Source: Burkholderia cepacia ATCC 25416
Lineage (GTDB): Bacteria; Pseudomonadota; Gammaproteobacteria; Burkholderiales; Burkholderiaceae
DNA: 64,000 nucleotides
Direction of reading: 5' to 3'
NCBI RefSeq assembly: GCF_001411495.1
Contig: NZ_CP012982.1
Coordinates: 62,001-126,000 of the forward strand
The notes under the pieces are model-generated. The model was not told the DNA's origin, made no database searches, and saw nothing but the letters and a program-made list of their open reading frames with translations. A program made the translations under genes and the position numbers. Positions 1-64,000 of the stretch are shown here, piece after piece. Numbering within the stretch: position 1 is the stretch's first letter; each line of letters opens with the position of its first letter.

Positions 1-1160
1 CGGACGTCGAGGAAGCCGCGCGCGTCACGGGCGCCCGCCCGTTCCGCGTCGCGCTCGACGTGAGCCTGCCGATGACGATGCCCGCGCTGCTGTTCGCCGG
101 CGTGCTCGTGTTCTTCCTCGGCTTCGAGGTGTTCGGGCTGCCGCTCGTGCTCGGCGATCCGGAAGGCCACCTCGTGCTCGCGACCTACCTGTACAAGCTG
201 ACCAACAAGCTCGGCGTGCCGTCGTATCACCTGATGGCCGCGGTCGCGGTGTGCATCGTCGCGATCACGTTCCCGCTCGTGCTGCTGCAGCGCCGGCTGC
301 TGAAGACGGCGAACCGCTTCGTCACCGTGAAGGGCAAGGCCGGCCGTACGACGGTGCTGCCGCTCGGCGTGTGGCGCTGGGTTGCGCTCGCGATCGTCGT
401 GCTGTGGCTGATGCTGACCGTGATCGTCCCGATCTCGGGCATCGTGCTGCGCGCGTTCGTGACCAACTGGGGCGAAGGCGTCGCGCTCGCCGAGGTGCTG
501 ACGCTGTCGAACTTCATCGAGCTGTTCGAGCAGGACAACCTCGTGCGCGCGATCGTCAACACGCTCGGCATCGGCGTGATCGGCGGCGCGCTCGCGATCG
601 GCTTCTACTCGCTCGTCGCGTTCGCCGGCCACCGCCGCCCCGACTGGGCGACCAAGCTGCTCGACTACCTCGTGCTGCTGCCGCGCGCGGTGCCCGGCCT
701 GCTCGCCGGTCTCGCGTTCCTGTGGATCTTCCTGTTCGTGCCCGGCCTGCGCGAGCTGAAGAACTCGATGTGGAGCATCTGGATCGCGTACACGGTCGTC
801 TGGCTCGCGTACGGGATGCGGCTCATCCAGAGCGCGCTGCTGCAGGTCGGCCCGGAACTCGAGGAAGCCGGCCGCAGCGTCGGCGCGACCCGCAGCCGCG
901 TGTCCCTCGACGTGACGCTGCCGCTCGTGCGCTTCGGCCTGCTCGCTGCGTGGCTGCTGATCTTCATGATCTTCGAGCGCGAATACTCGACGGCCGTCTA
1001 CCTGCTGTCGCCCGGCACCGAAGTGATCGGCGCGCTGCTCGTGTCGCTGTGGGCGACCGGCGCCGTCGACCAGGTCGCCGCGCTTTCTGTCATCAACATC
1101 GCGATGGTCGGCGCCGGTCTCGGCGTGGCCCTGCGCTTCGGAGTGAAACTTCATGGATAA
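1..1160 (+). CDS. ABC transporter permease, two-domain (5' end cut by window)
   Basis: This is the C-terminal part of an inner-membrane ABC importer permease. The reading frame is open back to the left edge (from base 3), so the internal GTG at 60 is not the true start. Two copies of the cytoplasmic EAA loop that docks on the ATPase are visible: EEAARVTGA at the left edge and EEAGRSVGATRSR about 280 residues later. Two EAA loops in one chain is the fused-permease layout of FbpB-type Fe3+ or putative aminoethylphosphonate/spermidine importers. Several hydrophobic segments lie between the loops. The stop overlaps the ATPase start by 8 nt, so the two are translationally coupled. Substrate is unknown because the periplasmic binding protein is outside the window. 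Confidence 0.9.
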   Translation, partial: DVEEAARVTGARPFRVALDVSLPMTMPALLFAGVLVFFLGFEVFGLPLVLGDPEGHLVLATYLYKLTNKLGVPSYHLMAAVAVCIVAITFPLVLLQRRLLKTANRFVTVKGKAGRTTVLPLGVWRWVALAIVVLWLMLTVIVPISGIVLRAFVTNWGEGVALAEVLTLSNFIELFEQDNLVRAIVNTLGIGVIGGALAIGFYSLVAFAGHRRPDWATKLLDYLVLLPRAVPGLLAGLAFLWIFLFVPGLRELKNSMWSIWIAYTVVWLAYGMRLIQSALLQVGPELEEAGRSVGATRSRVSLDVTLPLVRFGLLAAWLLIFMIFEREYSTAVYLLSPGTEVIGALLVSLWATGAVDQVAALSVINIAMVGAGLGVALRFGVKLHG

Positions 1161-2220
1161 GCTCATCGTCGACGACCTGCATCTCAGCTACGGCGCCAAT
1201 CCGATCCTCAAGGGCGTGTCGTTCGAACTGAAGGCCGGCGAAGTCGTGTGCCTGCTCGGCGCGTCGGGCAGCGGCAAGACCACGCTGCTGCGCGCGGTGG
1301 CGGGCCTCGAACAGCCGTCCGACGGCCGCATCCAGCTCGACGAGCGCGTGTTCTTCGACGGCGCGCAACGCGTCGACCTGCCGGTCGAACAGCGCTCGCT
1401 CGGCCTCGTGTTCCAGTCGTACGCGCTGTGGCCGCACCGCACCGTCGCCGACAACGTCGGCTACGGGCTGAAGCTGCGCCGCGTCGCGCCGGCCGAACAG
1501 AAGCGCCGCGTGCAGACCGCGCTCGACCAGCTCGGCCTCGGCCATCTCGCGGAACGCTTCCCGCATCAACTGTCGGGCGGCCAGCAGCAGCGCGTCGCGA
1601 TCGCGCGCGCGCTCGTCTACAACCCGCCGGTGATCCTCCTCGACGAACCGCTGTCGAACCTCGACGCGAAGCTGCGCGAGGAAGCGCGCGCGTGGCTGCG
1701 CGAGCTGATCGTGTCGCTCGGGCTGTCGGCCCTGTGCGTGACGCACGACCAGACCGAGGCGATGGCGATGTCCGACCGCATCCTGCTGCTGCGCAACGGC
1801 CGCATCGAGCAGGAAGGCACGCCGGCCGAGCTGTACGGCGCGCCGCGCTCGCTGTACACGGCCGAGTTCATGGGCAGCAACAACCGGATCGACGCGCGCG
1901 TCGCGGCCGTCGACGGCGAACGCGTGACGCTCGCCGGCGACGGCTGGGAGCTGCAGGCCCTCGCCCGCGACACGTTCGCACCGGGCCAGGACGCGCAGGC
2001 CGTGATCCGCCTCGAACGCGTGCAGGTCGCCGACGGCCCGGGCGCGAACCGGCTGCAGGCCGACCTCGTCACGTCGATGTATCTCGGCGATCGCTGGGAG
2101 TACCTGTTCCATTGCGGCGAGATGCGCCTTCGCGCATTCGGCCACGTGCCGCGCGCAGCGGGCAAGCACTGGATCGAATTCCCGACCAACGACTGCTGGG
2201 CGTTCGCGAAAGCGGGCTGA
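1153..2220 (+). CDS. ABC transporter ATP-binding protein (FbpC/PotA type)
   Basis: A 355-residue ATPase that would power the preceding permease at the cytoplasmic face of the inner membrane. Visible motifs are Walker A GASGSGKTT (residues 36-44), a Q-loop (VFQSYALWPH), the ABC signature LSGGQQQR near residue 140, Walker B VILLDEP near 160 and the switch histidine in VTHDQTEAMA. Beyond residue about 240 a TOBE-like regulatory domain is expected from length and family. The length fits the FbpC/PotA/UgpC group. The ATG overlaps the permease stop. Substrate could be iron, a phosphonate, a polyamine or another small solute; the sequence does not decide. Confidence 0.93.
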   Translation: MDKLIVDDLHLSYGANPILKGVSFELKAGEVVCLLGASGSGKTTLLRAVAGLEQPSDGRIQLDERVFFDGAQRVDLPVEQRSLGLVFQSYALWPHRTVADNVGYGLKLRRVAPAEQKRRVQTALDQLGLGHLAERFPHQLSGGQQQRVAIARALVYNPPVILLDEPLSNLDAKLREEARAWLRELIVSLGLSALCVTHDQTEAMAMSDRILLLRNGRIEQEGTPAELYGAPRSLYTAEFMGSNNRIDARVAAVDGERVTLAGDGWELQALARDTFAPGQDAQAVIRLERVQVADGPGANRLQADLVTSMYLGDRWEYLFHCGEMRLRAFGHVPRAAGKHWIEFPTNDCWAFAKAG

Positions 2221-2379
2221 CCCGGGCGCGGCGGCACGCTCGCCGTCGCGCACGCACACCGCGCACATCTCGTCATGTGATGACATGCATTCCGGCGGAC
2301 GTCTTCCGGCGTCTGTCGTGGGCTACTGCGCGCCGCATCCGTTTCACCCCAACCCACAAGAACCAAGGAGACACCGTCA

Positions 2380-3471
2380 ATGAAGTCACGCGCAGAACGT
2401 TCGATTCGCACAGTAGTCCTCACGGGATCGGCCGCCGCGGCCTGCATCGCCGCACCCGCCGCGCACGCGCAGTCGTCGGTCACGATGTACGGGATCATGG
2501 ATGCCGGCATCGAATACACGAACCACGCGGCGCCGGAGGGCGGCAGCGCGGTCAAGCTGAAGTCGGGCAACAAGAACACGTCGCGCTGGGGCCTGCGCGG
2601 CGTCGAGGATCTCGGCGGCGGGCTGAAGGCCGTGTTCCGCCTCGAAAGCGGAATCGACCTCGCGAACGGCGCGCTCGACGACGGCCCCGATTCGATCTTC
2701 GCGCGCCGCGCGACGGTCGGCCTGAAAAGCAAATGGGGCGAACTGACGCTCGGCCGCAACTACACCGTCACCTACGACTACATGCTGCCGTTCGACCCGA
2801 TGGGTTACGCGCAGAACTACTCGTGGGCCTCGGCATCGACGGCGACGGGCGGCCGCAAGGACGGCATGTTCACGCGCTCGTCGAACGCGGTGCGCTATGA
2901 CGGCGAATTCAGCGGGTTCAAGTTCGGCGCGCTGTACGGCTTCGGCAACGTGCCGGGCAGCGTGAAGACCAGCTCCAAATACGATTTCGCGGTCGGCTAC
3001 GAGAAAGGCCCGTTCGCCGGGGTGGTCACGTTCGACCGGCAGAACGGCGCGGCCGACAGCGTCACGCCGGCCGATACCGTCAACTACATCCAGGGCATCC
3101 ACGCGGGCCTGAGCTACGACTTCGGCAACCTGAAGACGATGGCCGGCTATCGCAACTACAAGCGCACGTTCCGCACCACGGCGGCGAACCAGCTGAGCGA
3201 CACGTACTGGCTCGGCGGCTCGTACCAGTTCACGCCGGCGTTCTCGCTGATCGCGGCCGTCTATCACCAGAACATCAAGGGCGGCAGCGATGCCGACCCG
3301 ACGCTCGTGTCGTTGCGCGCGAACTACGCGCTGTCGAAGCGCACCGTGCTGTACGCGGCCGGCGCGTTCGCGATCGCGAAGCACGACCAGAAGGTCGGCG
3401 TGTCGCGCGATTTCGTGGGCTACGGCACCACGCAGGTCGGCGTCACGGCGGGGATTCAGCAGCGGTTCTGA
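2380..3471 (+). CDS. Gram-negative porin (OmpC family)
   Basis: A 363-residue outer-membrane porin, expected to be a trimeric 16-stranded beta-barrel passing small hydrophilic solutes. It starts with a Sec signal peptide ending in AHA-QSS, followed at once by the typical beta-proteobacterial porin start SSVTMYGIMDAGIEY. Further family marks are the SRWGLRGVEDLGGG segment and a terminal aromatic residue (QQRF) that targets the protein to the Bam machinery. A strong ribosome binding site (AAGGAG) lies about 8 nt before the ATG. A 159-bp gap separates it from the ABC genes, and a strong hairpin follows, so it is probably its own transcription unit. Confidence 0.95.
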   Translation: MKSRAERSIRTVVLTGSAAAACIAAPAAHAQSSVTMYGIMDAGIEYTNHAAPEGGSAVKLKSGNKNTSRWGLRGVEDLGGGLKAVFRLESGIDLANGALDDGPDSIFARRATVGLKSKWGELTLGRNYTVTYDYMLPFDPMGYAQNYSWASASTATGGRKDGMFTRSSNAVRYDGEFSGFKFGALYGFGNVPGSVKTSSKYDFAVGYEKGPFAGVVTFDRQNGAADSVTPADTVNYIQGIHAGLSYDFGNLKTMAGYRNYKRTFRTTAANQLSDTYWLGGSYQFTPAFSLIAAVYHQNIKGGSDADPTLVSLRANYALSKRTVLYAAGAFAIAKHDQKVGVSRDFVGYGTTQVGVTAGIQQRF

Positions 3472-3481
3472 GTTTGACGAT

Positions 3482-3520
3482 ACGGGCGGCGAGCGGTCTT
3501 CGAATCGCGCCGCCCGTCTT
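3482..3520 (+). terminator. Hairpin terminator after the porin gene
   Basis: A perfect 10-bp inverted repeat (ACGGGCGGCG at 3482-3491 with CGCCGCCCGT at 3508-3517), starting 10 nt after the porin stop and followed by CTT. The U-run is short, which is common for GC-rich Burkholderia terminators. Confidence 0.6.
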
Positions 3521-3641
3521 GTGCGGTTCATTGCGCGCGTGCCGCCCTGCATCGCATCCGCCGCGCGCATCAGCGTGACAACGTGCGATCGGCCAGCTTC
3601 CCGCACACGACGGCCGCGCCCTCATCCGTGGCCCTTGCCGG

Positions 3642-4607
3642 TCATTCGCCCCGCAACGTGAACACCAGGCGAACGAGGCTGCTCGTATCGCTCCAGTGCT
3701 CGCCAACCGCCGACAGCGGCACCGTGCGCGTGTCGATCGTCAGCCCCGCCGGTCCGGCCGCGTCGAACACACCGCGCACCGACGCCAGCAAGCGCGGCAG
3801 CGACACGCTGCCGATGCCGCTGCCCATCAGTTCGATCGCGGTCGCCCGCAGCACCGCCCCTGGCAACAGCACGTCCGCGCCGCCGATCGAGCCGATCTGC
3901 ACGAAACGCAGCCGGCGGCCCTCGGGCGTCGCCTTCGCGGCGGCCACCAGCAGCGTCTGCGCGCTGGCGCCCCACAGATAGTCGAGCACGACGTCCACAC
4001 CCGCGCGGAAGTGCGGTTCGAGCGCACGCGCCAGATGCGCGTCGTCCTGCTGCAACGACACGACGGCATCCGCGCCGGCATTCAGCAACGCCTGCAGCGC
4101 GGCCGCGTTGCGGCCCGTCGCGATCACCTTCGCGGCGCCGAGATGCTTCGCGATCCGAACCGCCAGCCGCCCCGACGTACCTGTCGCACCGTTGACGAGT
4201 ACCGTCTCGCCCGCGACGAGCCGCGCGCGTTCGGTCAGCGCCGCCCACGACGACATCCCGGGAATCGCGATCGCGGCCGCCGTGACGTCGTCGAGCGTAT
4301 CCGGCAGCGGCACGCACCGCGTATCGGGCGCGATCGTGCGTTCGGCCATCGCGCCGAACGGTGCGGGCGCGCCGAAGAAGTAGACGCGCTGCCCGTCGTC
4401 GCGACGGCGGCCAACCCCGTCGACGCCAACGACGAACGGATAACGCCCGTCCGACGAGTAATGCGTGCCGGCCGCGCGCCCCTGCGCGATCCGGCTCAGC
4501 GCGGACGCCGTCACGTCGATCACGCTGTGGCCCGGCATCGCGTGCGGCGCATCGAACTCCATATGAACGGGGCGCTCGCCGGCGCCCGTCACGACTGCTG
4601 CTTTCAT
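3642..4607 (-). CDS. Medium-chain dehydrogenase/quinone-oxidoreductase-like protein
   Basis: A 321-residue cytosolic MDR-superfamily oxidoreductase. The N-terminal half has the GroES-like catalytic fold start (MKAAVVTG, later PFVVGVDGVG). The middle has a Rossmann fold with VNGATGTSGRLAVRIAKHLGAAKV, preceded by PGMSSWAAL, the usual order in NAD(P)H:quinone oxidoreductases. I see no structural-zinc cysteine cluster, so this is the zinc-free branch. The exact substrate is unknown. It lies 46 nt downstream of the small gene at 4654-4905 on the same strand, probably in one operon, and divergent from the AraC regulator at 5001, which may control it. Confidence 0.85.
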   Translation of the reverse strand: MKAAVVTGAGERPVHMEFDAPHAMPGHSVIDVTASALSRIAQGRAAGTHYSSDGRYPFVVGVDGVGRRRDDGQRVYFFGAPAPFGAMAERTIAPDTRCVPLPDTLDDVTAAAIAIPGMSSWAALTERARLVAGETVLVNGATGTSGRLAVRIAKHLGAAKVIATGRNAAALQALLNAGADAVVSLQQDDAHLARALEPHFRAGVDVVLDYLWGASAQTLLVAAAKATPEGRRLRFVQIGSIGGADVLLPGAVLRATAIELMGSGIGSVSLPRLLASVRGVFDAAGPAGLTIDTRTVPLSAVGEHWSDTSSLVRLVFTLRGE

Positions 4608-4653
4608 GACGACTCCTTGAATCGGGGATCTCGATCGACGGTCCCGGTGCGCA

Positions 4654-4905
4654 TCAGCGTGCGTCGAGCCATGCGCGCAGCGCGGGATCGCGTACTTCCA
4701 ACACGTCGAACAGGCCGAGTGCCCGCAGCGCGGGCAACGCGTCGATCGTGTCGGCTTCGGCGCGCGCCCGGTCGGCGGGCGTAGCGTTCGGGTCGGTCAG
4801 CACCCGCGCGTTGACCAGGAACGCGCCGACGGTCCCCTTGCGGATCGTCGTTCCGCCGGCATCGACTTGGTTGGCATGGTCGGGAAGCATCTGTTCGGCT
4901 CGCAT
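4654..4905 (-). CDS. Small conserved-looking hypothetical protein (83 aa)
   Basis: I do not recognise this family. The 83-residue product is soluble, acidic and has no signal peptide or membrane segment. It contains a central GAFLVNARVLTD segment and an arginine/alanine/aspartate-rich helical stretch (PADRARAEADTIDALPALRAL). It is the first gene of a two-gene minus-strand unit with the quinone-oxidoreductase-like gene and is divergent from the AraC regulator, 95 bp away. Coding is supported by the context, an ATG start and third-position GC. A role with the neighbouring oxidoreductase is inference only. Confidence 0.65.
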   Translation of the reverse strand: MRAEQMLPDHANQVDAGGTTIRKGTVGAFLVNARVLTDPNATPADRARAEADTIDALPALRALGLFDVLEVRDPALRAWLDAR

Positions 4906-5000
4906 CGTGTCGTACTCCGGTTGTTATCGATGGACGCAGTGTAGGCGTGCAAATTCGGCCGATCTCCGGTATAACGGCCATTCGATACCGATATCCGGCC

Positions 5001-5780
5001 ATGTCCGATCCGCTCCTGCCCGCCCGCTTCGTCACGTCCGACGACGGCCCGTTCGTCGTCGCTGCCGTGCTGTCGCAACGCGACCCGCGCGTGACGCCAC
5101 CTCATTCGCATGCGCGCGGCCAGCTCGTCGGCGCGCTGAGCGGGTTGCTGACGATCGGCCTCGACGACCAGGACTGGGTCGTGCCGGCGATCCATGCGAT
5201 CTGGATTCCACCGCATTGCCGCCATTCGTTGCATTCTTTCGGGCCGATTTCCGGCTGGTCGGCGTTCATCGCCGAAGCGCGCTGCGCGGCGCTGCCGGAT
5301 ACGCCGCGCGCGATCCGCACGACGCCGCTGCTGCGCGAAGCCGTGCAGCGCGCGGCGAGTTGGGAGGGGTCGGAGCTGGATGCCGCTCGAACCCGGATCG
5401 CCGACGTGATCCTCGATGAAATCGCGTCGTCGGAAGTCGAGGCGCTGGGGCTGGCGCGGCCGCAGGATCCGCGGCTGACGAGGATCACCGATGCGCTTGC
5501 CGCGGATCTCGCGGACAACCGGCGGCTGGAGGAATGGGCCGAATGGGCGGGAATCAGCGCGCGGACGATGAGCCGCCGCTTCGTGGCCGAGACGGGGCTG
5601 ACGTTCGCGCAGTGGCGTCAGCAGGCCAGGCTGCTGCGCGCGCTGGAGAAAATCGCCGACGGCGTGCCGGTGACGACGATCGCGCTCGATCTCGGGTACG
5701 ACAACGTGAGCGCGTTCATCGACATGTTCCGGCGGGCGTTGGGGACGACGCCGGGGAAGTATATGGAGGCGGGGCGATAA
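5001..5780 (+). CDS. AraC family transcriptional regulator
   Basis: A 259-residue DNA-binding regulator. The N-terminal half is a cupin-type sensor (PPHSHARGQL, later WVVPAIHAIWIPPHCRHS). The C-terminal half has two helix-turn-helix units, seen in LEEWAEWAGISARTMSRRF and VTTIALDLGYDNVSAFIDMFRR, ending with the family signature GTTPGKYM. The frame is open 18 codons further upstream, but the ATG at 5001 gives a protein that begins like its relatives and leaves the 95-bp divergent promoter region free. It probably controls the divergent oxidoreductase pair; the inducer is unknown. Confidence 0.9.
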   Translation: MSDPLLPARFVTSDDGPFVVAAVLSQRDPRVTPPHSHARGQLVGALSGLLTIGLDDQDWVVPAIHAIWIPPHCRHSLHSFGPISGWSAFIAEARCAALPDTPRAIRTTPLLREAVQRAASWEGSELDAARTRIADVILDEIASSEVEALGLARPQDPRLTRITDALAADLADNRRLEEWAEWAGISARTMSRRFVAETGLTFAQWRQQARLLRALEKIADGVPVTTIALDLGYDNVSAFIDMFRRALGTTPGKYMEAGR

Positions 5781-5835
5781 GCCCGGCGCAATGAGCAGTG
5801 ACGACAGCGATCCGGTTCGCCTTATCCAGCGCGGT

Positions 5836-6411
5836 TCAAATAATCGTCCGATAGGCTTCGAGTGCCTTGCAGGTCTGAACCATCCCCAGACGCTGCAAGA
5901 TTTCCAGATAGCGCTCCACAATCATCGGTGGATGCTTGAGTGTTTCGCGCTGCCGCCGAGCGGCGGCGACCACTGCGGCCGGTTCGAGATCGAAGAGATT
6001 GTCGACGAACACGTCAGGGTGCTGTGCTTCGACACCGTAGATCGACAACACTTCTTCGGGGAAATCCTTCTGATTGAACGTAACGATCACGCTGGCGTTG
6101 CAGCGGATCGCGGCAGCGAGCACATGTCGATCGTTCGCGTCCGGCAGCGTCAGCCCACCAATCAGCGCCTCGTAACCGGTAACGAGCGCATCGGGTATCG
6201 CCCTATCCATCAGGCTTGCCGTGCGATCGAGTTGCGCCGCGGTCAGATCGGCCCGGTTACGCAGCAGATTCCGTTTCCATTCGTCATGAATATCCACACT
6301 CCAGCGAGCCCGAAAACATCCGCTCAGCGCCAGCCACATCAGGAAATCACGCAGCGGTGCGGGATAAAGCACGCACGCATCGTAGACCGCCGTGAATGGC
6401 GAACTCGTCAT
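5836..6411 (-). CDS. PIN-domain toxin of a toxin-antitoxin pair
   Basis: A 191-residue PIN-domain protein, expected to be a Mg2+-dependent RNase. Acidic residues at the usual PIN positions are present: Asp11 (YDACVLYP), Glu44 (HDEW), Asp91 and Asp94 (LPDANDRHV) and Asp116 (NQKDFP). The C-terminal 60 residues extend past the core. Its ATG overlaps the last codons of the upstream helix-turn-helix gene by 4 nt (ATGA), the arrangement typical of type II toxin-antitoxin operons with the antitoxin first. The RNA target cannot be read from sequence. A role in regulation other than toxicity is possible. Confidence 0.82.
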   Translation of the reverse strand: MTSSPFTAVYDACVLYPAPLRDFLMWLALSGCFRARWSVDIHDEWKRNLLRNRADLTAAQLDRTASLMDRAIPDALVTGYEALIGGLTLPDANDRHVLAAAIRCNASVIVTFNQKDFPEEVLSIYGVEAQHPDVFVDNLFDLEPAAVVAAARRQRETLKHPPMIVERYLEILQRLGMVQTCKALEAYRTII

Positions 6412-6875
6412 TCGTACCCCATCCCGTGCTCTTGCGCCTGCCGGCTCAACTCCTCCATCGCGTCCGCGCTTGCCTGATCGCGTTCCGCCTTGTAACGCAT
6501 CAGGTCGGAAAATCGCACACGGCGATGCTTGCCGGTCTTGTGGTGCGGAAGCGCATTCGATTCGAGCAGCTTGATCAGGTGCGGACGAGAAACGTTCAAC
6601 AGGTCGGCCGCTTCCTGTGTCGTCAGTTCCGCATGAACCGGCACGACCTTGACCGCATTGCCGTCGGCCAACTCGGCGAGGATATCGACCAGCAGACGCA
6701 GCGCGGAGGTCGGAAGTTCGACCTGATGCGCGCGATTTTCGTCGTCGAAGATCTGGATGCGCTGTATTTCCGTTCGCGTTGCCAGGTATGCCGCAAGCGC
6801 ACGCTGCCCTTCGACAGCCGCCCGCATCTCGCGCTCGACAGGCAAGATCGTTTCGGACATCGTGGTGTGAGGCAT
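6408..6875 (-). CDS. Excisionase-type helix-turn-helix antitoxin
   Basis: A 155-residue protein with an excisionase/MerR-like DNA-binding domain at about residues 84-130 (LTTQEAADLLNVSRPHLIKLLE, then the wing KTGKHRRVRFSDLMRY). The N-terminal 80 residues are helical and the C-terminus is acidic. As first gene before a PIN protein, it would neutralise the toxin and repress its own promoter. I chose the ATG at 6875; an in-frame ATG at 6860 is an alternative. AT-rich direct repeats suited to an operator lie about 45-70 bp upstream. Confidence 0.82.
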   Translation of the reverse strand: MPHTTMSETILPVEREMRAAVEGQRALAAYLATRTEIQRIQIFDDENRAHQVELPTSALRLLVDILAELADGNAVKVVPVHAELTTQEAADLLNVSRPHLIKLLESNALPHHKTGKHRRVRFSDLMRYKAERDQASADAMEELSRQAQEHGMGYE

Positions 6876-6905
6876 CGCGCGCTCCAAACGGGGTTCTGGA
6901 CGGCG

Positions 6906-6949
6906 CAATTTTATTCGAAACAAACGAAAATCGCAATAAACGAAAATTG
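6906..6949 (-). promoter_or_regulatory. Candidate operator of the toxin-antitoxin operon
   Basis: Two identical decamers AAACGAAAAT lie at 6922-6931 and 6938-6947, 16 bp apart. An inverted pair, CAATTTT at 6906-6912 and AAAATTG at 6943-6949, brackets them. The stretch is far more AT-rich than its surroundings and sits just upstream of the antitoxin start, as expected for autoregulation. No binding evidence exists here. Confidence 0.45.
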
Positions 6950-6984
6950 ATATCGCCCTATATAAAGGGGTATGTCCGCTTCGT

Positions 6985-7791
6985 TCAATACGTCCCGTCC
7001 CCCTTCTTGACCGCCTCACCCCCTTTCCCCTTGAACTGCCCCACCAACCGCTCCGCACTCCTCGCCAGCAGCGTCGTATCGACCCCGACCGCGACGAACA
7101 GTGCTCCCGCTTCCAGATAACGCCGCGCGGACGCCTCATCCGCGCTGAGAATGCCCGGCGCCTTGCCGGCCGCCTTGATCGCCCGGATCGCGCCATCGAT
7201 CGCGGCCTGAACGTCCGGGTGCCCCGGATGGCCGAGATGCCCGAGATCGGCCGCGAGATCCGCCGGCCCGATGAACACGCCATCCACGCCCTCGACCCGC
7301 GTTATCGCATCGATCGCGTCGAGCCCCGCGCGTGTCTCGACCTGCACGAGCACGGCCATCTCGTCGTTCGCGCGATGCAGGTAATCGCCGACGCGATTCC
7401 ACCGCGACGCACGCGCCAGCGCGCTGCCCACGCCGCGAATCCCGTGCGGCGGATAGCGCGTCGCGGCCACCGCCGCACGCGCCTCGTCCGCGCTCTGCAC
7501 CATCGGCACGAGCAACGTCTGCGCGCCGAGATCGAGCACCTGCTTGACGATCACCGGATCGTTCCACGGTACGCGCACGACCGGATGCGACGGATACGGC
7601 GCGATCGCCTGCAACTGCGCAAGAATCGTCGGCACCGTATTCGGCGCATGCTCGCCGTCGATCAGCAGCCAGTCGAAACCGGCGCCCGCGACCACTTCCG
7701 CGCTGTACGGATTGGCGAGCCCGAGCCACAGCCCGACCTGCGCGTCGCCGCGCGCGAGCGCGGCCTTGAAGACATTCGTCGGAATCCGCAT
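6985..7791 (-). CDS. hpaI: 4-hydroxy-2-oxoheptanedioate aldolase HpaI
   Basis: A 268-residue class II (metal-dependent) aldolase that splits 4-hydroxy-2-oxoheptanedioate into pyruvate and succinic semialdehyde, the last step of the homoprotocatechuate meta-cleavage pathway in the cytosol. HpcH/HpaI family marks are [10 protein letters not shown] (general-base His), VVRVPWND (substrate Arg), [13 protein letters not shown] (metal-binding Glu) and [12 protein letters not shown] (metal-binding Asp). It is the last gene of the hpa operon, 12 nt after hpaH. The C-terminal tail is short and Lys/Gly-rich. Confidence 0.95.
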
Positions 7792-7803
7792 CGTTCGCTC
7801 ACC

Positions 7804-8607
7804 TCACTCGAAGTAGCACTGGATCGTCCCGAGCGGGCCGTAGTCGACGCTGAACGTGTCGCCCGGCCGCGCCGCGCACGGCCGCGTGAACGAACCGCCG
7901 AGCACGATCTGCCCCGGCTCCAGCGCGACGTCGAAGCGGGCCAGCCGGTTCGCGAGCCACGCGACGCCGTTCGCCGGATGGTTCAGCACGCCGGCCGCGA
8001 CGCCCGTTTCCTCGACCACGCCGTTACGCGACATGATCGCCGCGACCCACCGCAGGTCGACGTCCTGCGGCTTCACGGGCCGCCCGCCGATCACCACGCC
8101 CGCGTTCGCCGCGTTGTCGGCGATCGTGTCGAACACCTTGCGCGGCCGTTTCGTATCAGGGTCGATCGACTGGCTGCGCGCGTCGATGATCTCGAGCGCG
8201 GGCACCACGTAGTCGACTGCGTCGTACACGTCGAAGATCGTGCAGTCCGGGCCGGTGAGCCGCTTGCCGAGCACGAACGCGAGTTCGACCTCGACGCGCG
8301 GCACGATGAAGCGCCCGGTGGGGATCGTGCCGCCGTCGGCAAAGAACATGTCGTCGAGCAGCGCGCCGTAGTCGGGCTCGTCGATCTGCGACGTGTTCTG
8401 CATCGCCTTCGACGTGAGGCCGATCTTGTGGCCCTTCAGCGTGCGGCCTTCCGCGAGCTTGAGGGCAACCCACGCGCGCTGGATCGCATACGCGTCGTCG
8501 ATCGTGATGTCGGGATGGTCGAGCGAGATCTGGCGGATCTGCTTGCGCTCGCGCTCGGCGTCGTGCAGACGCTGCGCGAGCTGGTCGATGAGGGCGGTTT
8601 CGAGCAT
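7804..8607 (-). CDS. hpaH: 2-oxo-hept-4-ene-1,7-dioate hydratase HpaH
   Basis: A 267-residue hydratase of the fumarylacetoacetase-like family. It adds water to 2-oxo-hept-4-ene-1,7-dioate to give the substrate of HpaI. Family marks are [10 protein letters not shown] near residue 60, [13 protein letters not shown] with the metal-binding acidic residues near 105, and the C-terminal [13 protein letters not shown]. The frame is open further upstream, but the ATG at 8607 starts [14 protein letters not shown], as HpaH normally does, and leaves a 20-nt gap after hpaF. Confidence 0.94.
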
Positions 8608-8627
8608 GGTCGGATCGGGAATGGGGT

Positions 8628-9020
8628 TCAGCCGGCCCGCTTGTAGCGGGCATGGATGTTGTTGTGCTTGTACGAGCCGCTTTCGCTGAACTCGGTCAGT
8701 TCCATCGACAGCGCGAGGTACCGTTTCGCGTACAGTTCCGCGAAATGCGCCTTGATCGCGTCGAACAGCGCGTCGCACGCGGCCTTTTTCTGCGCGTCGC
8801 TGCGGCCCGAGCCGATCTTCAGCGTCACGTGCACGAACGCATCGTCTTCCGTGCCGTCGGCTACGCAGTAGTCCTGCAGTTCGATCGCGCGCGAGCGGAT
8901 GCCGCCCGTCGGGAACACGCCGCCCTGCGCGATCAGCGTGGCGTTGATCGTGCGCAGCAGCGCGGGAATGCGTGCGTCGTCGCGGATGTTCGCGGTGTAT
9001 TCGACGACGATATGTGGCAT
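8628..9020 (-). CDS. hpaF: 5-carboxymethyl-2-hydroxymuconate isomerase HpaF
   Basis: A 130-residue isomerase of the tautomerase superfamily that converts 5-carboxymethyl-2-hydroxymuconate to its oxo form. The mature protein begins with Pro after Met ([11 protein letters not shown]), the catalytic N-terminal proline of this superfamily. Arg-rich substrate contacts are expected in the GGIRSRAIE region. Length and position between hpaD and hpaH match the known hpa gene order. HpaF homologues are trimers. Confidence 0.94.
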
Positions 9021-9053
9021 GGCGGGTCTCCAGTCGAGTGCGTGGCGCGGTGC

Positions 9054-9902
9054 TCAGGCCACCGGGAAGATCGCATTGATCTGCCCGGTACCCGAACTCG
9101 CGAAATAGTCGGTGACGATCTCGACGGGTTTATCGTAGCGATCCCAGCCGAGCAGGCCGAGCAGCATCGCCGTGTCGTGCATCCCGCCTTCGCCGTGGCA
9201 ATGCGTGTTGTACTCGGGCAGCATCGCGCAGAAGGTCTTGAAATCGCCCTGCTTCCACAGCTCGACCACGCGCAGGTCGACCTGCCGGAAGAATTCGCGG
9301 CTGATCTGGTGGATCGATTCCTCGGGGCTGCCGTTGTCGTTGAAACGGTGCGACAGCGAGCCGCTCGCGAGGAATGCGACGTTCGAATCGCTTTTCTCGA
9401 TCGCCTCGAGCAGCGCCTCGCCGAAGCGCCGGCTTTCGTCGAGCTGATGCCACATGCACCAGCCGGCGATCGACACGACCTTGAAGTGCTGGTCGGCGTT
9501 CATGTAGCGCATCGGCACGAGCGTGCCGTATTCGAGTTCGAGGCTGTCGATCTCGTGTGCGCGCGTCGCGACGCCGCGCGCACTGGCCGTCTCGGCGATC
9601 AGCCGGCCGAGCGCCGGGTTGCCCGGATACGCATACTCCATGTCGCGGATGAAATGCGGCAGCTCGTTGCTCGTGTACGTGCCCGCGAATCGCGCATTGC
9701 AGTTCACGTGATAACCGGCGTTGACGAGCCAGTGCACGTCCGACACGACGATCGTGTCGACGCCGAGCGCGCGGCAGCGCTCGCCGATCAGTTGATGGCC
9801 GCGGATCGCCGCCTCGCGGCAGCCGTGATGCCTGCCGGGCAATTCCGACAGGTACATCGACGGCACGTGCGTGATTTTCGCGGCGAGGGACAGTTTGCCC
9901 AT
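9054..9902 (-). CDS. hpaD: 3,4-dihydroxyphenylacetate 2,3-dioxygenase HpaD
   Basis: A 282-residue extradiol ring-cleavage dioxygenase that opens homoprotocatechuate next to its hydroxyls to give 5-carboxymethyl-2-hydroxymuconate semialdehyde. The sequence is the LigB-like (class III) type: the N-terminus [18 protein letters not shown] and the early PGRHHG and [14 protein letters not shown] stretches carry histidines expected to bind Fe(II), and WNQ-type vicinal oxygen chelate motifs are absent. It is flanked by hpaE (49 nt) and hpaF (33 nt). Confidence 0.93.
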
Positions 9903-9951
9903 CGTTCAAGTCTCCGTTTGGTTCTTTCGTGCTGCAGACGTCCCGCGCCCG

Positions 9952-11415
9952 TCACACGCCCCAGCGCGGAATGTGGTGCGAACCCATCGAGATGCACACG
10001 TTCTTGATCTCCGCGAACACCTCGAAGCTGTATTCGCCGCCCTCGCGCCCGGTGCCCGATTCCTTCACGCCGCCGAACGGCTGGCGCAGGTCGCGTACGT
10101 TCTGGCTGTTCACGAACACCATCCCGGCCTCGATGCCGCGCGCGAGGCGATGCACCTTGCCGACATCCTGCGTCCAGATGTACGACGCAAGGCCGTACGA
10201 CGTGTCGTTCGCGAGCCGCAGCCCTTCTTCCTCGTCCTCGAACGGAATCAGGCACGCGACCGGCCCGAAGATTTCTTCCTGTGCGACGCGCATCCGGTTG
10301 TCGACGTCGGCCAGCACGGTCGGCCGCACGAAGTTGCCGTTGCGCAGGTGGTCGGGCAAGCCCGCCGGCTTGTCCGCGCCGCCCGCAACCACGCGCGCGC
10401 CTTCCTGCTCGCCGATGCGGATATAACCCGTCACCTTTTCCCAGTGCTGGCGCGTGATCATCGCGCCGAGGTTCGTGGCCGGATCGGACGGATCGCCGAC
10501 CACCAGGTTGTTCGCGCGGCGCGCGAATTCCTGCACGAAGCGGTCGTAGATCGTGCGTTGCACGAAGATTCGCGAGCCGGCCGTGCAGCGTTCGCCGTTG
10601 ATCGAGAAGATCGTGAACAGCGACGCGTCGAGTGCGCGGTCGAAATCGGCGTCGTCGAAGATCAGCACCGGCGACTTGCCGCCGAGTTCCATCGAATACT
10701 TCTTCAGGCCCGCACGCTCCATGATCCGCTTGCCGGTCACCGTACCGCCGGTGAACGACACCGCACGCACGTCCGGATGGCGTACCAGCGCGTCGCCGGC
10801 CGTCGCGCCGTAACCCTGCACGACGTTCAGCACGCCCGGCGGGATGCCGGCTTCGAGCGCGAGGCGACCGAGCTGGTCGGCCGTCAGCGGCGACAGCTCC
10901 GACATCTTCAGCACGGCCGTGTTGCCGAGTGCGAGGCACGGCGCCGTCTTCCACGTCGCGGTCATGAACGGCACGTTCCACGGCGACACCAGCGCGCACA
11001 CGCCGACCGGCTGGTACAGCGTGTAGTTCAGCATCTGGTCGTCGACCGGATAGGTGCGGCCGTTCATCTGCACGCACACTTCCGCGAAGAAGTTGAAGTT
11101 CTCGGACGCGCGCGGAATCAGCTGCTTGCTCGTCTGTGCGATCGGCAGGCCGGTGTCCTGCGTCTCCAGCGCCGCGAGCATCGGCACGTTCTTCTCGATC
11201 AGCTCGCCGAGCTTGCGCATCAGCTTCGCGCGCTCCTTGGCGGGCGTGTTCGCCCATTTCGGGAAGGCGTCCTTCGCGGCGCGCACGGCCGCATCGACTT
11301 CGGCCTCGCCGCCCGATGCGACGTCGGTGATGACTTCCCCCGTCGCGGGATTCAGCGTCGTGAACGTCTCGCGGCTCTCGACTTCGCGGCCGTCGATCCA
11401 GTGCTTGATGGTCAT
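9952..11415 (-). CDS. hpaE: 5-carboxymethyl-2-hydroxymuconate semialdehyde dehydrogenase HpaE
   Basis: A 487-residue NAD-dependent aldehyde dehydrogenase that oxidises the ring-cleavage semialdehyde to the dicarboxylate. Class marks are SPWNVPFMTATWK (cofactor entry), SFTGGTVTGKRI (Rossmann glycines), MELGGKSPVLIF (catalytic Glu) and INGERCTAGSR (nucleophilic Cys). Length is normal for the family. It follows hpaG2 by 22 nt, with a good ribosome binding site (GGAGAG) before the ATG. Confidence 0.95.
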   Translation of the reverse strand: MTIKHWIDGREVESRETFTTLNPATGEVITDVASGGEAEVDAAVRAAKDAFPKWANTPAKERAKLMRKLGELIEKNVPMLAALETQDTGLPIAQTSKQLIPRASENFNFFAEVCVQMNGRTYPVDDQMLNYTLYQPVGVCALVSPWNVPFMTATWKTAPCLALGNTAVLKMSELSPLTADQLGRLALEAGIPPGVLNVVQGYGATAGDALVRHPDVRAVSFTGGTVTGKRIMERAGLKKYSMELGGKSPVLIFDDADFDRALDASLFTIFSINGERCTAGSRIFVQRTIYDRFVQEFARRANNLVVGDPSDPATNLGAMITRQHWEKVTGYIRIGEQEGARVVAGGADKPAGLPDHLRNGNFVRPTVLADVDNRMRVAQEEIFGPVACLIPFEDEEEGLRLANDTSYGLASYIWTQDVGKVHRLARGIEAGMVFVNSQNVRDLRQPFGGVKESGTGREGGEYSFEVFAEIKNVCISMGSHHIPRWGV

Positions 11416-11437
11416 GCTCTCTCCTTGGGCGACGGGC

Positions 11438-12202
11438 TCAGCCCGCGCGATAGTAGTCTGCTTCGCCGACGATCGTGTTCACGAGCCGGCCGATCCCTTC
11501 GATCTCGGTCACGACCTCGTCGCCCGGCTTCGTGTCCGCCAGCCCCTCGGGCGTACCGGTCAGGATCAGGTCGCCCGGCGAGAGCGTCATGAAGCCGCTG
11601 ATGTGCTCGATCAACGCCGGCACGTCGAAGATCATGTCGCGCGTGCTGCCGCGCTGCGTCTCCCGGCCGTTCATCGTCGTGCGCAGCGTCAGGTCGCCCG
11701 CATTGCCGATCTCGTCGCGGCTGACGAACCACGGCCCGAGCGGCGTGCAGGTGTCGCGGTTCTTCACGCGCAGGTTCGGACGGTAGTAGTTCTCGAGATA
11801 GTCGCGGATCGCGTAGTCGTTCGCGACCGTGTAGCCGGCCACGTAGTCGAGCGCCTGCGCGCGGCTCACGTTGCGCGCGGGCCGGCCGATCACGACGGCC
11901 AGCTCACACTCGTAATGCATGTGGGTGGCGTCCGCCGGGCGCACGGTGCGCGACCGGTGGCCGATGAACGTGTTCGGCCCCTTCAGGAAGATCAGCGGTT
12001 CGCTCGGCGCCTTGAACGCGAGCTCCTTCGCATGGTCGGCGTAGTTGAGGCCGAGCGCGAACGTGGTGCGCGGCGCGACGGGCGGCAGCCACGCAACCGC
12101 GTCCTCGGCAACGATCCGCCCCGTATCGAGACGGATCGCGCCGTCGCCGGCCGGTTCGGCCGCATGCAATGCGCCGTTGTAGATCACGCGTGCCGTCTTC
12201 AT
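11438..12202 (-). CDS. hpaG2: Homoprotocatechuate-pathway isomerase/decarboxylase subunit HpaG2
   Basis: A 254-residue fumarylacetoacetase-family protein. In enteric bacteria one fused HpaG carries both halves; here two separate genes do. The bifunctional enzyme decarboxylates 5-oxopent-3-ene-1,2,5-tricarboxylate and isomerises the product. Motifs are ALGLNYADHAKEL near residue 50, YECELAVVIGRPARN with metal-binding Glu residues near 100, and SPGDLILTGTPEG near 215. The ATG overlaps the hpaG1 stop by 4 nt, so the halves are coupled. Longer upstream reading frames in this phase are the hpaG1 shadow. Confidence 0.92.
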   Translation of the reverse strand: MKTARVIYNGALHAAEPAGDGAIRLDTGRIVAEDAVAWLPPVAPRTTFALGLNYADHAKELAFKAPSEPLIFLKGPNTFIGHRSRTVRPADATHMHYECELAVVIGRPARNVSRAQALDYVAGYTVANDYAIRDYLENYYRPNLRVKNRDTCTPLGPWFVSRDEIGNAGDLTLRTTMNGRETQRGSTRDMIFDVPALIEHISGFMTLSPGDLILTGTPEGLADTKPGDEVVTEIEGIGRLVNTIVGEADYYRAG

Positions 12203-12888
12203 CGTGTTTCCTCCGCGATCAGCGTGTGCCGCAACGTGCCGATGCCGGCGGCGGCGATCTCGATCGTGCTGCCCGCGCGGGCGCGCGGTGCGCCGCCCGC
12301 GACGCCGAGCAGCAAGACATCGCCCGCGTCGAACGACATGAAGGCCGTCACGTCGGCGATCAGTTCGCGCACAGAGCGGATCAGCGTGGCCGTCGAGGCG
12401 GACACGGCCACCTCGCCGTCGATCCGCACGGTCAGGCCGATCGTGTCGACATCGCCAAGCGCGGCGGCCGGCACGATGACCGGGCCCATCGGGCAGAACC
12501 CGTCGCGGCACTTGAAGCGCACGGCCGGACGGTAGTAGTCGGGATGGGGGACCGACACGTCGCTGGCGAGCGTGAAGCCGTGAAGGTAGTCGAGCGCCCG
12601 CGCGGCCGGCACGCGCGTCGCGCGCCGGGCGAACACGACGGCCACCGACGCGCCGATCTCCAGGGAGTCGACGCCGGCCGGCACGACGACGGTCGCGCCG
12701 TCGGCCGCATGCGTGTTGGCGGGCTTGATGTACAGGATCGGCGCCTGCGGCGGGCGGCCATAAGGCGGTGCGTTCACGGCGTCGCCGAGCGCGTCGAGCG
12801 CCGCACGCTCGTTGAGCAGCGCACCGTAGACGGTACCGATGGCGACCGGCAACGGCGGCGCCGCGGCGGTCATGCAAGACAGCTCCAT
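12199..12888 (-). CDS. hpaG1: Homoprotocatechuate-pathway isomerase/decarboxylase subunit HpaG1
   Basis: A 229-residue fumarylacetoacetase-family protein, counterpart of the N-terminal half of fused HpaG. Recognisable are YIKPANTHAADG near residue 53, the metal-site region GASVAVVFARRA near 78 and the C-terminal SFDAGDVLLLGVAGG. First gene of the operon, directly facing hpaR across a 152-bp intergenic region with a palindrome. MTAAAPPLP at 12873 is an alternative start five codons in. Confidence 0.9.
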   Translation of the reverse strand: MELSCMTAAAPPLPVAIGTVYGALLNERAALDALGDAVNAPPYGRPPQAPILYIKPANTHAADGATVVVPAGVDSLEIGASVAVVFARRATRVPAARALDYLHGFTLASDVSVPHPDYYRPAVRFKCRDGFCPMGPVIVPAAALGDVDTIGLTVRIDGEVAVSASTATLIRSVRELIADVTAFMSFDAGDVLLLGVAGGAPRARAGSTIEIAAAGIGTLRHTLIAEETR

Positions 12889-12926
12889 GCGTCATTCCCC
12901 TGCCGCGCGTCGCGGCGCATCGTCAA

Positions 12927-12944
12927 TACTTAACATCTTAAGTA
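12927..12944. promoter_or_regulatory. Palindromic operator candidate for HpaR
   Basis: A perfect 7-bp inverted repeat with a 4-bp centre, TACTTAA-CATC-TTAAGTA, lies midway between hpaG1 and hpaR. The length and AT-rich half-sites are typical of MarR-family operators. A further half-site-like TTAAGAT occurs near 13008, closer to the hpaR start. From this place one dimer could repress both the catabolic operon and hpaR. Confidence 0.65.
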
Positions 12945-13040
12945 AACAATCGAACGCTGGCAACCTTGATTACCCTGATACGCGAAATTCACGCCTTTCG
13001 GCTGTTAAGATTGATGCGTCCCCGTCCACTGCCCACCCCG

Positions 13041-13481
13041 ATGAACCGTACGCTCGACCATCGCAACCTGGCCATGCTGCTGCTCGAGGCCCGCGAAACG
13101 CTGATGGGTCTGTTCCGCCCCATTCTCAAGGAATTCGCGCTGACCGAACAGCAATGGCGGATCATCCGCGTGCTCGACGGCGAACCGGCGCAAGCGCTCG
13201 AAGCAGGACAGATCGCGCGGCGCTGCTGCATCCTGAGCCCGAGCCTCACGGGCGTGCTGGAACGGATGGAGCGCGACGGCCTGATCACGCGCACGCGCGC
13301 GCAGGAAGATCAGCGCCGGCTGCTGGTGAGCCTGACGCCGCAAAGCAGGAAACTGGTCACGGAAATCGGCCCGCGGATCGACGAGCAGTACCGGCAGCTC
13401 GAATCGCGGTTCGGCGAGGACGGCCTCGAAGACATCTATCGCGCGCTCGACCGGCTCATCGAGCTCGGCGGCAACACGTGA
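13041..13481 (+). CDS. hpaR: MarR-family regulator HpaR of homoprotocatechuate degradation
   Basis: A 146-residue winged-helix repressor. The order LTEQQWRIIRVL, then IARRCCILSPSLTGVLERMERDGLI (recognition helix), then RAQEDQRRLLVSLT (wing) is standard for HpaR/MarR. HpaR proteins release DNA when 4-hydroxyphenylacetate-pathway aromatics bind. The frame is open 25 codons further back, but the ATG at 13041 (MNRTLDHRNLAMLL) matches family length and keeps the operator outside the coding region. Divergent from hpaG1. Confidence 0.92.
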   Translation: MNRTLDHRNLAMLLLEARETLMGLFRPILKEFALTEQQWRIIRVLDGEPAQALEAGQIARRCCILSPSLTGVLERMERDGLITRTRAQEDQRRLLVSLTPQSRKLVTEIGPRIDEQYRQLESRFGEDGLEDIYRALDRLIELGGNT

Positions 13482-13485
13482 TGAC

Positions 13486-13520
13486 GGCCCCCGTTCCCGC
13501 CAGCCGCGGGAACGGGGGCC
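13486..13520. terminator. Bidirectional hairpin between hpaR and the SDR gene
   Basis: A perfect 14-bp inverted repeat (13486-13499 with 13507-13520) and a 7-nt loop, in the 55-bp gap between two convergent genes. No U-run follows on either side, so it may act as a barrier hairpin or with Rho rather than as a canonical intrinsic terminator. Confidence 0.6.
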
Positions 13521-13536
13521 GGTGCGGCGCGGGCGG

Positions 13537-14748
13537 TCAGTGCACCGCGCCGCGCATCAGCTCGGTCACGGCCACGCCGCGCGACGTGCGCATGCATTCC
13601 TCGACGTAATCGATGAACGGCAGCGGCTCGAAATCGATTTCGTCGCGCACGCGACGGTTGTCGAACACGCGATCGACCGTCGCGAATTCCCCGCAGCGCT
13701 GCAACGCCCGGCCGATTACGCGCTCGAGTGCCGGATCGGTTCGCCCGAGCACGTCGCGCACCACGAGCGGCAATTCGGCCGGCGCACACGCCGCGTAGCG
13801 CGGTGCGCCGGTCATCCCCGCCGCCTCGTCCATCGCGCGCACGATCTGCGCGACCTGCGGCGCCTCGTCGCCGGCCGACACGTGATACAGGTCGTGTGCA
13901 AGCGTCGGCTTGACGGCCAGCAGCATCGTCGCGCGCGCCACGTCGTCGACCGACACGATATCGATGCGCGTCATCGGTCGCGCGGTGAAGCGGCGGGCGG
14001 CATGCGCCAGCCGGAACATCCAGAACGAATTCGGCGCGGGCCGCGTACCGAGTACCGTGTGGCCGACCACATGCGACGGCCGCACCACGACGAGCGGCAG
14101 CCCGAGCGCACGCAGGCGCTGCTCGGTCTCCGCCTTCGCATGCAGGTAGTCCGCGGCGAGCACCGCGCCCGGCAGGCCTTCTTCGTCGCGCGCGACGTCG
14201 TTCGCCGCGTCGCCCGCCGCCTCTTCCTGCACGATCCCGCCACGGCCCGCATGCGCGTAGGCCGTGCCGACGTAGACGAAGCGCAGCAGGCGCGGCGCCC
14301 GTGCAAAACGCTCGGCAAAGCGCACCGCGTCGGCGATGTCGGCCCGCAGGTGCGCGCCGTCGGCCGGCGACGCATGGCCGGCGCAGTGAATCACGTGCGT
14401 CGCGGCGGCGAGGCGCGGTGCGTCGGCGCCCTGCCACACGTCGCCGAGCGCACCGACGATCACGTTCGCGTCGGTCAGGCGCGACGCCCAGTACGGCGCC
14501 AGCCCCGCGCGCAGCGCCGCTTCGCGCAGCCGCGCGACGGCATGGCCGCGATCCTGCGCGCGCACCACGCAGACGATGCGGTCGAGCAGCCCCGCATTGA
14601 CGAGCGCCGTCAGGACGGTACTGCCGATGAAGCCGGTTGCGCCGGTCAGCACCAGCCGTCCGACGTTCGCCGCCGCGACCGGTGCGCTGGCCGGCGACAC
14701 GAGGCTCGTCCGCCAGTTGAGCGACAACGCGGTTTTCCAGATCAGCAC
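13537..14748 (-). CDS. Extended SDR: NAD-dependent epimerase/thioester-reductase-like protein
   Basis: A 403-residue protein with an N-terminal Rossmann fold (LVLTGATGFIGSTVL near residue 30) and an SDR active-site Tyr/Lys pair in DYLHAKAE. The middle resembles the thioester-reductase/male-sterility branch (NAD_binding_4) more than sugar epimerases, for instance VVRPSHVVG and the later VSVDDVARA. I chose GTG at 14748 because AAGGAG stands 6 nt before it; an ATG 20 codons upstream has no such site. Monocistronic and convergent with hpaR. The substrate may be an acyl thioester or a nucleotide-sugar-like ligand; not decided. Confidence 0.75.
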   Translation of the reverse strand: MLIWKTALSLNWRTSLVSPASAPVAAANVGRLVLTGATGFIGSTVLTALVNAGLLDRIVCVVRAQDRGHAVARLREAALRAGLAPYWASRLTDANVIVGALGDVWQGADAPRLAAATHVIHCAGHASPADGAHLRADIADAVRFAERFARAPRLLRFVYVGTAYAHAGRGGIVQEEAAGDAANDVARDEEGLPGAVLAADYLHAKAETEQRLRALGLPLVVVRPSHVVGHTVLGTRPAPNSFWMFRLAHAARRFTARPMTRIDIVSVDDVARATMLLAVKPTLAHDLYHVSAGDEAPQVAQIVRAMDEAAGMTGAPRYAACAPAELPLVVRDVLGRTDPALERVIGRALQRCGEFATVDRVFDNRRVRDEIDFEPLPFIDYVEECMRTSRGVAVTELMRGAVH

Positions 14749-15393
14749 GATAGTCTCCTTCGAAGAATCGGCCGGGCGGCGCGGCGCCCGCGGTTGCGGG
14801 CTGCGCACGGCTCACCGGCCGGGCCGGGGCCTGACGCGCGCCCCGGCAGTCCCGATCGGGCGTGCGGCCCGCGATCGCGTCGATCGCGTCTCTGGCACGA
14901 GGCGGCGGCAGCCGCCGAGGACGGGCGTCCGCGGCACTGGATCGGGAATATCTCAGTGTGGGGCCCGACCGCAGGCAAGTCTGTCCCGAAAGTTTCGTGA
15001 AAGTGTGCCGATTTGTATGCGATTGTCGGAGTCTGTCGTCCAGCAATGCAGTCGGAACGCCTCAACATCCGGTCGCGCCGCCCTCCGGCATGGCGGACCG
15101 CGTCGGCCGGCCCGGTTTCCGCGGCCGGTCGCGCGCGACAGATCGACGCGCCTCGCGGCGATGTCATCCCATGTCTCGAAGATCGACCGGGCCCTGATCG
15201 GTGCCGCGATCGCCGTTAGGCGTGTGCCTGCGCGCGCTGCCGGAATAACCATGAATCGTCAGACGTCGTTTCATCTGAAACCGCAATGAACTCAATTCGG
15301 ATTTATTGAGGATTATCACTTGCGTTTCACACCAGTCTATCTAGACTGATCAAGTCAAAACGGTCGAATGTTCATTTTTTGGAGACGATCACA
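14749..15393. other. Intergenic region, 645 bp
   Basis: No convincing gene. The left 400 bp are GC-rich and presumably carry the promoter of the SDR gene. The right 130 bp turn AT-rich and contain the inverted repeat at 15333-15348, upstream of the small gene at 15394. Confidence 0.6.
15333..15348. promoter_or_regulatory. Inverted repeat upstream of small orphan gene
   Basis: A perfect 6-bp inverted repeat with 4-bp centre, CAGTCT-ATCT-AGACTG, within AT-rich promoter-like DNA 45 bp before the start at 15394. A plausible operator for an unknown dimeric regulator. Confidence 0.4.
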
Positions 15394-15738
15394 ATGCGCC
15401 TCACCATTCGGATTAATGGCAGCGAATCAGCAACCCGAAACTCGTTCGCGGTACTGTGGGTCGACACCGACGAAGGACTGTGGTCGCGCGAGGCACATCA
15501 GGGCATCGATCTTCCGGCCTGGGGCAAGGTCCGCGACGTCGAGGGTGCGATGGCGCTCTGCGCGGCTGATGGCGGGAATGCCGTGTGCCAGTTGAAGGGA
15601 CTATCGTTCGGTGCGACCCAGCGCGAACAGGGCTCCGCCGTACTCGCCGGCAATCACCCCGGTGCATGGCGGCTGCAGGCGGTCGATCGCTGCACGAGCG
15701 AGCCGGAATACCGGGAATTCATTTCCGTCACCCGGTAG
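15394..15738 (+). CDS. Small hypothetical protein (114 aa)
   Basis: Not recognised. The 114-residue product is soluble, with no signal peptide or membrane helix. It starts MRLTIRINGSESATRNS and is rich in short beta-prone stretches (FAVLWVDTDEGLW, NHPGAWRLQAVDRC). Its GGAG ribosome binding site is 9 nt before the ATG; a TTG five codons upstream would consume that site and is rejected. It has its own AT-rich promoter region with an inverted repeat and its own terminator, so it is a monocistronic, probably regulated gene. Confidence 0.7.
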   Translation: MRLTIRINGSESATRNSFAVLWVDTDEGLWSREAHQGIDLPAWGKVRDVEGAMALCAADGGNAVCQLKGLSFGATQREQGSAVLAGNHPGAWRLQAVDRCTSEPEYREFISVTR

Positions 15739-15819
15739 AAATGATCGACGTAATTCGTCTGCGGTTTTCGGGTTTATTCCGGTTTCAGTGATATTCATTT
15801 CGATATTCAGTATTAGCGG

Positions 15820-15843
15820 CGCCCCTTTTCGGGGCGTTTTCAT
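15820..15843 (+). terminator. Rho-independent terminator after the small gene
   Basis: Stem CGCCCC (15820-15825) pairs with GGGGCG (15831-15836) around a TTTTC loop, followed directly by TTTTCATTTT. A classical intrinsic terminator about 80 nt after the stop at 15738. Confidence 0.8.
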
Positions 15844-16156
15844 TTTCTGGTGCAAATAAATAATCGCGAGCCGGGCAATTGACCGCGCGCCGGGGGGCAG
15901 TCGGCATCGATTGTCCAGGAGATCGTGTGAGCGGATCGACACGCGCAGAATCGGCCGCCTTCATTCGCCTGCTGCGTCGGTGAAACTCCGCTTCCGCCCT
16001 CTTTTCGTACGCCCTGTTCCGCCCTTTGCCGGATCGCCGATTTGCGGCTTTTCACGGGGCCGGAACATACTTTCCCCACACGGCGTTTACTCATTTATTA
16101 CAATCGCATTATTCAGACTGACTCGCCGCCCTTCGGCGGCCCGACCCGGCCATTGC
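15844..16156. other. Intergenic region upstream of the penicillin-binding protein gene
   Basis: About 310 bp with no supported gene. Base composition falls toward the right end and is promoter-like between 16040 and 16120, but I cannot single out a convincing -35/-10 pair. The open frame in phase with the PBP back to 15911 lacks a start and is not protein-like. Confidence 0.5.
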
Positions 16157-18052
16157 ATGAGCGTGAAAAAGAAGACCCACCCCGCCGATCCGTACGCGGC
16201 CGCGACCAAGAACCCGATGCTCGCGTCGCGCCTGCCGATGTGGCGCTCGAAGCTGATCGTGATCATCGTGTTCCTCGCGTTCGCCGCGCTGATCGGCCGC
16301 GCGTTCTGGGTGCAGGTCGCGAACAAGGAGTTCTACGTCGGCCAGGGCCAGAAACGCTACCAGCGCACGATCGAGCTCGACGCGACGCGCGGGCGCATCG
16401 TCGACCGCAACGGCGCGATGCTCGCCGTCAGCCTGTCGACCTATGAAATCTGGGCGAACCCGAAGCAGGTCGCCGACACCGACTACCCGCAGATCTCGAA
16501 GCTGCTCGACATGCCGCTCGTCGAGGTCAAGCGGCGCCTCGGCAACGACAAGACATTCGTGCTGCTCAAGCGGCAGGTCGACGCCGACACCGCAGGCAGG
16601 CTCGACAAGCTCGCGATCGACGGCATCACGCAGATCGCCGATTCGAAGCGCTTCTACCCGGAAGGCGAATCGGCCGCGCACGTGGTCGGCTTCACGAACG
16701 TCGAGGACAAGGGCCAGGAAGGCGTGGAGCTCGCGGCGAATGCGCGCCTGTCGGGCACGTCCGGGCAGCGCGAGGTGATCCGCGACCGGCTCGGCCGCAT
16801 CGTGTCGGACACGCGCCCGCTCGTCCCGGCGCAGCATGGCGCGACGATCGAGCTGACGATCGACCGCCGCATTCAGCAACTCGCGTTCAGCCAGCTCAAG
16901 GCGGCCGTGATCGAGAACAACGCGGTGGCCGGCAGCGTCGTGGTGCTCGACGCGCAGAACGGCGAGATCCTCGCGCTGGCGAACTACCCGACCTTCGATC
17001 CGAACGACCGCGCGCGCCTCACCGGCCAGCAGTTGCGCAACCGCGCGGTGATCGACACGTTCGAACCGGGCTCGACGATCAAGCCGCTCGTCGTCGCGCT
17101 GTCGATCGACGAACGCAAGGTCACGCCGAACACGATCATCAACACGTCGCCGGGCACCTACAAGATCGGCCCGGCCGTGATCCACGACACGTCGAACCAC
17201 GGCTCGCTGACGGTCTCGCAGGCACTGCAGAAGTCGAGCAACGTCGCGCTCGCGAAGCTCGCGCTGAACCTGCCCGCCGAAACGATCTGGAACAAGTACC
17301 AGGAATACGGGATCGGCCGCGCGCCGGAACTGACGTTCCCGGGCGTCGCGTCGGGCCGGCTGCGCGGCTACAAGCGCTGGCGGCCGATCGAGCAGGCGAC
17401 GATGGCATACGGCTACGGCCTGTCGATGTCGCTGCTGCAGATCGCGCAAACCTATACGGCCTATGCCGGCGACGGCACGCTGCACCCGGTGTCGCTGCTG
17501 AAGAACGGCACCGACCAGCAAACGATTGACGCGCATCGCGGCCACCGCGTGACGTCGCCGCAAACGGCCGCGTCGATCCGCTCGATGCTCGAGATGGCGG
17601 TCGGCGAAGGCGGCACGGGGCGCCGCGCGCGCGTCGACGGCTACCGGATCGGCGGCAAGACCGGTACCGCGCGCAAGCAGGTCGGCGCGACCTATGCGAA
17701 GGGCAAGTACCGCGCGCTGTTCGCGGGGATGGCGCCGATGAGCAACCCGCGCCTGATCGTCGCGGTGATGATCGACGAGCCGCGCGGCAAGGGCTACTAC
17801 GGCGGCACGGTGGCCGGCCCGGTGTTCGCGTCGGTCACGAGCGGGTCGCTGCAACTGCTCGGCGTGCCGCCCGACGCGCCGGTCGAGCCCGAGAAGACGC
17901 CGCCGGCCAAGCCCGCCGCGCCGCAGAAGACGGTGGCCGCGCCGCAAGCGGCTGCGCAAACCAGGACGGCTGCGGCACCGAAAACCGCCGCGCCGCTGAA
18001 GACTGCCGCGCCGTCGAAAGTACCGGCACAGCCGGCCACCGCGGCCGGATGA
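16157..18052 (+). CDS. FtsI-like class B penicillin-binding protein (peptidoglycan transpeptidase)
   Basis: A 631-residue DD-transpeptidase anchored in the inner membrane by one helix (about residues 31-52) with the catalytic part in the periplasm. After the helix comes the dimerisation domain (DATRGRIVDRNG, then RFYPEGESAAHVVGF). The transpeptidase motifs are SxxK at Ser306 (EPGSTIKP), SSN at 360-362 and KTG at 501 (GGKTGTARK). The last 60 residues are an Ala/Pro/Lys-rich low-complexity tail. It is not in a division-and-cell-wall cluster, so it is probably an additional FtsI paralogue. ATG at 16157 chosen because the mature protein starts MSVKKK with a basic cytoplasmic tail. Confidence 0.93.
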   Translation: MSVKKKTHPADPYAAATKNPMLASRLPMWRSKLIVIIVFLAFAALIGRAFWVQVANKEFYVGQGQKRYQRTIELDATRGRIVDRNGAMLAVSLSTYEIWANPKQVADTDYPQISKLLDMPLVEVKRRLGNDKTFVLLKRQVDADTAGRLDKLAIDGITQIADSKRFYPEGESAAHVVGFTNVEDKGQEGVELAANARLSGTSGQREVIRDRLGRIVSDTRPLVPAQHGATIELTIDRRIQQLAFSQLKAAVIENNAVAGSVVVLDAQNGEILALANYPTFDPNDRARLTGQQLRNRAVIDTFEPGSTIKPLVVALSIDERKVTPNTIINTSPGTYKIGPAVIHDTSNHGSLTVSQALQKSSNVALAKLALNLPAETIWNKYQEYGIGRAPELTFPGVASGRLRGYKRWRPIEQATMAYGYGLSMSLLQIAQTYTAYAGDGTLHPVSLLKNGTDQQTIDAHRGHRVTSPQTAASIRSMLEMAVGEGGTGRRARVDGYRIGGKTGTARKQVGATYAKGKYRALFAGMAPMSNPRLIVAVMIDEPRGKGYYGGTVAGPVFASVTSGSLQLLGVPPDAPVEPEKTPPAKPAAPQKTVAAPQAAAQTRTAAAPKTAAPLKTAAPSKVPAQPATAAG

Positions 18053-18262
18053 GCGCGGCACGTCCCCGCGACACGGCGCCCGCCGGCGCGCGCGGCACAC
18101 CGGCGGCGCCTGGCCGCCACGCATTTCCCCGCCATCGGGCACTGTCCCACTTTCTAGGAACGCCGCGCATCATTTGAGCGTTCCCGCTCCCTCCTCCTAC
18201 AATTTTTCCGCGTGTCGGGCAGCCCTGCCCGTGCGCGCGACTACAAAAAAGGAGAGAGACGC

Positions 18263-19258
18263 ATGCGATTCCACTGGAAGACGCTCGCACTGGCCATCGC
18301 GAGCGCGGCGCTGGTCGGCGGGGTACCCGCCCATGCCGCCGACCCCGCCGACGTCAAAATCGGCTTCCTCGTCAAACAGCCGGACGATCCGTGGTTCCAG
18401 GACGAATGGCGCTTCGCCGACCAGGCGGCGAAGGAAAAGCATTTCACGCTGATCAAGATCGCAACGCCGAGCGGCGAAAAGGTATCGACCGCGCTCGACA
18501 GCCTCGCCGCGCAAAAGGCACAGGGCGTGATCATCTGCGCACCCGACGTGAAGCTCGGCCCCGGCATCGCGGCGAAGGCGAAGCGCGCGGGGATCAAGCT
18601 GATGTCGGTCGACGACCAGCTCGTCGACGGCCGCGGCGCACCGCTCCAGGGCGTGCCGCACATGGGCATCTCCGCGTACAAGATCGGCCAGCAGGTCGGC
18701 CAGGCGATCGCGGACGAGACGAAGCGGCGCGGCTGGAACCCGGCCGAGGTCGGCATCATCCGGATCGCATACGACCAGTTGCCGACCGCACGCGAACGCA
18801 CGACCGGCGCGGTCGATGCGCTCAAGGCCGCCGGCTTCCCGGCCGCGAACGTGATCGATGCGCCAGAAATGACGGCCGACACCGAAGGCGCGTTCAACGC
18901 GGCGAACATCGCGCTCACCAAGCATGCGAATTTCAAGCGCTGGGTCGCGTTCGGCTCGAACGACGACACGACGGTCGGCGCGGTGCGCGCCGCCGAGGGG
19001 CGCGGCATCGGCGCGGACGCGATGGTCGCGGTCGGCATCAACGGCAGCCAGATCGCGCTCAACGAATTCGCGAAGCCGAAGCCGACGGGCTTCTACGGCT
19101 CGATCCTGCTGAATCCGCGCCAGCACGGCTACCAGACGAGCATCGACATGTACGACTGGATCACGAAGAACCAGGCGCCGCCGCCGCTCGTGCTGACGTC
19201 CGGCACGCTGATCACGCGCGACAACGAAAAGCAGGCGCGCGCCGCGCTCGGCCTGTGA
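18263..19258 (+). CDS. araF: AraF-like periplasmic sugar-binding protein
   Basis: A 331-residue substrate-binding protein of the ABC sugar family, closest in appearance to L-arabinose-binding AraF. It starts with a Sec signal peptide ending in AHA-AD, followed by VKIGFLVKQPDDPWFQDEW, the AraF-type first strand and ligand loop. Later TTGAVDALKAAGF and WVAFGSNDDTTVGA are typical. The ATG at 18263 follows a strong AGGAGAGAG site. Only an SDR gene follows, 19 nt on; araG (ATPase) and araH (permease) are not here, so they must lie elsewhere or the protein serves another transporter. Confidence 0.88.
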   Translation: MRFHWKTLALAIASAALVGGVPAHAADPADVKIGFLVKQPDDPWFQDEWRFADQAAKEKHFTLIKIATPSGEKVSTALDSLAAQKAQGVIICAPDVKLGPGIAAKAKRAGIKLMSVDDQLVDGRGAPLQGVPHMGISAYKIGQQVGQAIADETKRRGWNPAEVGIIRIAYDQLPTARERTTGAVDALKAAGFPAANVIDAPEMTADTEGAFNAANIALTKHANFKRWVAFGSNDDTTVGAVRAAEGRGIGADAMVAVGINGSQIALNEFAKPKPTGFYGSILLNPRQHGYQTSIDMYDWITKNQAPPPLVLTSGTLITRDNEKQARAALGL

Positions 19259-19277
19259 GCCGGCACAAGGAGCCGAC

Positions 19278-20042
19278 ATGACACGCACCACCCTCGTGAC
19301 GGGCGCCGCCGGCGGCATCGGCCAGGCGCTGTGCCGCACCTTCCTCGCGGCCGGCGACCGCGTGCTCGCGCTCGATCGCGACCGCGCGGCGCTCGACCGC
19401 TTCATCGATACGCTCGGCGACGCGCGCGTGACGCCGGTCGTCGACGACCTGACCGACGCCGAGCGGCTGCAATCGACGCTCGAATCGCATCCGCAAGCCG
19501 ACGTGCTCGTCGCCAACGCGGGCACGGCCGCGTCGACCACGCTGCGCGACACGACGCCCGCCACCTGGCGCACGGATCTCGACGCGAACCTGACGGCCAC
19601 CTACATGAGCGTCGAAGCCGTGCTGCCCGGCATGCGCGCACGCGGGCGCGGCGCAATCGCGATCATCGGTTCGGTCAACGGCGTGCATGCGCTCGGGCAT
19701 CCGGCGTACAGCGCGGCGAAGGCCGGGTTGATCAGCTACACGAAATCGCTCGCGATCGAATTCGGCCGCGACGGCGTGCGCGCGAACATCGTGCTGCCGG
19801 GCACCGTGAAGACGCCCGCGTGGGAAGCGCGCGTGCAGCGCAACCCGCAGGTGTTCGAGCAATTGAGGAAGTGGTATCCGCTCGACGATTTCGCGACGCC
19901 GGACGACGTCGCGCAGGCCGCGCTGTTCCTGTGCTCGCCTACGGCGCGGATCATCACGGGCGTCGCGCTGCCCGTCGACGGCGGCCTGCTGGCCGGCAAT
20001 CGCGTGATGGCGCAGGAGCTGACGCTCGAGACGTTCTACTGA
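19278..20042 (+). CDS. Classical SDR oxidoreductase
   Basis: A 254-residue NAD(P)-dependent dehydrogenase. Motifs are the cofactor loop TGAAGGIGQ (residues 8-16), VANAG near 76, catalytic Ser in IIGSVNG, YSAAK near 150 and the C-terminal VDGGLLAG. Coupled to araF by 19 nt, it probably oxidises an L-arabinose-type sugar or its lactone, as in the non-phosphorylative arabinose route known in Burkholderia and relatives; this substrate is inference from the neighbour. Convergent with the antiporter gene, 58 bp away. Confidence 0.88.
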   Translation: MTRTTLVTGAAGGIGQALCRTFLAAGDRVLALDRDRAALDRFIDTLGDARVTPVVDDLTDAERLQSTLESHPQADVLVANAGTAASTTLRDTTPATWRTDLDANLTATYMSVEAVLPGMRARGRGAIAIIGSVNGVHALGHPAYSAAKAGLISYTKSLAIEFGRDGVRANIVLPGTVKTPAWEARVQRNPQVFEQLRKWYPLDDFATPDDVAQAALFLCSPTARIITGVALPVDGGLLAGNRVMAQELTLETFY

Positions 20043-20100
20043 AACCGAAGCACGCGGCGCCGGCGGCCGCACGGGCCGCCCGGCGCGCTGCCGCGCACCG

Positions 20101-21816
20101 TCAATGCGCGGCCGCGACCGGCTTCGCCATCCTGCCGAGCACGTGCTCGGTCATCCCGCGCGCGAGTTCGGTCTCGCCCATGAACACGGTGCCGATGCCC
20201 TCGTTCGACAGCAGCGCGGCCTCGTCGCCGCTGTTCGTGCACAGCACGACCTCGAGCGCCGGGTTGAGCGTGCGCGAAATCTCAACGATCTGCCGTACGT
20301 CGAACACATCGGGCAGCGTGACGACCAGCATCCCGGCGCGCGCGATATGCGCCTGCACGAGCACGATCGGCTCGATCGCATCGCCCGACACGGCGGCAAC
20401 GCCTTCCGCACGCAGTTTCTCGACGAGCTCGCGATTCTGCTCGACGACGACGTACGCGATGCCGCGCTCGTCGAGCGCATGGGCGATCCGCGTGCCGACC
20501 TTGCCGTAGCCGACGATCACGACCTGCCCGGTGAGATGCGTCTGCGGCGTCGACATCGGCAGCGCGGCGAGCGGATCGTCGCGCGCCTCGAGCTTGCGCG
20601 CGAACGCCGAATGCTTGCGGATCCACGCAAGCGCCGGATCGATCATCGCGAACAGCAGCGTGTTCATCGCGATCGAGATCAGCGCGACCGCGAGGATCAG
20701 GCTCTGCCCCTCGGCCGACAGCAGCCCGAGCGCACGGCCGAGCCCCGCGAGGATGAACGAGAACTCGCCGATCTGCGCGAGGCCCGCGCCGACCGTCAGC
20801 GCGGTATTCAGCGGATAGCGGAACGCAATCACGAGCGCGACCGCCGCGAGCGTCTTGCCGATCACCACGATCGCCGCGACCTCGATCACGTGCAGCGGCT
20901 CCGCGAGCAGGATCTTCGGGTCGAACAGCATCCCGACCGAAATGAAGAACAGCACCGAGAACGCATCGCGCAGCGGCAGCGTCTCGTCGGCCGCGCGCCG
21001 GCTGAACTCCGACTCGCGCATCATCATCCCGGCGAAGAACGCGCCGAGCGCGAACGACACGTCGAACAGCTTCGCCGCGCCGAACGCGATGCCGACCGCG
21101 GCCGCGATCATGCACAGCGTGAACAGCTCGCGCGAGCCCGTGCGCGCGACGAGCCACAGAATGCGCGGGAACACGCGCTTGCCGACCACCAGCATCAATG
21201 CGATGAACGCCGCGACCTTCAGCATCGTGACACCGAGCGTGCCCCACACGCTGCCGCCGGCCGCGTGCGCGTCGCCGGGCGGCGTGCCGCCGAGCAGCCC
21301 CGCGACGGGCGGCAGCAGCACGAGCACGAGCACCATCACGAGATCCTCGACGACGAGCCAGCCGACCGCGATGCGCCCGTTGACCGTCTCGACGAGCCCG
21401 CGCCCTTCGAGCGCACGCAGCAGCACGACGGTACTCGCCACCGACAGCGCGAGCCCGAACACGAGCGCCGCACCGACGCTCCAGCCCCAGGTGAGCGCGA
21501 GGCCGCCGCCGAGCAGCGTGGCCACCGTGATCTGGACGATGGCCCCCGGCAGCGCGATCTTGCGCACCGCGAGCAGATCGCCGAGCGAGAAATGCAGGCC
21601 GACGCCGAACATCAGCAGCATCACGCCGACTTCGGCGAGCTGCTGCGCGAGCGACAGGTCGCCGACGAAACCGGGCGTGCCGGGGCCGATCACGATCCCG
21701 GCGAGCAGATAGCCGACGAGCGGCGGCATTTTCAGCAGCGACGCGAAGTAACCGAAGACCATCGCGAGACCGAAACCGGCCGCGAGCAACGCAATCAGGC
21801 TGATGTCATGAGGCAT
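20101..21816 (-). CDS. CPA2 cation:proton antiporter, KefB/YbaL type
   Basis: A 571-residue inner-membrane antiporter. Residues 1 to about 390 form 11-13 membrane helices, with the CPA2 motifs PPLVGYLLAGIVIGP and VMLLMFGVGLHFS near the start. Residues from about 418 form an RCK/TrkA-N Rossmann domain (VVIVGYGKVGTRIAHAL) that in this family binds nucleotides or glutathione adducts and gates the channel. The length and single RCK domain match YbaL. No KefF/KefG ancillary gene is adjacent. The start ATG has a GGGAGGGG ribosome binding site. Ion (K+ or Na+) is not readable. Confidence 0.9.
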   Translation of the reverse strand: MPHDISLIALLAAGFGLAMVFGYFASLLKMPPLVGYLLAGIVIGPGTPGFVGDLSLAQQLAEVGVMLLMFGVGLHFSLGDLLAVRKIALPGAIVQITVATLLGGGLALTWGWSVGAALVFGLALSVASTVVLLRALEGRGLVETVNGRIAVGWLVVEDLVMVLVLVLLPPVAGLLGGTPPGDAHAAGGSVWGTLGVTMLKVAAFIALMLVVGKRVFPRILWLVARTGSRELFTLCMIAAAVGIAFGAAKLFDVSFALGAFFAGMMMRESEFSRRAADETLPLRDAFSVLFFISVGMLFDPKILLAEPLHVIEVAAIVVIGKTLAAVALVIAFRYPLNTALTVGAGLAQIGEFSFILAGLGRALGLLSAEGQSLILAVALISIAMNTLLFAMIDPALAWIRKHSAFARKLEARDDPLAALPMSTPQTHLTGQVVIVGYGKVGTRIAHALDERGIAYVVVEQNRELVEKLRAEGVAAVSGDAIEPIVLVQAHIARAGMLVVTLPDVFDVRQIVEISRTLNPALEVVLCTNSGDEAALLSNEGIGTVFMGETELARGMTEHVLGRMAKPVAAAH

Positions 21817-22024
21817 CCCCCCTCCCGAGTTCTTGTAACGATTTAGTAAGGTTCAAGAACGAAAGGATAAGGGATGAGGCGGAAGAATGGCGCGCCGCCG
21901 CGAAAAATTCACGCGGCGGCGCGCCTTGGCGGGGTACAACCCCGGCGAAACGAAAGGCACCGCGCGGATCACGCGCCGCCTTGAAGCACATCGGACAGGC
22001 GGGACGGGCGCCCCGCCGCCCCCG

Positions 22025-23437
22025 TCAGCGCGACGCTTGCGGGAACCGCGCGCCCGGCGGCGGTTCGGGCCGGGTCGACGGCACGCTCTTGCGCACCTTC
22101 GCGACCTGCGCGGCGGTCACCGGCGCCCCCGTGTTGCCCCAGCTCGCGCGCACGAAGTTGGACACGTCCGCGACTTCCTGGTCCGACAGGCGCCAGCCGA
22201 ACGGCGGCATCGTGAACGTCGACGGCGCGGTGCGCGTGCCCTGCAGCGCGCTGCCTTCCAGCACGACGTGGATCAGCGAGGTCGGATCGTCGCCCTGCAC
22301 GACCGGGTTGCCGGCGAGCGCCGGGAACACGCGCGTGTAGCCATGGCCGTCGCTGCGGTGGCAGGCCGTGCAGTTGTCGCGATAGACGGCCGCGCCCGGC
22401 TTGCTCGCATCGCCGGCCTGCAGGGCCTTGGCAGCCGCCGCGTCGTACACGTGCGGCTGCTCGCCCTGCACGCGCGGCGGCAGCGTCTTCAGGTAGCGCG
22501 CGATTGCGTTCAGGTCGTCGTCGGTCATGTGCTGCATGCTGTGGCCGACCACGTCCGTCATCCCGCCGAATGCAGCCGCGCGCAGCGTGCGGCCCGTCTT
22601 CAGGAACTGCACGATCTCGGTTTCGTTCCACGTGCCGAGGCCCGTGCGCGGCTCGCCGCGCAGGCTCGTCGGCACCCAGCCGTCGATCGCCGCACCGCCG
22701 GCCAGGAAGTCCGGGCCGTCCGCGTCGGTCAGCCCGCGCTCCTGCATCGTCGGCGCACGCGGCGTGTGGCACGCACCGCAGTGGCCGAGACCCTGCACGA
22801 GATACGCGCCGCGCGCGACCACCGGATCGGCGTACGGCGCCGCGTCGAACGGCTTCGGCGTCGGGGCGAACATCTTGCGCCAGATCGTAAGCGGCCAGCG
22901 CATCGACAGCGGCCACACGATGTCGACCGCACGGTTCTCGTGCTCGACGGGCGCGACGCCGTGCATGAAGTACGCGTACAGCGCCTTCATGTCGTCGTCG
23001 GTCAGGCGCGCGTACGACGGGAACGGCATGGCCGGATACATCGTGTCGCCGTTCTTGCGCACGCCTTCGCGCACCGCGCGCGTGAAGTCCTCGTAAGTCC
23101 AGCCGCCGAGGCCCGTCTTCGGGTCCGGCGTGATGTTCGTCGAATAGATGCCGCCGATCGGCGTGTCGAATTTCAGCCCGCCCGCGAACGGCTTGCCGCC
23201 GCTCGCGGTATGGCACGCGATACAGTCGCCCGCGCGCGCGAGGTATTCGCCGCGCTTGATCAGGTTCGCGTCGGCGGATCGGGCCGCGGGTGCAGTCACC
23301 GGGCCGGAAGCCGCCGCAGGCGCAGCCGGCTGTGCGAATGCCGTCGAGCCTGCGAAGCCGAGCGCGGCCCAGGCCGCGCCGGCCGCCAGCGCGCGCGACA
23401 TCCGGCGCGCGACGTTGTGGTTCATCGTCCTCTTCAT
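22025..23437 (-). CDS. Triheme cytochrome c subunit of a membrane-bound GMC dehydrogenase
   Basis: A 470-residue periplasmic electron carrier with a Sec signal peptide (to about AFA-Q) and three heme-binding CxxCH motifs: CIACH near residue 75, CGACH near 222 and CTACH near 357. This is the layout of the cytochrome subunit of gluconate 2-dehydrogenase and alcohol/aldehyde dehydrogenases, which passes electrons from the flavin subunit to ubiquinone. The start ATG at 23437 overlaps the stop of the GMC gene (ATGA). A second ATG four codons in (23425) has the nearer AGAGG site and could be used instead. Confidence 0.92.
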   Translation of the reverse strand: MKRTMNHNVARRMSRALAAGAAWAALGFAGSTAFAQPAAPAAASGPVTAPAARSADANLIKRGEYLARAGDCIACHTASGGKPFAGGLKFDTPIGGIYSTNITPDPKTGLGGWTYEDFTRAVREGVRKNGDTMYPAMPFPSYARLTDDDMKALYAYFMHGVAPVEHENRAVDIVWPLSMRWPLTIWRKMFAPTPKPFDAAPYADPVVARGAYLVQGLGHCGACHTPRAPTMQERGLTDADGPDFLAGGAAIDGWVPTSLRGEPRTGLGTWNETEIVQFLKTGRTLRAAAFGGMTDVVGHSMQHMTDDDLNAIARYLKTLPPRVQGEQPHVYDAAAAKALQAGDASKPGAAVYRDNCTACHRSDGHGYTRVFPALAGNPVVQGDDPTSLIHVVLEGSALQGTRTAPSTFTMPPFGWRLSDQEVADVSNFVRASWGNTGAPVTAAQVAKVRKSVPSTRPEPPPGARFPQASR

Positions 23438-25212
23438 ACGGTCACCAGCGGAGCGGGATTTTTCAGGTATTGCTCGCGGATCGCACGTGCCGACCAGTAG
23501 GCCAGCGCCGCGATGATCCCGGTCGGGTTGTAGCCGATGCCCTGCGGCAGCGCCGATGCGCCCATCACGAACACGTTGTGCACGTCCCAGCACTGCAGGT
23601 AACGGTTCAGCACGCTCGTCTTCGGGTCGGTACCCATGATCGCGCCGCCGACGAGGTGGGTCGTCTGGTACGCGCGCGAATCGAAGTGCTTGCCGAACTC
23701 GCGCGTCGACACGCCGATCGCCTTCGGCCCCATCGCCTCCGCGATCTTCTTCATCTGCCCGGTCACGTACTGCGCCATCTTGATGTCGTTGTCCTTCCAG
23801 TCGAAGGTCATCCGCAGCAGCGGCTGGCCGTACGAATCGCGATAGGTCGGATCGAGGTCGAGGTACACGTCGCGATACGACATGTTGGTGCCGTGCGCGT
23901 CCATCGAGATCGTGTGCGCGTAGTTGTCCTTGACCGCCTTCTTCCACGCCGAGCCCCACTGCGGCGTACCGGGCGGCGTCGCGATGCCGCTGATCGGCTT
24001 CACGCCGGCCTGGTTCACCCACAGCGGCGAGCCGCCGACGAAGCCGAGCGGGCCGTGGTCGAAGTTGTCCGCGTTGAAATCGTCCACCGCGACGCCGTTG
24101 CCGCCCGCGCCGATGAACGGATTCGTATAGGTGTCCTTGTCGAAGAACGCCTTGATCGTCGACAGGTTCTGGTACGCGAAATTGCGACCCACCACGCCTT
24201 CGCCCGAGATCGGGTCGTACGGCTTGCCGATGCCCGACAGCAGCAGCAGGTGCACGTTGTGGTACTGGAACGCGGCCACGATCACGAGATCGGCCGGCTG
24301 GTGCACTTCACGCCCGGCCGGGTCGACATAGGTCACGCCCGTCGCGCGCTTCTTCGTGTCGTCGAGGTCGACGCGCAGCACGTGGCACTTCGAGCGCAGC
24401 TCGAAGTTCGGCGCCTGCTTCAGCGCGGGCAGGATGTTCAGGTTCGGCGACGCCTTCGAGTACATGTAGCACGCGTAACCGCTGCAGTAGCCGCAGAAGT
24501 TGCACGGACCCATCTGTACGCCGTACGGGTTCGTGTACGGGCCCGACGTGTTCGCCGACGGCAGCCGGTACGGATGCAGGCCGAGCGACTTCGCTGCATC
24601 GGAGAAGCGCTGCGCCGAATACGTGTTGAGCTGCGCGGGCAGCGGGAAGTTGTCGCTGCGGTTCGCTTCGAACACGTTGCCGTCGCCGACCACCTTGCCG
24701 CCGACCTTGTACGCCTGCCCCGACGTGCCGAACACCTTCTCCGCGAAATCGAAATGCGGCTCGAGTTCGTCGTAGGTCACGCCGGTGTCCTGGATCGTCA
24801 TCCCTTCGGGGATGAACTTCTTGCCGTAGCGCTCTTCATAGTGGCTGCGCAGGCGCAGCTCTTCCGGCGTGATCCGGAAATGCACGCCCGACCAGTGCAG
24901 CCCCGCACCGCCCACGCCTTCACCCGGCAGGAACGCGGCGAGCTGCCGGTACGGCAGCGCGGTGTCCTGCAGCCCGTGGCGGATCGACACCGTCGTCTTC
25001 GACAGGTCGAGGAACAGCTTCTTGCGGATGTTGTAGGTCAGTTCGTCGATCGTGTTCGGATACGCGCCGTCCGGATAGGTGTCGCGATACTCGCCGCGCT
25101 CGAGCGCGACCACGTTCAAGCCCGCTTCGGTCAGTTCCTTCGCGAGAATCGCGCCGGTCCAGCCGAAGCCGACGATCACCGCATCGACATGCGGTTTTTT
25201 CTCTGCGGCCAT
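23434..25212 (-). CDS. GMC oxidoreductase, gluconate 2-dehydrogenase-type FAD subunit
   Basis: A 592-residue flavoprotein expected to oxidise a sugar acid or alcohol at the periplasmic face. The FAD Rossmann loop is VIVGFGWTGAILAKEL (residues 12-27), followed by LERGEYRDT. A cysteine cluster CNFCGYCSGYACYMYS near residue 240 and the C-terminal GMC histidine/asparagine region (THLVGGAIMGTD, then PQGIGYNPTGI) mark the gluconate/2-ketogluconate dehydrogenase branch. It has no own signal peptide; the Tat-signal gamma subunit next door is thought to carry it across in this family. Substrate unresolved. Confidence 0.92.
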   Translation of the reverse strand: MAAEKKPHVDAVIVGFGWTGAILAKELTEAGLNVVALERGEYRDTYPDGAYPNTIDELTYNIRKKLFLDLSKTTVSIRHGLQDTALPYRQLAAFLPGEGVGGAGLHWSGVHFRITPEELRLRSHYEERYGKKFIPEGMTIQDTGVTYDELEPHFDFAEKVFGTSGQAYKVGGKVVGDGNVFEANRSDNFPLPAQLNTYSAQRFSDAAKSLGLHPYRLPSANTSGPYTNPYGVQMGPCNFCGYCSGYACYMYSKASPNLNILPALKQAPNFELRSKCHVLRVDLDDTKKRATGVTYVDPAGREVHQPADLVIVAAFQYHNVHLLLLSGIGKPYDPISGEGVVGRNFAYQNLSTIKAFFDKDTYTNPFIGAGGNGVAVDDFNADNFDHGPLGFVGGSPLWVNQAGVKPISGIATPPGTPQWGSAWKKAVKDNYAHTISMDAHGTNMSYRDVYLDLDPTYRDSYGQPLLRMTFDWKDNDIKMAQYVTGQMKKIAEAMGPKAIGVSTREFGKHFDSRAYQTTHLVGGAIMGTDPKTSVLNRYLQCWDVHNVFVMGASALPQGIGYNPTGIIAALAYWSARAIREQYLKNPAPLVTV

Positions 25213-25949
25213 CAGCTGCGCTCCCCGTTGATCGAGACGGGGCCGTACGGATAGGGCTTGCCGCTCTGGTTGACGAAATCCATGAAGTCCGCGCGTGCGC
25301 CGGGAAAACCGATCATCTTCCACGCGGCCATGTCGTGATTGCCGCCATGCACCGGATCGCAGAAATAGCCTTCGCGCGTGTTCTGCAGCAACTGGCCGAA
25401 GAACACGCCGGGCGGCACGTCGTCGATCTGCGCGCCGCCCTTCTCCAGCGCGCCGAGCACGGTGTCGCGCGTCGGCGCGTCGAGATCCGCGAACGCCTTG
25501 CCGTGGGTCTTCTCGCAATAGCGGTTGACCGCCGCGATACCAAGCCGGTAGATGTCGCGCGGCACCAGCTTCAGCTGGTAGCCAAGCTCGGGCACACCTT
25601 GCTGGAACGGCCCCAGCATGTACCAGGTCGCGCCGTGCGCATACGGCGTCTCCATCTGGCGGTCGATGAATTCGGGCACGCCCGATTCGAGCGCGCCGGG
25701 GCCTTCGGCGTCGGCCGGAATCAGCCGGTCGACGGCGGCCTGGACGAACGCCCATTCCTTCGCATCGAAGAAGGTCGGCTTGTACGGGGCGCGTTCGGCG
25801 CTGGCTGATGCACCGGGCGCGTTGCCGGTCGTCGCGGAAGGCGACGACGAGCGCAGGTCGCAGCCGGCGACCGACGCGATCGGCACGAGCGCGACCGACG
25901 TGCGCAGGAAACGGCGGCGCGAGTTGGGTTTGTCAGGTGGCGTGGACAT
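25212..25949 (-). CDS. Gluconate 2-dehydrogenase gamma-type subunit with Tat signal
   Basis: A 245-residue small subunit. The ATG at 25949 gives MSTPPDKPNSRRRFLRTS, a twin-arginine signal followed by a hydrophobic stretch and a cysteine at VAGCD that may be lipidated. The body matches the gluconate_2-dh3 family (FVQAAVDRLIPADAEGPGALE, then REGYFCDPVHGGNHD). It is first in the three-gene operon and its stop shares one base with the GMC start. The Tat signal probably exports the folded flavoprotein complex. Longer upstream frames are not protein-like. Confidence 0.9.
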   Translation of the reverse strand: MSTPPDKPNSRRRFLRTSVALVPIASVAGCDLRSSSPSATTGNAPGASASAERAPYKPTFFDAKEWAFVQAAVDRLIPADAEGPGALESGVPEFIDRQMETPYAHGATWYMLGPFQQGVPELGYQLKLVPRDIYRLGIAAVNRYCEKTHGKAFADLDAPTRDTVLGALEKGGAQIDDVPPGVFFGQLLQNTREGYFCDPVHGGNHDMAAWKMIGFPGARADFMDFVNQSGKPYPYGPVSINGERS

Positions 25950-26553
25950 GGTCGGATGTTGATCGTTGGGGATCTCGGGGCCCGGACGCGCGCACTCCGC
26001 ATGCGGCATGTCCGGCATGGCAGCCTTGCCGCAACCGGCTGGCCGTCCTGTTCTTTCGTCTGTTGCGAACAACCTCGATGCAGGCGCCGCCCGTGCAATG
26101 CGCGGCAGCGCCTTCATGCGGCCGCGCATCGCGCCGGTTCAGGCTGCGCTGCACGGATCGGCTTCTTTGTGAGCCCTATCGTCTGACAAATACCGACATC
26201 TGCCTGCATCTGCCCCTCATCGCTCATGACCCTCATTCAACTTAGACGCCGCGTTTGCCGACAGCAAGCGCAACGTGCACGACCCTCTTTCGGGCCCGGC
26301 GACAAGTGCCGCGAATTATATATGGAACCGGTTCCATTCAAAGGTACGCCAATGCAATTCAATGCATCGAAAATCGCAACAATTGAAAAATCCGGAAGCC
26401 GGAACGCGAAAGGATTCGCGCGATTACCCGCCGACACGGGCGTCAGGCAAAGGATTGTCGTGTGTCGGGTTTCGCGGAAGGCTGTGGCTTTCCAGCCACG
26501 CGGCGCACCCGTGGGTGCCGGTCTGCATCGCGCTCTGGTAGCCTCCGCGTCTC
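25950..26553. other. Intergenic region between dehydrogenase operon and kptA, 604 bp
   Basis: No supported gene on either strand. It holds divergent promoters by position, and a 16-bp perfect palindrome at 26322-26337 in a short AT-rich patch. Confidence 0.6.
26322..26337. promoter_or_regulatory. 16-bp perfect palindrome, LacI-type operator candidate
   Basis: ATGGAACCGGTTCCAT is fully palindromic with a central CCGG, the usual shape of operators for sugar-responsive LacI-family repressors. It lies about 370 bp upstream of the dehydrogenase operon and 215 bp upstream of kptA, in locally AT-rich DNA. No LacI-family gene is in the window. Confidence 0.5.
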
Positions 26554-27138
26554 ATGAGACCACGGAAGAATGAACTGCCGGCGGTCGACGCGACCCGCAT
26601 CAGCCGAACCCTCAGCTACCTGCTGCGCCACGCGCCGCAAACGATCGGGCTGCGGCTCGACCCGGAAGGCTGGGCCGACATCGACGAACTGATCGCCGGC
26701 ATCGCCCGCCTGGGGCATCCCGTCGATCGCGCGACGCTCGAAACCGTCTGCGCGACCAACGACAAGCAGCGCTTCGCCCTGTCCGACGACGGCCGACGCA
26801 TCCGCGCGGTACAAGGCCATTCGACGCCCGTCGTGCAGCGCCGCTATCCGGCCGCGCAACCGCCCGAGCGCCTCTATCACGGCACCGCGACGCGCTTCCT
26901 GGATTCGATTCGGGCGCAAGGGCTGATACCCGGCGCCCGTCATCACGTGCATCTGTCGCCTGACGTCCGGACCGCGCTGGCCGTCGGCACGCGCTACGGC
27001 GTGCCCGTGATTCTCGAGGTCGATGCGCAGCGCATGCATCGGCAGGGCCACACGTTCTTCGTCGCCGAAAACGGCGTATGGCTGACGGATGCCGTGCCGG
27101 CGGAATACCTTACGGAGCGGGACGCGCCTGCGCGCTGA
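26554..27138 (+). CDS. kptA: RNA 2'-phosphotransferase KptA/Tpt1
   Basis: A 194-residue enzyme of the KptA/Tpt1 family, which moves an internal RNA 2'-phosphate to NAD+, releasing ADP-ribose 1'',2''-cyclic phosphate. Family marks are ISRTLSYLLRHAPQTIGL (Arg25-His26 of the catalytic set), the winged-helix part LDPEGWADIDELI, YHGTATRFLDSI and HHVHLSPDVRTALAVG. Bacteria lack the fungal tRNA-splicing route that makes the known substrate, so its natural role is uncertain. Monocistronic. Confidence 0.93.
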   Translation: MRPRKNELPAVDATRISRTLSYLLRHAPQTIGLRLDPEGWADIDELIAGIARLGHPVDRATLETVCATNDKQRFALSDDGRRIRAVQGHSTPVVQRRYPAAQPPERLYHGTATRFLDSIRAQGLIPGARHHVHLSPDVRTALAVGTRYGVPVILEVDAQRMHRQGHTFFVAENGVWLTDAVPAEYLTERDAPAR

Positions 27139-27147
27139 GACGCGCGT

Positions 27148-27564
27148 TCACCGCGGCCAGAACATCGACGCGATGGACAGCGCCAGCGCCGCGCACAGCG
27201 GCGAGTAATACAGCGTGTCCATCCGTGCGAAACGCGACCCGCGAATCCGCTTGAAGAAGCCGACGTAACGGAAATCGCCGACGGCCCGCACCGCGAAGAT
27301 CAATGCGAGCGCAACGACCGCGAACGAGATCGTGCCGGGATACGGGTTCGGCCCCAGCCAGCCGGCCCGCGCGGCAACCACGCACGCACCGCCCAGCAAT
27401 GCCGCCGCGACGGCGAGCGTGCCGATGGCGGTCGGCCGCAGCAGCGGCTCGCCGTCCTGCTCCGGAATGGCCGCACGCTTGCCGCGCCGCCCGCCCAACG
27501 CCCAGTACACGTGAATGAGCGCGATCGCGCAAAGCGTCGGCACGCTGAAATACGCCCCGGTCAT
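27148..27564 (-). CDS. DUF3995-like small membrane protein
   Basis: A 138-residue inner-membrane protein with four hydrophobic segments (about residues 3-19, 45-67, 76-97 and 118-136). The start AYFSVPTLCAIALIHVYWALGG, with its His-x-Tyr-Trp-Ala motif in the first helix, is the pattern I associate with DUF3995. Function unknown. The ATG at 27564 is chosen; a TTG three codons upstream (27573) has a nearer GAGG site and is possible. Convergent with kptA, 9 bp apart. Confidence 0.75.
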   Translation of the reverse strand: MTGAYFSVPTLCAIALIHVYWALGGRRGKRAAIPEQDGEPLLRPTAIGTLAVAAALLGGACVVAARAGWLGPNPYPGTISFAVVALALIFAVRAVGDFRYVGFFKRIRGSRFARMDTLYYSPLCAALALSIASMFWPR

Positions 27565-27865
27565 GTCGGTCAATGCCCTCGTCTCGTTGTGTCGTTATCT
27601 CGACGTGCTGCCGGCAAAACGCCGGCGCGCGGCCCCGGGCCGCGACACACATGACGATACCGAAACCCGGCAGCGCGCGCATTGCGACCTCCGGTCGCAA
27701 CCCGCCAAGACGGATGTTGCAACGCGGTGCGCACGGGCCGGCCGCTTGACTTCCCCCCGCGCACTACTACCCTGTTATTCCAGTACCGCGGTCGATACGC
27801 ATCCGCGCGATCGGCCGCACGGCGCACCTGCACGACAACGATAACGAAGGCCATGGAGGCGACTC

Positions 27866-28981
27866 ATGCTGATCGGCGTGCCGAAGGAGATCAAGAACCA
27901 CGAATACCGTGTCGGCCTCACGCCGGCCGGCGCGCGCGAACTCACTCGGCACGGCCACCGCGTGCTGGTGCAGCGCGGCGCGGGCACCGCGATCGGCCTG
28001 CTCGACAACGACTACACGGCCGCGGGCGCATCGCTCTGCGACGGCGCCGACGAAGTCTTCGCGCGCGCCGACATGATCATCAAGGTCAAGGAGCCGCAGC
28101 CGGCGGAATGCGCGATGCTGCGGCGCGGGCAGATCCTCTACACGTACCTGCATCTCGCGCCCGATCCCGGACAGGCCGCGGCACTCGTGAAATCCGGCGC
28201 CGTCTGCATCGCGTACGAAACCGTGACGGGCCCGGGCGGCGGCCTGCCGCTGCTCGCGCCGATGAGCGAGGTGGCCGGGCGCATGTCGATCCAGGTCGCG
28301 GCGACCCACCTCGAAAGCCCGCGCGGCGGGCGCGGCCTGCTGATGGCCGGTGTGCCCGGCGTGCCGGCCGCGCACGTCGTCGTGCTCGGCGCGGGCGTGG
28401 TGGGCACCGGCGCACTGCAGATGGCGGTCGGCCTCGGCGCGCGCGTCACCGTGCTCGACACCAACGTGAACCGGCTGCGCCAGCTCGACCTCGTGTTCGC
28501 CAACCGGATCGCGACCGTCTGCTCGAACGCGCACACGATCGACGAAGCCGTGCGCGATGCCGACGTCGTGATCGGCGCCGTACTCGTGCCGGGCGCATCG
28601 GCGCCGCGGCTCGTCACGCGCGACATGATCGCGACGATGCGCACGGGGGCGGTCGTCGTCGACGTCGCGATCGACCAGGGCGGATGCTTCGAGACTTCGC
28701 ATGCGACGACGCACGCGGACCCGACCTTCGTCGTCGACGGCGTCGTGCACTACTGCGTCGCGAACATGCCCGGCGCGGTCGCGCGCACGTCGACCTTCGC
28801 GCTGAACAACGCGACGCTCGGGCACGCGCTCGCACTCGCCGACAAGGGCTGGAAGCAGGCGATGACCGACGATCCGCATCTGCGCGCTGGCCTGAACGTG
28901 TGCGACGGACACATCACGTACGAAGCGGTCGCACTGGCGCTCGGCCTGCCCTACGTGCCGGCGGCCGGCGTGCTGGCATGA
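27866..28981 (+). CDS. ald: Alanine dehydrogenase
   Basis: A 371-residue NAD-dependent L-alanine dehydrogenase, interconverting alanine and pyruvate plus ammonia. The N-terminus MLIGVPKEIKNHEYRVGLTP and the substrate Lys in IIKVKEPQ match Ald, as does the catalytic His in YTYLHLAPD. A Rossmann loop VVLGAGVVGTGALQMAVGLGA follows near residue 172, and VVDVAIDQGGCFETS carries the catalytic Asp. A GGAGG site stands 6 nt before the ATG. Its own upstream region is about 300 bp; no Lrp/AsnC regulator is adjacent. Confidence 0.95.
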   Translation: MLIGVPKEIKNHEYRVGLTPAGARELTRHGHRVLVQRGAGTAIGLLDNDYTAAGASLCDGADEVFARADMIIKVKEPQPAECAMLRRGQILYTYLHLAPDPGQAAALVKSGAVCIAYETVTGPGGGLPLLAPMSEVAGRMSIQVAATHLESPRGGRGLLMAGVPGVPAAHVVVLGAGVVGTGALQMAVGLGARVTVLDTNVNRLRQLDLVFANRIATVCSNAHTIDEAVRDADVVIGAVLVPGASAPRLVTRDMIATMRTGAVVVDVAIDQGGCFETSHATTHADPTFVVDGVVHYCVANMPGAVARTSTFALNNATLGHALALADKGWKQAMTDDPHLRAGLNVCDGHITYEAVALALGLPYVPAAGVLA

Positions 28982-29000
28982 CGTGACCGCCTTCTCGCAC

Positions 29001-29021
29001 GGCGGGCGGCTCGCGCCCGCC
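29001..29021. terminator. Bidirectional hairpin between ald and polX
   Basis: A perfect 8-bp stem (GGCGGGCG with CGCCCGCC) and 5-nt loop lie in the 48-bp gap between two convergent stops. No U-run follows in the ald direction. Confidence 0.5.
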
Positions 29022-29029
29022 TGCCGCGT

Positions 29030-30796
29030 TCATGCGCCCTTCGAGCCGTGGCGCCTGGACGCGCCGTCTACTCCCATCGTGCGTGCAAGCAGCGGCCTCA
29101 ATTGCGCGAGCGTGCGCGTGTTCAGCACGTCGGGCCGCGTCAGCCAGCCGCGTCGCGCCTGATCGACGCCGTATGCGAGATTGTCGAGTTCGTCCGTGCT
29201 GCACGCATCCGAGCCGATCGCCACCGGCACGCCGGCCTTCGCGGCCTCGCGGCACCAGATGTCCGGCAGGTCGAGCCGCCGCGGCTGCGCATCGAGTTCG
29301 ACGAAACAGCCGCGCGCCGCGGCATGCGCGATCACGCGTGCCACGTCGAGTTCGCATGCGGCGCGCTCGCCGAGCATGCGGCCCGTCGGGTGCGCGAGAA
29401 TCGTGAAATGCGGCTGGTCCATCGCGTGCAGCACGCGCGCGGTCTGCGCGTCGAGCGACAACTCGAAGCCGTCGCGTACCGCACCGACCACGAGATCGAG
29501 CCGGCCGAGCAACGCGTCGGGCACGTCGAGGCTGCCGTCCTCGAGAATGCCGGCCTCCACGCCCTTGAGCAGCACGAAATCGTCGAACGACGCGTTCAGG
29601 CGGTCGATCTCGTCGAGTTGCCGGGCAAGCCAGTCGAAGCCGTTGCGGCCGCCGCCGGCATCCGGTGCCCGGTCGGTGATGGCCAGGTACGCGAATCCGC
29701 GCGCGCGTGCCGCATCGGCCATCGCGCGCAAGCTGTCGCGGCCGGCCGATACGTCGGTATGCGCATGCAGGTCGCCATGCACATGCTTGCGCTCGACCAG
29801 CGCCGGTAGCGCGCCCGCGCGCGCCGCGTCGATCTCGCCACGATCCTCGCGCAATTCGGGCGGAACTTCGTGCAGCCCGATCGCCGCGTACACCGACGCC
29901 TCGGTCGCGCCGGCAATCCGTTCGTCACCGCGAAACACACCATATTCGTTGATCTTCAGCCCGCCGGCCTGCGCGATCCTGCGCAACGCGATGTTGTGCG
30001 CCTTCGATCCGGTGAAGTAGACGAGTGCCGCGCCGAACGCATCGGCATCGACGACGCGCAGGTCGACCTGCAACCCGCTCGCGAGCACGACGCTTGACTT
30101 CGTCTTGCCGTGCGCCAGCACGAGCGCCACCTCGCCGTAACCGACGAACGCGTCGGCGACGGCCTGCGGATCGCGTGCGGTGACGAGGATGTCGAGATCG
30201 CCGACCGTCTCGCGGCGGCGGCGGAAGCTGCCGGCCGGCACGGCCTTGCCGACACCCGCAATCGCGCGCAGGCGTTCGAGCAGCGGCAGCAGCGCGTGCG
30301 CCGCATCCGGCAGCAGGAAGCGTCGGGGTTCGCGTTGCAGCCGGTCGTTGATCGCTTCGAGCAGATGGGCTTCGGTTTTCGCGCCGAAGCCGGGCAATTC
30401 ACGCACGTGCCCGCTCTTCGCCTCGGCGCGAAGCTGTTCGAGCGAATCGACGTGCAGCGCGTCATGCAGCGCCTTCACGCGTTTCGCGCCGAGCCCCGGC
30501 ACGTCGAGCAGCTCGACGATCGCGCCCGGCAGCGCGTGACGCAGCGTTTGCTGGAGTTCGCAGGTGCCGGTCGCGGCGATCTCGCGCAGCTTCGACGCGA
30601 GATCGGGCCCGATCGACGGAATCTTCCCGAGATCGTCGCCGTTCGCGATCATCGTCGCGATATCGCGCCCGTAGTCGGCGATCGTGCGCGCGGCGTTGCG
30701 ATACGCACGCACCCGGAACGGATTGGCGCCCTGGATCTCGAGCATGTCGGCGATCTCGGCGAACACGGCCGCACACCCGGCATTGTGGATCGGCAT
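29030..30796 (-). CDS. polX: Family X DNA polymerase/3'-5' exonuclease PolX
   Basis: A 588-residue repair polymerase. Residues 1 to about 320 are the Pol X core: helix-hairpin-helix segments (IPSIGPDLASKLREI, VPGLGAKRVKALHDAL) and the nucleotidyltransferase palm (PAGSFRRRRETVGDLDILVTA, with catalytic aspartates in DLDILV). The C-terminal part is a PHP-family exonuclease (HGDLHAHTDVSAGRDSL, later FTILAHPTGR and IGSDAC). Two-domain PolX of this length is normal in bacteria. It probably fills short gaps in base-excision repair. Confidence 0.94.
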   Translation of the reverse strand: MPIHNAGCAAVFAEIADMLEIQGANPFRVRAYRNAARTIADYGRDIATMIANGDDLGKIPSIGPDLASKLREIAATGTCELQQTLRHALPGAIVELLDVPGLGAKRVKALHDALHVDSLEQLRAEAKSGHVRELPGFGAKTEAHLLEAINDRLQREPRRFLLPDAAHALLPLLERLRAIAGVGKAVPAGSFRRRRETVGDLDILVTARDPQAVADAFVGYGEVALVLAHGKTKSSVVLASGLQVDLRVVDADAFGAALVYFTGSKAHNIALRRIAQAGGLKINEYGVFRGDERIAGATEASVYAAIGLHEVPPELREDRGEIDAARAGALPALVERKHVHGDLHAHTDVSAGRDSLRAMADAARARGFAYLAITDRAPDAGGGRNGFDWLARQLDEIDRLNASFDDFVLLKGVEAGILEDGSLDVPDALLGRLDLVVGAVRDGFELSLDAQTARVLHAMDQPHFTILAHPTGRMLGERAACELDVARVIAHAAARGCFVELDAQPRRLDLPDIWCREAAKAGVPVAIGSDACSTDELDNLAYGVDQARRGWLTRPDVLNTRTLAQLRPLLARTMGVDGASRRHGSKGA

Positions 30797-30953
30797 GATC
30801 GGCGTGGCTCCCTTCCCTCCCTTCCACGTGGATGGTGCCGCGCGTGTGCGCGACGCCGTCTGCCCGCGCGGTGCCGCATGCCGACGCCGCCGGGCGCACG
30901 TTCGTCATCGTACGCCGGCCGTGCGTCGCGTGCAGCGACGTTGCGGCGCGACG

Positions 30954-31346
30954 TCAGAGGGTGGCGCGCGGCGTCGTGGCGTAGTGCCGCTCGTAGATCG
31001 ACTGGCAATGCGTGCAGCGTTCGGCGGCCGGGCGCGCCAGCAGGCGCTCGTAGCCGACCGAACCGTCGCAGTCGATGCATTCGCCGTAGCTGCCGTCGCG
31101 CATCCGCTGCTGCGCGCGGCCGACCGCGCGCAGTTCGGTCAGTTTCATGCCGATCAATGCGTGATCGACGTCGACGAACAGGTCCGCATTCGCCTCGTCG
31201 CCCTCGTCCGGCGCCGCGCCGGCGAGATCTGCATAGGATTCCGACGCGCGCTGGTCTTCGCTCGTGCGTATCTCCGCACGTAACGTCTGCTCGCTCTCGT
31301 TCAGCCGCTGTTTCAGCGTCTGCCGTTGTTGTGCGTCGAGCGCCAT
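30954..31346 (-). CDS. DksA/TraR-type zinc-finger protein
   Basis: A 130-residue protein with an N-terminal coiled coil (QQRQTLKQRLNESEQTLRAEI, continuing to about residue 90) and a C-terminal four-cysteine zinc finger (CIDC then CTHC, residues about 90-116). This is the DksA/TraR fold that reaches into the RNA polymerase secondary channel. The coil tip has an acidic patch (APDEGDEANADLFVDVD) instead of the DxxDxA tip of true DksA, so it is a paralogue with uncertain polymerase effect. Monocistronic. Confidence 0.85.
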   Translation of the reverse strand: MALDAQQRQTLKQRLNESEQTLRAEIRTSEDQRASESYADLAGAAPDEGDEANADLFVDVDHALIGMKLTELRAVGRAQQRMRDGSYGECIDCDGSVGYERLLARPAAERCTHCQSIYERHYATTPRATL

Positions 31347-31726
31347 GGCCGTCTCTCCTGTTCCGGGTTCCGCGCGGAAAATGGTCGCGCGCAGTGTCGC
31401 GCCGGTGTGCGGCGGGCAAGGTTCGACCGGCGCCGCCGCGCCACGGATACGCGCCCGGACGCATCAGGCGCCGGACGCATTCGATGCAGGATAAACCCAT
31501 TGCACACGCGTGTGTTGACCGGAATCAGCGTGCCCCGCGATGCACGTGAAGGCTTGCGGAAACTGGGGACGGACGCGAAAACACGATGCAGGATTCACGC
31601 AGCAACGCCCGTCAGCGCAGCCGCAGCGCAGCAATTCGCCGCATGATCGCGTCTGTCCTTCGGTTCGGCATCGATCCACCGACGGATTCGCCGGCGTGAT
31701 TTACCGCACCGGACGATTCGCAATCC
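31347..31726. other. Intergenic region, 380 bp
   Basis: No supported gene. It is the upstream region of the DksA-like gene and the 3' flank of the sugar transferase gene, and marks the left border of the exopolysaccharide locus. A 12-bp palindrome CACACGCGTGTG lies at 31503-31514; its meaning is unknown. Confidence 0.55.
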
Positions 31727-33142
31727 TCAAAAGGCATTCCGGCCGATGAACCCTCGCACGACCGTCAACAGGATGATCTTCATGTCGAACCAGAAGCTCC
31801 AGTTCTGCATGTAGAACAGGTCGAACTTGACGCGCGCCTCCATCGCCTCGACCTTGCGCGTCTCGCCGCGATAGCCGTTCACCTGTGCCCATCCGGTGAT
31901 GCCGGGCCGCACGCGGTAGCGGTACATGTAGCAGTCGATCAGTTGCCGGTAAAGGTCGTCGTGTTCGATCGCATGCGGACGCGGGCCGACGACCGACATC
32001 TGCCCGAACAGCACGTTGAAGAACTGCGGCAGCTCGTCGAGCGACGTGCGCCGCAGGAACGCGCCGACGCGCGTGATGCGCGCATCGTTGCGCGATGCCT
32101 GCCGCACGACGCCCGGTTGTGCGCGATGCACGCGCATCGTCCGGAACTTCAGGATGTCGAACTCCCGGCCGTCGACGCCCTTGCGGCGCTGCCTGAACAG
32201 CACGGGCCCCGGCGACGACAGCTTGACCGCGATCGCCAGCATCGACAGCAGCGGCAGCAGCGGAATCAGCACACCGAATGCGAACAGCCGGTCGAACGCG
32301 AACTTCGCCCACAGCTCCGGGGCCGAGCGCGGCGTGGTCGCGAGATTGATCGCCGGCATGCCGAGCACGTCGGTGGCCGAGCGATCGACCATCGCCATCT
32401 GCCGCACGTCGGGCAGCAGCCGCAATTCCACGAACTCGTCGCGCAACTCACGGACGATGCGCTGGATCCGCCACTCTTGCGACATCGGCAGCGTGAGCCA
32501 TACCTCGTCGATCTCGCCACCGCGAATCAGGTCGCGCAGTGCGTTCCAGTCGTCGATCACCGGCACGCCGCCGATGCCGCCGGCGGCAGCCGGCGCGTCG
32601 TCATCGAATACGCACGCCGCCACGAAAGGGCCCTGCGGCGCGAGCTGCATCCGCTCGACCGCGACACGCCCGTACGCCGTCGCACCGACCACCGCGACGC
32701 GGCGCTGCCGCGCGCGCGGGTCGTCGCGCGTCAGTGCCAGCGCCAGCAGCGCGGCACGGCCGAGCAGCAGCGCCGCGTCGCCGGCCAGCACCGTGCGTGC
32801 GATCCAGCGTGTCGTGATCGTGCCGCCGCGGTTCATGATCCACATCGCGGCGCCCACCGTCAGCACGCTCGCGCAGACGAGCGCCACGATCGTCTGCGTC
32901 AGCGCATGCGTGCCGCCTTGCGGTGCCACGCTGCCGCGCACGGTGCGCAGGTAGCGCGGCAGCAACGCCACGGTCAGCACGCACAGCAGCGCGATCGCGC
33001 CGCGCTGCGCGTCGGACAGCGCGCGCCACGCGAGGCCCGAGGCCGCCTGCGCCGCGAGCGCGCCGGCCAGCACGAGTACGGCGTCGGTCGCTGCGATCGC
33101 GGCACGCCGCATCGCATTCGTTCCACCGAACCTCGGCTGCAT
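31727..33142 (-). CDS. Undecaprenyl-phosphate sugar phosphotransferase (WcaJ/PssY type)
   Basis: A 471-residue inner-membrane enzyme that loads the first sugar-1-phosphate, probably glucose or galactose, on undecaprenyl phosphate to start the exopolysaccharide repeat unit. The N-terminal half has about four membrane helices and a Rossmann-like segment (VAVVGATAYGRVAVERM). The C-terminal catalytic part has the family signatures FRQRRKGVDGREFDILKFRTM, TSLDELPQFFNVL and MSVVGPRPHA. It starts 2 nt after the CRP/FNR-like gene, so both are one operon, probably read from the sigma-54 promoter at 34104-34119. MRRAAIAATDA, ten residues in, is an alternative start. Confidence 0.92.
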   Translation of the reverse strand: MQPRFGGTNAMRRAAIAATDAVLVLAGALAAQAASGLAWRALSDAQRGAIALLCVLTVALLPRYLRTVRGSVAPQGGTHALTQTIVALVCASVLTVGAAMWIMNRGGTITTRWIARTVLAGDAALLLGRAALLALALTRDDPRARQRRVAVVGATAYGRVAVERMQLAPQGPFVAACVFDDDAPAAAGGIGGVPVIDDWNALRDLIRGGEIDEVWLTLPMSQEWRIQRIVRELRDEFVELRLLPDVRQMAMVDRSATDVLGMPAINLATTPRSAPELWAKFAFDRLFAFGVLIPLLPLLSMLAIAVKLSSPGPVLFRQRRKGVDGREFDILKFRTMRVHRAQPGVVRQASRNDARITRVGAFLRRTSLDELPQFFNVLFGQMSVVGPRPHAIEHDDLYRQLIDCYMYRYRVRPGITGWAQVNGYRGETRKVEAMEARVKFDLFYMQNWSFWFDMKIILLTVVRGFIGRNAF

Positions 33143-33144
33143 CG

Positions 33145-33927
33145 TCACGCACCATGTGCGGGGAACCCGCGATGCCCGTCCGGCATGCGGGGCCGAACGG
33201 GTGTCGGCCTCGCCGTCTCGCGGGTGCCGAGCAGCCTGCGATAGTCGGCGCGAATCAGGTCGTAGCATTCGCACGCGTGATGTTCGAGGCCGTCGCGGTC
33301 GAGCACCGTGATGCGGCCGCGGCGCTGCCGGATCAGTCCGGCTTCCTGCAGGTTGCCGGCCGCTTCCGTCACGCCTTCGCGCCGCACGCCGAGCATGTTC
33401 GCGATCGTCTGCTGCGTGACCGCCAGTTCGTCGCCGTCGATGCGGTCGTGCGCGAGCAGCAGCCAGCGGCTGAGCTGCTCGCTGACCGAGTGATGCCGGT
33501 TGCACAGCGCGCTGCGCGAGATCTGCGCCATCGCGGCCTGGCAGTAGCTGAGCAGCAGCCGGTAGGTCGCCGGCGACCGCTCGAATTCGGCGCGCATCAC
33601 GCAGCTCGGCACACGATAGGCCATCCCGCCGATGCGAACCTCGATCCGGTGCGACGCCGCGGCGCCACCGACCAGCGTCGCCAGACCGACCACTCCCTCG
33701 CGGCCGACCTGCGCCACTTCGACCATCGCACCGTCCTCCATCAGGTGCTGCACCGACATCATCGACGTCGTCGGGAAATGCACGTGGCGCATCGGTTCGC
33801 CGACCCGCTCGAGCATCCCGGCCTTGATCCTGACCAGTTCGAGATGCGGTGCGATGGTGCGGATGCTGTCCTCCGGGAGGGCATCGAGGATGGCATTCGC
33901 CGAGTAGCTCGAGTGAAGATGAAGCAT
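33145..33927 (-). CDS. CRP/FNR-family regulator, BerA-like
   Basis: A 260-residue regulator: a cyclic-nucleotide-binding-like domain (about residues 15-140, with AQVGREGVVGLATLVGG) and a winged helix (LAVTQQTIANMLGVRREGVTEAAGNLQEAGLI). FNR iron-sulfur cysteines are not evident. In B. cenocepacia the c-di-GMP-responsive CRP/FNR protein BerA activates a biofilm exopolysaccharide and is itself made from an RpoN promoter. This gene fits that description, with a near-consensus sigma-54 promoter upstream and the sugar transferase directly downstream. The identification is inference, and the paralogue at 34851 is the rival candidate. ATG at 33927 is preceded by AGGGAT. Confidence 0.85.
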   Translation of the reverse strand: MLHLHSSYSANAILDALPEDSIRTIAPHLELVRIKAGMLERVGEPMRHVHFPTTSMMSVQHLMEDGAMVEVAQVGREGVVGLATLVGGAAASHRIEVRIGGMAYRVPSCVMRAEFERSPATYRLLLSYCQAAMAQISRSALCNRHHSVSEQLSRWLLLAHDRIDGDELAVTQQTIANMLGVRREGVTEAAGNLQEAGLIRQRRGRITVLDRDGLEHHACECYDLIRADYRRLLGTRETARPTPVRPRMPDGHRGFPAHGA

Positions 33928-34850
33928 GTCTGTATCCCTTTTATCGTTCGCGCCGCTTGCAGCCGCGGGCACGGAACTCGTTATCGCGATGCGCGCCCGG
34001 ACGTCGGCGGTGGTTGCGGCCCACAACCCTGATTCCGACCGACCCTCGGCTCATTGCCGCCGGATCGAATCGGCCGTCCCGTTTCGACACGCCAGCCCGA
34101 ATAAGCGATTTACGTGCCAAACCTTGTCCATCCTTAATATGTGAATCACGCCCGATTTAGATCGCCCGAATTACCGGCTCAAAACCAGAAAAAGCGTCTC
34201 ATTTCCGGACACTCTTCCGGGCGCCGGACACCGCGAGCTATTTGACTGATCATTTCCCCTGCATCGAACCAAGACAGATACGGCGGGGCTGCCAGGCTTG
34301 TCGCTCATATACTTACAGTCGATTTTCAATTGTTTCCGTGATGTGCCCTGCAGCACTTCGCTGCGGCATCATGCCTCGCACGGCCGTTTGAAACTGTCTC
34401 AAATTTGAATCGACACACTAAATTCAGGCTCTGTTACCTGACGCACATTTCGCTCGTACACAATTGATTTTTATGGATATTTTTGCGAGCTACATCCGAT
34501 TGTCAAATAATGTTCAATGTCCGCCCGGCACTTTCTCCGCACGAAGCACGGCATCGTTCGATTGATTCCCGTTCGACATCGAATGAATGCCAAACGTCCC
34601 ATTCGATTTCCGGATGATTAATTTCACTAAAACGAATCATTAAATCCGGATAACATTCCCACCCGCCAAAAATCGTCAAACTTTGTGAAATGACGCAATG
34701 TGCAATTGATCGAATTCAATGGCGTGTTAGCCTTTTCGCGAGTATCGTCACTCCATTTCTGACGAACACAAGTCCGCACGATCGTGCGAATTCCCCATTT
34801 TCGGGGTATTGCCGAGACGACGCGCGACCGCCACCCTACGAGGATGCGCC
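33928..34850. other. AT-rich intergenic region between two divergent CRP/FNR genes, 923 bp
   Basis: The longest low-GC stretch of the window. I find no protein-like frame. It carries the sigma-54 promoter at 34104-34119 (minus strand). The part from 34140 to 34800 is rich in A/T runs and is a likely target for nucleoid proteins or c-di-GMP regulators. A small RNA cannot be excluded. Confidence 0.6.
34104..34119 (-). promoter_or_regulatory. Sigma-54 (RpoN) promoter candidate for the CRP/FNR-sugar transferase operon
   Basis: Read on the minus strand the site is TGGCACG-TAAA-TCGCT, against the RpoN consensus TGGCACG-N4-TTGC(A/T). The -24 box is perfect, the GG-to-GC spacing of 10 nt is exact, and one base of the -12 box differs. 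Transcription would begin near 34093 and give a leader of about 165 nt before the ATG at 33927. Confidence 0.7.
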
Positions 34851-35633
34851 GTGACTCACCAGGCCCCTGACACCGTCGCGTACGCGAACGGCATGATCGA
34901 GCTTTCTCACAGCTTCGATGCGAACCGGTTTCTCGCGGCCGTCGACCGCGACGAGCTCGCGACATTCGCCCCCCACCTTCAACTTGTCCACCTGAAATCG
35001 GGGCAAGTGCTCTGCGAGCCCGGCGAAATGCTCGCCGCGGTCTACCTGCCCGTCACGACCGCGATTTCGCTGCAGTACGTGTCGTCCGGCGGCATGACGC
35101 TGGAAGTCGCGGAGATCGGCAGCGAGAGCGTGGCGTGCGACGACGTGATCGGCGGCAGCGGCCGGATGCCCTGCCGGGCAGTGGCCTGCCGCGACGGTTT
35201 CGCCTACCGGCTCGACCGGCGCGTGTTCGCCGCCGCGTTCGACGCGTCGCCGGTCATTCGCCATCTCGTGTTCGTCTGCGTGCGGCTGCTGATGGCGCAG
35301 GTCTCGCAGATCACGTTCTGCAGCCGTCATCACGTGCTCAAACATCAGTTATGCAGATGGTTCCTGCTCGCGTACGACCGGACCCGCAGCATCGAGATCC
35401 AGGTGACGCACAGCATGCTGGCGCAGATGCTCGGCGTGCGGCGCGAAACGGTCACCGATGCCGCCGGCGAGATCCAGAAGCTGGGCCTGATCCGGCAATA
35501 CCGGAGTTCGATCGAGCTCGCCGACCTCGACGGTCTCGAGAAGATGTCGTGCGGCTGCCGCGCGATCGTGCGTGACGAGATGAAGCGCATCCTGTCGGCC
35601 GACTCGGGTGTGCCGGCCGCTTCGCGCGCCTGA
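34851..35633 (+). CDS. CRP/FNR-family regulator, second paralogue
   Basis: A 260-residue regulator resembling the divergent gene at 33145-33927 along its length: shared order HLQLVHLKSGQV, LEVAEIGSESV, MAQVSQITFCSRHH, MLAQMLGVRRETVTDAAGEIQKLGLI. The N-terminal cyclic-nucleotide-type domain may bind c-di-GMP or be ligand-free. I chose GTG at 34851, 7 nt after ACGAGG; ATG at 34893 is an alternative that would shorten the N-terminus by 14 residues. Directly upstream of the carrier-protein operon, it may control it. Confidence 0.83.
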   Translation: MTHQAPDTVAYANGMIELSHSFDANRFLAAVDRDELATFAPHLQLVHLKSGQVLCEPGEMLAAVYLPVTTAISLQYVSSGGMTLEVAEIGSESVACDDVIGGSGRMPCRAVACRDGFAYRLDRRVFAAAFDASPVIRHLVFVCVRLLMAQVSQITFCSRHHVLKHQLCRWFLLAYDRTRSIEIQVTHSMLAQMLGVRRETVTDAAGEIQKLGLIRQYRSSIELADLDGLEKMSCGCRAIVRDEMKRILSADSGVPAASRA

Positions 35634-35822
35634 CCCGCCTCCCGCCTGCCCGCGCGGCGCTTCGGCGCTGCGCTTCCTCTGTACGCAGGGTTAGCGGTTT
35701 GTAGGGTGGCGAACAGAACGCCGTGCCTGCCAATGGTCTACTGATGCCGGACTGCCGGGGGGACGTCAGCGCGTATGCCGCGTCTGCCCGAGCGGACGAC
35801 ACCACGCACGCCGGAGCAGCAC

Positions 35823-36074
35823 GTGAAAAACGAAATCAGAACCATCCTCAAGCACGTCGCCCACCTCGAAGCCGCGATCGATTCGATCGGCGACGGGGAC
35901 GACCTCTACGAAGCGGGCCTCTCGTCGCTCGATACGATCCAGCTGATGCTCGCGATCGAGAAGCAATTCAACATCGAGATTCCCGACGAGATGCTGAACC
36001 GCAACCTGTTCCGCAGCATCGACGCGCTCGCGGACACGATCGCCACGCTGCAACGCACCGAGCATTCCGCATGA
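35823..36074 (+). CDS. Acyl/aminoacyl carrier protein
   Basis: An 83-residue acidic four-helix carrier protein. The phosphopantetheine site is EAGLSSLDTIQLML, with Ser35 as attachment residue; the second helix continues AIEKQFNIEIPDEML as in ACPs. GTG at 35823 is chosen because GGAG stands 5 nt before it and the product has normal ACP length; an earlier in-frame ATG at 35775 gives an unlikely Pro/Arg-rich extension. It is first of five genes joined by overlapping stops and starts. It is the expected partner of the aa:carrier ligase two genes on. Confidence 0.88.
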   Translation: MKNEIRTILKHVAHLEAAIDSIGDGDDLYEAGLSSLDTIQLMLAIEKQFNIEIPDEMLNRNLFRSIDALADTIATLQRTEHSA

Positions 36075-37267
36075 GCGCGCTGCTTCCCGAACTCGCGACC
36101 GACAGCGATGCGCGTCGGCTCGACGAGGCCGCGCATGCCGTCGCGCAGATCGCCGCGCAACACGCGGACGCGGTCGACCGCGACGCGCGCTGCCCCGTCG
36201 AGGCGATCGAGGCGATGCGCGCGCGCCGCCTGCTCGGCGCAATGGTGCCGACCCATCTCGGCGGCGCTGGCGCGTCGCTGGAGGACATCGCGTCGGCCTG
36301 TTCGATTCTCGGCCAGGCCTGCGCGTCGTCGGCCATGGTGTTCGCGATGCACCAGATCCAGGTCGCCTGCATCGTCGACCACGCGGTCGACCAGGGCTGG
36401 CACAAGCTGTTCCTGCAGCAACTCGTGCGCCACCAGTGGCTGCTCGCATCGGCTACGTCGGAAAACGGCGTCGGCGGCAACCTGCGCGCGAGCCAGTGCG
36501 CGCTCGAAACCGACAACGGCGAGTTCCGGCTGCGCAAATCCGCGCCGACGATCTCGTACGGCGACTATGCGGACGGCATCCTCGCGACCGCACGACGCGA
36601 TGCGGACGCTCCGGCTTCCGAGCAGGTGCTCGTCACGCTGCTGCGCGACGGCTACACGCTCACGCGCCGCGGCGAATGGGACACGCTCGGGATGCGCGGC
36701 ACCTGCAGCAACGGTTTCGAGCTCGACGCGCAAGGCGCCGCCGTCCAGTGCCTGCCGGTGCCGTTCGCGAAGATCGCCGAGGAAACGATGGTGCCGGTGT
36801 CGCACATCCTGTGGGCCGCGGTCTGGATCGGCGTGGCCGGCGACGCGTTCCATCGCGCGCACCAGTTCTTCCGCGCGCAGGCACGCCAGACCGACGGGGC
36901 ACCGTCGCCCGCGTCGCGACGCATCGCCGAATCGCTCGCGCTGATGCAGGCGATGCAGGCCCGCGTCGACAACGTGCTGCGCCTCCATGCGAATGCGACC
37001 GCGCGCTCGTGGTCGGCCGGGATGGCCTGGGCCGCCGAGATCAACACGCTGAAGACCTACGTGTCGACGACCGCGCTGGAAGTCGCGCACCAGGCCATGA
37101 TGATCTGCGGGATGGCCGGCTACAAGCAAGGCACGCCGTTCAGCATCGGCCGCCACATTCGCGACCTGCATGCGGCGCCGCTGATGATCAGCAACGACCG
37201 CATTGCCACCAACACCTCGAACCTGCTGCTCGCGCTGCGTCCTGCGACGCTGGAGAAACATACGTGA
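36071..37267 (+). CDS. Acyl-CoA dehydrogenase-like flavoprotein (type 2/DszC-like C-terminus)
   Basis: A 398-residue flavoprotein. The helical N-terminus, VPTHLGGAGASLEDI and the beta-domain start LASATSENGVGGNLRA are acyl-CoA dehydrogenase-like. The usual C-terminal catalytic YEG glutamate is not seen; the end reads GMAGYKQGTPFSIGRHIRDLHAAPLM, as in the type 2 branch that includes flavin monooxygenases. It could therefore dehydrogenate or N-/C-oxidise a residue held on the carrier protein. ATG overlaps the carrier stop (ATGA). Cytosolic; FAD or reduced FMN cofactor expected. Confidence 0.82.
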   Translation: MSALLPELATDSDARRLDEAAHAVAQIAAQHADAVDRDARCPVEAIEAMRARRLLGAMVPTHLGGAGASLEDIASACSILGQACASSAMVFAMHQIQVACIVDHAVDQGWHKLFLQQLVRHQWLLASATSENGVGGNLRASQCALETDNGEFRLRKSAPTISYGDYADGILATARRDADAPASEQVLVTLLRDGYTLTRRGEWDTLGMRGTCSNGFELDAQGAAVQCLPVPFAKIAEETMVPVSHILWAAVWIGVAGDAFHRAHQFFRAQARQTDGAPSPASRRIAESLALMQAMQARVDNVLRLHANATARSWSAGMAWAAEINTLKTYVSTTALEVAHQAMMICGMAGYKQGTPFSIGRHIRDLHAAPLMISNDRIATNTSNLLLALRPATLEKHT

Positions 37268-38238
37268 ACGATCGCCTTGCCGTGCCCTCCGCCGCCTCCG
37301 CTCCCGCCGACGCACCGCTCGACCGCGCGGGCGTCAACCCGCTGCGCGACGAACTGATCGACGCGGGCCTGCTGGTCTCGACCGGCATTCAAGGCCTGTT
37401 CGGCCGCAGCGAACGGTTCGAGCGCGTCGTGGAAGCGCTCGACGCGTTCGTCACGCGCATCGGCGCCGACCAGCAGGCCGAAGTGCTGCGCTTTCCGCCG
37501 GCCATGAGCCGCATCGAGTTCGAGCGCAGCGAATACATGAAGAGCTTCCCGCAGCTCGCGGGCAGCGTGCATGCGTTCTGCGGCGACGAACGCCAGCACC
37601 AGCGCGTACTGCAGTGCCTCGATCGCGGCGACGACTGGACGGAAAGCCAGAAGCCGACCTATGTCGTGATGACGCCGGCCGCGTGCTACCCCGTCTACCC
37701 TGTCGTGGCGCGCGCGGGCGCGCTGCCGGCCGACGGCCGGATCGTCGACGTATTCTCGTACTGCTTCCGCCACGAGCCGTCGCTCGATCCGACCCGCATG
37801 CAGTTGTTCCGGATGCGCGAATACGTGCGGATCGGCACGCCCGAGCAGATCGTCTCGTTCCGCGAGACCTGGATCGAACGCGGCACGCGGATGATCGAGG
37901 CGCTGCGCCTGCCCAACGCGATCGACCTCGCGAACGACCCGTTCTTCGGGCGCGGCGGCAAGATCGTCGCGAACAGCCAGCGCGAGCAGAACCTGAAGTT
38001 CGAGCTGCTGATCCCGATCGAGCACGACGATCGCCAGACCGCCTGCCTGAGCTTCAATTACCACATGGACCATTTCGGGCTGCTGTGGAACATCCGCACC
38101 GCGACGGACGAGGTCGCGCACACGGGCTGCGTCGGCTTCGGCCTCGAACGGCTCACGCTCGCGCTGTTCCGCCACCACGGCTTCGACATCGATGCATGGC
38201 CGCGTGAAGTCCGCGACGTTCTGTGGGGCACGCGATGA
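37264..38238 (+). CDS. Amino acid:[carrier protein] ligase (SerRS-like)
   Basis: A 324-residue class II aminoacyl-tRNA-synthetase-like protein without a tRNA-binding arm. The family studied in Bradyrhizobium and Agrobacterium adenylates small amino acids (glycine or alanine) and transfers them to the phosphopantetheine of a dedicated carrier protein. The zinc ligands appear as Cys141 (TPAACYPVYP), Glu186 (FRMREYVRIG) and Cys289 (HTGCVGFGLERL); their spacing of 45 and 103 residues equals that I recall for Bll0957 (131, 176, 279). Class II motif 2 is seen in FRMREY and motif 3 in GFGLERLTLALF. GTG start overlaps the previous stop (GTGA). Confidence 0.9.
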   Translation: MNDRLAVPSAASAPADAPLDRAGVNPLRDELIDAGLLVSTGIQGLFGRSERFERVVEALDAFVTRIGADQQAEVLRFPPAMSRIEFERSEYMKSFPQLAGSVHAFCGDERQHQRVLQCLDRGDDWTESQKPTYVVMTPAACYPVYPVVARAGALPADGRIVDVFSYCFRHEPSLDPTRMQLFRMREYVRIGTPEQIVSFRETWIERGTRMIEALRLPNAIDLANDPFFGRGGKIVANSQREQNLKFELLIPIEHDDRQTACLSFNYHMDHFGLLWNIRTATDEVAHTGCVGFGLERLTLALFRHHGFDIDAWPREVRDVLWGTR

Positions 38239-39293
38239 GATTCGTGTCCCGCGACGGCGAAGACGCGTCGTTCGAGGATGTGCGTCACCGTGCGCGCCAC
38301 TACCGGCCACATCCGCTGCACAGCCAGGAGATGGTCTGGAAGCAGACCAACTGCTACGTCGACATGTGGCTCGAAGTGCTCCGGTGGTGGGGCTTCAATC
38401 CGTACGCGGCGTTGCCGTTCACGATCGCGCTCGATTTCGAGGGCGACCAGTTCACGTTCTTCAAGTTTCCGCACGACGAACTGGAGCGGCTGTACGGCAT
38501 CGTCGTGCAGGAGCACTCGATCTACGAACCGCTCGACCGGCACATCGAGACGCAGGTCGCGCGCGGTCACCTGATGATCGTCGAAGTCGACGCGTGGTTC
38601 CTGCCCGATACGCGCGGCAGCAGCTACCGCACGCAGCACACGAAGACGACGATCGGCATCGATGCGATCGACCGCGCGAATCGCCAGATCGGCTACTTCC
38701 ACAACAGCGGTTATTACGTGGCCGAGGATTTCGACTACGACGGGCTCGTCGGCGGCAGCTCGCCGATGACGCTGCCACCCTATGTCGAATGCGCGAAACG
38801 GCGGTTTGCGCCGCTCGACGAACGCACGCTGTGCGAGACGTCGCTCGCCGCGCTGCAGCGCCACCTGCGGCGCCTGCCGGTGGTCGACCCGATCGCCGCG
38901 TTCCGGCGGCAGTTGCAGACCGACGCGCGGACGCTCGCCGATTCGCCGCTCGAGCGCTTTCATGCGTACTCGTTCAACTCGGTGCGGCAGCTCGGCGCGA
39001 ACTTCGAGCTGTTCGGCCATTACGCGCGCTGGCTGCAGGCCAGCGGCTGCGTCGGGCCGTTCGCCGAGATCCGCGCCGCGTGCGACCGTATCGCGTCCGA
39101 AGCGATGGTGCTGGAATTCCGGCTCGCACGCGCCTGCGCGCGCGGCAAGGAAGAACGCGGCGATTCGACGCTCGAAGCGATCGAGGCCGCCTACGCGGAC
39201 GTGGTCGCGTGCGCGCGGCAGATCGGCTTGCCGCTGCGGCACATGACGCCCGTGCACAGCGACACGGCGGCACCCGTGCCGGTCATGCGGTGA
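38235..39293 (+). CDS. DUF1839 family protein
   Basis: A 352-residue protein of a family I recognise as DUF1839, of unknown biochemistry. Notable residues are Cys40 in KQTNCYVDMWLE, Asp119 and Asp125 in VDAWFLPDT, His135 in YRTQHTKTTIGI and the stretch GYFHNSGYY. A Cys followed by Asp/His in this order resembles papain-like or BtrH-like acyltransferases, which take an amino acid from a carrier protein to an amine. This is my inference, from residue order and from its place after the aa:carrier ligase. No signal peptide. ATG overlaps the ligase stop (ATGA). Confidence 0.8.
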   Translation: MRFVSRDGEDASFEDVRHRARHYRPHPLHSQEMVWKQTNCYVDMWLEVLRWWGFNPYAALPFTIALDFEGDQFTFFKFPHDELERLYGIVVQEHSIYEPLDRHIETQVARGHLMIVEVDAWFLPDTRGSSYRTQHTKTTIGIDAIDRANRQIGYFHNSGYYVAEDFDYDGLVGGSSPMTLPPYVECAKRRFAPLDERTLCETSLAALQRHLRRLPVVDPIAAFRRQLQTDARTLADSPLERFHAYSFNSVRQLGANFELFGHYARWLQASGCVGPFAEIRAACDRIASEAMVLEFRLARACARGKEERGDSTLEAIEAAYADVVACARQIGLPLRHMTPVHSDTAAPVPVMR

Positions 39294-41770
39294 CGCGCAC
39301 GCGCGCCCTGCCCGCGTGGTCGATGCTGGCGACGGCCGCGGGGGCCGCGCGGGAACCGCGCGATCTCCCGGCCGCCGGCAACGGCTGGATTCCGGCGGCC
39401 GTGCCCGGTACCGTGGCACAGTCGCTCGCGCTCGCCGGCCGGCTCGACGAAGCCGTATCGCTCGACGAACGCGACCACTGGTACCGGATCGAACTGCGCG
39501 GACACGGGCCGCGCGTGCTGCGCTTCCACGGCCTCGCGACGCTCGCGCAGGCGTGGCTCGACGACACGCCGATCCTCCGCTCCGACAGCATGTTCGTCGC
39601 GCACGACGTGCCCGTGTCGCTCGACGGGTCGCACCGGCTGACCCTCTGTTTCCGCGCGCTCGCCCCGCACCTGCGCGACGCGCGCGCGCCGCGCCGCGCG
39701 CGCTGGCGCACGCGCCTCGCGGAGCCGGCAGCCCTGCGCACGATCCGCACTTCGCTGTTCGGGCACATGCCGGGCTGGTTTCCGCCGCATGTGCCGACCG
39801 GCCCGTGGCGGCCCGTGGACGTGCTCGATCCGGCCGACGGGCCCGTTCTCGCCGATTGCAACCTGCACGCGCGCATCGAAGGCGACACCGGCTGGCTCGA
39901 CGCGGACCTGACGTTCGCCGCGCCGCTGCCCGACGCGCTCGCGGCACGGCTGTCGTGCGGCCAGCACCACGCCACGCTCGAACGTGCGGGCCCCGATCGC
40001 CTGCGCGCAAGCGTCGCGGTGCCCAACGTGTGCCGCTGGTGGCCGCATACGCACGGCGAGCCGGTGCTGTACGACATCGCGCTGCATATCGGCGCCGAGC
40101 GTCGGCCGCTCGGCGCGACGGGCTTTCGCACGATCGAGGTCGACCCCGGCGCCGACGGCAAGGGCTTCGGGCTGCGCGTCAACGGCGTGCCCGTGTTCGC
40201 GCGCGGCGCGTGCTGGAGCAGTGCCGCGCCGCTCGCGCTGCACGCGGACGACGCCACCTACGCCCGCCTGCTCGGGCTCGCGCGCGACGCCGGCTTCAAC
40301 ATGATCCGCGTCGGCGGCACGATGACCTACGAGGCCGATGCCTTTCATGCGTGGTGCGACCGGCTCGGCCTGCTGGTCTGGCAGGATTTCATGTTCGCGA
40401 ACTTCGACTACGCGCTCGACGACCCCGCGTTCGCGGACAACGTCGATCGCGAAGCCCGACAGTTCCTCTCGCGTCACGGCGCATCGCCGTCGCTTGCCGT
40501 CCTGTGCGGCGGCAGCGAGATCGCGCAGCAGGCCGCGATGTCCGGGCTCGGGCCGAAGCAGCGCTTCCTCGAGCTCACCGCCGACCGGCTGGCCGGCCAT
40601 GCGGCCGCATGCCGGCCCGACGTCCCGTACGTGCCCGATTCGCCCGACGGCGGCGTGCTGCCGTTCATGCCGCGTGAACGCGTGTCGCACTATTACGGTG
40701 TCGGTGCCTACCTGCGCCCGCTCGATGACGCGCGCCGCGCGGACGTGCGCTTCGCGAGCGAATGCCTCGCGTTCTCGAACGTGCCATGCGACGCGACGCT
40801 CGCCGAGCTCGGCTGGCCCGGCGTGCACGAGCCGCGCTGGAAAGCCGCCGTGCCGCGCGACCCCGGCACGTCGTGGGATTTCGAGGACATTCGCGACCAC
40901 TATCTGCAGACGCTGTACGACGTCGTGCCCGACCGGTTGCGGCGCGAGGATCCGGCGCGCTACTTCGAACTGTCGCGCGCAGTGGTCGCCGACGTGATGC
41001 GCGAGACGTTTTCCGAATGGCGGCGCACCGGCTCGCGCTGCGCCGGCGCGCTGGTCTGGCAGTTCCAGGACGTGATGCCGGGTGCGGGCTGGGGCGTAAT
41101 CGACGCCGCGCACCGGCCGAAATCGGCGTGGCATGCGCTGCGCCAGGTGCTGCAACCCGTACAGGTGCTGCTCGTCGACGAAGGCCTGAACGGGCTCGAC
41201 GTGCATGTCGTCAACGAGCGCCCCGCGCCGCTGTCGGCGGCGCTCGAACTGGTCGCGCTGCGCGACGGCCGCACGGCGGTTGCACGGGCCGGCTGCCCGG
41301 TTCGGATCGCCGCGCACGACACGGTGCGGATCGGTTCGGCCGAGCTGCTCGGCCGCTTCTTCGACTGGACCTACGCGTACCGCTTCGGGCCCTGCGAACA
41401 CGACACCGTCGTCGCGACCCTGCGCGGCGACGACGGCACCCTGCTGTCGCAGGCATTCCATTTCCCGTCCCGTACGCATCCGGCGGTGCTGGCGCGCCGC
41501 GAACTCGGGCTGGAGGCGTGTGTATCGCGCACCGGCGACACGTGGCACGTCGACATCGATACACGGCACGTCGCACGCCATGTGCAGATCGATGCGCCGG
41601 GATTCGTGCCGCGCGACGACTGGTTCCATCTCGCGCCCGGCACGCCGGCGCGGGTGGTGCTCGTTCCGCTTGGAACGGCCGGGAAGAATGGGGCCGCGGA
41701 TGGGCCGCCGGCCGTGGAAATCCGCGCCGTGAACGCCGCGCGCGCGGTGCGCGCCACGCAGGCCGGTTGA
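39290..41770 (+). CDS. GH2-family glycoside hydrolase (beta-mannosidase-like)
   Basis: An 826-residue protein with GH2 architecture: an N-terminal jelly-roll (VPGTVAQSLALAG, DHWYRIELRG), Ig-like parts, a TIM barrel from about residue 290 (GLRVNGVPVFARGACW) and C-terminal beta domains. The nucleophile is probably Glu491 in FASECLAFSNVP, like FxSEFGxQSxP of beta-mannosidases. The acid/base is probably Glu410 in LCGGSEIAQ, where the family normally has NGNNE. No signal peptide, so it acts in the cytosol or by an unknown route. GTG start overlaps the DUF1839 stop (GTGA). The substrate may be the modified sugar or the polysaccharide precursor. Confidence 0.85.
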   Translation: MTRTRALPAWSMLATAAGAAREPRDLPAAGNGWIPAAVPGTVAQSLALAGRLDEAVSLDERDHWYRIELRGHGPRVLRFHGLATLAQAWLDDTPILRSDSMFVAHDVPVSLDGSHRLTLCFRALAPHLRDARAPRRARWRTRLAEPAALRTIRTSLFGHMPGWFPPHVPTGPWRPVDVLDPADGPVLADCNLHARIEGDTGWLDADLTFAAPLPDALAARLSCGQHHATLERAGPDRLRASVAVPNVCRWWPHTHGEPVLYDIALHIGAERRPLGATGFRTIEVDPGADGKGFGLRVNGVPVFARGACWSSAAPLALHADDATYARLLGLARDAGFNMIRVGGTMTYEADAFHAWCDRLGLLVWQDFMFANFDYALDDPAFADNVDREARQFLSRHGASPSLAVLCGGSEIAQQAAMSGLGPKQRFLELTADRLAGHAAACRPDVPYVPDSPDGGVLPFMPRERVSHYYGVGAYLRPLDDARRADVRFASECLAFSNVPCDATLAELGWPGVHEPRWKAAVPRDPGTSWDFEDIRDHYLQTLYDVVPDRLRREDPARYFELSRAVVADVMRETFSEWRRTGSRCAGALVWQFQDVMPGAGWGVIDAAHRPKSAWHALRQVLQPVQVLLVDEGLNGLDVHVVNERPAPLSAALELVALRDGRTAVARAGCPVRIAAHDTVRIGSAELLGRFFDWTYAYRFGPCEHDTVVATLRGDDGTLLSQAFHFPSRTHPAVLARRELGLEACVSRTGDTWHVDIDTRHVARHVQIDAPGFVPRDDWFHLAPGTPARVVLVPLGTAGKNGAADGPPAVEIRAVNAARAVRATQAG

Positions 41771-41779
41771 CGCGGCGCG

Positions 41780-41798
41780 CGCGGCTGCGCAAGCCGCG
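41780..41798. terminator. Hairpin between GH2 gene and sigma-54 activator
   Basis: A perfect 7-bp stem (CGCGGCT with AGCCGCG) and 5-nt loop in the 45-bp gap between convergent stops. No U-run; a weak terminator candidate. Confidence 0.35.
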
Positions 41799-41815
41799 AG
41801 CGCCGCAGTCGAATC

Positions 41816-43207
41816 TCAGTCGGACGAGCCCGTCCCGCGCGGCCGCTCGATCCCGTATGCCTCCATCCAGCGGTACAGCGTCGCGCGCGACACCCCGAGC
41901 TCCCGCGCCGAAGCCGCGACGCGCCCGCGCGTACGCAGCAGCGCCGTTTCGATTGCCTCGCGCTCGATCGACTTGCGGATGTCGGCCACCGACGGCGACG
42001 CCGCATCGAGACAGTATTCGAGCTCGAGATCCTGGGCGGTGATCAGGCGTCCTTCCGTCATCACGACCGCGCGGCGCACGCGGTTGATCAGTTCGCGAAC
42101 GTTGCCGGGCCAGTCGTGCTTGTACAGCGCCGTGATCGCATCCGTCGAGAAGCCGCGTACGCGATGGCGCGCGTCGCCGCGGAAGCGCTCGAGCATGTGA
42201 TGCGCGAGCAGCTCGATGTCCTTGCCGCGCGCGCGCAGCGGCGGCTGGTCGATGCGCATCACGCACAGCCGGTGGAACAGGTCGGCCCGGAAGCGCCCTT
42301 CCTCCATCGCGTCGCGCAGGTCGACGTGCGTCGCCGACACGATCCTGACATCGACCGGCACCGGATCGCTGCCGCCAAGGCGATGGATTGCACGCTCCTG
42401 CAGAAAACGCAGCAAGCTTGCCTGGCTCTCGTGCGGCAGGTCGCCGATCTCGTCGAGCAGCAGCGTGCCGCCGTTCGCCGCTTCGACATAGCCGATCTTG
42501 CGCGCGTTCGCGCCCGTAAACGCGCCGCGCTCGTAGCCGAACAGTTCGGATTGCAGCAGATGTGGCGGAATGGCGCCGCAGTTGACCGCGACGAACGGGC
42601 CGTTGCGGCGCTCCGAATGGCGATGGATCGCGACGGCCGTCAATTCCTTGCCGGTTCCCGTTTCGCCGAACACGAACACCGGTGCGTCCGTGCGCGCGAA
42701 GCGCCGCACCGTATCGAACAGCCGCAGCATCGCGCTGCAGGTGCCGACGATGCCTTTCTCTTCGGATTCGAGCCGTTCGCGGTCGCGCGCGAACAGGCAT
42801 TCCATGCCGTACGCATGGCCAACCGTATCGGCGATCCGCTGGTGCGACGCCGGCAACGTGACGTAATCGAAGCAATAGTCGCGCAACAGCGCGCGCACGT
42901 TCGGCGAAGCCGTCTGGCCGACGTCGACGAGTGCGACCCAGACGACGTCGCGCATCGACGCGCAGGTCGACGCAATGCTGCCGATCGCGTCGGCGTGGCC
43001 GCCGCTCAGGTCGAGGATGCCGCAGGTGATCTCGCCGGATGTGTCGCGCAGCTCACTCGCCTGCGCGACGATCGACACTTTCCAGTCGCGTCGCGACAAT
43101 TCCTTTCGCAGCATGACGGACGGCGACTGCGTCCAGTAAATCAGCGGACGCTGCCCGTTACCACTCCCCGCGCCGGCGCTCTTATCGCGCGTTATTGGCA
43201 TATTCAT
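41816..43207 (-). CDS. Sigma-54-dependent activator, VpsR/NtrC type (BerB-like)
   Basis: A 463-residue enhancer-binding protein. Residues 20-135 form a receiver-like domain whose acidic pocket is incomplete (CGILDLSG at 62-69), as in c-di-GMP-responsive VpsR. The AAA+ core has Walker A GETGTGKE (181-188), the sigma-54-contacting GAFTGA (228-233) and Walker B GGTLLLDEIGD. The C-terminus has a Fis-type helix-turn-helix (ARELGVSRATLYRWMEAYGI). In B. cenocepacia an RpoN activator, BerB, switches on berA; this protein could play that part at the promoter 34104-34119. That link is inference. Confidence 0.9.
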   Translation of the reverse strand: MNMPITRDKSAGAGSGNGQRPLIYWTQSPSVMLRKELSRRDWKVSIVAQASELRDTSGEITCGILDLSGGHADAIGSIASTCASMRDVVWVALVDVGQTASPNVRALLRDYCFDYVTLPASHQRIADTVGHAYGMECLFARDRERLESEEKGIVGTCSAMLRLFDTVRRFARTDAPVFVFGETGTGKELTAVAIHRHSERRNGPFVAVNCGAIPPHLLQSELFGYERGAFTGANARKIGYVEAANGGTLLLDEIGDLPHESQASLLRFLQERAIHRLGGSDPVPVDVRIVSATHVDLRDAMEEGRFRADLFHRLCVMRIDQPPLRARGKDIELLAHHMLERFRGDARHRVRGFSTDAITALYKHDWPGNVRELINRVRRAVVMTEGRLITAQDLELEYCLDAASPSVADIRKSIEREAIETALLRTRGRVAASARELGVSRATLYRWMEAYGIERPRGTGSSD

Positions 43208-44645
43208 AACGAACCATCACTTTCTCCACTCCGCGAACCGTTCGCGTGCGCTGCGGCCGGCGGCGCATGGCCGCCTTTCCGCGCTGCGTTTCCGCAGCTT
43301 TGGCGAAGATCGAAACTGCACACGGCGAGAACCCCCGGAGGTCGAGCCGGATGTCATCCGGCCTCGTTGTCATCTAACTCGAAGGGAACGCGCGGCTGCG
43401 GGAGCCACGACGTTCCCGCTTTGAAGCGCCCCGCCGTCAAGGCGGAGCGCGTCGGCAGACGGGAATGCCGCCGGCATGTGCGTCACGTCGTACACGACAA
43501 TGGCGCCCGATGCCGAACCGGATGGCCGCCAACCCGCTCCCGGAATGACCGCCGCATTTCATCCGCATCTGAATTTACACCCCGTTTCGAGATGGTCGTG
43601 TTACCAAAAGATAATCCTGAATCAACCGGTTACGCGACCTGTCGCACCGCACCACACGTGTTTGTCCACTGAGATTTGATTATCTACGAGCATTCCAGTC
43701 AATCAGTGGCAAATACTACTTTTCCGCAAGATGGGGACGGTCGATTGCCTGTGATATTCATCGAAATCCCCTGGAATGGGCGGCACCGCATTTCATTTTC
43801 CACATAATCGGGCCCACCGGCGGCAGGCCGCATCGTATCGCGACCGCATGCGGCCTGCCCGTCCTGCTCTTGTCGGTTACATGCCGTAATCAACCACGCC
43901 GCGTCGTGCATCCCGTTCCGCTGTGCCGGCGCACGGCGAAACGCCCGCCGCGCACGCCGGTCTTGTTCCGGCGCATCGTCGCGGCCAAGCGTGATGCCGG
44001 TCGTGCCGACCGCCGCCTCCCGCAGTGCAGCATGGCGACGCCCGGTTGCGTCACGCCCGTGCACTGCATTCCATCTGTAAGGATGCGGGCCGCCCGTTGT
44101 CGCAGTCGGCCATGCCGCACCGCCTGGTCGCCAGCCGCGGCGACGACGCATCGCCGCGGGGGCGCATGCGTGCAAACAATGGCGTGGGGATGAGGGACGC
44201 GTGTGCCGCGCGGGCGCGCACGATCCGGAAGGAATTCGACGAGGCTCCACACAGTCTGCCCATGCGATGCAGCCGACCGCGTGCGCGAGGGTGCACCCGG
44301 CACCGCCATGCACGATCGCCCCGTCGTGAATGCTCGAAATCTTCAAGTCCTGCCCCGGTTCTTTATTGACGTTCGATGTTGGCTGGCCGCGCATCGAGGC
44401 GGGCCGCGACGATGGGTCAATTATGGAAAAGCACCGGCCGCCGCGGTGTGTGCTACCGCACTTTGCGGCGCTCGCGCGGCAGGCCGCGCCGTGCATGCCG
44501 TGCCGGCCGCGCGAATCCGGAGCGAGAGTACGCTTTCGAACAGACCGGCGCACGGCGCACCCGGATGATGAGAATCGCCGCACCGCACGGAACGATCGCG
44601 TCCGCGCGGCACGGCGTGCCGAAGGCATCACGCGAGGACAGCATC
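43208..44645. other. Long intergenic region, 1438 bp
   Basis: I find no gene I can support. Open frames on both strands are Arg/Cys/His-rich and lack ribosome binding sites. The first 550 bp upstream of the sigma-54 activator are mixed in composition. A strong hairpin lies at 43822-43859. The length is unusual for this dense genome. Confidence 0.5.
43822..43859. repeat. 12-bp inverted repeat (hairpin) in long intergenic region
   Basis: GGCAGGCCGCAT at 43822-43833 and ATGCGGCCTGCC at 43848-43859 are perfect complements around a 14-nt loop. No U-run on either side. It could be a terminator of an unannotated transcript, an sRNA part or a protein site. Confidence 0.55.
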
Positions 44646-45230
44646 ATGGAATGGCATTGTTGTGAATTCGAACATCTGGGCGCCGTCGATCTCTATGCAA
44701 TCCTGCGCGCGCGCAACGCCGTGCTGGTGGTCGAGGACGCGCACACGCATCTCGACATCGACGGCAAGGACGCGGGCGCGCTGCATGTCTATGCAACCGT
44801 ACGCGACGGCGACACGATGGAAGTCGCGGCCTATGCACGCATCCTGCCCGGCGACGACATCGACCCGGACGCCGTGATCGACAAGGTGCTGACGAGCGAG
44901 CGCCGGCGCGACGACGCTACGCTCGAGCAGCTGATCGGGCGCGCCCTCACCGCCGCGCAGGCGGCATGGCCCGACGCCGCGGTGCGCACGCACGTCCCGG
45001 CACCGCGCCAGGCGTTCTACAAGCGTTTCGGATTTCGCAAGGCCTACGGCCCGTATCTCGAACAGGGTGCGCCGTTCGTCGGCCTGGTGCGGCCCAGCGA
45101 CCGCGCAGCAGGCGCACTGCGCGGCCTGCTGCACCGGGTCGTTTCGGCACACCGGTCGCGCGACGACGACGCACGTGCCGACAGCCGTACACACAACCGG
45201 CTGCCCGCCGACACCGGAGCCAATCGATGA
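44646..45230 (+). CDS. ElaA-like GNAT N-acetyltransferase
   Basis: A 194-residue acyltransferase of the GNAT fold. The N-terminus EWHCCEFEHLGAVDLYAILRAR and VVEDAHTHLDIDGKD resemble ElaA, and FYKRFGFRKAYGPYLEQGAPFVGL is the usual C-terminal motif. The last 45 residues are a charged extension. Its stop overlaps the start of the mannose-nucleotide gene (ATGA), so the two are coupled. It may acetylate a sugar amine or a protein; the position suggests a link with polysaccharide precursors, but acceptor specificity cannot be read. Confidence 0.82.
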   Translation: MEWHCCEFEHLGAVDLYAILRARNAVLVVEDAHTHLDIDGKDAGALHVYATVRDGDTMEVAAYARILPGDDIDPDAVIDKVLTSERRRDDATLEQLIGRALTAAQAAWPDAAVRTHVPAPRQAFYKRFGFRKAYGPYLEQGAPFVGLVRPSDRAAGALRGLLHRVVSAHRSRDDDARADSRTHNRLPADTGANR

Positions 45231-46798
45231 CCCGCACCCTTCGCCCGGTTCCCGATCCCGACCTGCCGCGCATCCTGCCGGTGATTCTCGCCGGCGGCTC
45301 CGGCACCCGGCTGTGGCCGCTGTCGCGCGAGCAGTATCCGAAGCAGTTGATCGAGCTGATTTCGAACGAATCGCCGCTGTCGGCGACAGCGCGCCGCCTG
45401 AACGGCATCGCGAACGCGTCGCTCGGCGACACGTTGCTGCTGGTCTGCGGCGAACAGCATCGCGTCATGAGTGCCGCACAGGTGGTCGGTCGCGCGGCGC
45501 CCGCCCGCATCCTGCTCGAACCGGCCGCGCGCAACACCGCGCCCGCGCTGACGCTCGCGGCACTCGACGCGAGCCAGCTCGCGGACGATCCCGTGCTCGC
45601 GGTGATGCCGGCCGATCACGTGATCACCGACGTCGGCGCGTTCCAGGACGCGATCGCGCGCGCGGCGCGCTACGCGCAGGAAGGGGCGATCGTCACGCTC
45701 GGCGTGCTGCCCCGACGCGCGGAGACGGGCTACGGCTACATCCAGGTCGGCGAGCCGCGCACGGGCCGCCACGGTGGCCAGGGCGGCTACGCGATCGGAC
45801 GCTTCGTCGAAAAACCCGATGCGACACTGGCCGAGCGCTACCTGCAATCCGGCGATTACTGGTGGAACAGCGGGATTTACGTGACGCGCGCATCGGTCTG
45901 GCTGAAGGCGATCGGCGCACTCGCACCGGACATCCATGCGGCCTGCGAAACCGCGTGGCGCGCGGGCATCCCCGAGGATCCGTTCTTCCGGATCGATGCG
46001 GCGGCCTTCGACACGTGCCCGTCGGACTCGATCGACTACGCGGTGATGGAACGGCTCGCGGAACGCGGCGAACTCGGCATCGAAGGCATCGTGGTGCCGC
46101 TCGCGGCCGGCTGGTCGGATGTCGGCACCTGGGATGCGATCTGGGAAATCATGCCGAAGGACGATCACGGCAACGTCGCGCGCGGCCCGATCGTGTTCGA
46201 GGACACGCAGGACAGCCTCGTGCGTTCGGAGGGCCGCCTGATCGCGTGCGTCGGGATGAAGGACGTCGTCGTGATCGAGACGCCCGATGCCGTGCTGGTC
46301 GCGAACAAGCACGACGTGCAGCGCGTGAAGAACATCGTCGAGCGCCTGAAGACCGACCGGCGCCCGCAGGCACGCGAGCACCGCAAGGTGCAGCGGCCGT
46401 GGGGGCACTACGATTCGATCGATCTCGGCCAGCGCTTCCAGGTGAAGCGGATCGTCGTCGAGCCCGGCAAGCGGCTGTCGCTTCAGATGCACTATCACCG
46501 CGCCGAGCACTGGATCGTCGTGCGCGGCACCGCGAAGGTGACGCGTGGCAGCGAGACGTTCCTGCTGTGCGAGAACGAGTCGACGTACATCGCGGTCGGC
46601 GAAGTGCATCGCCTCGAGAATCCCGGCCGGATTCCGCTCGAAATCATCGAAGTGCAATCGGGCGACTATCTCGGCGAGGACGATATCGTTCGGTTCGACG
46701 ATCAGTATGGGCGGGCGGTCGAGGCACGGGCGGCGCAATCGGTTCCGATTGCGTCACAGAAAACGCACGTGCCAACGGCCGCACCGGACGTCGCTTGA
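45227..46798 (+). CDS. manC: Mannose-1-phosphate guanylyltransferase/mannose-6-phosphate isomerase
   Basis: A 523-residue bifunctional enzyme making GDP-mannose for the exopolysaccharide. The N-terminal nucleotidyltransferase has VILAGGSGTRLWPLSREQYPK (residues about 18-38) and FVEKPD. The C-terminal type II phosphomannose isomerase cupin starts at RPWGHYDSID (about 390) and has KRLSLQMHYHRAEHW, with metal-binding His residues. Length is slightly above the usual 470-490 because of short extensions at both ends. ATG at 45227 overlaps the acetyltransferase stop. Homologous in function to BceA, CpsB and AlgA. Confidence 0.94.
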   Translation: MTRTLRPVPDPDLPRILPVILAGGSGTRLWPLSREQYPKQLIELISNESPLSATARRLNGIANASLGDTLLLVCGEQHRVMSAAQVVGRAAPARILLEPAARNTAPALTLAALDASQLADDPVLAVMPADHVITDVGAFQDAIARAARYAQEGAIVTLGVLPRRAETGYGYIQVGEPRTGRHGGQGGYAIGRFVEKPDATLAERYLQSGDYWWNSGIYVTRASVWLKAIGALAPDIHAACETAWRAGIPEDPFFRIDAAAFDTCPSDSIDYAVMERLAERGELGIEGIVVPLAAGWSDVGTWDAIWEIMPKDDHGNVARGPIVFEDTQDSLVRSEGRLIACVGMKDVVVIETPDAVLVANKHDVQRVKNIVERLKTDRRPQAREHRKVQRPWGHYDSIDLGQRFQVKRIVVEPGKRLSLQMHYHRAEHWIVVRGTAKVTRGSETFLLCENESTYIAVGEVHRLENPGRIPLEIIEVQSGDYLGEDDIVRFDDQYGRAVEARAAQSVPIASQKTHVPTAAPDVA

Positions 46799-47251
46799 CA
46801 AGCATGTGTCGACCACGCCACCACGTGCGTAGAAAACCGATGCGCGGCCACCCACGCTTCACTCGCCCAATGTAAGCCATCGCACCCAGCACGTCGTGCG
46901 TGCGTAGCACAATGCTTCAGACACGTGGCGTCACGCGTCCTCGAATGCGCGACCGTCGTTGCATGACGTGTATCGTCCGATCGCGTTCAACGGTGGAGAC
47001 GCGTTTCGCGCTCTCGCCATGTCGGCGCTTGATCGACCGGATCGAGCCCGCGGCAAAGTCGACATATCGCGCGCCTGAGCAAGGTAGAACGGATAAGGAT
47101 AGACCGGTTCGATTACATCCAGTCACTTAGTCATACATATCTTTTCGATGTATTCCATCAACCGAATTGAATGCCGTCGACGTGGCGGCCCGTCAGATAT
47201 TCGATTTTGCGGTCGACCGCGCAGTATCCGGTCGAACAGGCAGGCCAGAAG
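46799..47251. other. Intergenic region, 453 bp
   Basis: No supported gene. Composition drops toward the right, which probably holds the promoter of the glycosyltransferase genes. I see no clear sigma-54 site and no strong terminator after manC. Confidence 0.5.
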
Positions 47252-48400
47252 ATGACCACCCAAAGAATCGTTCATATTGTCGAAGCGTTTGGCGGGGGCG
47301 TGCTTTCGATGCTCGTCCATCTCGCCAATCACGCAGCGGCAACGGGCGTCGATGTGACCGTTTTGCATTCCATTCGTCCCGAAACGCCGGACGATTTCCA
47401 GGCGCTCTTCCGGCCCGACGTCAAACTCGTCCACGTCGGCATGGCTCGCGAAGTCAGTGTCAGGAACGATCTGATCGGTTTGCGCGTGCTGGTCCAATAC
47501 TTGCGCGAATGCCGTCCGACGGTGATCCATCTTCATTCGTCGAAGGCTGGTGTACTGGGGCGGGCCGCGGCAAGAATTGCCGCGCCTGCCGCAAAGGTGC
47601 TCTATTCCCCGCATGGTCTCTCGTTTTTGCGCTGCGATGTTTCCCGCGCGAAACAGTTCGCCTACCTGAGTTTCGAGCGAGCGGCAGCCCTCCTCGGCGG
47701 AACCATTGTCGCCTGCTCGGACAGCGAACTCAGAGAGATCAAGGGAAGAATTCGGGCGAAATCGGCGGTGCTGGTGGAGAACGGCGTCAACGTCGCCGAG
47801 ATTCCTTCGCGCCGTGCGCGTGACGATCGCAAGATTGCGATCGGAATGAGCGGTCGCGCGTCGTTCCAGAAAAATCATCAAGCCTTCGTGCAACTGGCAT
47901 CCGAACTGCACGCCCCCGACGTCGAGTTTCTCTGGATTGGCGGTGACGCAGCCGAAATTCCGGATCCCCGTGACAGTCGGGCAATCGTCTGCAGCGGCTG
48001 GGTGACGCGTTCGCGCGCACTCGAGCTGACGTCCGGGCTGGACATCTACGTCCAGACCTCCCGATGGGAAGGCATGCCGGTGGCGCTGATCGAGGCCCAG
48101 GTGGCCGGCCTGCCCGCCGTGGTGACGGACGTCGTCGGCAACCGCGACGTGGTCATTCACGGCGTAACCGGATACGTCGCGTCAAGTGTCGACGAGATGG
48201 TGCGGTATGTCGCGCTGCTCCGCGACGACCGGCAGCTCCGGGAACAAATGGGGGAATCGGCCCGAAAGTTCGCGCTCCATCGGTTCTCGATGCAGTCCAT
48301 CTTCAGGCAGTGGCATTCCCTCTACGGATTGAATGTGCACCCGCGTCGCGCCGACGCCCGGTATTTCGAGCATGCCGCGCCGGAGCACGTCAAGGCCTGA
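47252..48400 (+). CDS. GT4-family glycosyltransferase
   Basis: A 382-residue GT-B glycosyltransferase, cytosolic or peripheral, adding one sugar to the lipid-linked repeat unit. The N-terminal domain starts MTTQRIVHIVEAFGGGVLSML with the glycine loop of the acceptor side. The C-terminal donor domain has GMSGRASFQKNHQ and the EX7E-type stretch WEGMPVALIEAQVAGLPAVV. The ATG at 47252 is chosen because upstream codons do not resemble family N-termini. GC is lower than in the flanks, common for polysaccharide genes. Donor and acceptor unknown. Confidence 0.9.
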   Translation: MTTQRIVHIVEAFGGGVLSMLVHLANHAAATGVDVTVLHSIRPETPDDFQALFRPDVKLVHVGMAREVSVRNDLIGLRVLVQYLRECRPTVIHLHSSKAGVLGRAAARIAAPAAKVLYSPHGLSFLRCDVSRAKQFAYLSFERAAALLGGTIVACSDSELREIKGRIRAKSAVLVENGVNVAEIPSRRARDDRKIAIGMSGRASFQKNHQAFVQLASELHAPDVEFLWIGGDAAEIPDPRDSRAIVCSGWVTRSRALELTSGLDIYVQTSRWEGMPVALIEAQVAGLPAVVTDVVGNRDVVIHGVTGYVASSVDEMVRYVALLRDDRQLREQMGESARKFALHRFSMQSIFRQWHSLYGLNVHPRRADARYFEHAAPEHVKA

Positions 48401-48574
48401 CGGTTTGCAGACATCGGGAAACGTGCGCGTCGGCCCCGACAGCAATGCACTCGCCATATTGCCCGCTCGGCCTTCAGCAATCGAACCGATGCGCCCCATG
48501 AACGCGATACCGGCGCCGCTGTTCAGCATGATGCGCACGCGCCCCGGCTGCGCCTCGATTTCACCGGATTTGAC

Positions 48575-49654
48575 ATGAGCAACCCCAAAGAACCCAGGAA
48601 ACTCGTCTACAATGGCCGTTTCGCCACTCAGAAAACGACAGGAGTACAACGCGTCGCGCGCGAGTTGATCGCTGCACTTGCCCGGACGCGGCCGCAAGAC
48701 TCCGTCACGCTCCTGGTTCCCCCACATACCGACGCTGTGGTGAGCGGCACGAAGACGGTCAAGGTCGGTTTCGCCAAGGGCGTGATCTGGGAACAACTGG
48801 TCCTTCCGCTTTTTGCACGCCGCGACCGCATCGTCAACCTGAGCAATTCCGGTTCCATTTTCCGTGGCAACCAGATCATCTATATGCACGATGCCGCGGT
48901 GTTCGACACCCCCGCGCACTTCTCCCGCCCATTCCGGGCGTGGTATCGGATCATGTTCTGGATTTTGGCGCGCACTTCCGTTTGCGTGTTGACCAACTCC
49001 AGCTTCTCGCGCGATCGCCTGGCCCACCACTGTGGCGTTTCAACCGACAAAATCAGCGTCGTGCCACTGGGGGCAGACCATCTCGACGCACTGAAACCCG
49101 ACCCGAGCGTATTGAAGGAGCATGCGCTCACGCCGGGCCGGTTCGTGTTGGCGGTCAGCAGCATGAACCCCACCAAGAACTTCCGCCGGCTGATCGAGGC
49201 GTTTCGTCAAATCGACGACCCATCGGTGGATCTCGTCATCGTCGGCATGCGCAATGCCGCCGTGTTCGGCACGCAGGACGATATTTCCGCGCCTGAACCG
49301 AACATCAAGTACGCCGGGTATATTAGCGACGAAAAGCTGAAGGCGCTGTATCAGCATGCGGCCTGCTTCCTTTATCCGTCGATCTACGAGGGGTTCGGCA
49401 TACCGCCTCTCGAGGCGATGCGATACGGTTGCCCGACCCTGGTGGGACGATCGGCGGCATTGCCGGAAGTCTGCGCCGATGCTGCACTCTATTGCGACCC
49501 CTACTCGTCGAACGACATCGCGGAAAAACTGCGCAATCTGCTCGACTCCGCCGAACTCCGGGAGGATCTGAAACACCGGGGATCCGTTCACGCCAAGCAA
49601 TACAGCTGGAGCAAGAGCGCCGAAATCATGACCCGAATATTCGACGGGCTTTAA
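48575..49654 (+). CDS. GT4-family glycosyltransferase
   Basis: A 359-residue retaining glycosyltransferase of the mannosyltransferase-like GT4 group. It has KLVYNGRFATQKTTGVQRVARELI at the N-terminus, FVLAVSSMNPTKNFRRLIEAF starting the donor domain, and the EX7E motif SIYEGFGIPPLEAMRYG. Given the adjacent manC, a GDP-mannose donor is plausible but unproven. It lies 174 bp after the other glycosyltransferase on the same strand, and converges with the Wzc-like gene. Confidence 0.9.
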   Translation: MSNPKEPRKLVYNGRFATQKTTGVQRVARELIAALARTRPQDSVTLLVPPHTDAVVSGTKTVKVGFAKGVIWEQLVLPLFARRDRIVNLSNSGSIFRGNQIIYMHDAAVFDTPAHFSRPFRAWYRIMFWILARTSVCVLTNSSFSRDRLAHHCGVSTDKISVVPLGADHLDALKPDPSVLKEHALTPGRFVLAVSSMNPTKNFRRLIEAFRQIDDPSVDLVIVGMRNAAVFGTQDDISAPEPNIKYAGYISDEKLKALYQHAACFLYPSIYEGFGIPPLEAMRYGCPTLVGRSAALPEVCADAALYCDPYSSNDIAEKLRNLLDSAELREDLKHRGSVHAKQYSWSKSAEIMTRIFDGL

Positions 49655-49916
49655 GGCAGTCGACGCGCATCGTCGAGCGCACGCGAACGGCCTGTCGCCG
49701 GCGCGAGTCGAGCCCGATCAAATCCGTGCCGCTTCGACGTTCATGGCGAATGGGTGGCCGCCACAAGCCCGCAAGCGCTCGTCCACGTCTACCACCGCCC
49801 CTGCGATGCAGTTATCGATCGTGGTAAACCGCATCAGCCGTACGGCGTTGCAACGCGAGCCTTCCCCCGCTACACCGGTGCCGCAACAATAATCCGCGAC
49901 ACCGGGCTTCCCGACA

Positions 49917-52166
49917 TTACACACGCTGGCGCTCGGTCGGGCGAACCGGAAAACCACGCGTCCGCACGCGTTCGACGACCGGCCGAGGCGATCCCTTGTA
50001 TGTATTGAACACGTACCCCGTGATGTCGCCACCGATGCTTCGCAACCTCGACAACGCGGTCTCGACGTCGGCTGCGCGTGTCATGCCGCTGCGCGACACA
50101 AGGACGTGCGCGTCGCACTTCACGCCGACGATGCCGAGCGCATCGTTGTTCGGCAGCAGCGGCGGCCCGTCGATGACGACGAAGTCGTATTGCTCGCGCA
50201 TCGCCAGGATGAGTGTCATGAAGCCGGATCCTTCCAGCAACTCGCCGGGTGACGTCTTGACCGGAGCACCCGCCGGCATGATCGACAGGTGGCTGCCCGC
50301 GACGGGCAGCGTCACAGTATCGGGCGACACCGAGCCGTCGAGCACCTGCGCGAGGCCCGGCCCCCCGGCCATCGACGAAACACGCAAGTCGGCGTTGATC
50401 AGCAGCACGCTGGCGTTCGTTCCCGCCAACAGATACGCCAGATTCGACGACACGAAACTGCAGCCGACGCCCGCCGTCACCCCCGTGAGCAGCAGGACCT
50501 TGCCACGCTCGCTGTCATCGCCATGCGCCGCGAGCGCGGCCTTCAGGCTCGCTCGCAATGCACGCACGGATTCGATACCCGCATCGTCGGGATGTGCCGC
50601 GGCCAACGGCAACGCGGTCGGGCGCGACCCGCCGGGCAGCGCTGCCAACGCCGGCGACGACGCCACGATCGCGAGACAGGGGCTATCGGTCAACTTGGCC
50701 AGCGCGGCCGGTGAATGCAGTTCACGCCGGTACAGCGACAGCAGATGCACGCTCGTCAGTGCAAAGAACACCCCAGCCAACAGTGCGCCAAGCACGACTA
50801 TGCCCCGCTTGGGCCAGACCGGCCGGAACGGCGCAACCGCCCAGTCGACGGCCGTCACGCCCGGCGACGCGCTGGAAATGGTGAGCTCGAGCTGCTGCGC
50901 GTTGGTCAGCACACTCGTGTAGAGCTGCGTCGCAATCGTCACCTGGCGTGACAACCGCACGAATTCGCGCTGCGTCGTGGGCAATCTGGCCGCCGTTGCG
51001 CTCGTGTCACGGATCTCGCGCTTCACCTGGTCAAGCTGCGATTGCACGGTCTGGTACTGGAAGCTCTTTGGCAGAAAGCGCTGTCTGACGTCGTCCAGCG
51101 AGATCTGTAACGCGGTCTGGTGTTCTGCTAGCGTGTTGAGGCGGGTGATCAGCGCGGCGCCTTGCTGATCGACGTCGATCGCACCATTTTGCGTCCGGTA
51201 CCGGTTCAGATCGTCCTCGGCCTTCTGCAAGTCCTGCTTCAGGACCGGCAGCCGCTGGCGCAGCGAGTCGAGATTGCGTCGTGCACGATCGGTTCGAAAC
51301 GCGAGATCACGCTGCAGATACTGCTGCACGATCGCGTTGACCATGTTCGTCGCTTCCCGCGCGCTATCCGCCTGGTAGCTGAGCCGAATCATCGAAGGCG
51401 ACTCCAGGGTCGAGTCGCGGTTCGGCACGACCGTCTTCAGATGCTTCGATACGTTTTCGTATACGAGCGGCTCCGGCTGCTTGCGCACCGTGAATGCGAT
51501 ACCCGGGCGCGCGCGCAGCACATCGACGCGCAACCGGCCGGCCGTACTTTCGCCGGGCAGCCGGAACGGCACCGTTTCACCGACCTTGCCGTGCGCGAGC
51601 GTACGGCTGTCGTCGTCCTGGAGCGTCCAGGTGTTCGCGTCGTCCGCGACGATCCTGAATCGATCGCCAAGCGCATTCGCCGGAATCGAGAATTCACCGA
51701 TGTCGAGCCGCTCGCCGCCCCACGCGTAACCGGTCAGCCCGAGCGGTGCCGGCGCGAGCGCGTCGTCCGCATCGAAGCGCGACGCAACGAATGAGCCGAT
51801 CACCGGAAACCGGCTTGCGTTGCGGATATCCAGATCGGCACCGGTCGCATCGATCGCGCTGTCGATGACTGCGCGCGAAATCAGCATCTCGCTTTCGTCT
51901 GAGGCAGACGGCGATGCTGCGATCGTTCCGGAGACGTCCGAGAGCGAACTGATCGACGAACCGGGTTTGGTCTGGACGCGCAGCAGTGCTTCGGCGCGAT
52001 ACTGCGGCGTGGCCAGTAGCGCGTATAGCACGCCCGCGACGAACGTGACGCCGATCGTTGCGAAGAACAGGCGGCGGTGCCGCATGACGGCTTGCCAAAG
52101 CTGCGTCATCCCGGATTCGTCCGGTGCCCGCTGCGGGGCCTGGATGTTTCGTGCGTTGGATATCAT
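49917..52166 (-). CDS. Wzc-like polysaccharide co-polymerase with degenerate tyrosine-kinase domain
   Basis: A 749-residue inner-membrane chain-length/export protein. It has an N-terminal Wzz domain (first helix about 30-50, later periplasmic coiled coil), the second helix near 455-475 and a BY-kinase-like cytosolic domain. In this domain the Walker A reads GVTAGVGCSF, with Cys569 in place of the catalytic Lys. Walker A' reads LLINADLR, with Asn591 for Asp. Walker B VVIDGPP is kept. The C-terminus has no tyrosine cluster. It probably keeps the scaffold role with Wza but lacks normal autokinase activity. The codons for both substitutions are clear in the DNA. Confidence 0.9.
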   Translation of the reverse strand: MISNARNIQAPQRAPDESGMTQLWQAVMRHRRLFFATIGVTFVAGVLYALLATPQYRAEALLRVQTKPGSSISSLSDVSGTIAASPSASDESEMLISRAVIDSAIDATGADLDIRNASRFPVIGSFVASRFDADDALAPAPLGLTGYAWGGERLDIGEFSIPANALGDRFRIVADDANTWTLQDDDSRTLAHGKVGETVPFRLPGESTAGRLRVDVLRARPGIAFTVRKQPEPLVYENVSKHLKTVVPNRDSTLESPSMIRLSYQADSAREATNMVNAIVQQYLQRDLAFRTDRARRNLDSLRQRLPVLKQDLQKAEDDLNRYRTQNGAIDVDQQGAALITRLNTLAEHQTALQISLDDVRQRFLPKSFQYQTVQSQLDQVKREIRDTSATAARLPTTQREFVRLSRQVTIATQLYTSVLTNAQQLELTISSASPGVTAVDWAVAPFRPVWPKRGIVVLGALLAGVFFALTSVHLLSLYRRELHSPAALAKLTDSPCLAIVASSPALAALPGGSRPTALPLAAAHPDDAGIESVRALRASLKAALAAHGDDSERGKVLLLTGVTAGVGCSFVSSNLAYLLAGTNASVLLINADLRVSSMAGGPGLAQVLDGSVSPDTVTLPVAGSHLSIMPAGAPVKTSPGELLEGSGFMTLILAMREQYDFVVIDGPPLLPNNDALGIVGVKCDAHVLVSRSGMTRAADVETALSRLRSIGGDITGYVFNTYKGSPRPVVERVRTRGFPVRPTERQRV

Positions 52167-52211
52167 GTTTGTTTTCTGAATGAGGCGACCGTTTTCGATC
52201 CTGCTTGCCGG

Positions 52212-53564
52212 CTATCGGCCAGTCGCCGAGACGATGAACACCGGGCCCTGCTCTTCGCGTAGTGTCAGCCGACGCCCAGTGATGTCGAGCGACGCTCCAT
52301 AAAGGTCGGATGCGAACGTACCGGCAACGGGCAACTGCGACAGGTCGACGTCGACCGCTTTGTCGTTTCCATAGCACCAGACCACGTATTTCACGACGCC
52401 TTCGGCACGCAACTGCAGGACGGCGAAGCGGCGGACCGGATCGAGAAACAGTCGTGCGGCGCGGGCGTTCGCGGTAAACGAGAACAGATGGCGAACCGCG
52501 ACGTACGCCGGCAGCGGTGTGTTGTCGGCGTCCAGCAAGCCGAAGTTGTGCTCCATGTTCTTCGGGTCGCGGCCATCGTTGCGCATGTCGTAGTAGGCGG
52601 TGAGCCCGATCTGCGCGATCCAGTCGACCAGCAGGCGCCGCACCGCGTAGCGCGCCTGGCGTTCACGCGCGACTGGATCGTGACCGTCACGCGTGTGCGA
52701 CACGTACTTGTATGCATAGGTCGGATACGACCACTCAGTGGCCCAGATCGCGGGAACCGTGCGATAGGTGGCGAGATCGCGCGCTAGCGCGGCATAGTCG
52801 CCCAGCGCAGTCTCCGGCGCATTCTGCCGATACGGATGCACGCTGACCGCGTCGGGTGCGGGCTGCGACGCGCTGCCGATATCGCCGACTGCACGGATGA
52901 AGGTCACGTCCACCTGCTGAACGCCCCCAGTCGCAACGACTGCATCCGGATTCGAGGCCTTGACCGCCCGGACGGTCGCTTCCAGCAGGTTCCGGTACGC
53001 GGCCGGCGAAGGCGGCGCGAGCCAGTAGTCCTTGTGATCCTGCTCATTCCAGACTTCGAAGCGTACGGGCTGATCGCGATAGTGCCTCGCGGCCTGGGTC
53101 GCATACTCGGCGAATGCGTCGATCTGTGCGGACGACGTCGGCGGCTGCTTGGGCGCGTATCGTGGATGCCCGTAGCCGAGGATGAACAGCGCCCCCAACC
53201 GGCGCGCGCGCAGGTTGGCGACGAGTGCATCGTAGCGCGAGAAATCCCAGCCTCTCGGCGTTTCCACCGAATCCCAGAACAGGTCGGTACGGACGAACGA
53301 GAATCCGGCGTCTCGTACCGCGTCGAGCAGCGCCGGATCGTCGATCTGGTGAATCGCTACCCCCGAATTCGCGCGCGTGTCGAAAAAGCGCGGGAGGGCG
53401 ACGAACGGCAGCGCCGTCATTTGTGTCGCGTTCGGCAGGACGACAGCCGGTTCGTCCGAGCCCGCGGAATTCGACGCCGTCGATATGACGACGACCCAGA
53501 GCAGCGCGCTTGCGAACCACCTCGCCCAGCGCCTCGCGCGTGCGGAATGAACAGCCGTGCTCAT
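52212..53564 (-). CDS. Clan GH-A glycosidase, PslG-like
   Basis: A 450-residue TIM-barrel glycosidase with an N-terminal membrane anchor or signal peptide (ARWFASALLWVVVISTASNSAG). The proposed acid/base is Glu in FEVWNEQDHKDYW and the nucleophile Glu in IWATEWSYPTY, the clan-A spacing seen in GH39/GH5-type enzymes. VAIHQIDDPALLDAVRDAGFSFVRTDLFW is the typical barrel entry. PslG of Pseudomonas, of similar design, trims the Psl polysaccharide in the periplasm. The ATG overlaps the Wzy stop (ATGA), so hydrolase and polymerase are made together. Longer upstream frames are rejected. Confidence 0.87.
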   Translation of the reverse strand: MSTAVHSARARRWARWFASALLWVVVISTASNSAGSDEPAVVLPNATQMTALPFVALPRFFDTRANSGVAIHQIDDPALLDAVRDAGFSFVRTDLFWDSVETPRGWDFSRYDALVANLRARRLGALFILGYGHPRYAPKQPPTSSAQIDAFAEYATQAARHYRDQPVRFEVWNEQDHKDYWLAPPSPAAYRNLLEATVRAVKASNPDAVVATGGVQQVDVTFIRAVGDIGSASQPAPDAVSVHPYRQNAPETALGDYAALARDLATYRTVPAIWATEWSYPTYAYKYVSHTRDGHDPVARERQARYAVRRLLVDWIAQIGLTAYYDMRNDGRDPKNMEHNFGLLDADNTPLPAYVAVRHLFSFTANARAARLFLDPVRRFAVLQLRAEGVVKYVVWCYGNDKAVDVDLSQLPVAGTFASDLYGASLDITGRRLTLREEQGPVFIVSATGR

Positions 53565-54817
53565 TGAATGCCCGCCCAGTTCACCGCACGCTCCGGCGCG
53601 TCGCGACCGGTTAGACACTCGCGGCCGGCATGCATGGTCAGCGTGCGAATCGCGAGGCCCGTGAAAAGCAGACAGCCAAGCGCTTCGAAGATGTCGGTCG
53701 TCACGCCGCTCAACAACACGAAGAGCAGCATCAGCCATGCACGCGGGTCGTCGGCACGACTTGCAAGCACGCGCTGTACGAATACGAGCATGACGAGCAT
53801 GGCCCCCACCACACCGAAATTCGCGACGACATAGAGCGCCGCATTATCGGAGTAGCCGGTATTGAAGCCGAAATCGGCCGTATAGTACGCCGTCGCGGAA
53901 CCGAAGCCACCGGGCCCGACACCGAACCAGAGCAGGTTTGCGTTCGCCATACCGTCGAGCAGCTTTGGCCAGGTGTTCAACAACCGGTCCTGCATCGAAG
54001 CGAGCGATCCCGTATCGGGGACTCCAACGTTGGTCGTCGCAGCGATCACCCATCCCGCGACAGGCAATACGATCACCAGTACCGTCAGGACGATACAGGC
54101 GCGCCTCAGGCCTGTCGTTTTCAGCGTGGCGAAACAGAGCAACACGAGCGAGAGTGCAATGAGTGTCGTCTTGTTGGTCGTGGCCCAGATGGCGGCGGCC
54201 GACATGACGAGCAGCACCACGGTCGCCATCGCATGGCGCAGGCGCGGGACGAGCCACGCGGTCAGCAGGCCGATCACGAGGCCGGTCGTCGCGCTGCTTC
54301 GACCGAACCCGGGCAAGCGTGGAACGGTACCGACGTAATTGGACGAAGCAAGCTGCACATTGACGCCGTCGACGTCGATGCTCCCGCCCACCCACGGCAG
54401 GTGCACCAACCCGTTGAGCATGACGCCGGCGCAGCATGCCGTCGTCAACACGATGAACGCGAACCGGATCGGGTTCGACTCGAGCATGTCAAGCGCGCCG
54501 GGCGGCATGAGAAGCACGAACAGCAACGGCGCGACCGTCCAGACCCAGAAACACGCGGCCACGAGACTGACGCCGTTCGCGAGCGAAACGCACAGTTGCA
54601 CGGCCAGGTAACTTCCGACGAGCAGCGTATCGATACGCGGTCGAATCACGAGGCCAAGCACGATGCAGCCGACCATCATCGCCTTGGGCAGATAGCCAAG
54701 CATCGAAATGCCAGCGAGCGACGTGTAGTAGCGAATCGCGCCGGAAAAGACCTCGCTCGCGATCGCGATCATGAATGTGGCGGCCCAGAGCCGGTTAATC
54801 GATCGGTTTCCGTTCAT
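53561..54817 (-). CDS. wzy: O-antigen/exopolysaccharide polymerase (Wzy-like)
   Basis: A 418-residue polytopic inner-membrane protein with about ten helices and a large periplasmic loop near residues 270-320 (SMQDRLLNTWPKLLDG and GVGPGGFGSATAYY). The loop glycine-rich GVGPGGFG and the following NAALYVVANFG are typical of Wzy_C/O-antigen ligase-type polymerases. It would join repeat units in the periplasm. Sequence conservation in Wzy is low, so the call rests on topology and context. The ATG at 54817 starts MNGNRSINRL; upstream frame is not membrane-protein-like. Confidence 0.85.
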   Translation of the reverse strand: MNGNRSINRLWAATFMIAIASEVFSGAIRYYTSLAGISMLGYLPKAMMVGCIVLGLVIRPRIDTLLVGSYLAVQLCVSLANGVSLVAACFWVWTVAPLLFVLLMPPGALDMLESNPIRFAFIVLTTACCAGVMLNGLVHLPWVGGSIDVDGVNVQLASSNYVGTVPRLPGFGRSSATTGLVIGLLTAWLVPRLRHAMATVVLLVMSAAAIWATTNKTTLIALSLVLLCFATLKTTGLRRACIVLTVLVIVLPVAGWVIAATTNVGVPDTGSLASMQDRLLNTWPKLLDGMANANLLWFGVGPGGFGSATAYYTADFGFNTGYSDNAALYVVANFGVVGAMLVMLVFVQRVLASRADDPRAWLMLLFVLLSGVTTDIFEALGCLLFTGLAIRTLTMHAGRECLTGRDAPERAVNWAGIQ

Positions 54818-55070
54818 GATGCTGGATACACCTGTTTTCGAGCGGAGCGACGCGAAGGCGTGGCGCGCGACGTGGTTCGCGCAATCCGCCCCGTGCGAAT
54901 CGCGCCGATCAGGCGCAGCGAAGCGTCGCCGGCCTGCGCTCACGTCAGGCCAGTATAGGCGGGCGCAATCCGACGAAACGTTCGACACCTCACACTTTCC
55001 GTACCTGCGGCATGGCCGGTTCTCGCCACGGCCCTGCCCCCTGCGTCGTGTGTTCATGGCGCGAATCGCG

Positions 55071-56324
55071 TCAACCCGAACGCACCGATATATCGACGAC
55101 GCCGACCCGTTCGCGACGGAGGACATACGCAAGCGCGGCAGCGACGGCCGTTTCCGTGATCAACACCGCGATAGCCGCACCCCGCTCCGCAAACAGCATG
55201 GCAAGGGGCGGCAGCAACGTCACATTCAGCATGCCGGATGAAATCAGGATGATGCTGAAGGCGCGCTTCATGCCGAGTGGCAGCATCGTTTGAACGCCGA
55301 ACAGATCCGTCATGCATGCCATGAACGGCACGAGCGCCAGGCAATGCAGTACGCCAATCGTCGGCGCGAATGAGCTGCCATACAGAATCCGGACAGCGAT
55401 CGGCGCGCACGCGTAGATAACGGCCGACATGGCCAGGACGAGCGCCCCCTGCATGACGATCAGCTTGCGCAGGAACGCGAATGCCTCGTCGCGCGCGTGA
55501 TGCATCAGATAGGTAATGTGTGGATAGGTCGATGCCCGAAGCGGCTGCAACAGGCCGACCGCTGCCCGGATCAGTTTGTCACCTGCAGCGAAATAGCCGG
55601 CGGCGACGTTACCCGAGACGATACTCAGCAGCACGGTATTGGTCGACGCGTAGAACGAGATCGACGTCGACGCGAGGAACACCTGAAAACCGCCTTGCAG
55701 CGCAGTAACGATATCGGCAAACCGCACGCGTACCCCTTCGATCTCGCGCTGAAAGAAGAGATAGGCAAGCAAGGTGATCCCGCACAGCAACGGTACCGCC
55801 GCGTTGATCGCGACGGCGGGCAGGAGATCGTCCGGCGTGCGAACCCACAGGAAGAAGGCGGCGACACTGAGCGCACGGTACACGACTACCGTGACGCTGT
55901 ACACGCTCAACCGCTGGATTCCCTGGAAATACCAGCCTGGTGTCAGCGCGGCACCGATCGCCATCCCGAACCCGATGAGCAGTGCCGTGCGCTCCGCCGC
56001 GAAATGCGGAATCAGCATCGTTAGCGCGATGAGCACGGCGAAGCCGGCAACGGTAATCAGCCACTGGGCGCAAACCGTCGTCCAGAAGATGCGTGATCGC
56101 TCCCCCCTGTCCTTCGCGAGCGCAACACGCGGCGTTGCAGTCAGGTCGAAACTGTAATTCGCGAGGTTGATGAAGTACGTTGCAACCGCAAGCACGAACG
56201 ACAGCGTTCCGTATTGTTGCGGGCCGAGCACGCGCGTCAGCAGCGGCAACGTGACGAGCGGTATGACATAGGTCGAGATTTGCAGCGAAAACAACAACGC
56301 AAAGTTTTTTCGGACGGCGGTCAT
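55071..56324 (-). CDS. wzx: Polysaccharide repeat-unit flippase (Wzx-like)
   Basis: A 417-residue MOP-superfamily membrane protein with about 12 helices. It starts VRKNFALLFSLQISTYVIPLVTLPLLTRVLGPQQYG, the classic Wzx N-terminus with a PLLTRVLG loop, followed by FVLAVATYFINLANYSFDL. It would flip the undecaprenyl-linked repeat to the periplasm. The ATG at 56324 is preceded by GGAAAG; an earlier ATG adds 17 unrelated residues. It starts 38 bp after the glycosyltransferase stop, probably in the same operon, and is separated from wzy by 253 bp. Confidence 0.92.
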   Translation of the reverse strand: MTAVRKNFALLFSLQISTYVIPLVTLPLLTRVLGPQQYGTLSFVLAVATYFINLANYSFDLTATPRVALAKDRGERSRIFWTTVCAQWLITVAGFAVLIALTMLIPHFAAERTALLIGFGMAIGAALTPGWYFQGIQRLSVYSVTVVVYRALSVAAFFLWVRTPDDLLPAVAINAAVPLLCGITLLAYLFFQREIEGVRVRFADIVTALQGGFQVFLASTSISFYASTNTVLLSIVSGNVAAGYFAAGDKLIRAAVGLLQPLRASTYPHITYLMHHARDEAFAFLRKLIVMQGALVLAMSAVIYACAPIAVRILYGSSFAPTIGVLHCLALVPFMACMTDLFGVQTMLPLGMKRAFSIILISSGMLNVTLLPPLAMLFAERGAAIAVLITETAVAAALAYVLRRERVGVVDISVRSG

Positions 56325-56362
56325 CGTGCTTTCCGGGCTGAATATGAACAGTGCACCGACCG

Positions 56363-57556
56363 TCAATGTGCCCACGTGCGCGGGCTGTCCCTACCGAGAC
56401 CGAGTACGGCGTACAGCGACGACGCATAGCAGTCGACCGAGTAACGCGCCCAGTCGTAGCGTCGTTTCTCGCTGTCGAGGTGCGCACGCAGTTCGGCCAG
56501 TGCGCGCGCGAAGCCGTCAGGCGTATTCCGGTAGCGAATCTTGTTGCCGATCTCGTCGCCGAAGGTCGACAGGCTCCCGATGTCGTGCACGAGCGCCGGC
56601 AGGCCGAGCACCGCGGCTTCGACGATGACGAGGGGCGCGTTCTCTACCCAGATCGACGGCAACACGAGCGCATCGTGCATGGGCAGTGCGGCGAACAATG
56701 TGTCGTGATCGAGACGTCCTGCGAAACGCAACCGCCCCGATTCGACGAGTGCCGCGTACTGTTGTTCCAGGTTGCCGCGTTCCGATCCGTCACCGTAGAC
56801 AGTGAGCGACGCAATCGCATCGCCTGCCGATTCGGTCATTCGCGCAAGGAACTGCGCAAGGCCCTTGTCCGGTTCCACGCGACCGACGAACGCGAGATCG
56901 AGACGATCGCCCTTCGCCGGCTTCGGCGCGCGGGGCACCAGCGTGGCGTCGATCGGGTTCGGCACCAGCGTGGCAGGCGTTCGACCGGACCGCGCAATCA
57001 GGTCCCGCATGAAGGGGCTTGGACAGAGGATCTCGTCGAACAGGCTGATCGGGTCGAACAGCGCCTTGACCGCATGCCAGTGCAACTTCTTCCCGAGGTC
57101 GTGAAGAAAACCGCGCGGACTGGCCGTGAGCGCAAGACGCCGGACGCGCCACAGCTCGTCCGGAGACAACGGCCGCGCCGTTCCCCGGCAATAGACCATC
57201 AGGCTCGGGTTGTAGAACAACAGATGGTAGTCGTGCGCGGTCAGGTACAAGCCACATCCCGACCGCCGCTTGTAGCGCGCCAGCACAGGCAGGATCGCGC
57301 TCGACAACAGGTTGTGATAGTTGTGCACGAGGATCCGTTGCGGACGAAATCGCTCGAGCAGCGTGACGAGCGCACGTGCAGCGGCTGGCGACCACGCACG
57401 CGAACGCCGGCTGTCTTCGACATCGGGGAGCGTGTGCTCGTCGAAGGTTTCGACCACTACGTCGTCGCGGGCGCGCAGCACGTCAACCGATACCCGATAT
57501 ACCTCTTCGGCCCCGCCCCTGCGAACGAAGTCATTGATGATCAACACACGCGTCAC
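56363..57556 (-). CDS. GT4-family glycosyltransferase
   Basis: A 397-residue GT-B glycosyltransferase. It begins VTRVLIINDFVRRGGAEEVYRV, the GGAE loop of GT4 enzymes, and carries LDLAFVGRVEPDKGLAQFL and the donor motif WVENAPLVIVEAAVLGLPAL. I chose GTG at 57556 because TTGAGG stands 6 nt before it; the TTG at 57568 has no site. A 37-bp gap separates it from wzx downstream. It adds a sugar to the lipid-linked repeat; donor not readable. Confidence 0.88.
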   Translation of the reverse strand: MTRVLIINDFVRRGGAEEVYRVSVDVLRARDDVVVETFDEHTLPDVEDSRRSRAWSPAAARALVTLLERFRPQRILVHNYHNLLSSAILPVLARYKRRSGCGLYLTAHDYHLLFYNPSLMVYCRGTARPLSPDELWRVRRLALTASPRGFLHDLGKKLHWHAVKALFDPISLFDEILCPSPFMRDLIARSGRTPATLVPNPIDATLVPRAPKPAKGDRLDLAFVGRVEPDKGLAQFLARMTESAGDAIASLTVYGDGSERGNLEQQYAALVESGRLRFAGRLDHDTLFAALPMHDALVLPSIWVENAPLVIVEAAVLGLPALVHDIGSLSTFGDEIGNKIRYRNTPDGFARALAELRAHLDSEKRRYDWARYSVDCYASSLYAVLGLGRDSPRTWAH

Positions 57557-57977
57557 GACAGGCCTCAACGGACGTCGTACCGTGAACGCGACGCGTCGTC
57601 ACGGTCCTCGTACGCGGGAAGCGGCCCGGTTCGCCCTTTTCGCGGGCGCGTACTAAGCCATCCGGCATGCGCGGCCCGCAGCTCGCAGCATGTGCTCGTG
57701 TTTCGGCATTCGTGGCAATTTCGTTGCATCGGTATTCCTGAACGGCCTCGTGGCGCCGCCCCCTCACAGGCGCGACGACACGAGAAATGGACACCGCCAC
57801 GATAGTGTTTCGGACGTCCGGGATCTGTTCGCACGATTACTTACGGGCGGTTTCAAACGGGCGTCCCGACGCATCGAGGCGTGTTACGTCCCCGGCACCG
57901 CCCCTCTGCCAGACGTTCAGCCCTCCGCAAATTGCCGACTCCACCGCGTTTGCGTCGGTTCGGCGCACGCCGACGTG
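57557..57977. other. Intergenic region, 421 bp
   Basis: No supported gene. It separates the hydrolase from the downstream glycosyltransferase and contains a plus-strand match to the RpoN promoter at 57713-57728, which points against the annotated genes. Confidence 0.5.
57713..57728 (+). promoter_or_regulatory. Sigma-54-like promoter match, antisense to the hydrolase gene
   Basis: TGGCAAT-TTCG-TTGCA fits the RpoN consensus at 5 of 7 bases of the -24 box and fully in the -12 box, with the exact 10-nt GG-to-GC spacing. It points to the right, into the antisense strand of the tandem hydrolase. It may be chance or may drive an antisense RNA. Confidence 0.35.
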
Positions 57978-59798
57978 CTATTGGATCGCTCGTTTCGTCT
58001 TCGTTTCCGCTTTCGGTTTCGGTTTCGGTTTCGCGATGGTGCCGGCGCTGACGGCTGGCACTGCCGGCGCATGCCAGCCGGTCAGCAACGCAGTACATCG
58101 ATCGATCACGTATTGCGCGGCAGCCGTGCCGCGCAGCGAGTGATCGAGCGCATCCTGAGTGTCGATCGATACATTCGGCAAGTGCGCGAACGCACCGCTG
58201 GACGCCGAGCCGAAATTCCGGACTACGACGTCGACGCCCGCGTCGAACGTACCGTAGATCAGATGCGTCTGGATGCCGCGCGCAGACATGTCACGCAGCA
58301 AGCCACGGGGGGTGTCCTTGCCGCCCCCCCGGCCGACACGCTCCATGAAGCGCCTGACCGGTACGCTCATGACATCCGCTACGAAGCGGATAAGCGCGCG
58401 CAATACGGGACGCAGGTCGCGACCCTCGGCCAGCAGGCGGCGCCACTTGTCGAGATTGCGCAACGATGCGGCATAGCCGCGCATCGAATTGGTCTGGTTA
58501 TTGACGGCATTCGTGAGCGTCTGCCCGCGCGGCCAGATGAAAACCGGGAGATTGACCGCTATCACGCCGGCCAGGGGCGCCCGCGCGGCCGCATGAAGCG
58601 ATGCGTACGCCCCGGAGCAGATCCCGAACGCAACGATCTTGTGGTGTCCCGCTTCTTTCAGCCAGCGCGCGGCGGCAACCACGTCGCCAACCGCCTGGTC
58701 CGAGTACGGAATGTCCGTCTGGTCGTCACGCGCACGCTCACTGCTGTCGCCGATGCCGCTCGAATCGAATCGCAGGCTGCGGATACCCCGCGCCGCGAGC
58801 GACCGTGCCAGTCGAACGGCAAGCCGTCCGTCGGCAATGCGTGGATTGGCGGCCGTATTGGCGATCAGCAGTGTGGGTGCACCGATGCATAGCCTGTCGC
58901 CGGCCGGTTCGCTCAACACGCCGACCAGTTGTTGCGGGCCGACACGTATCAAATGTTCGACGCTGCCCTTGCCCGCCGGTACGACGCCTGATACCGGACG
59001 TGGCGCACGGACGCGTACGACCGTATCCGCACCGTCTTCGATCCAGTTCGCGATCGTATCGGGAAGCGCATCGGGCAGCCGCGACCAGAGCGGTTCGCGC
59101 ATCGCGACCGCCCAATCCTGACACGTATGAACGCTCGCCGCGACACCGCGCGCCTGCAGTGCGTCCGACAACGTGGCGCTGTCGCCATATGGCGCATCGA
59201 CGAGCAACGCGCGTGCCGGCAACGTGCGCATGTTCGCCGCAGCGTGGCTCAGGTCGATGCGCCGGAGTGCGTCGACGAGATCGTCGGGATACGCGTGACC
59301 GAGTACATTGAACGGCCGTTCGTCGCGCACCGCATCCCGTACGGTCGGCGGCACATTATCGAGCCAACGTTGTGCGACGAGGGAAAGCTCGCGTACGTAG
59401 CTGCGGCCACGCACGACCGGCGCAATTGCGACGAAACGCGTGAGCCGTGGCATGCCATCGGCTGCGAGGAGCGCCAACGCCGCGCCGGCGCGTATGCCGA
59501 CGAGCGTCAGGCTGTCTGGCGCTACCCGCTCGTGCAGCGTGCGAACGGACTGCCGGATGCTCTCGAGCATGCGCTCGAAGCGATCCGCGTCCTGTTCGTC
59601 GCCGAGCGAATCACCGCTCGCAGGATAGTGAAAGCGCAGCACCGGAAAGCCACGATCCGCGAGATGCTCGGCGAGTGAGCGTACCAGTTTATGAAGCCAG
59701 AGCGCCTCGTGGCCGAGCGGTTCGCAAATCACGATGCCATGGGATCGGTTACCCTCGTGAAGCCAGCCGACGCATCCATCGAACTGGATGGGTGTCAT
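57978..59798 (-). CDS. Tandem alpha/beta-hydrolase with non-serine nucleophile elbows
   Basis: A 606-residue protein made of two alpha/beta-hydrolase halves (about 1-265 and 275-570). The first half has FHYPASGDSLGDEQ but its nucleophile elbow reads GIRAG, with Arg103 where Ser belongs. The second has RFDSSGIGDSSER and an elbow GICSG with Cys394, plus candidate acid Asp519 or Asp523 and His553. So half one is probably inactive, and half two could use Cys. The tail (589-606) is a KPKPKPK repeat. Similar hydrolases occur as separate genes in exosortase-linked polysaccharide loci; fusion here is notable. No signal peptide. Role may be removal or transfer of acyl groups on the polysaccharide. Confidence 0.82.
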   Translation of the reverse strand: MTPIQFDGCVGWLHEGNRSHGIVICEPLGHEALWLHKLVRSLAEHLADRGFPVLRFHYPASGDSLGDEQDADRFERMLESIRQSVRTLHERVAPDSLTLVGIRAGAALALLAADGMPRLTRFVAIAPVVRGRSYVRELSLVAQRWLDNVPPTVRDAVRDERPFNVLGHAYPDDLVDALRRIDLSHAAANMRTLPARALLVDAPYGDSATLSDALQARGVAASVHTCQDWAVAMREPLWSRLPDALPDTIANWIEDGADTVVRVRAPRPVSGVVPAGKGSVEHLIRVGPQQLVGVLSEPAGDRLCIGAPTLLIANTAANPRIADGRLAVRLARSLAARGIRSLRFDSSGIGDSSERARDDQTDIPYSDQAVGDVVAAARWLKEAGHHKIVAFGICSGAYASLHAAARAPLAGVIAVNLPVFIWPRGQTLTNAVNNQTNSMRGYAASLRNLDKWRRLLAEGRDLRPVLRALIRFVADVMSVPVRRFMERVGRGGGKDTPRGLLRDMSARGIQTHLIYGTFDAGVDVVVRNFGSASSGAFAHLPNVSIDTQDALDHSLRGTAAAQYVIDRCTALLTGWHAPAVPAVSAGTIAKPKPKPKAETKTKRAIQ

Positions 59799-60187
59799 GG
59801 TTTGGTCCTTGTTTTAAGTGTCTGACAGGCCGGATTTCAATGCGTGCTTGCCGCAGGCCATGGGGCAAGTGGTCGATCGCTACTCGCCTGAACGAAGGAA
59901 CGCGCACGCCTGACGTGTGAGCGTTCGCCGCGGACCACCCCGATCCGCCTGCGCTTCGTCGTTGAGACTGCTTCCGAGAATGTCCTTCATTCGCATTCCG
60001 TCATATCGCCATTTTTCACGCCGGATGACCTCGATGCGTCGGGCAGACGGCCCCGCTCGAATGTCTACGGGTAGTAGACCATCCATTTCTGACGTATTGC
60101 GTACGTCACATTACATTTTCAATACATTTCGCCGCACTCCGCTCGGAGCGGGCCGGAACATCGCGACGGTGGCATCCGAAACGCGCT
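59799..60187. other. Intergenic region, 389 bp
   Basis: No supported gene. It holds the promoter region of the hydrolase gene by position. Composition is lower in GC between 59950 and 60170. Confidence 0.5.
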
Positions 60188-61372
60188 TCACGGCGTAACG
60201 GCGCGGGCGGTCAGCGCTCCCTGCGCCGCAGACGGAATCAGCAGGTTCACGACACGGCTCCAGCGCACCAGCGATGACGCGTCGACGAATACGACATCGC
60301 GACGCTCAAGCGCGAACTGGTCGGCAAGCGCGTACGATGCTGGTGCACTCCCGTCCAGGTGATAGACCAGCGGCCGGTTGCCGGGCCCGCGGCGCACCAC
60401 GTAAATCTGCCGCGCGTCCGACGTGTATTGGCTCACGCCACCCGTGTCGCCGAGCGCTTCGCCCAGGCTCATTCGCCCATCGGTCAATGTCAGCGTCGCC
60501 GGGCGCGACACCTCGCCAAGCACGAACACCTTCGCTTCGCTCGTCGCACGCACGCGCACCAGGTCGCCGTCGCGCAGCAGGATGTTCGACGGATTCACAC
60601 CGGCCGCAATCATCGCCGGCAGGCTCACGTTTACCGTCTTGCCGCTGCGCGTCACCGTGACTTGCGACCGATCGGCCGCGGTCGTGAAGCCGCCTGCGCG
60701 ATCGATCGCCTCGGGCAGCGTCATCGGCATGTCGTTGACGATCTGCAACCCGGGCGTGCGAACTTCGCCGTCGAGATACACGCGCTTGCTGCGATACGCC
60801 TGGATGCGCAGTGCAATCTGCGGCTTGCGCACATATTCGCCGAGTCGCCTGGTCAGCGCCGTGCGCGCCTCCGCTTCGGTCATCCCGGCGACATGCACGA
60901 GGCCGGCATACGCGAATTGCACGTTACCGCTCGCGTCGACCGTGTAGCCCGCCGCGACCGAGTTGGTACCGACGTTGTCGCCATTCGTCGCCTGGGCCGC
61001 CGGCAGATTCAGTTCGGGGTGATCCCATACGACGATGTTCAGCACGTCGCCGGGACCGATGACGTACGCCTTCGGCGTGCCGAACAGGTGCCGGACTTCG
61101 GCGTCGACACTGGCAGAACGCGTGGCGTGCTGCTGCTCGACGAATGCCGGCGTGATCTCGATCAAGTCCGCGCTTGACACGTTCTGTACGCCGTCGAGGC
61201 CGCCCGCGCCCGACGCGGCGACACCCACGCTTGCATTCGCGTCGCGTTCGGCCGGCGCGCGGTACGTCATGCCAGGCGCAAATGCACATGCGCTCAGCGC
61301 ACACACGGTCACCGCCGCCGCGAACAGTCGCGGTGAACCGAGCCTCGATCTGGTTTGTGTAGTAGTTGACAT
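60188..61372 (-). CDS. wza: Outer-membrane polysaccharide export protein Wza
   Basis: A 394-residue lipoprotein of the outer-membrane polysaccharide export family. The ATG at 61372 (preceded by GGAAAG) gives a signal peptide with lipobox LSAC, cysteine near residue 28. The Poly_export domain starts YVIGPGDVLNIVVWDHPELN. SLBB-type repeats follow (RVYLDGEVRTPGL and KVFVLGEVSRPATL). The C-terminal helix that forms the outer-membrane pore in Wza octamers is expected near VVNLLIPSAAQG. It pairs with the Wzc-like protein encoded at 49917-52166. Confidence 0.93.
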   Translation of the reverse strand: MSTTTQTRSRLGSPRLFAAAVTVCALSACAFAPGMTYRAPAERDANASVGVAASGAGGLDGVQNVSSADLIEITPAFVEQQHATRSASVDAEVRHLFGTPKAYVIGPGDVLNIVVWDHPELNLPAAQATNGDNVGTNSVAAGYTVDASGNVQFAYAGLVHVAGMTEAEARTALTRRLGEYVRKPQIALRIQAYRSKRVYLDGEVRTPGLQIVNDMPMTLPEAIDRAGGFTTAADRSQVTVTRSGKTVNVSLPAMIAAGVNPSNILLRDGDLVRVRATSEAKVFVLGEVSRPATLTLTDGRMSLGEALGDTGGVSQYTSDARQIYVVRRGPGNRPLVYHLDGSAPASYALADQFALERRDVVFVDASSLVRWSRVVNLLIPSAAQGALTARAVTP

Positions 61373-61895
61373 CGCGTCTTTCCAAACTGTGCTGGAACCC
61401 GCCGACATGACGGATTGCCGCATTACGATTGCCGGTGCGACTCGCATTGCATTGCCGCGCGGCCCTTGCATCGCACGTCGGCCGCACGTCGATCCGTACA
61501 GGTCATCATGAGCGATACCATGTCGCGCTCGTCTGCAGCCGGTCGGCCGGCGCACCCCATGCCACCTGCATCGCAGCGTCAATCGTCGCCTGATATGCCC
61601 CCGCGCACCACGCGCCGACACCGCCTTGCCGGTCGTGCCAGAGTACTCACGCGCTGATACCTGATTGAACACTGTCCGGCACCGCGTGTATGTGAGCAAC
61701 CTCACCGAAAGCCAATCTTCATACAAGCATCCGATCGCCCCAGACGATCACGCCCCGCTACGCTGACCACACCACCGGAAATCGTCGCCCGGCCACCGCA
61801 AGCTCGGTCGCCGGATCCGTCGTTGCAAAAAAAGCGCACCGATCGGTGCGCGTTGCCGTGGACGGCCGAGTCACAAAGTCACCATGACGGTCTTG
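61373..61895. other. Intergenic region upstream of wza, 523 bp
   Basis: No supported gene. The right end holds the terminator of the beta-helix gene (61827-61851). The rest is the presumed promoter region of wza. I found no good sigma-54 site; a TGGCACG near 61637 on the minus strand lacks a -12 box at the right distance. Confidence 0.5.
61827..61851 (-). terminator. Rho-independent terminator after the beta-helix gene
   Basis: An 8-bp perfect stem (GCGCACCG with CGGTGCGC, 61834-61851), followed on the minus strand by seven T. It lies 45 nt after the stop of the gene that ends at 61896. Confidence 0.9.
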
Positions 61896-64000
61896 TCAGC
61901 CGCTACACCATTTGTTCAGTGTCGCGTCGAAAGTCAAGGTCAGAACCTGACCGGTCGCCATGACGACGTTGGCCCCGGTTGCTGTCTGGATGTTCGCGTT
62001 GTTCGCAATCGTGCAGTTCCCGTTGGTCGCAACGATCTTGATCGACTGACCGTCAATCCCGCCGACAAGGTTTGTCAGCGTCGTCGGCAACGCATAGTTC
62101 GCCGTCAGCTTGCTGATTCCGGTCACACTCGGCGTCGAACTTGTGCCGACGAAGCCATTTGCCCAGACCGCTATCGCATTGCCGGCGCTGTCGGCCGTCG
62201 GCACACCGTAGCTGTACCGAACGAGCCCGGTTGCATTCTCGATGTGAAACTGCCAGGGCCACATTTGCAGAAGGCGCCCGCTTGCCCATGCGCTATTGAC
62301 TGCGCGCCCGTAGCGGTCTTCCGGAATATATTTGTAGCGACCGGCGACACCGTTGCCTTGCGAAGCGTCGACGCAGATCTTCGAGAAGTATTCACCGGCC
62401 GGGATATACGAGGTATTGGATGAAGACGGCGTAAACGTATAGCTGTCCGTTCCTGCCGTCACGCTTCCGGAACGCGTAATGGTGCCGGTGATCCCGAAGA
62501 TCGTCGCCAGTGTCGTGTCGCCGGTCCCGTTGACGGCATTCACCGGCATGAAGATCGACAGGTTCGGCGTCGTACCGAACGACCAGCCCGGAATCGCCAC
62601 GGCACCCGTACCGGTCAGCACCAGGGCCGCGGTGATTTGCTGGAACACGCTGTCGGTCTCGCAATCGATTCTCAGATTGTATGGGCTCTCGGTGGCGATA
62701 AAGACCGCTTCAGCACATCCGAAGTAATTCCTGAACCTGATCGTGTTATAGCCGACGTTCCCGACGATCACGCCCTTGACCGTCTTCGGGAATGCAAAGG
62801 TGAATTCGTTGTCGGTCGGATAAACATTGAAATTCGGGTTCGGCAGAATCTCGGCCGCATAGTCGTTGCGCGCACTCAACGGGAAGTTGATGTCGAACAG
62901 GCAGTTGGTGACCTGTCCGATGACACTGAACATGCGCCCTCCGCTCAGGCCCATCGTCGTCATGCGATCATGCAGCACGATGTTGCGCGCCTGGATACCG
63001 TACAGCGGAAAGCCGGTGTTCGACGTGCGCCGGTCCTGCACGGCGAACGCCGTGCCGTAACTGAAGATGATGTCGATATTGTTCAGGTTGAACAGGTTCG
63101 ACGAATCGGATCCGGCGGCGGCCGGACTGTCGTCAAGATAGATGCCAAGGCTGGGCGTGTTCGTCGACACGTCGCCGCAATGCCTGATCTTCATCGTATC
63201 CAGATTGACTTCGCGTACGTTGGCGCGCGCTTGCGTCGATCCGCTTCCGGTATCCATCCACAGCACACCGCCGCCCCGGAAATACAGGCAGTTCACGTGC
63301 GCGACGTCGAGCCAGTCCACGTTGCCTTGCAAAACCAATCCATGTTGAAGCGACGTGCACGCGCGATTGCCCTGAAGGGTAAAGTCACGCAGCACGCAAC
63401 CGGCCAGGACGGCCGTGTTGGATGTCCAGGATACGTTGCCTGTTTGCGGGAGGTCCGTCGCTTCGTTATTGAAACCCGCGTTCAGTACTGTCAGGCATTG
63501 ACCGCTGACCCCGGCGCCAAACTGGATGATCGAGGTACGCGCCGAATGCCCGAACAAGGCGATCGGTTTCGTGATCGCGGGCAGCGCGGTACCCGAATAG
63601 TAGACCCCGGCAGGAAGATCCCCTTTGACCGGCCAGATGGTCATCAGGTAGTTCAACCACGCCGTCAGGGCCGGGCCGTCGTCGCTGCCGTAGACCACAT
63701 TCGCCGCCGTGGCGGAAGCACCGGCTGCTTTCGCGAGCGTCACTTGTGTTGCGCTGACGAATGCCGCAATCGTCGTGGAAACCACAAGCGTCGCGACGCC
63801 GCTTGCATTGGTCGTCGCAATATCGATACGCTTGCCGACGTCCGCCGCCGTGAACGCGGCCGACGCCGACGAAATCGCCGTCGACCCCGACGTCGTCACA
63901 CCATCGTTGACGATCCTCGTATTTCCCTTCGCGCCGAAGTATTTGGCGCTGACCGGCAAATTGGCAGGCAGCGCCGCCGGCAGATCAATCCATACCTGCG
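61896..64000 (-). CDS. Right-handed beta-helix protein, pectate-lyase-3/tail-spike-like (5' end cut by window)
   Basis: At least 701 residues; the frame is open to the right edge, so the N-terminus is missing and the TTG at 63959 is not the start. The segment SAKYFGAKGNTRIVNDGV near the edge is the pectate-lyase-3/tail-spike entry motif, followed by a long stretch of beta-helix-like repeats rich in Asn, Gly and Thr. The end has short repeats (IANNANIQTATGANVVMATG) and stops WCSG. Such proteins cut, epimerise or bind acidic polysaccharides. In this locus it may process or anchor the exopolysaccharide. No catalytic residues can be assigned. It is followed by a strong terminator. Confidence 0.82.
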   Translation of the reverse strand, partial: QVWIDLPAALPANLPVSAKYFGAKGNTRIVNDGVTTSGSTAISSASAAFTAADVGKRIDIATTNASGVATLVVSTTIAAFVSATQVTLAKAAGASATAANVVYGSDDGPALTAWLNYLMTIWPVKGDLPAGVYYSGTALPAITKPIALFGHSARTSIIQFGAGVSGQCLTVLNAGFNNEATDLPQTGNVSWTSNTAVLAGCVLRDFTLQGNRACTSLQHGLVLQGNVDWLDVAHVNCLYFRGGGVLWMDTGSGSTQARANVREVNLDTMKIRHCGDVSTNTPSLGIYLDDSPAAAGSDSSNLFNLNNIDIIFSYGTAFAVQDRRTSNTGFPLYGIQARNIVLHDRMTTMGLSGGRMFSVIGQVTNCLFDINFPLSARNDYAAEILPNPNFNVYPTDNEFTFAFPKTVKGVIVGNVGYNTIRFRNYFGCAEAVFIATESPYNLRIDCETDSVFQQITAALVLTGTGAVAIPGWSFGTTPNLSIFMPVNAVNGTGDTTLATIFGITGTITRSGSVTAGTDSYTFTPSSSNTSYIPAGEYFSKICVDASQGNGVAGRYKYIPEDRYGRAVNSAWASGRLLQMWPWQFHIENATGLVRYSYGVPTADSAGNAIAVWANGFVGTSSTPSVTGISKLTANYALPTTLTNLVGGIDGQSIKIVATNGNCTIANNANIQTATGANVVMATGQVLTLTFDATLNKWCSG

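Follow-up and report, generated by a model that had tools for sequence, protein, structure and literature searches.

The five-gene operon in our window, a 64,000-nucleotide stretch of Burkholderia cepacia ATCC 25416 DNA, and one more gene may encode a six-protein cytoplasmic carrier pathway in which an acyl group derived from an amino acid is attached to an acceptor that contains a sugar; we give this reading slightly less than an even chance. Amino acid:[carrier protein] ligases were solved years ago, yet to our knowledge the pathway in which they take part is still open. What is new here is a six-protein partner set for the DUF1839-linked branch of these ligases, in which DUF1839 is named by its fold as the likely transfer enzyme, and which in Burkholderia adjoins the genes for c-di-GMP regulators that control a polysaccharide of the biofilm matrix. 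An old question thus comes within reach of work on a few purified proteins and single deletions. Should a polysaccharide prove to be the acceptor, Gram-negative bacteria would have, with different enzymes, a counterpart to the D-alanylation of teichoic acids.

The operon consists of five overlapping open reading frames on the plus strand: a carrier protein (83 aa, GTG start, 35823..36074), an acyl-CoA-dehydrogenase-fold flavoprotein without the usual catalytic Glu (398 aa, 36071..37267), an amino acid:[carrier protein] ligase homologous to the SerRS core (324 aa, 37264..38238), a papain-like DUF1839 protein, proposed to be a carrier-dependent acyl or amide transferase (352 aa, 38235..39293), and a GH2 beta-mannosidase-like enzyme (826 aa, 39290..41770). 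All four start/stop overlaps are present in the window, namely ATGA at 36071-36074, GTGA at 37264-37267, ATGA at 38235-38238 and GTGA at 39290-39293; the coordinates and the Pfam and NCBIfam matches agree, confirming this part of the sequence-only reading. Of its overall interpretation, activation and transfer are supported, whereas oxidation and a direct role in polysaccharide are weakened. The five genes do not make up the complete set: its sixth member is a tandem hydrolase encoded 16 kb away.

The carrier matches PP-binding (PF00550) in Pfam and PRK07081 in NCBIfam (146.6 bits, cut-off 72); its phosphopantetheine Ser35, in the motif GLSSLD, is invariant in 77 aligned sequences, and the aligned orthologues share the same M/V-K beginning. 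The ligase matches tRNA-synt_2b and, at 557.6 bits against a cut-off of 357, PRK07080 ("amino acid--[acyl-carrier-protein] ligase"). Its C141, E186 and C289, invariant in 12 of 12, align to the Zn-ligand places of Bll0957, which we take to be C131, E176 and C279. That the window ligase would load an amino acid onto the neighbouring carrier is well supported by its family, that of the PDB-solved Bll0957, and by the conserved Zn-ligand residues; the earlier proposal of amino acid activation on the carrier is supported in the same way. In the first step of the pathway, the ligase would activate a small amino acid and load the carrier with it; going by the substrate of Bll0957, glycine is the likeliest candidate.

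Two known systems invite comparison. First, Bll0957 and its carrier (PDB 3mey, 4h2w) are like the window proteins in ligase family and Zn-ligand residues, and the ligase of locus L159 is near-identical to Bll0957, with carrier and flavoprotein genes adjoining as in the window. Unlike the window, however, L159 and the similarly arranged L158 and L160 have no DUF1839 or GH2 gene in the fetched 18 kb; the window ligase is of the DUF1839-linked kind. We count L159 against the six-protein pathway, and because of it we rejected Bll0957 as a direct counterpart. Second, Dlt-dependent teichoic acid D-alanylation resembles our proposal in that a carrier-bound amino acid is put onto a surface polymer; it differs in the ligase, which is DltA there and aaRS-like in the window, where Pfam returns the tRNA-synt_2b class and not a DltA-type AMP-binding ligase. 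Dlt also uses membrane proteins for the transfer, whereas a papain-like transferase is proposed for the window. Literature searches on the ligase, and on aminoacyl carriers with exopolysaccharide, gave no lead.

The flavoprotein has the ACAD fold and domains, with Acyl-CoA_dh_N, _1 and _2 over the Pfam cut-off and _M below it. The SCAD-type catalytic Glu, which we take to lie two residues after the GY motif, is found in 0 of 74 flavoproteins (N in 49, Q in 15, H in 9, Y in 1), and Asp or Glu stands 1-3 residues past this site in 22 of the 74. Isovaleryl-type enzymes have an alternative catalytic Glu in helix G; a Glu occurs somewhere in 238-258 in 12 of 74 flavoproteins, a count made on sequence. 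Since the usual base is absent, simple dehydrogenation with a -2 Da shift has become less likely, and "acyl-CoA dehydrogenase" was rejected as a working name for want of the SCAD-type Glu. Whether the protein is closer to group D flavin monooxygenases and nitrososynthases or to dehydrogenases depends on the method, the top match being DnmZ by single sequence, ACADs by profile, and TdsC/DszC tied with SCAD by fold; the PDB relatives are DnmZ, KijD3, DszC and ACADs. In the second step, the flavoprotein may oxidise the carrier-bound aminoacyl group or the acceptor amine, an oxygenase or oxidase being likelier than a classical dehydrogenase. Oxidation on the carrier, as first proposed, is weakened by the missing catalytic base.

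The relatives of the flavoprotein include the nitrososynthases DnmZ and 3mxl, as well as KijD3, which was solved with an amino sugar nucleotide. They fit an alternative that we consider somewhat unlikely, in which the product is a small, diffusible aminoacyl glycoside like lincosamides or mycothiol, with an amino acid in amide linkage to an amino sugar glycoside, and the polysaccharide genes are only co-regulated or adjacent. The resemblance of DUF1839 to CcbD, described below, points the same way; a dedicated exporter common to the loci, on the other hand, was not noticed on casual, non-systematic inspection.

DUF1839 (Pfam E = 6e-127) has the fold of CcbD, CtaG and AziU3 over nearly its whole chain, at about 12% identity to CcbD; a sequence profile against the PDB gave nothing significant (best E 0.21). 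The lincosamide condensing enzymes CcbD/LmbD share with it the whole-chain fold, an N-terminal Cys and a carrier partner, and CcbD forms an amide with an amino sugar as acceptor. CtaG likewise forms an amide. The CcbD triad is Cys-His-Glu, whereas DUF1839 has the swapped order Cys40, Thr139, His156; a C(T/S)H order for DUF1839 is given in a passage of PMC10318531. Because the order differs, we regard DUF1839 as working like the condensing enzymes and do not file it with them; the swapped triad and the low identity count against the six-protein pathway. Cys40, in the N-terminal helix, is present in the window protein and in 99 of 104 DUF1839 sequences. Its invariance, true in 20 sequences, fails in five of the 104: the lone copy L076 and the in-operon copies of four two-copy genomes, the latter again counted against the pathway. 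In these four genomes, the intact second copy adjoins ManC (4/4), which speaks against a small glycoside; a pair with one Cys-less member may recall AziU3/U2. PMC10318531 also describes BtrH of butirosin biosynthesis as papain-like with an ACP-bound donor and an aminoglycoside acceptor. BtrH and DUF1839 have the papain-like character and, on our proposal, the carrier-bound donor in common; their Pfam families differ, and membership of DUF1839 was rejected as it has no BtrH_N match. BtrH was missing from our fold-comparison list, which says nothing on kinship. Transfer to an amine or hydroxyl, as proposed from the letters, is supported by the fold and the conserved Cys. In the third step, Cys40, the presumed nucleophile, would take the carrier-bound acyl group and pass it to an amine or hydroxyl in a CcbD-like manner.

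The GH2-like protein (Pfam Glyco_hydro_2_N2) aligns to beta-mannosidases and has both the acid/base and nucleophile Glu, E410 and E491, in 70 of 70 sequences. The GNNE of beta-mannosidases around the acid/base is GGSE in all 70, and the specificity is probably altered. No signal peptide was evident by eye, which fits a small glycoside. In the fourth step of our pathway, the enzyme would cleave or move a glycosidic bond of the product in the cytoplasm.

The sixth member is a tandem alpha/beta hydrolase (606 aa, 57978..59798, minus strand) with Cys394, Asp519 and His553 in its second half. Its two halves match exosortase A system hydrolases 1 and 2 (96.1 bits for TIGR03100, 80.2 bits for TIGR03101), below the cut-offs of 168.45 and 202.75; the window protein differs in fusing both halves in one chain. 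A literature search on exosortase with phosphopantetheine gave no lead. The hydrolase co-occurs with the five-gene set within three families; the search for it scored at most three candidates per genome and could thus miss a weakly ranked one. In three loci it either forms one protein with a Wzx flippase or is encoded next to one, an argument against a small diffusible product. These observations show its genetic link to the set. As to its reaction, the hydrolase may, in the fifth step, hand on or proofread the group at a lipid-linked glycan near Wzx.

How far the set holds together was assessed on six-frame matches, because simple GC-bias gene calls lost genes (for example, the DUF1839 gene in L028), with score thresholds of our own choosing. 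The named loci are the best 80 of at least 554 confirmed DUF1839 matches, mostly from Burkholderia and Paraburkholderia, and are therefore non-independent. All five genes occur in 70 of these 80 and in 15 of 17 fetched unnamed loci; the co-occurrence is above chance. Order and strand score the same in 82 of the 85 complete loci; L067, L079 and L125 failed solely because a second DUF1839 copy was scored, and their in-operon copy is in order. Among the named exceptions, the contig ends after DUF1839 in L010 and L015, GH2 is absent beside the set in L069, and DUF1839 copies are lone or partial in L030, L043, L046, L047, L071, L076 and L083, accompanied by GH2 pieces in L043, L047 and L083. Of the two exceptions among the unnamed loci, one (L123) is a second copy of DUF1839 and the other (L126) begins within the set at a contig end. 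Seven of the best 80 named loci retain DUF1839 without the ligase, which counts against the preferred pathway. A class-level sample of 274 genomes yielded 3, of which two were new, and led nowhere.

The one order, with carrier, flavoprotein and ligase followed by DUF1839 and GH2, in 85 loci drawn from the best 80 of at least 554 matches and the 17 unnamed loci, argues against a separate carrier system, with DUF1839, GH2 and the hydrolase acting on misassembled glycan; so does the fold that DUF1839 shares with carrier-dependent synthases. We find such processing or quality control distinctly improbable, although passages of PMC10318531 suggest, on the strength of genomic context, that glycans at the cell wall may be processed by DUF1839 with dependence on acyl-CoA, and part of PMC3584217 suggests a quality-control role for Bcam1334.

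The exopolysaccharide-locus setting was recognised rightly at the outset. The window holds a phosphoglycosyltransferase (Pfam Bac_transf, start uncertain, 31727..33505, minus), domain matches to ManC-type mannose-1-phosphate guanylyltransferase (45227..46798, plus), Wzc (49917..52166, minus), Wzx (55071..56375, minus) and Wza (60188..61726, minus), and other glycosyltransferases. In 5 of 5 sampled genomes of the window's family, a phosphoglycosyltransferase or Wza gene lies no more than 10 kb from the set; outside the family the same holds, even with the limit widened to 20 kb on the contig, for 0 of 13 genomes, although a Wzx-type gene is in the fetched stretch of at least 4 of the 13. We thus rejected the notion that the set is always in an exopolysaccharide locus; the 0 of 13 favours a small glycoside and counts against our pathway. 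Exopolysaccharide markers within 10 kb of 63 of the 70 named five-gene loci (best 80 of at least 554) oppose a small glycoside; in only 9 of these 63 do the fetched 10 kb flanks contain the hydrolase, another point against the pathway. In Azospirillum, Reyranellaceae and another alphaproteobacterium, the neighbours look unrelated as far as scanned, as expected if a self-contained cassette for the catabolism of amino acids or amines had come to lie beside polysaccharide genes by chance in a Burkholderiaceae ancestor. That reading is highly improbable given that BerA-like, phosphoglycosyltransferase and Wzc genes accompany the set in three differing arrangements across Burkholderia, Paraburkholderia and Cupriavidus, and given the co-occurrence of the hydrolase. 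In Paraburkholderia xenovorans LB400 (locus L051), for example, the complete five-gene set adjoins genes of these three kinds.

The published Bep polysaccharide contains Gal, Glc and Man (2:1:1) and no amino sugar, and the available portion of its structural account reports no substituent. Together with the 0 of 13, this composition weakens the direct polysaccharide reading, which retains the 5 of 5; it favours a small glycoside and is counted against the pathway, as is the transposon screen of about 6000 mutants, whose hits, in the part of the report at hand, lie in Bcam1330-1341 only. The extraction of Bep, however, used 0.3 M NaOH, a treatment expected to strip esters. Direct esterification of Bep repeat-unit hydroxyls by DUF1839, with the other genes tuning the ester, would agree with that extraction and with an operon between berA and berB; it is improbable, as CcbD, related by fold, makes an amide and the same set occurs far from phosphoglycosyltransferase and Wza genes. 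A fuller form of the six-protein pathway, possible albeit doubtful, is that the tRNA-synthetase-derived ligase, CcbD-like DUF1839 and flippase-linked Cys hydrolase decorate lipid-linked biofilm polysaccharide repeats with an oxidised aminoacyl group, switched by c-di-GMP via BerA/BerB, and that alkaline extraction removed the decoration from Bep.

In Burkholderia, the pathway would serve a c-di-GMP-controlled exopolysaccharide and be placed for co-regulation with it. The operon sits between orthologues of berA (CRP/FNR, PF13545, c-di-GMP responsive in B. cenocepacia; 33145..33927, minus) and berB (a sigma-54 activator with a VpsR domain, assigned from its domains and position; 41816..43207, minus), and a further CRP/FNR-type regulator (PF13545; 34851..35633, plus) lies directly upstream of it. 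Upstream of berA is a sigma-54-like site, TGGCACGTAAATCGCT (34104..34119, minus, one mismatch), of a kind not enriched in the window. The berA promoter primer of PMC5552954, which bounds the BerB-footprinted fragment, also maps upstream of the gene, at 34197..34216 (minus, one mismatch).

The sequence-only reading described five genes joined by four start/stop overlaps, and the window sequence has them at exactly those positions, all on the forward strand. The genes encode a carrier protein (35823-36074; PF00550 and PRK07081), an acyl-CoA-dehydrogenase-fold protein (36071-37267), an amino acid:[carrier protein] ligase (37264-38238; PRK07080, 557.6 bits against a cut-off of 357), a DUF1839 protein (38235-39293; family match at 6e-127) and a GH2-like protein (39290-41770), in which Pfam detects the N-terminal domain only and which aligns over most of its length with beta-mannosidases, e.g. 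5n6u and 2vjx. The B. cepacia genome totals 8.6 Mb over 4 contigs, and contig 2 contains the window; among the matches listed, the DUF1839 protein is 97-98% identical to the Burkholderia contaminans and B. aenigmatica copies. Together with a tandem alpha/beta hydrolase, these proteins form a six-protein pathway that is real, widely conserved and apparently unstudied.

A profile of 20 aligned DUF1839 sequences, scanned over genome contigs, gave at least 554 confirmed relatives, the best 80 of which were kept; gene presence was scored by six-frame matching within each fetched stretch. All five genes are present in 70 of these best 80 loci; of the remaining ten, two stop at a contig end, L069 is without GH2 and the other seven are DUF1839 copies that stand alone or are partial. 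In a Pseudomonadota sample, DUF1839 occurs in 16 of 398 genomes, 11 of which share the phylum of the window's genome and belong to a different class, probably the alphaproteobacteria; among named members of that class, the set is present in Azospirillum (L070, L081) and a Reyranellaceae bin (L082). Seventeen further stretches were fetched, 15 from 14 of the 16 genomes (the window's own and G583 left aside, G515 entering twice) and two from the class sample. All five genes are found in 15 of the 17, the others being a second copy (L123) and a stretch whose start, at a contig end, falls within the set (L126). Order and strand are the same in 82 of the 85 five-gene loci; in the other three, the apparent mismatch is an artefact caused by an additional DUF1839 copy. 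In L111, L113, L115 and L116 (family f210), two genes lie upstream of the set, one of which, as scanned in L111, encodes a lysine-2,3-aminomutase-like radical SAM protein (TIGR03822, 582 bits); the pair adjoins the carrier gene in L111, L113 and L115.

The first half of the pathway is clearer than the second, which would comprise acceptor, oxidation and GH2: an amino acid would be placed on the carrier, and a putative Cys transferase would follow. Residues aligned to the Zn ligands of Bll0957, a ligase solved in the PDB, are invariant in 12/12 ligases; glycine is the substrate reported for Bll0957. L159 encodes a ligase almost identical to Bll0957, together with a weakly matching carrier and a flavoprotein; DUF1839, GH2 and hydrolase are all absent from the fetched stretch. 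The ligase exceeds the cut-off in 28 of 398 genomes, the 16 with DUF1839 and 12 others, and in 34 of 37 genomes of the genus sample, the window's included. Nine of those 12 were fetched, and ligase and flavoprotein genes stand together in them, with a carrier match in 6/9. Such pairs without DUF1839 suggest that loading and flavoprotein are a module common to two pathways. In three loci of this kind (L161, L162, L163), the stretch also includes a gene of Wzz or Wzc type. At the SCAD-type catalytic Glu position, 74 aligned flavoproteins carry Asn (49), Gln (15), His (9) or Tyr (1); Asp/Glu lies 1-3 residues further on in 22/74 and Glu within 238-258 in 12/74, and a displaced catalytic base is possible in those with a nearby acidic residue. 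Their PDB relatives are nitrososynthases, KijD3, DszC/TdsC monooxygenases and acyl-CoA dehydrogenases, none clearly ahead.

All 20 aligned DUF1839 sequences have Cys40, Thr139 and His156. The survey was extended to all 103 reading frames above 150 bits in the fetched loci searched, 104 with the window; 93 of them have a C-T-H triad and 4 a C-S-H triad (97/104), the other seven being three lone copies and four in-operon copies. In four two-copy genomes, the in-operon copies (L067, L079, L124, L125) have Arg or Gln at the Cys40 place and Cys at position 139 (R-C-H in three, Q-C-H in one), and the second copy (L067, L079, L123, L125; L123 and L124 are two loci of G515) adjoins ManC and keeps C-T-H in 4/4. 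The pattern fits a catalytic Cys40 whose loss from a complete set is tolerated only when an intact copy lies elsewhere in polysaccharide genes. By likeness to the AziU3/U2 pair, which we infer to resemble the intact and Cys-less copies, the latter may be retained as a partner. Lone or partial DUF1839 genes adjoin BerA-like genes in L030, L043, L046, L047, L071, L076 and L083, with GH2 pieces in L043, L047 and L083 and altered triads in L046 (C-V-H), L071 (C-I-H) and L076 (G-T-H), as if the set were decaying. In the GH2 protein, both catalytic Glu are kept in 70/70, with GGSE in place of GNNE; inspection by eye shows no evident signal peptide, which would place the action of this putative enzyme, if active, in the cytoplasm.

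The set does not always lie in an exopolysaccharide locus. Taking BerA-like, WbaP-like, Wzc, Wza or ManC as markers, at thresholds set by us, a marker lies within 10 kb in 63 of the 70 five-gene loci, and at least two in 62 (among the best 80 of at least 554 relatives). Such genes are few in the window's own genome, with 3 matches to Bac_transf and 4 to Poly_export. In a distance survey of 18 genomes (the window's and 17 others), a Bac_transf or Poly_export gene is no more than 10 kb from the set in 5/5 of the window's family (G000, G583, G509, G515, G587), but neither is found within 20 kb on the set's contig in any of the 13 genomes outside it (11 of other classes, two of the same class), a contig end lying less than 20 kb from the set on one side in G452, G525, G071 and G203. 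Among the subset of genes scanned, a Wzx-type gene is present in the fetched stretch of at least 4 of these 13: as a fusion with the hydrolase in L111 and L113, before it in L112 (with GT2 and a Wzz-type gene) and adjoining GH2 in L117.

The tandem hydrolase (57978-59798, reverse strand) consists of two fused domains matching TIGR03101 and TIGR03100 (exosortase A hydrolases 2 and 1), both below cut-off; by annotation, its Bep counterpart is Bcam1334. It adjoins GH2 in 7/7 five-gene loci without a marker (L024, L027, L054, L062, L070, L081, L082) versus 9/63 with one, among the best 80 of at least 554 relatives. An 8-sequence alignment (A2) searched over the 398 genomes gave full-length matches above 400 bits in 17, namely all 16 DUF1839 genomes and G581, a count that rests on a score gap of 414 versus 151 bits; weaker, mostly partial alpha/beta hydrolase matches raise the total to 284. 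With versus without DUF1839, and ignoring kinship, the hydrolase is present in 6/6 versus 0/10 (f210), 4/4 versus 0/8 (f197) and 5/5 versus 1/6 (f1), the f210 and f197 negatives being family members listed with a weaker match. Adjacency to the set is not required, the two being on different contigs in G369 and G452. An alignment of 35 sequences shows Cys394 (35/35), Asp519 (34/35) and His553 (34/35) retained in the second half, with Arg or Gly where the nucleophile would be in the first. In G581, the only genome in the sample with the hydrolase and without DUF1839, the gene as called overlaps a carrier protein gene and follows one for an AMP-binding ligase; the stretch also includes Wzc and a GT. 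Thus, the hydrolase accompanies carrier proteins and glycan export. In L171 (4206-7637), the frame has about 570 additional N-terminal residues, for which neither Pfam nor the Wzx part of L111 gives a match.

A primer bounding the BerB-footprinted berA promoter fragment, as given in PMC5552954, matches at 34197-34216 with 1 mismatch (0 expected by chance); thus, the gene at 33145-33927 (reverse strand) is the berA orthologue. The gene at 41816-43207 is BerB-like by its VpsR, sigma-54 activator and Fis-type domains. According to PMC9684580, berB and berA of B. cenocepacia are BCAM1342 and BCAM1349, and its Bep exopolysaccharide cluster spans BCAM1330-1341; by position, we therefore infer that the operon is the counterpart of BCAM1343-1347. 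A full-text search of the open-licence literature found no papers on BCAM1343 to BCAM1348.

In the published work, the Bep polysaccharide of a BerA-overproducing strain contains Gal, Glc and Man at 2:1:1, after extraction in 0.3 M NaOH for 3 h and measurement in NaOD, a treatment that should remove esters and spare amides. Any substituent would then be base-labile or minor; failing that, the pathway makes another product. For this reason, a small diffusible aminoacyl glycoside keeps some weight as the product, although we consider it unlikely. The polysaccharide conclusion of the sequence-only reading is plausible, and its chain of reasoning is good.

A second CRP/FNR-type gene (34851-35633), distinct from berA and kept in Burkholderia loci, immediately precedes the operon in the same orientation. 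A GH5-like protein is encoded within the Bep-type cluster (52212-53738, reverse strand); its gene has no counterpart in the J2315 gene table, and thus the cluster may vary from one species to another around a constant five-gene set. Adjoining the Wza gene, the frame at 61896-63959 (reverse strand) carries a phage-depolymerase-type C-terminal domain (PF25692, 28.1 bits).
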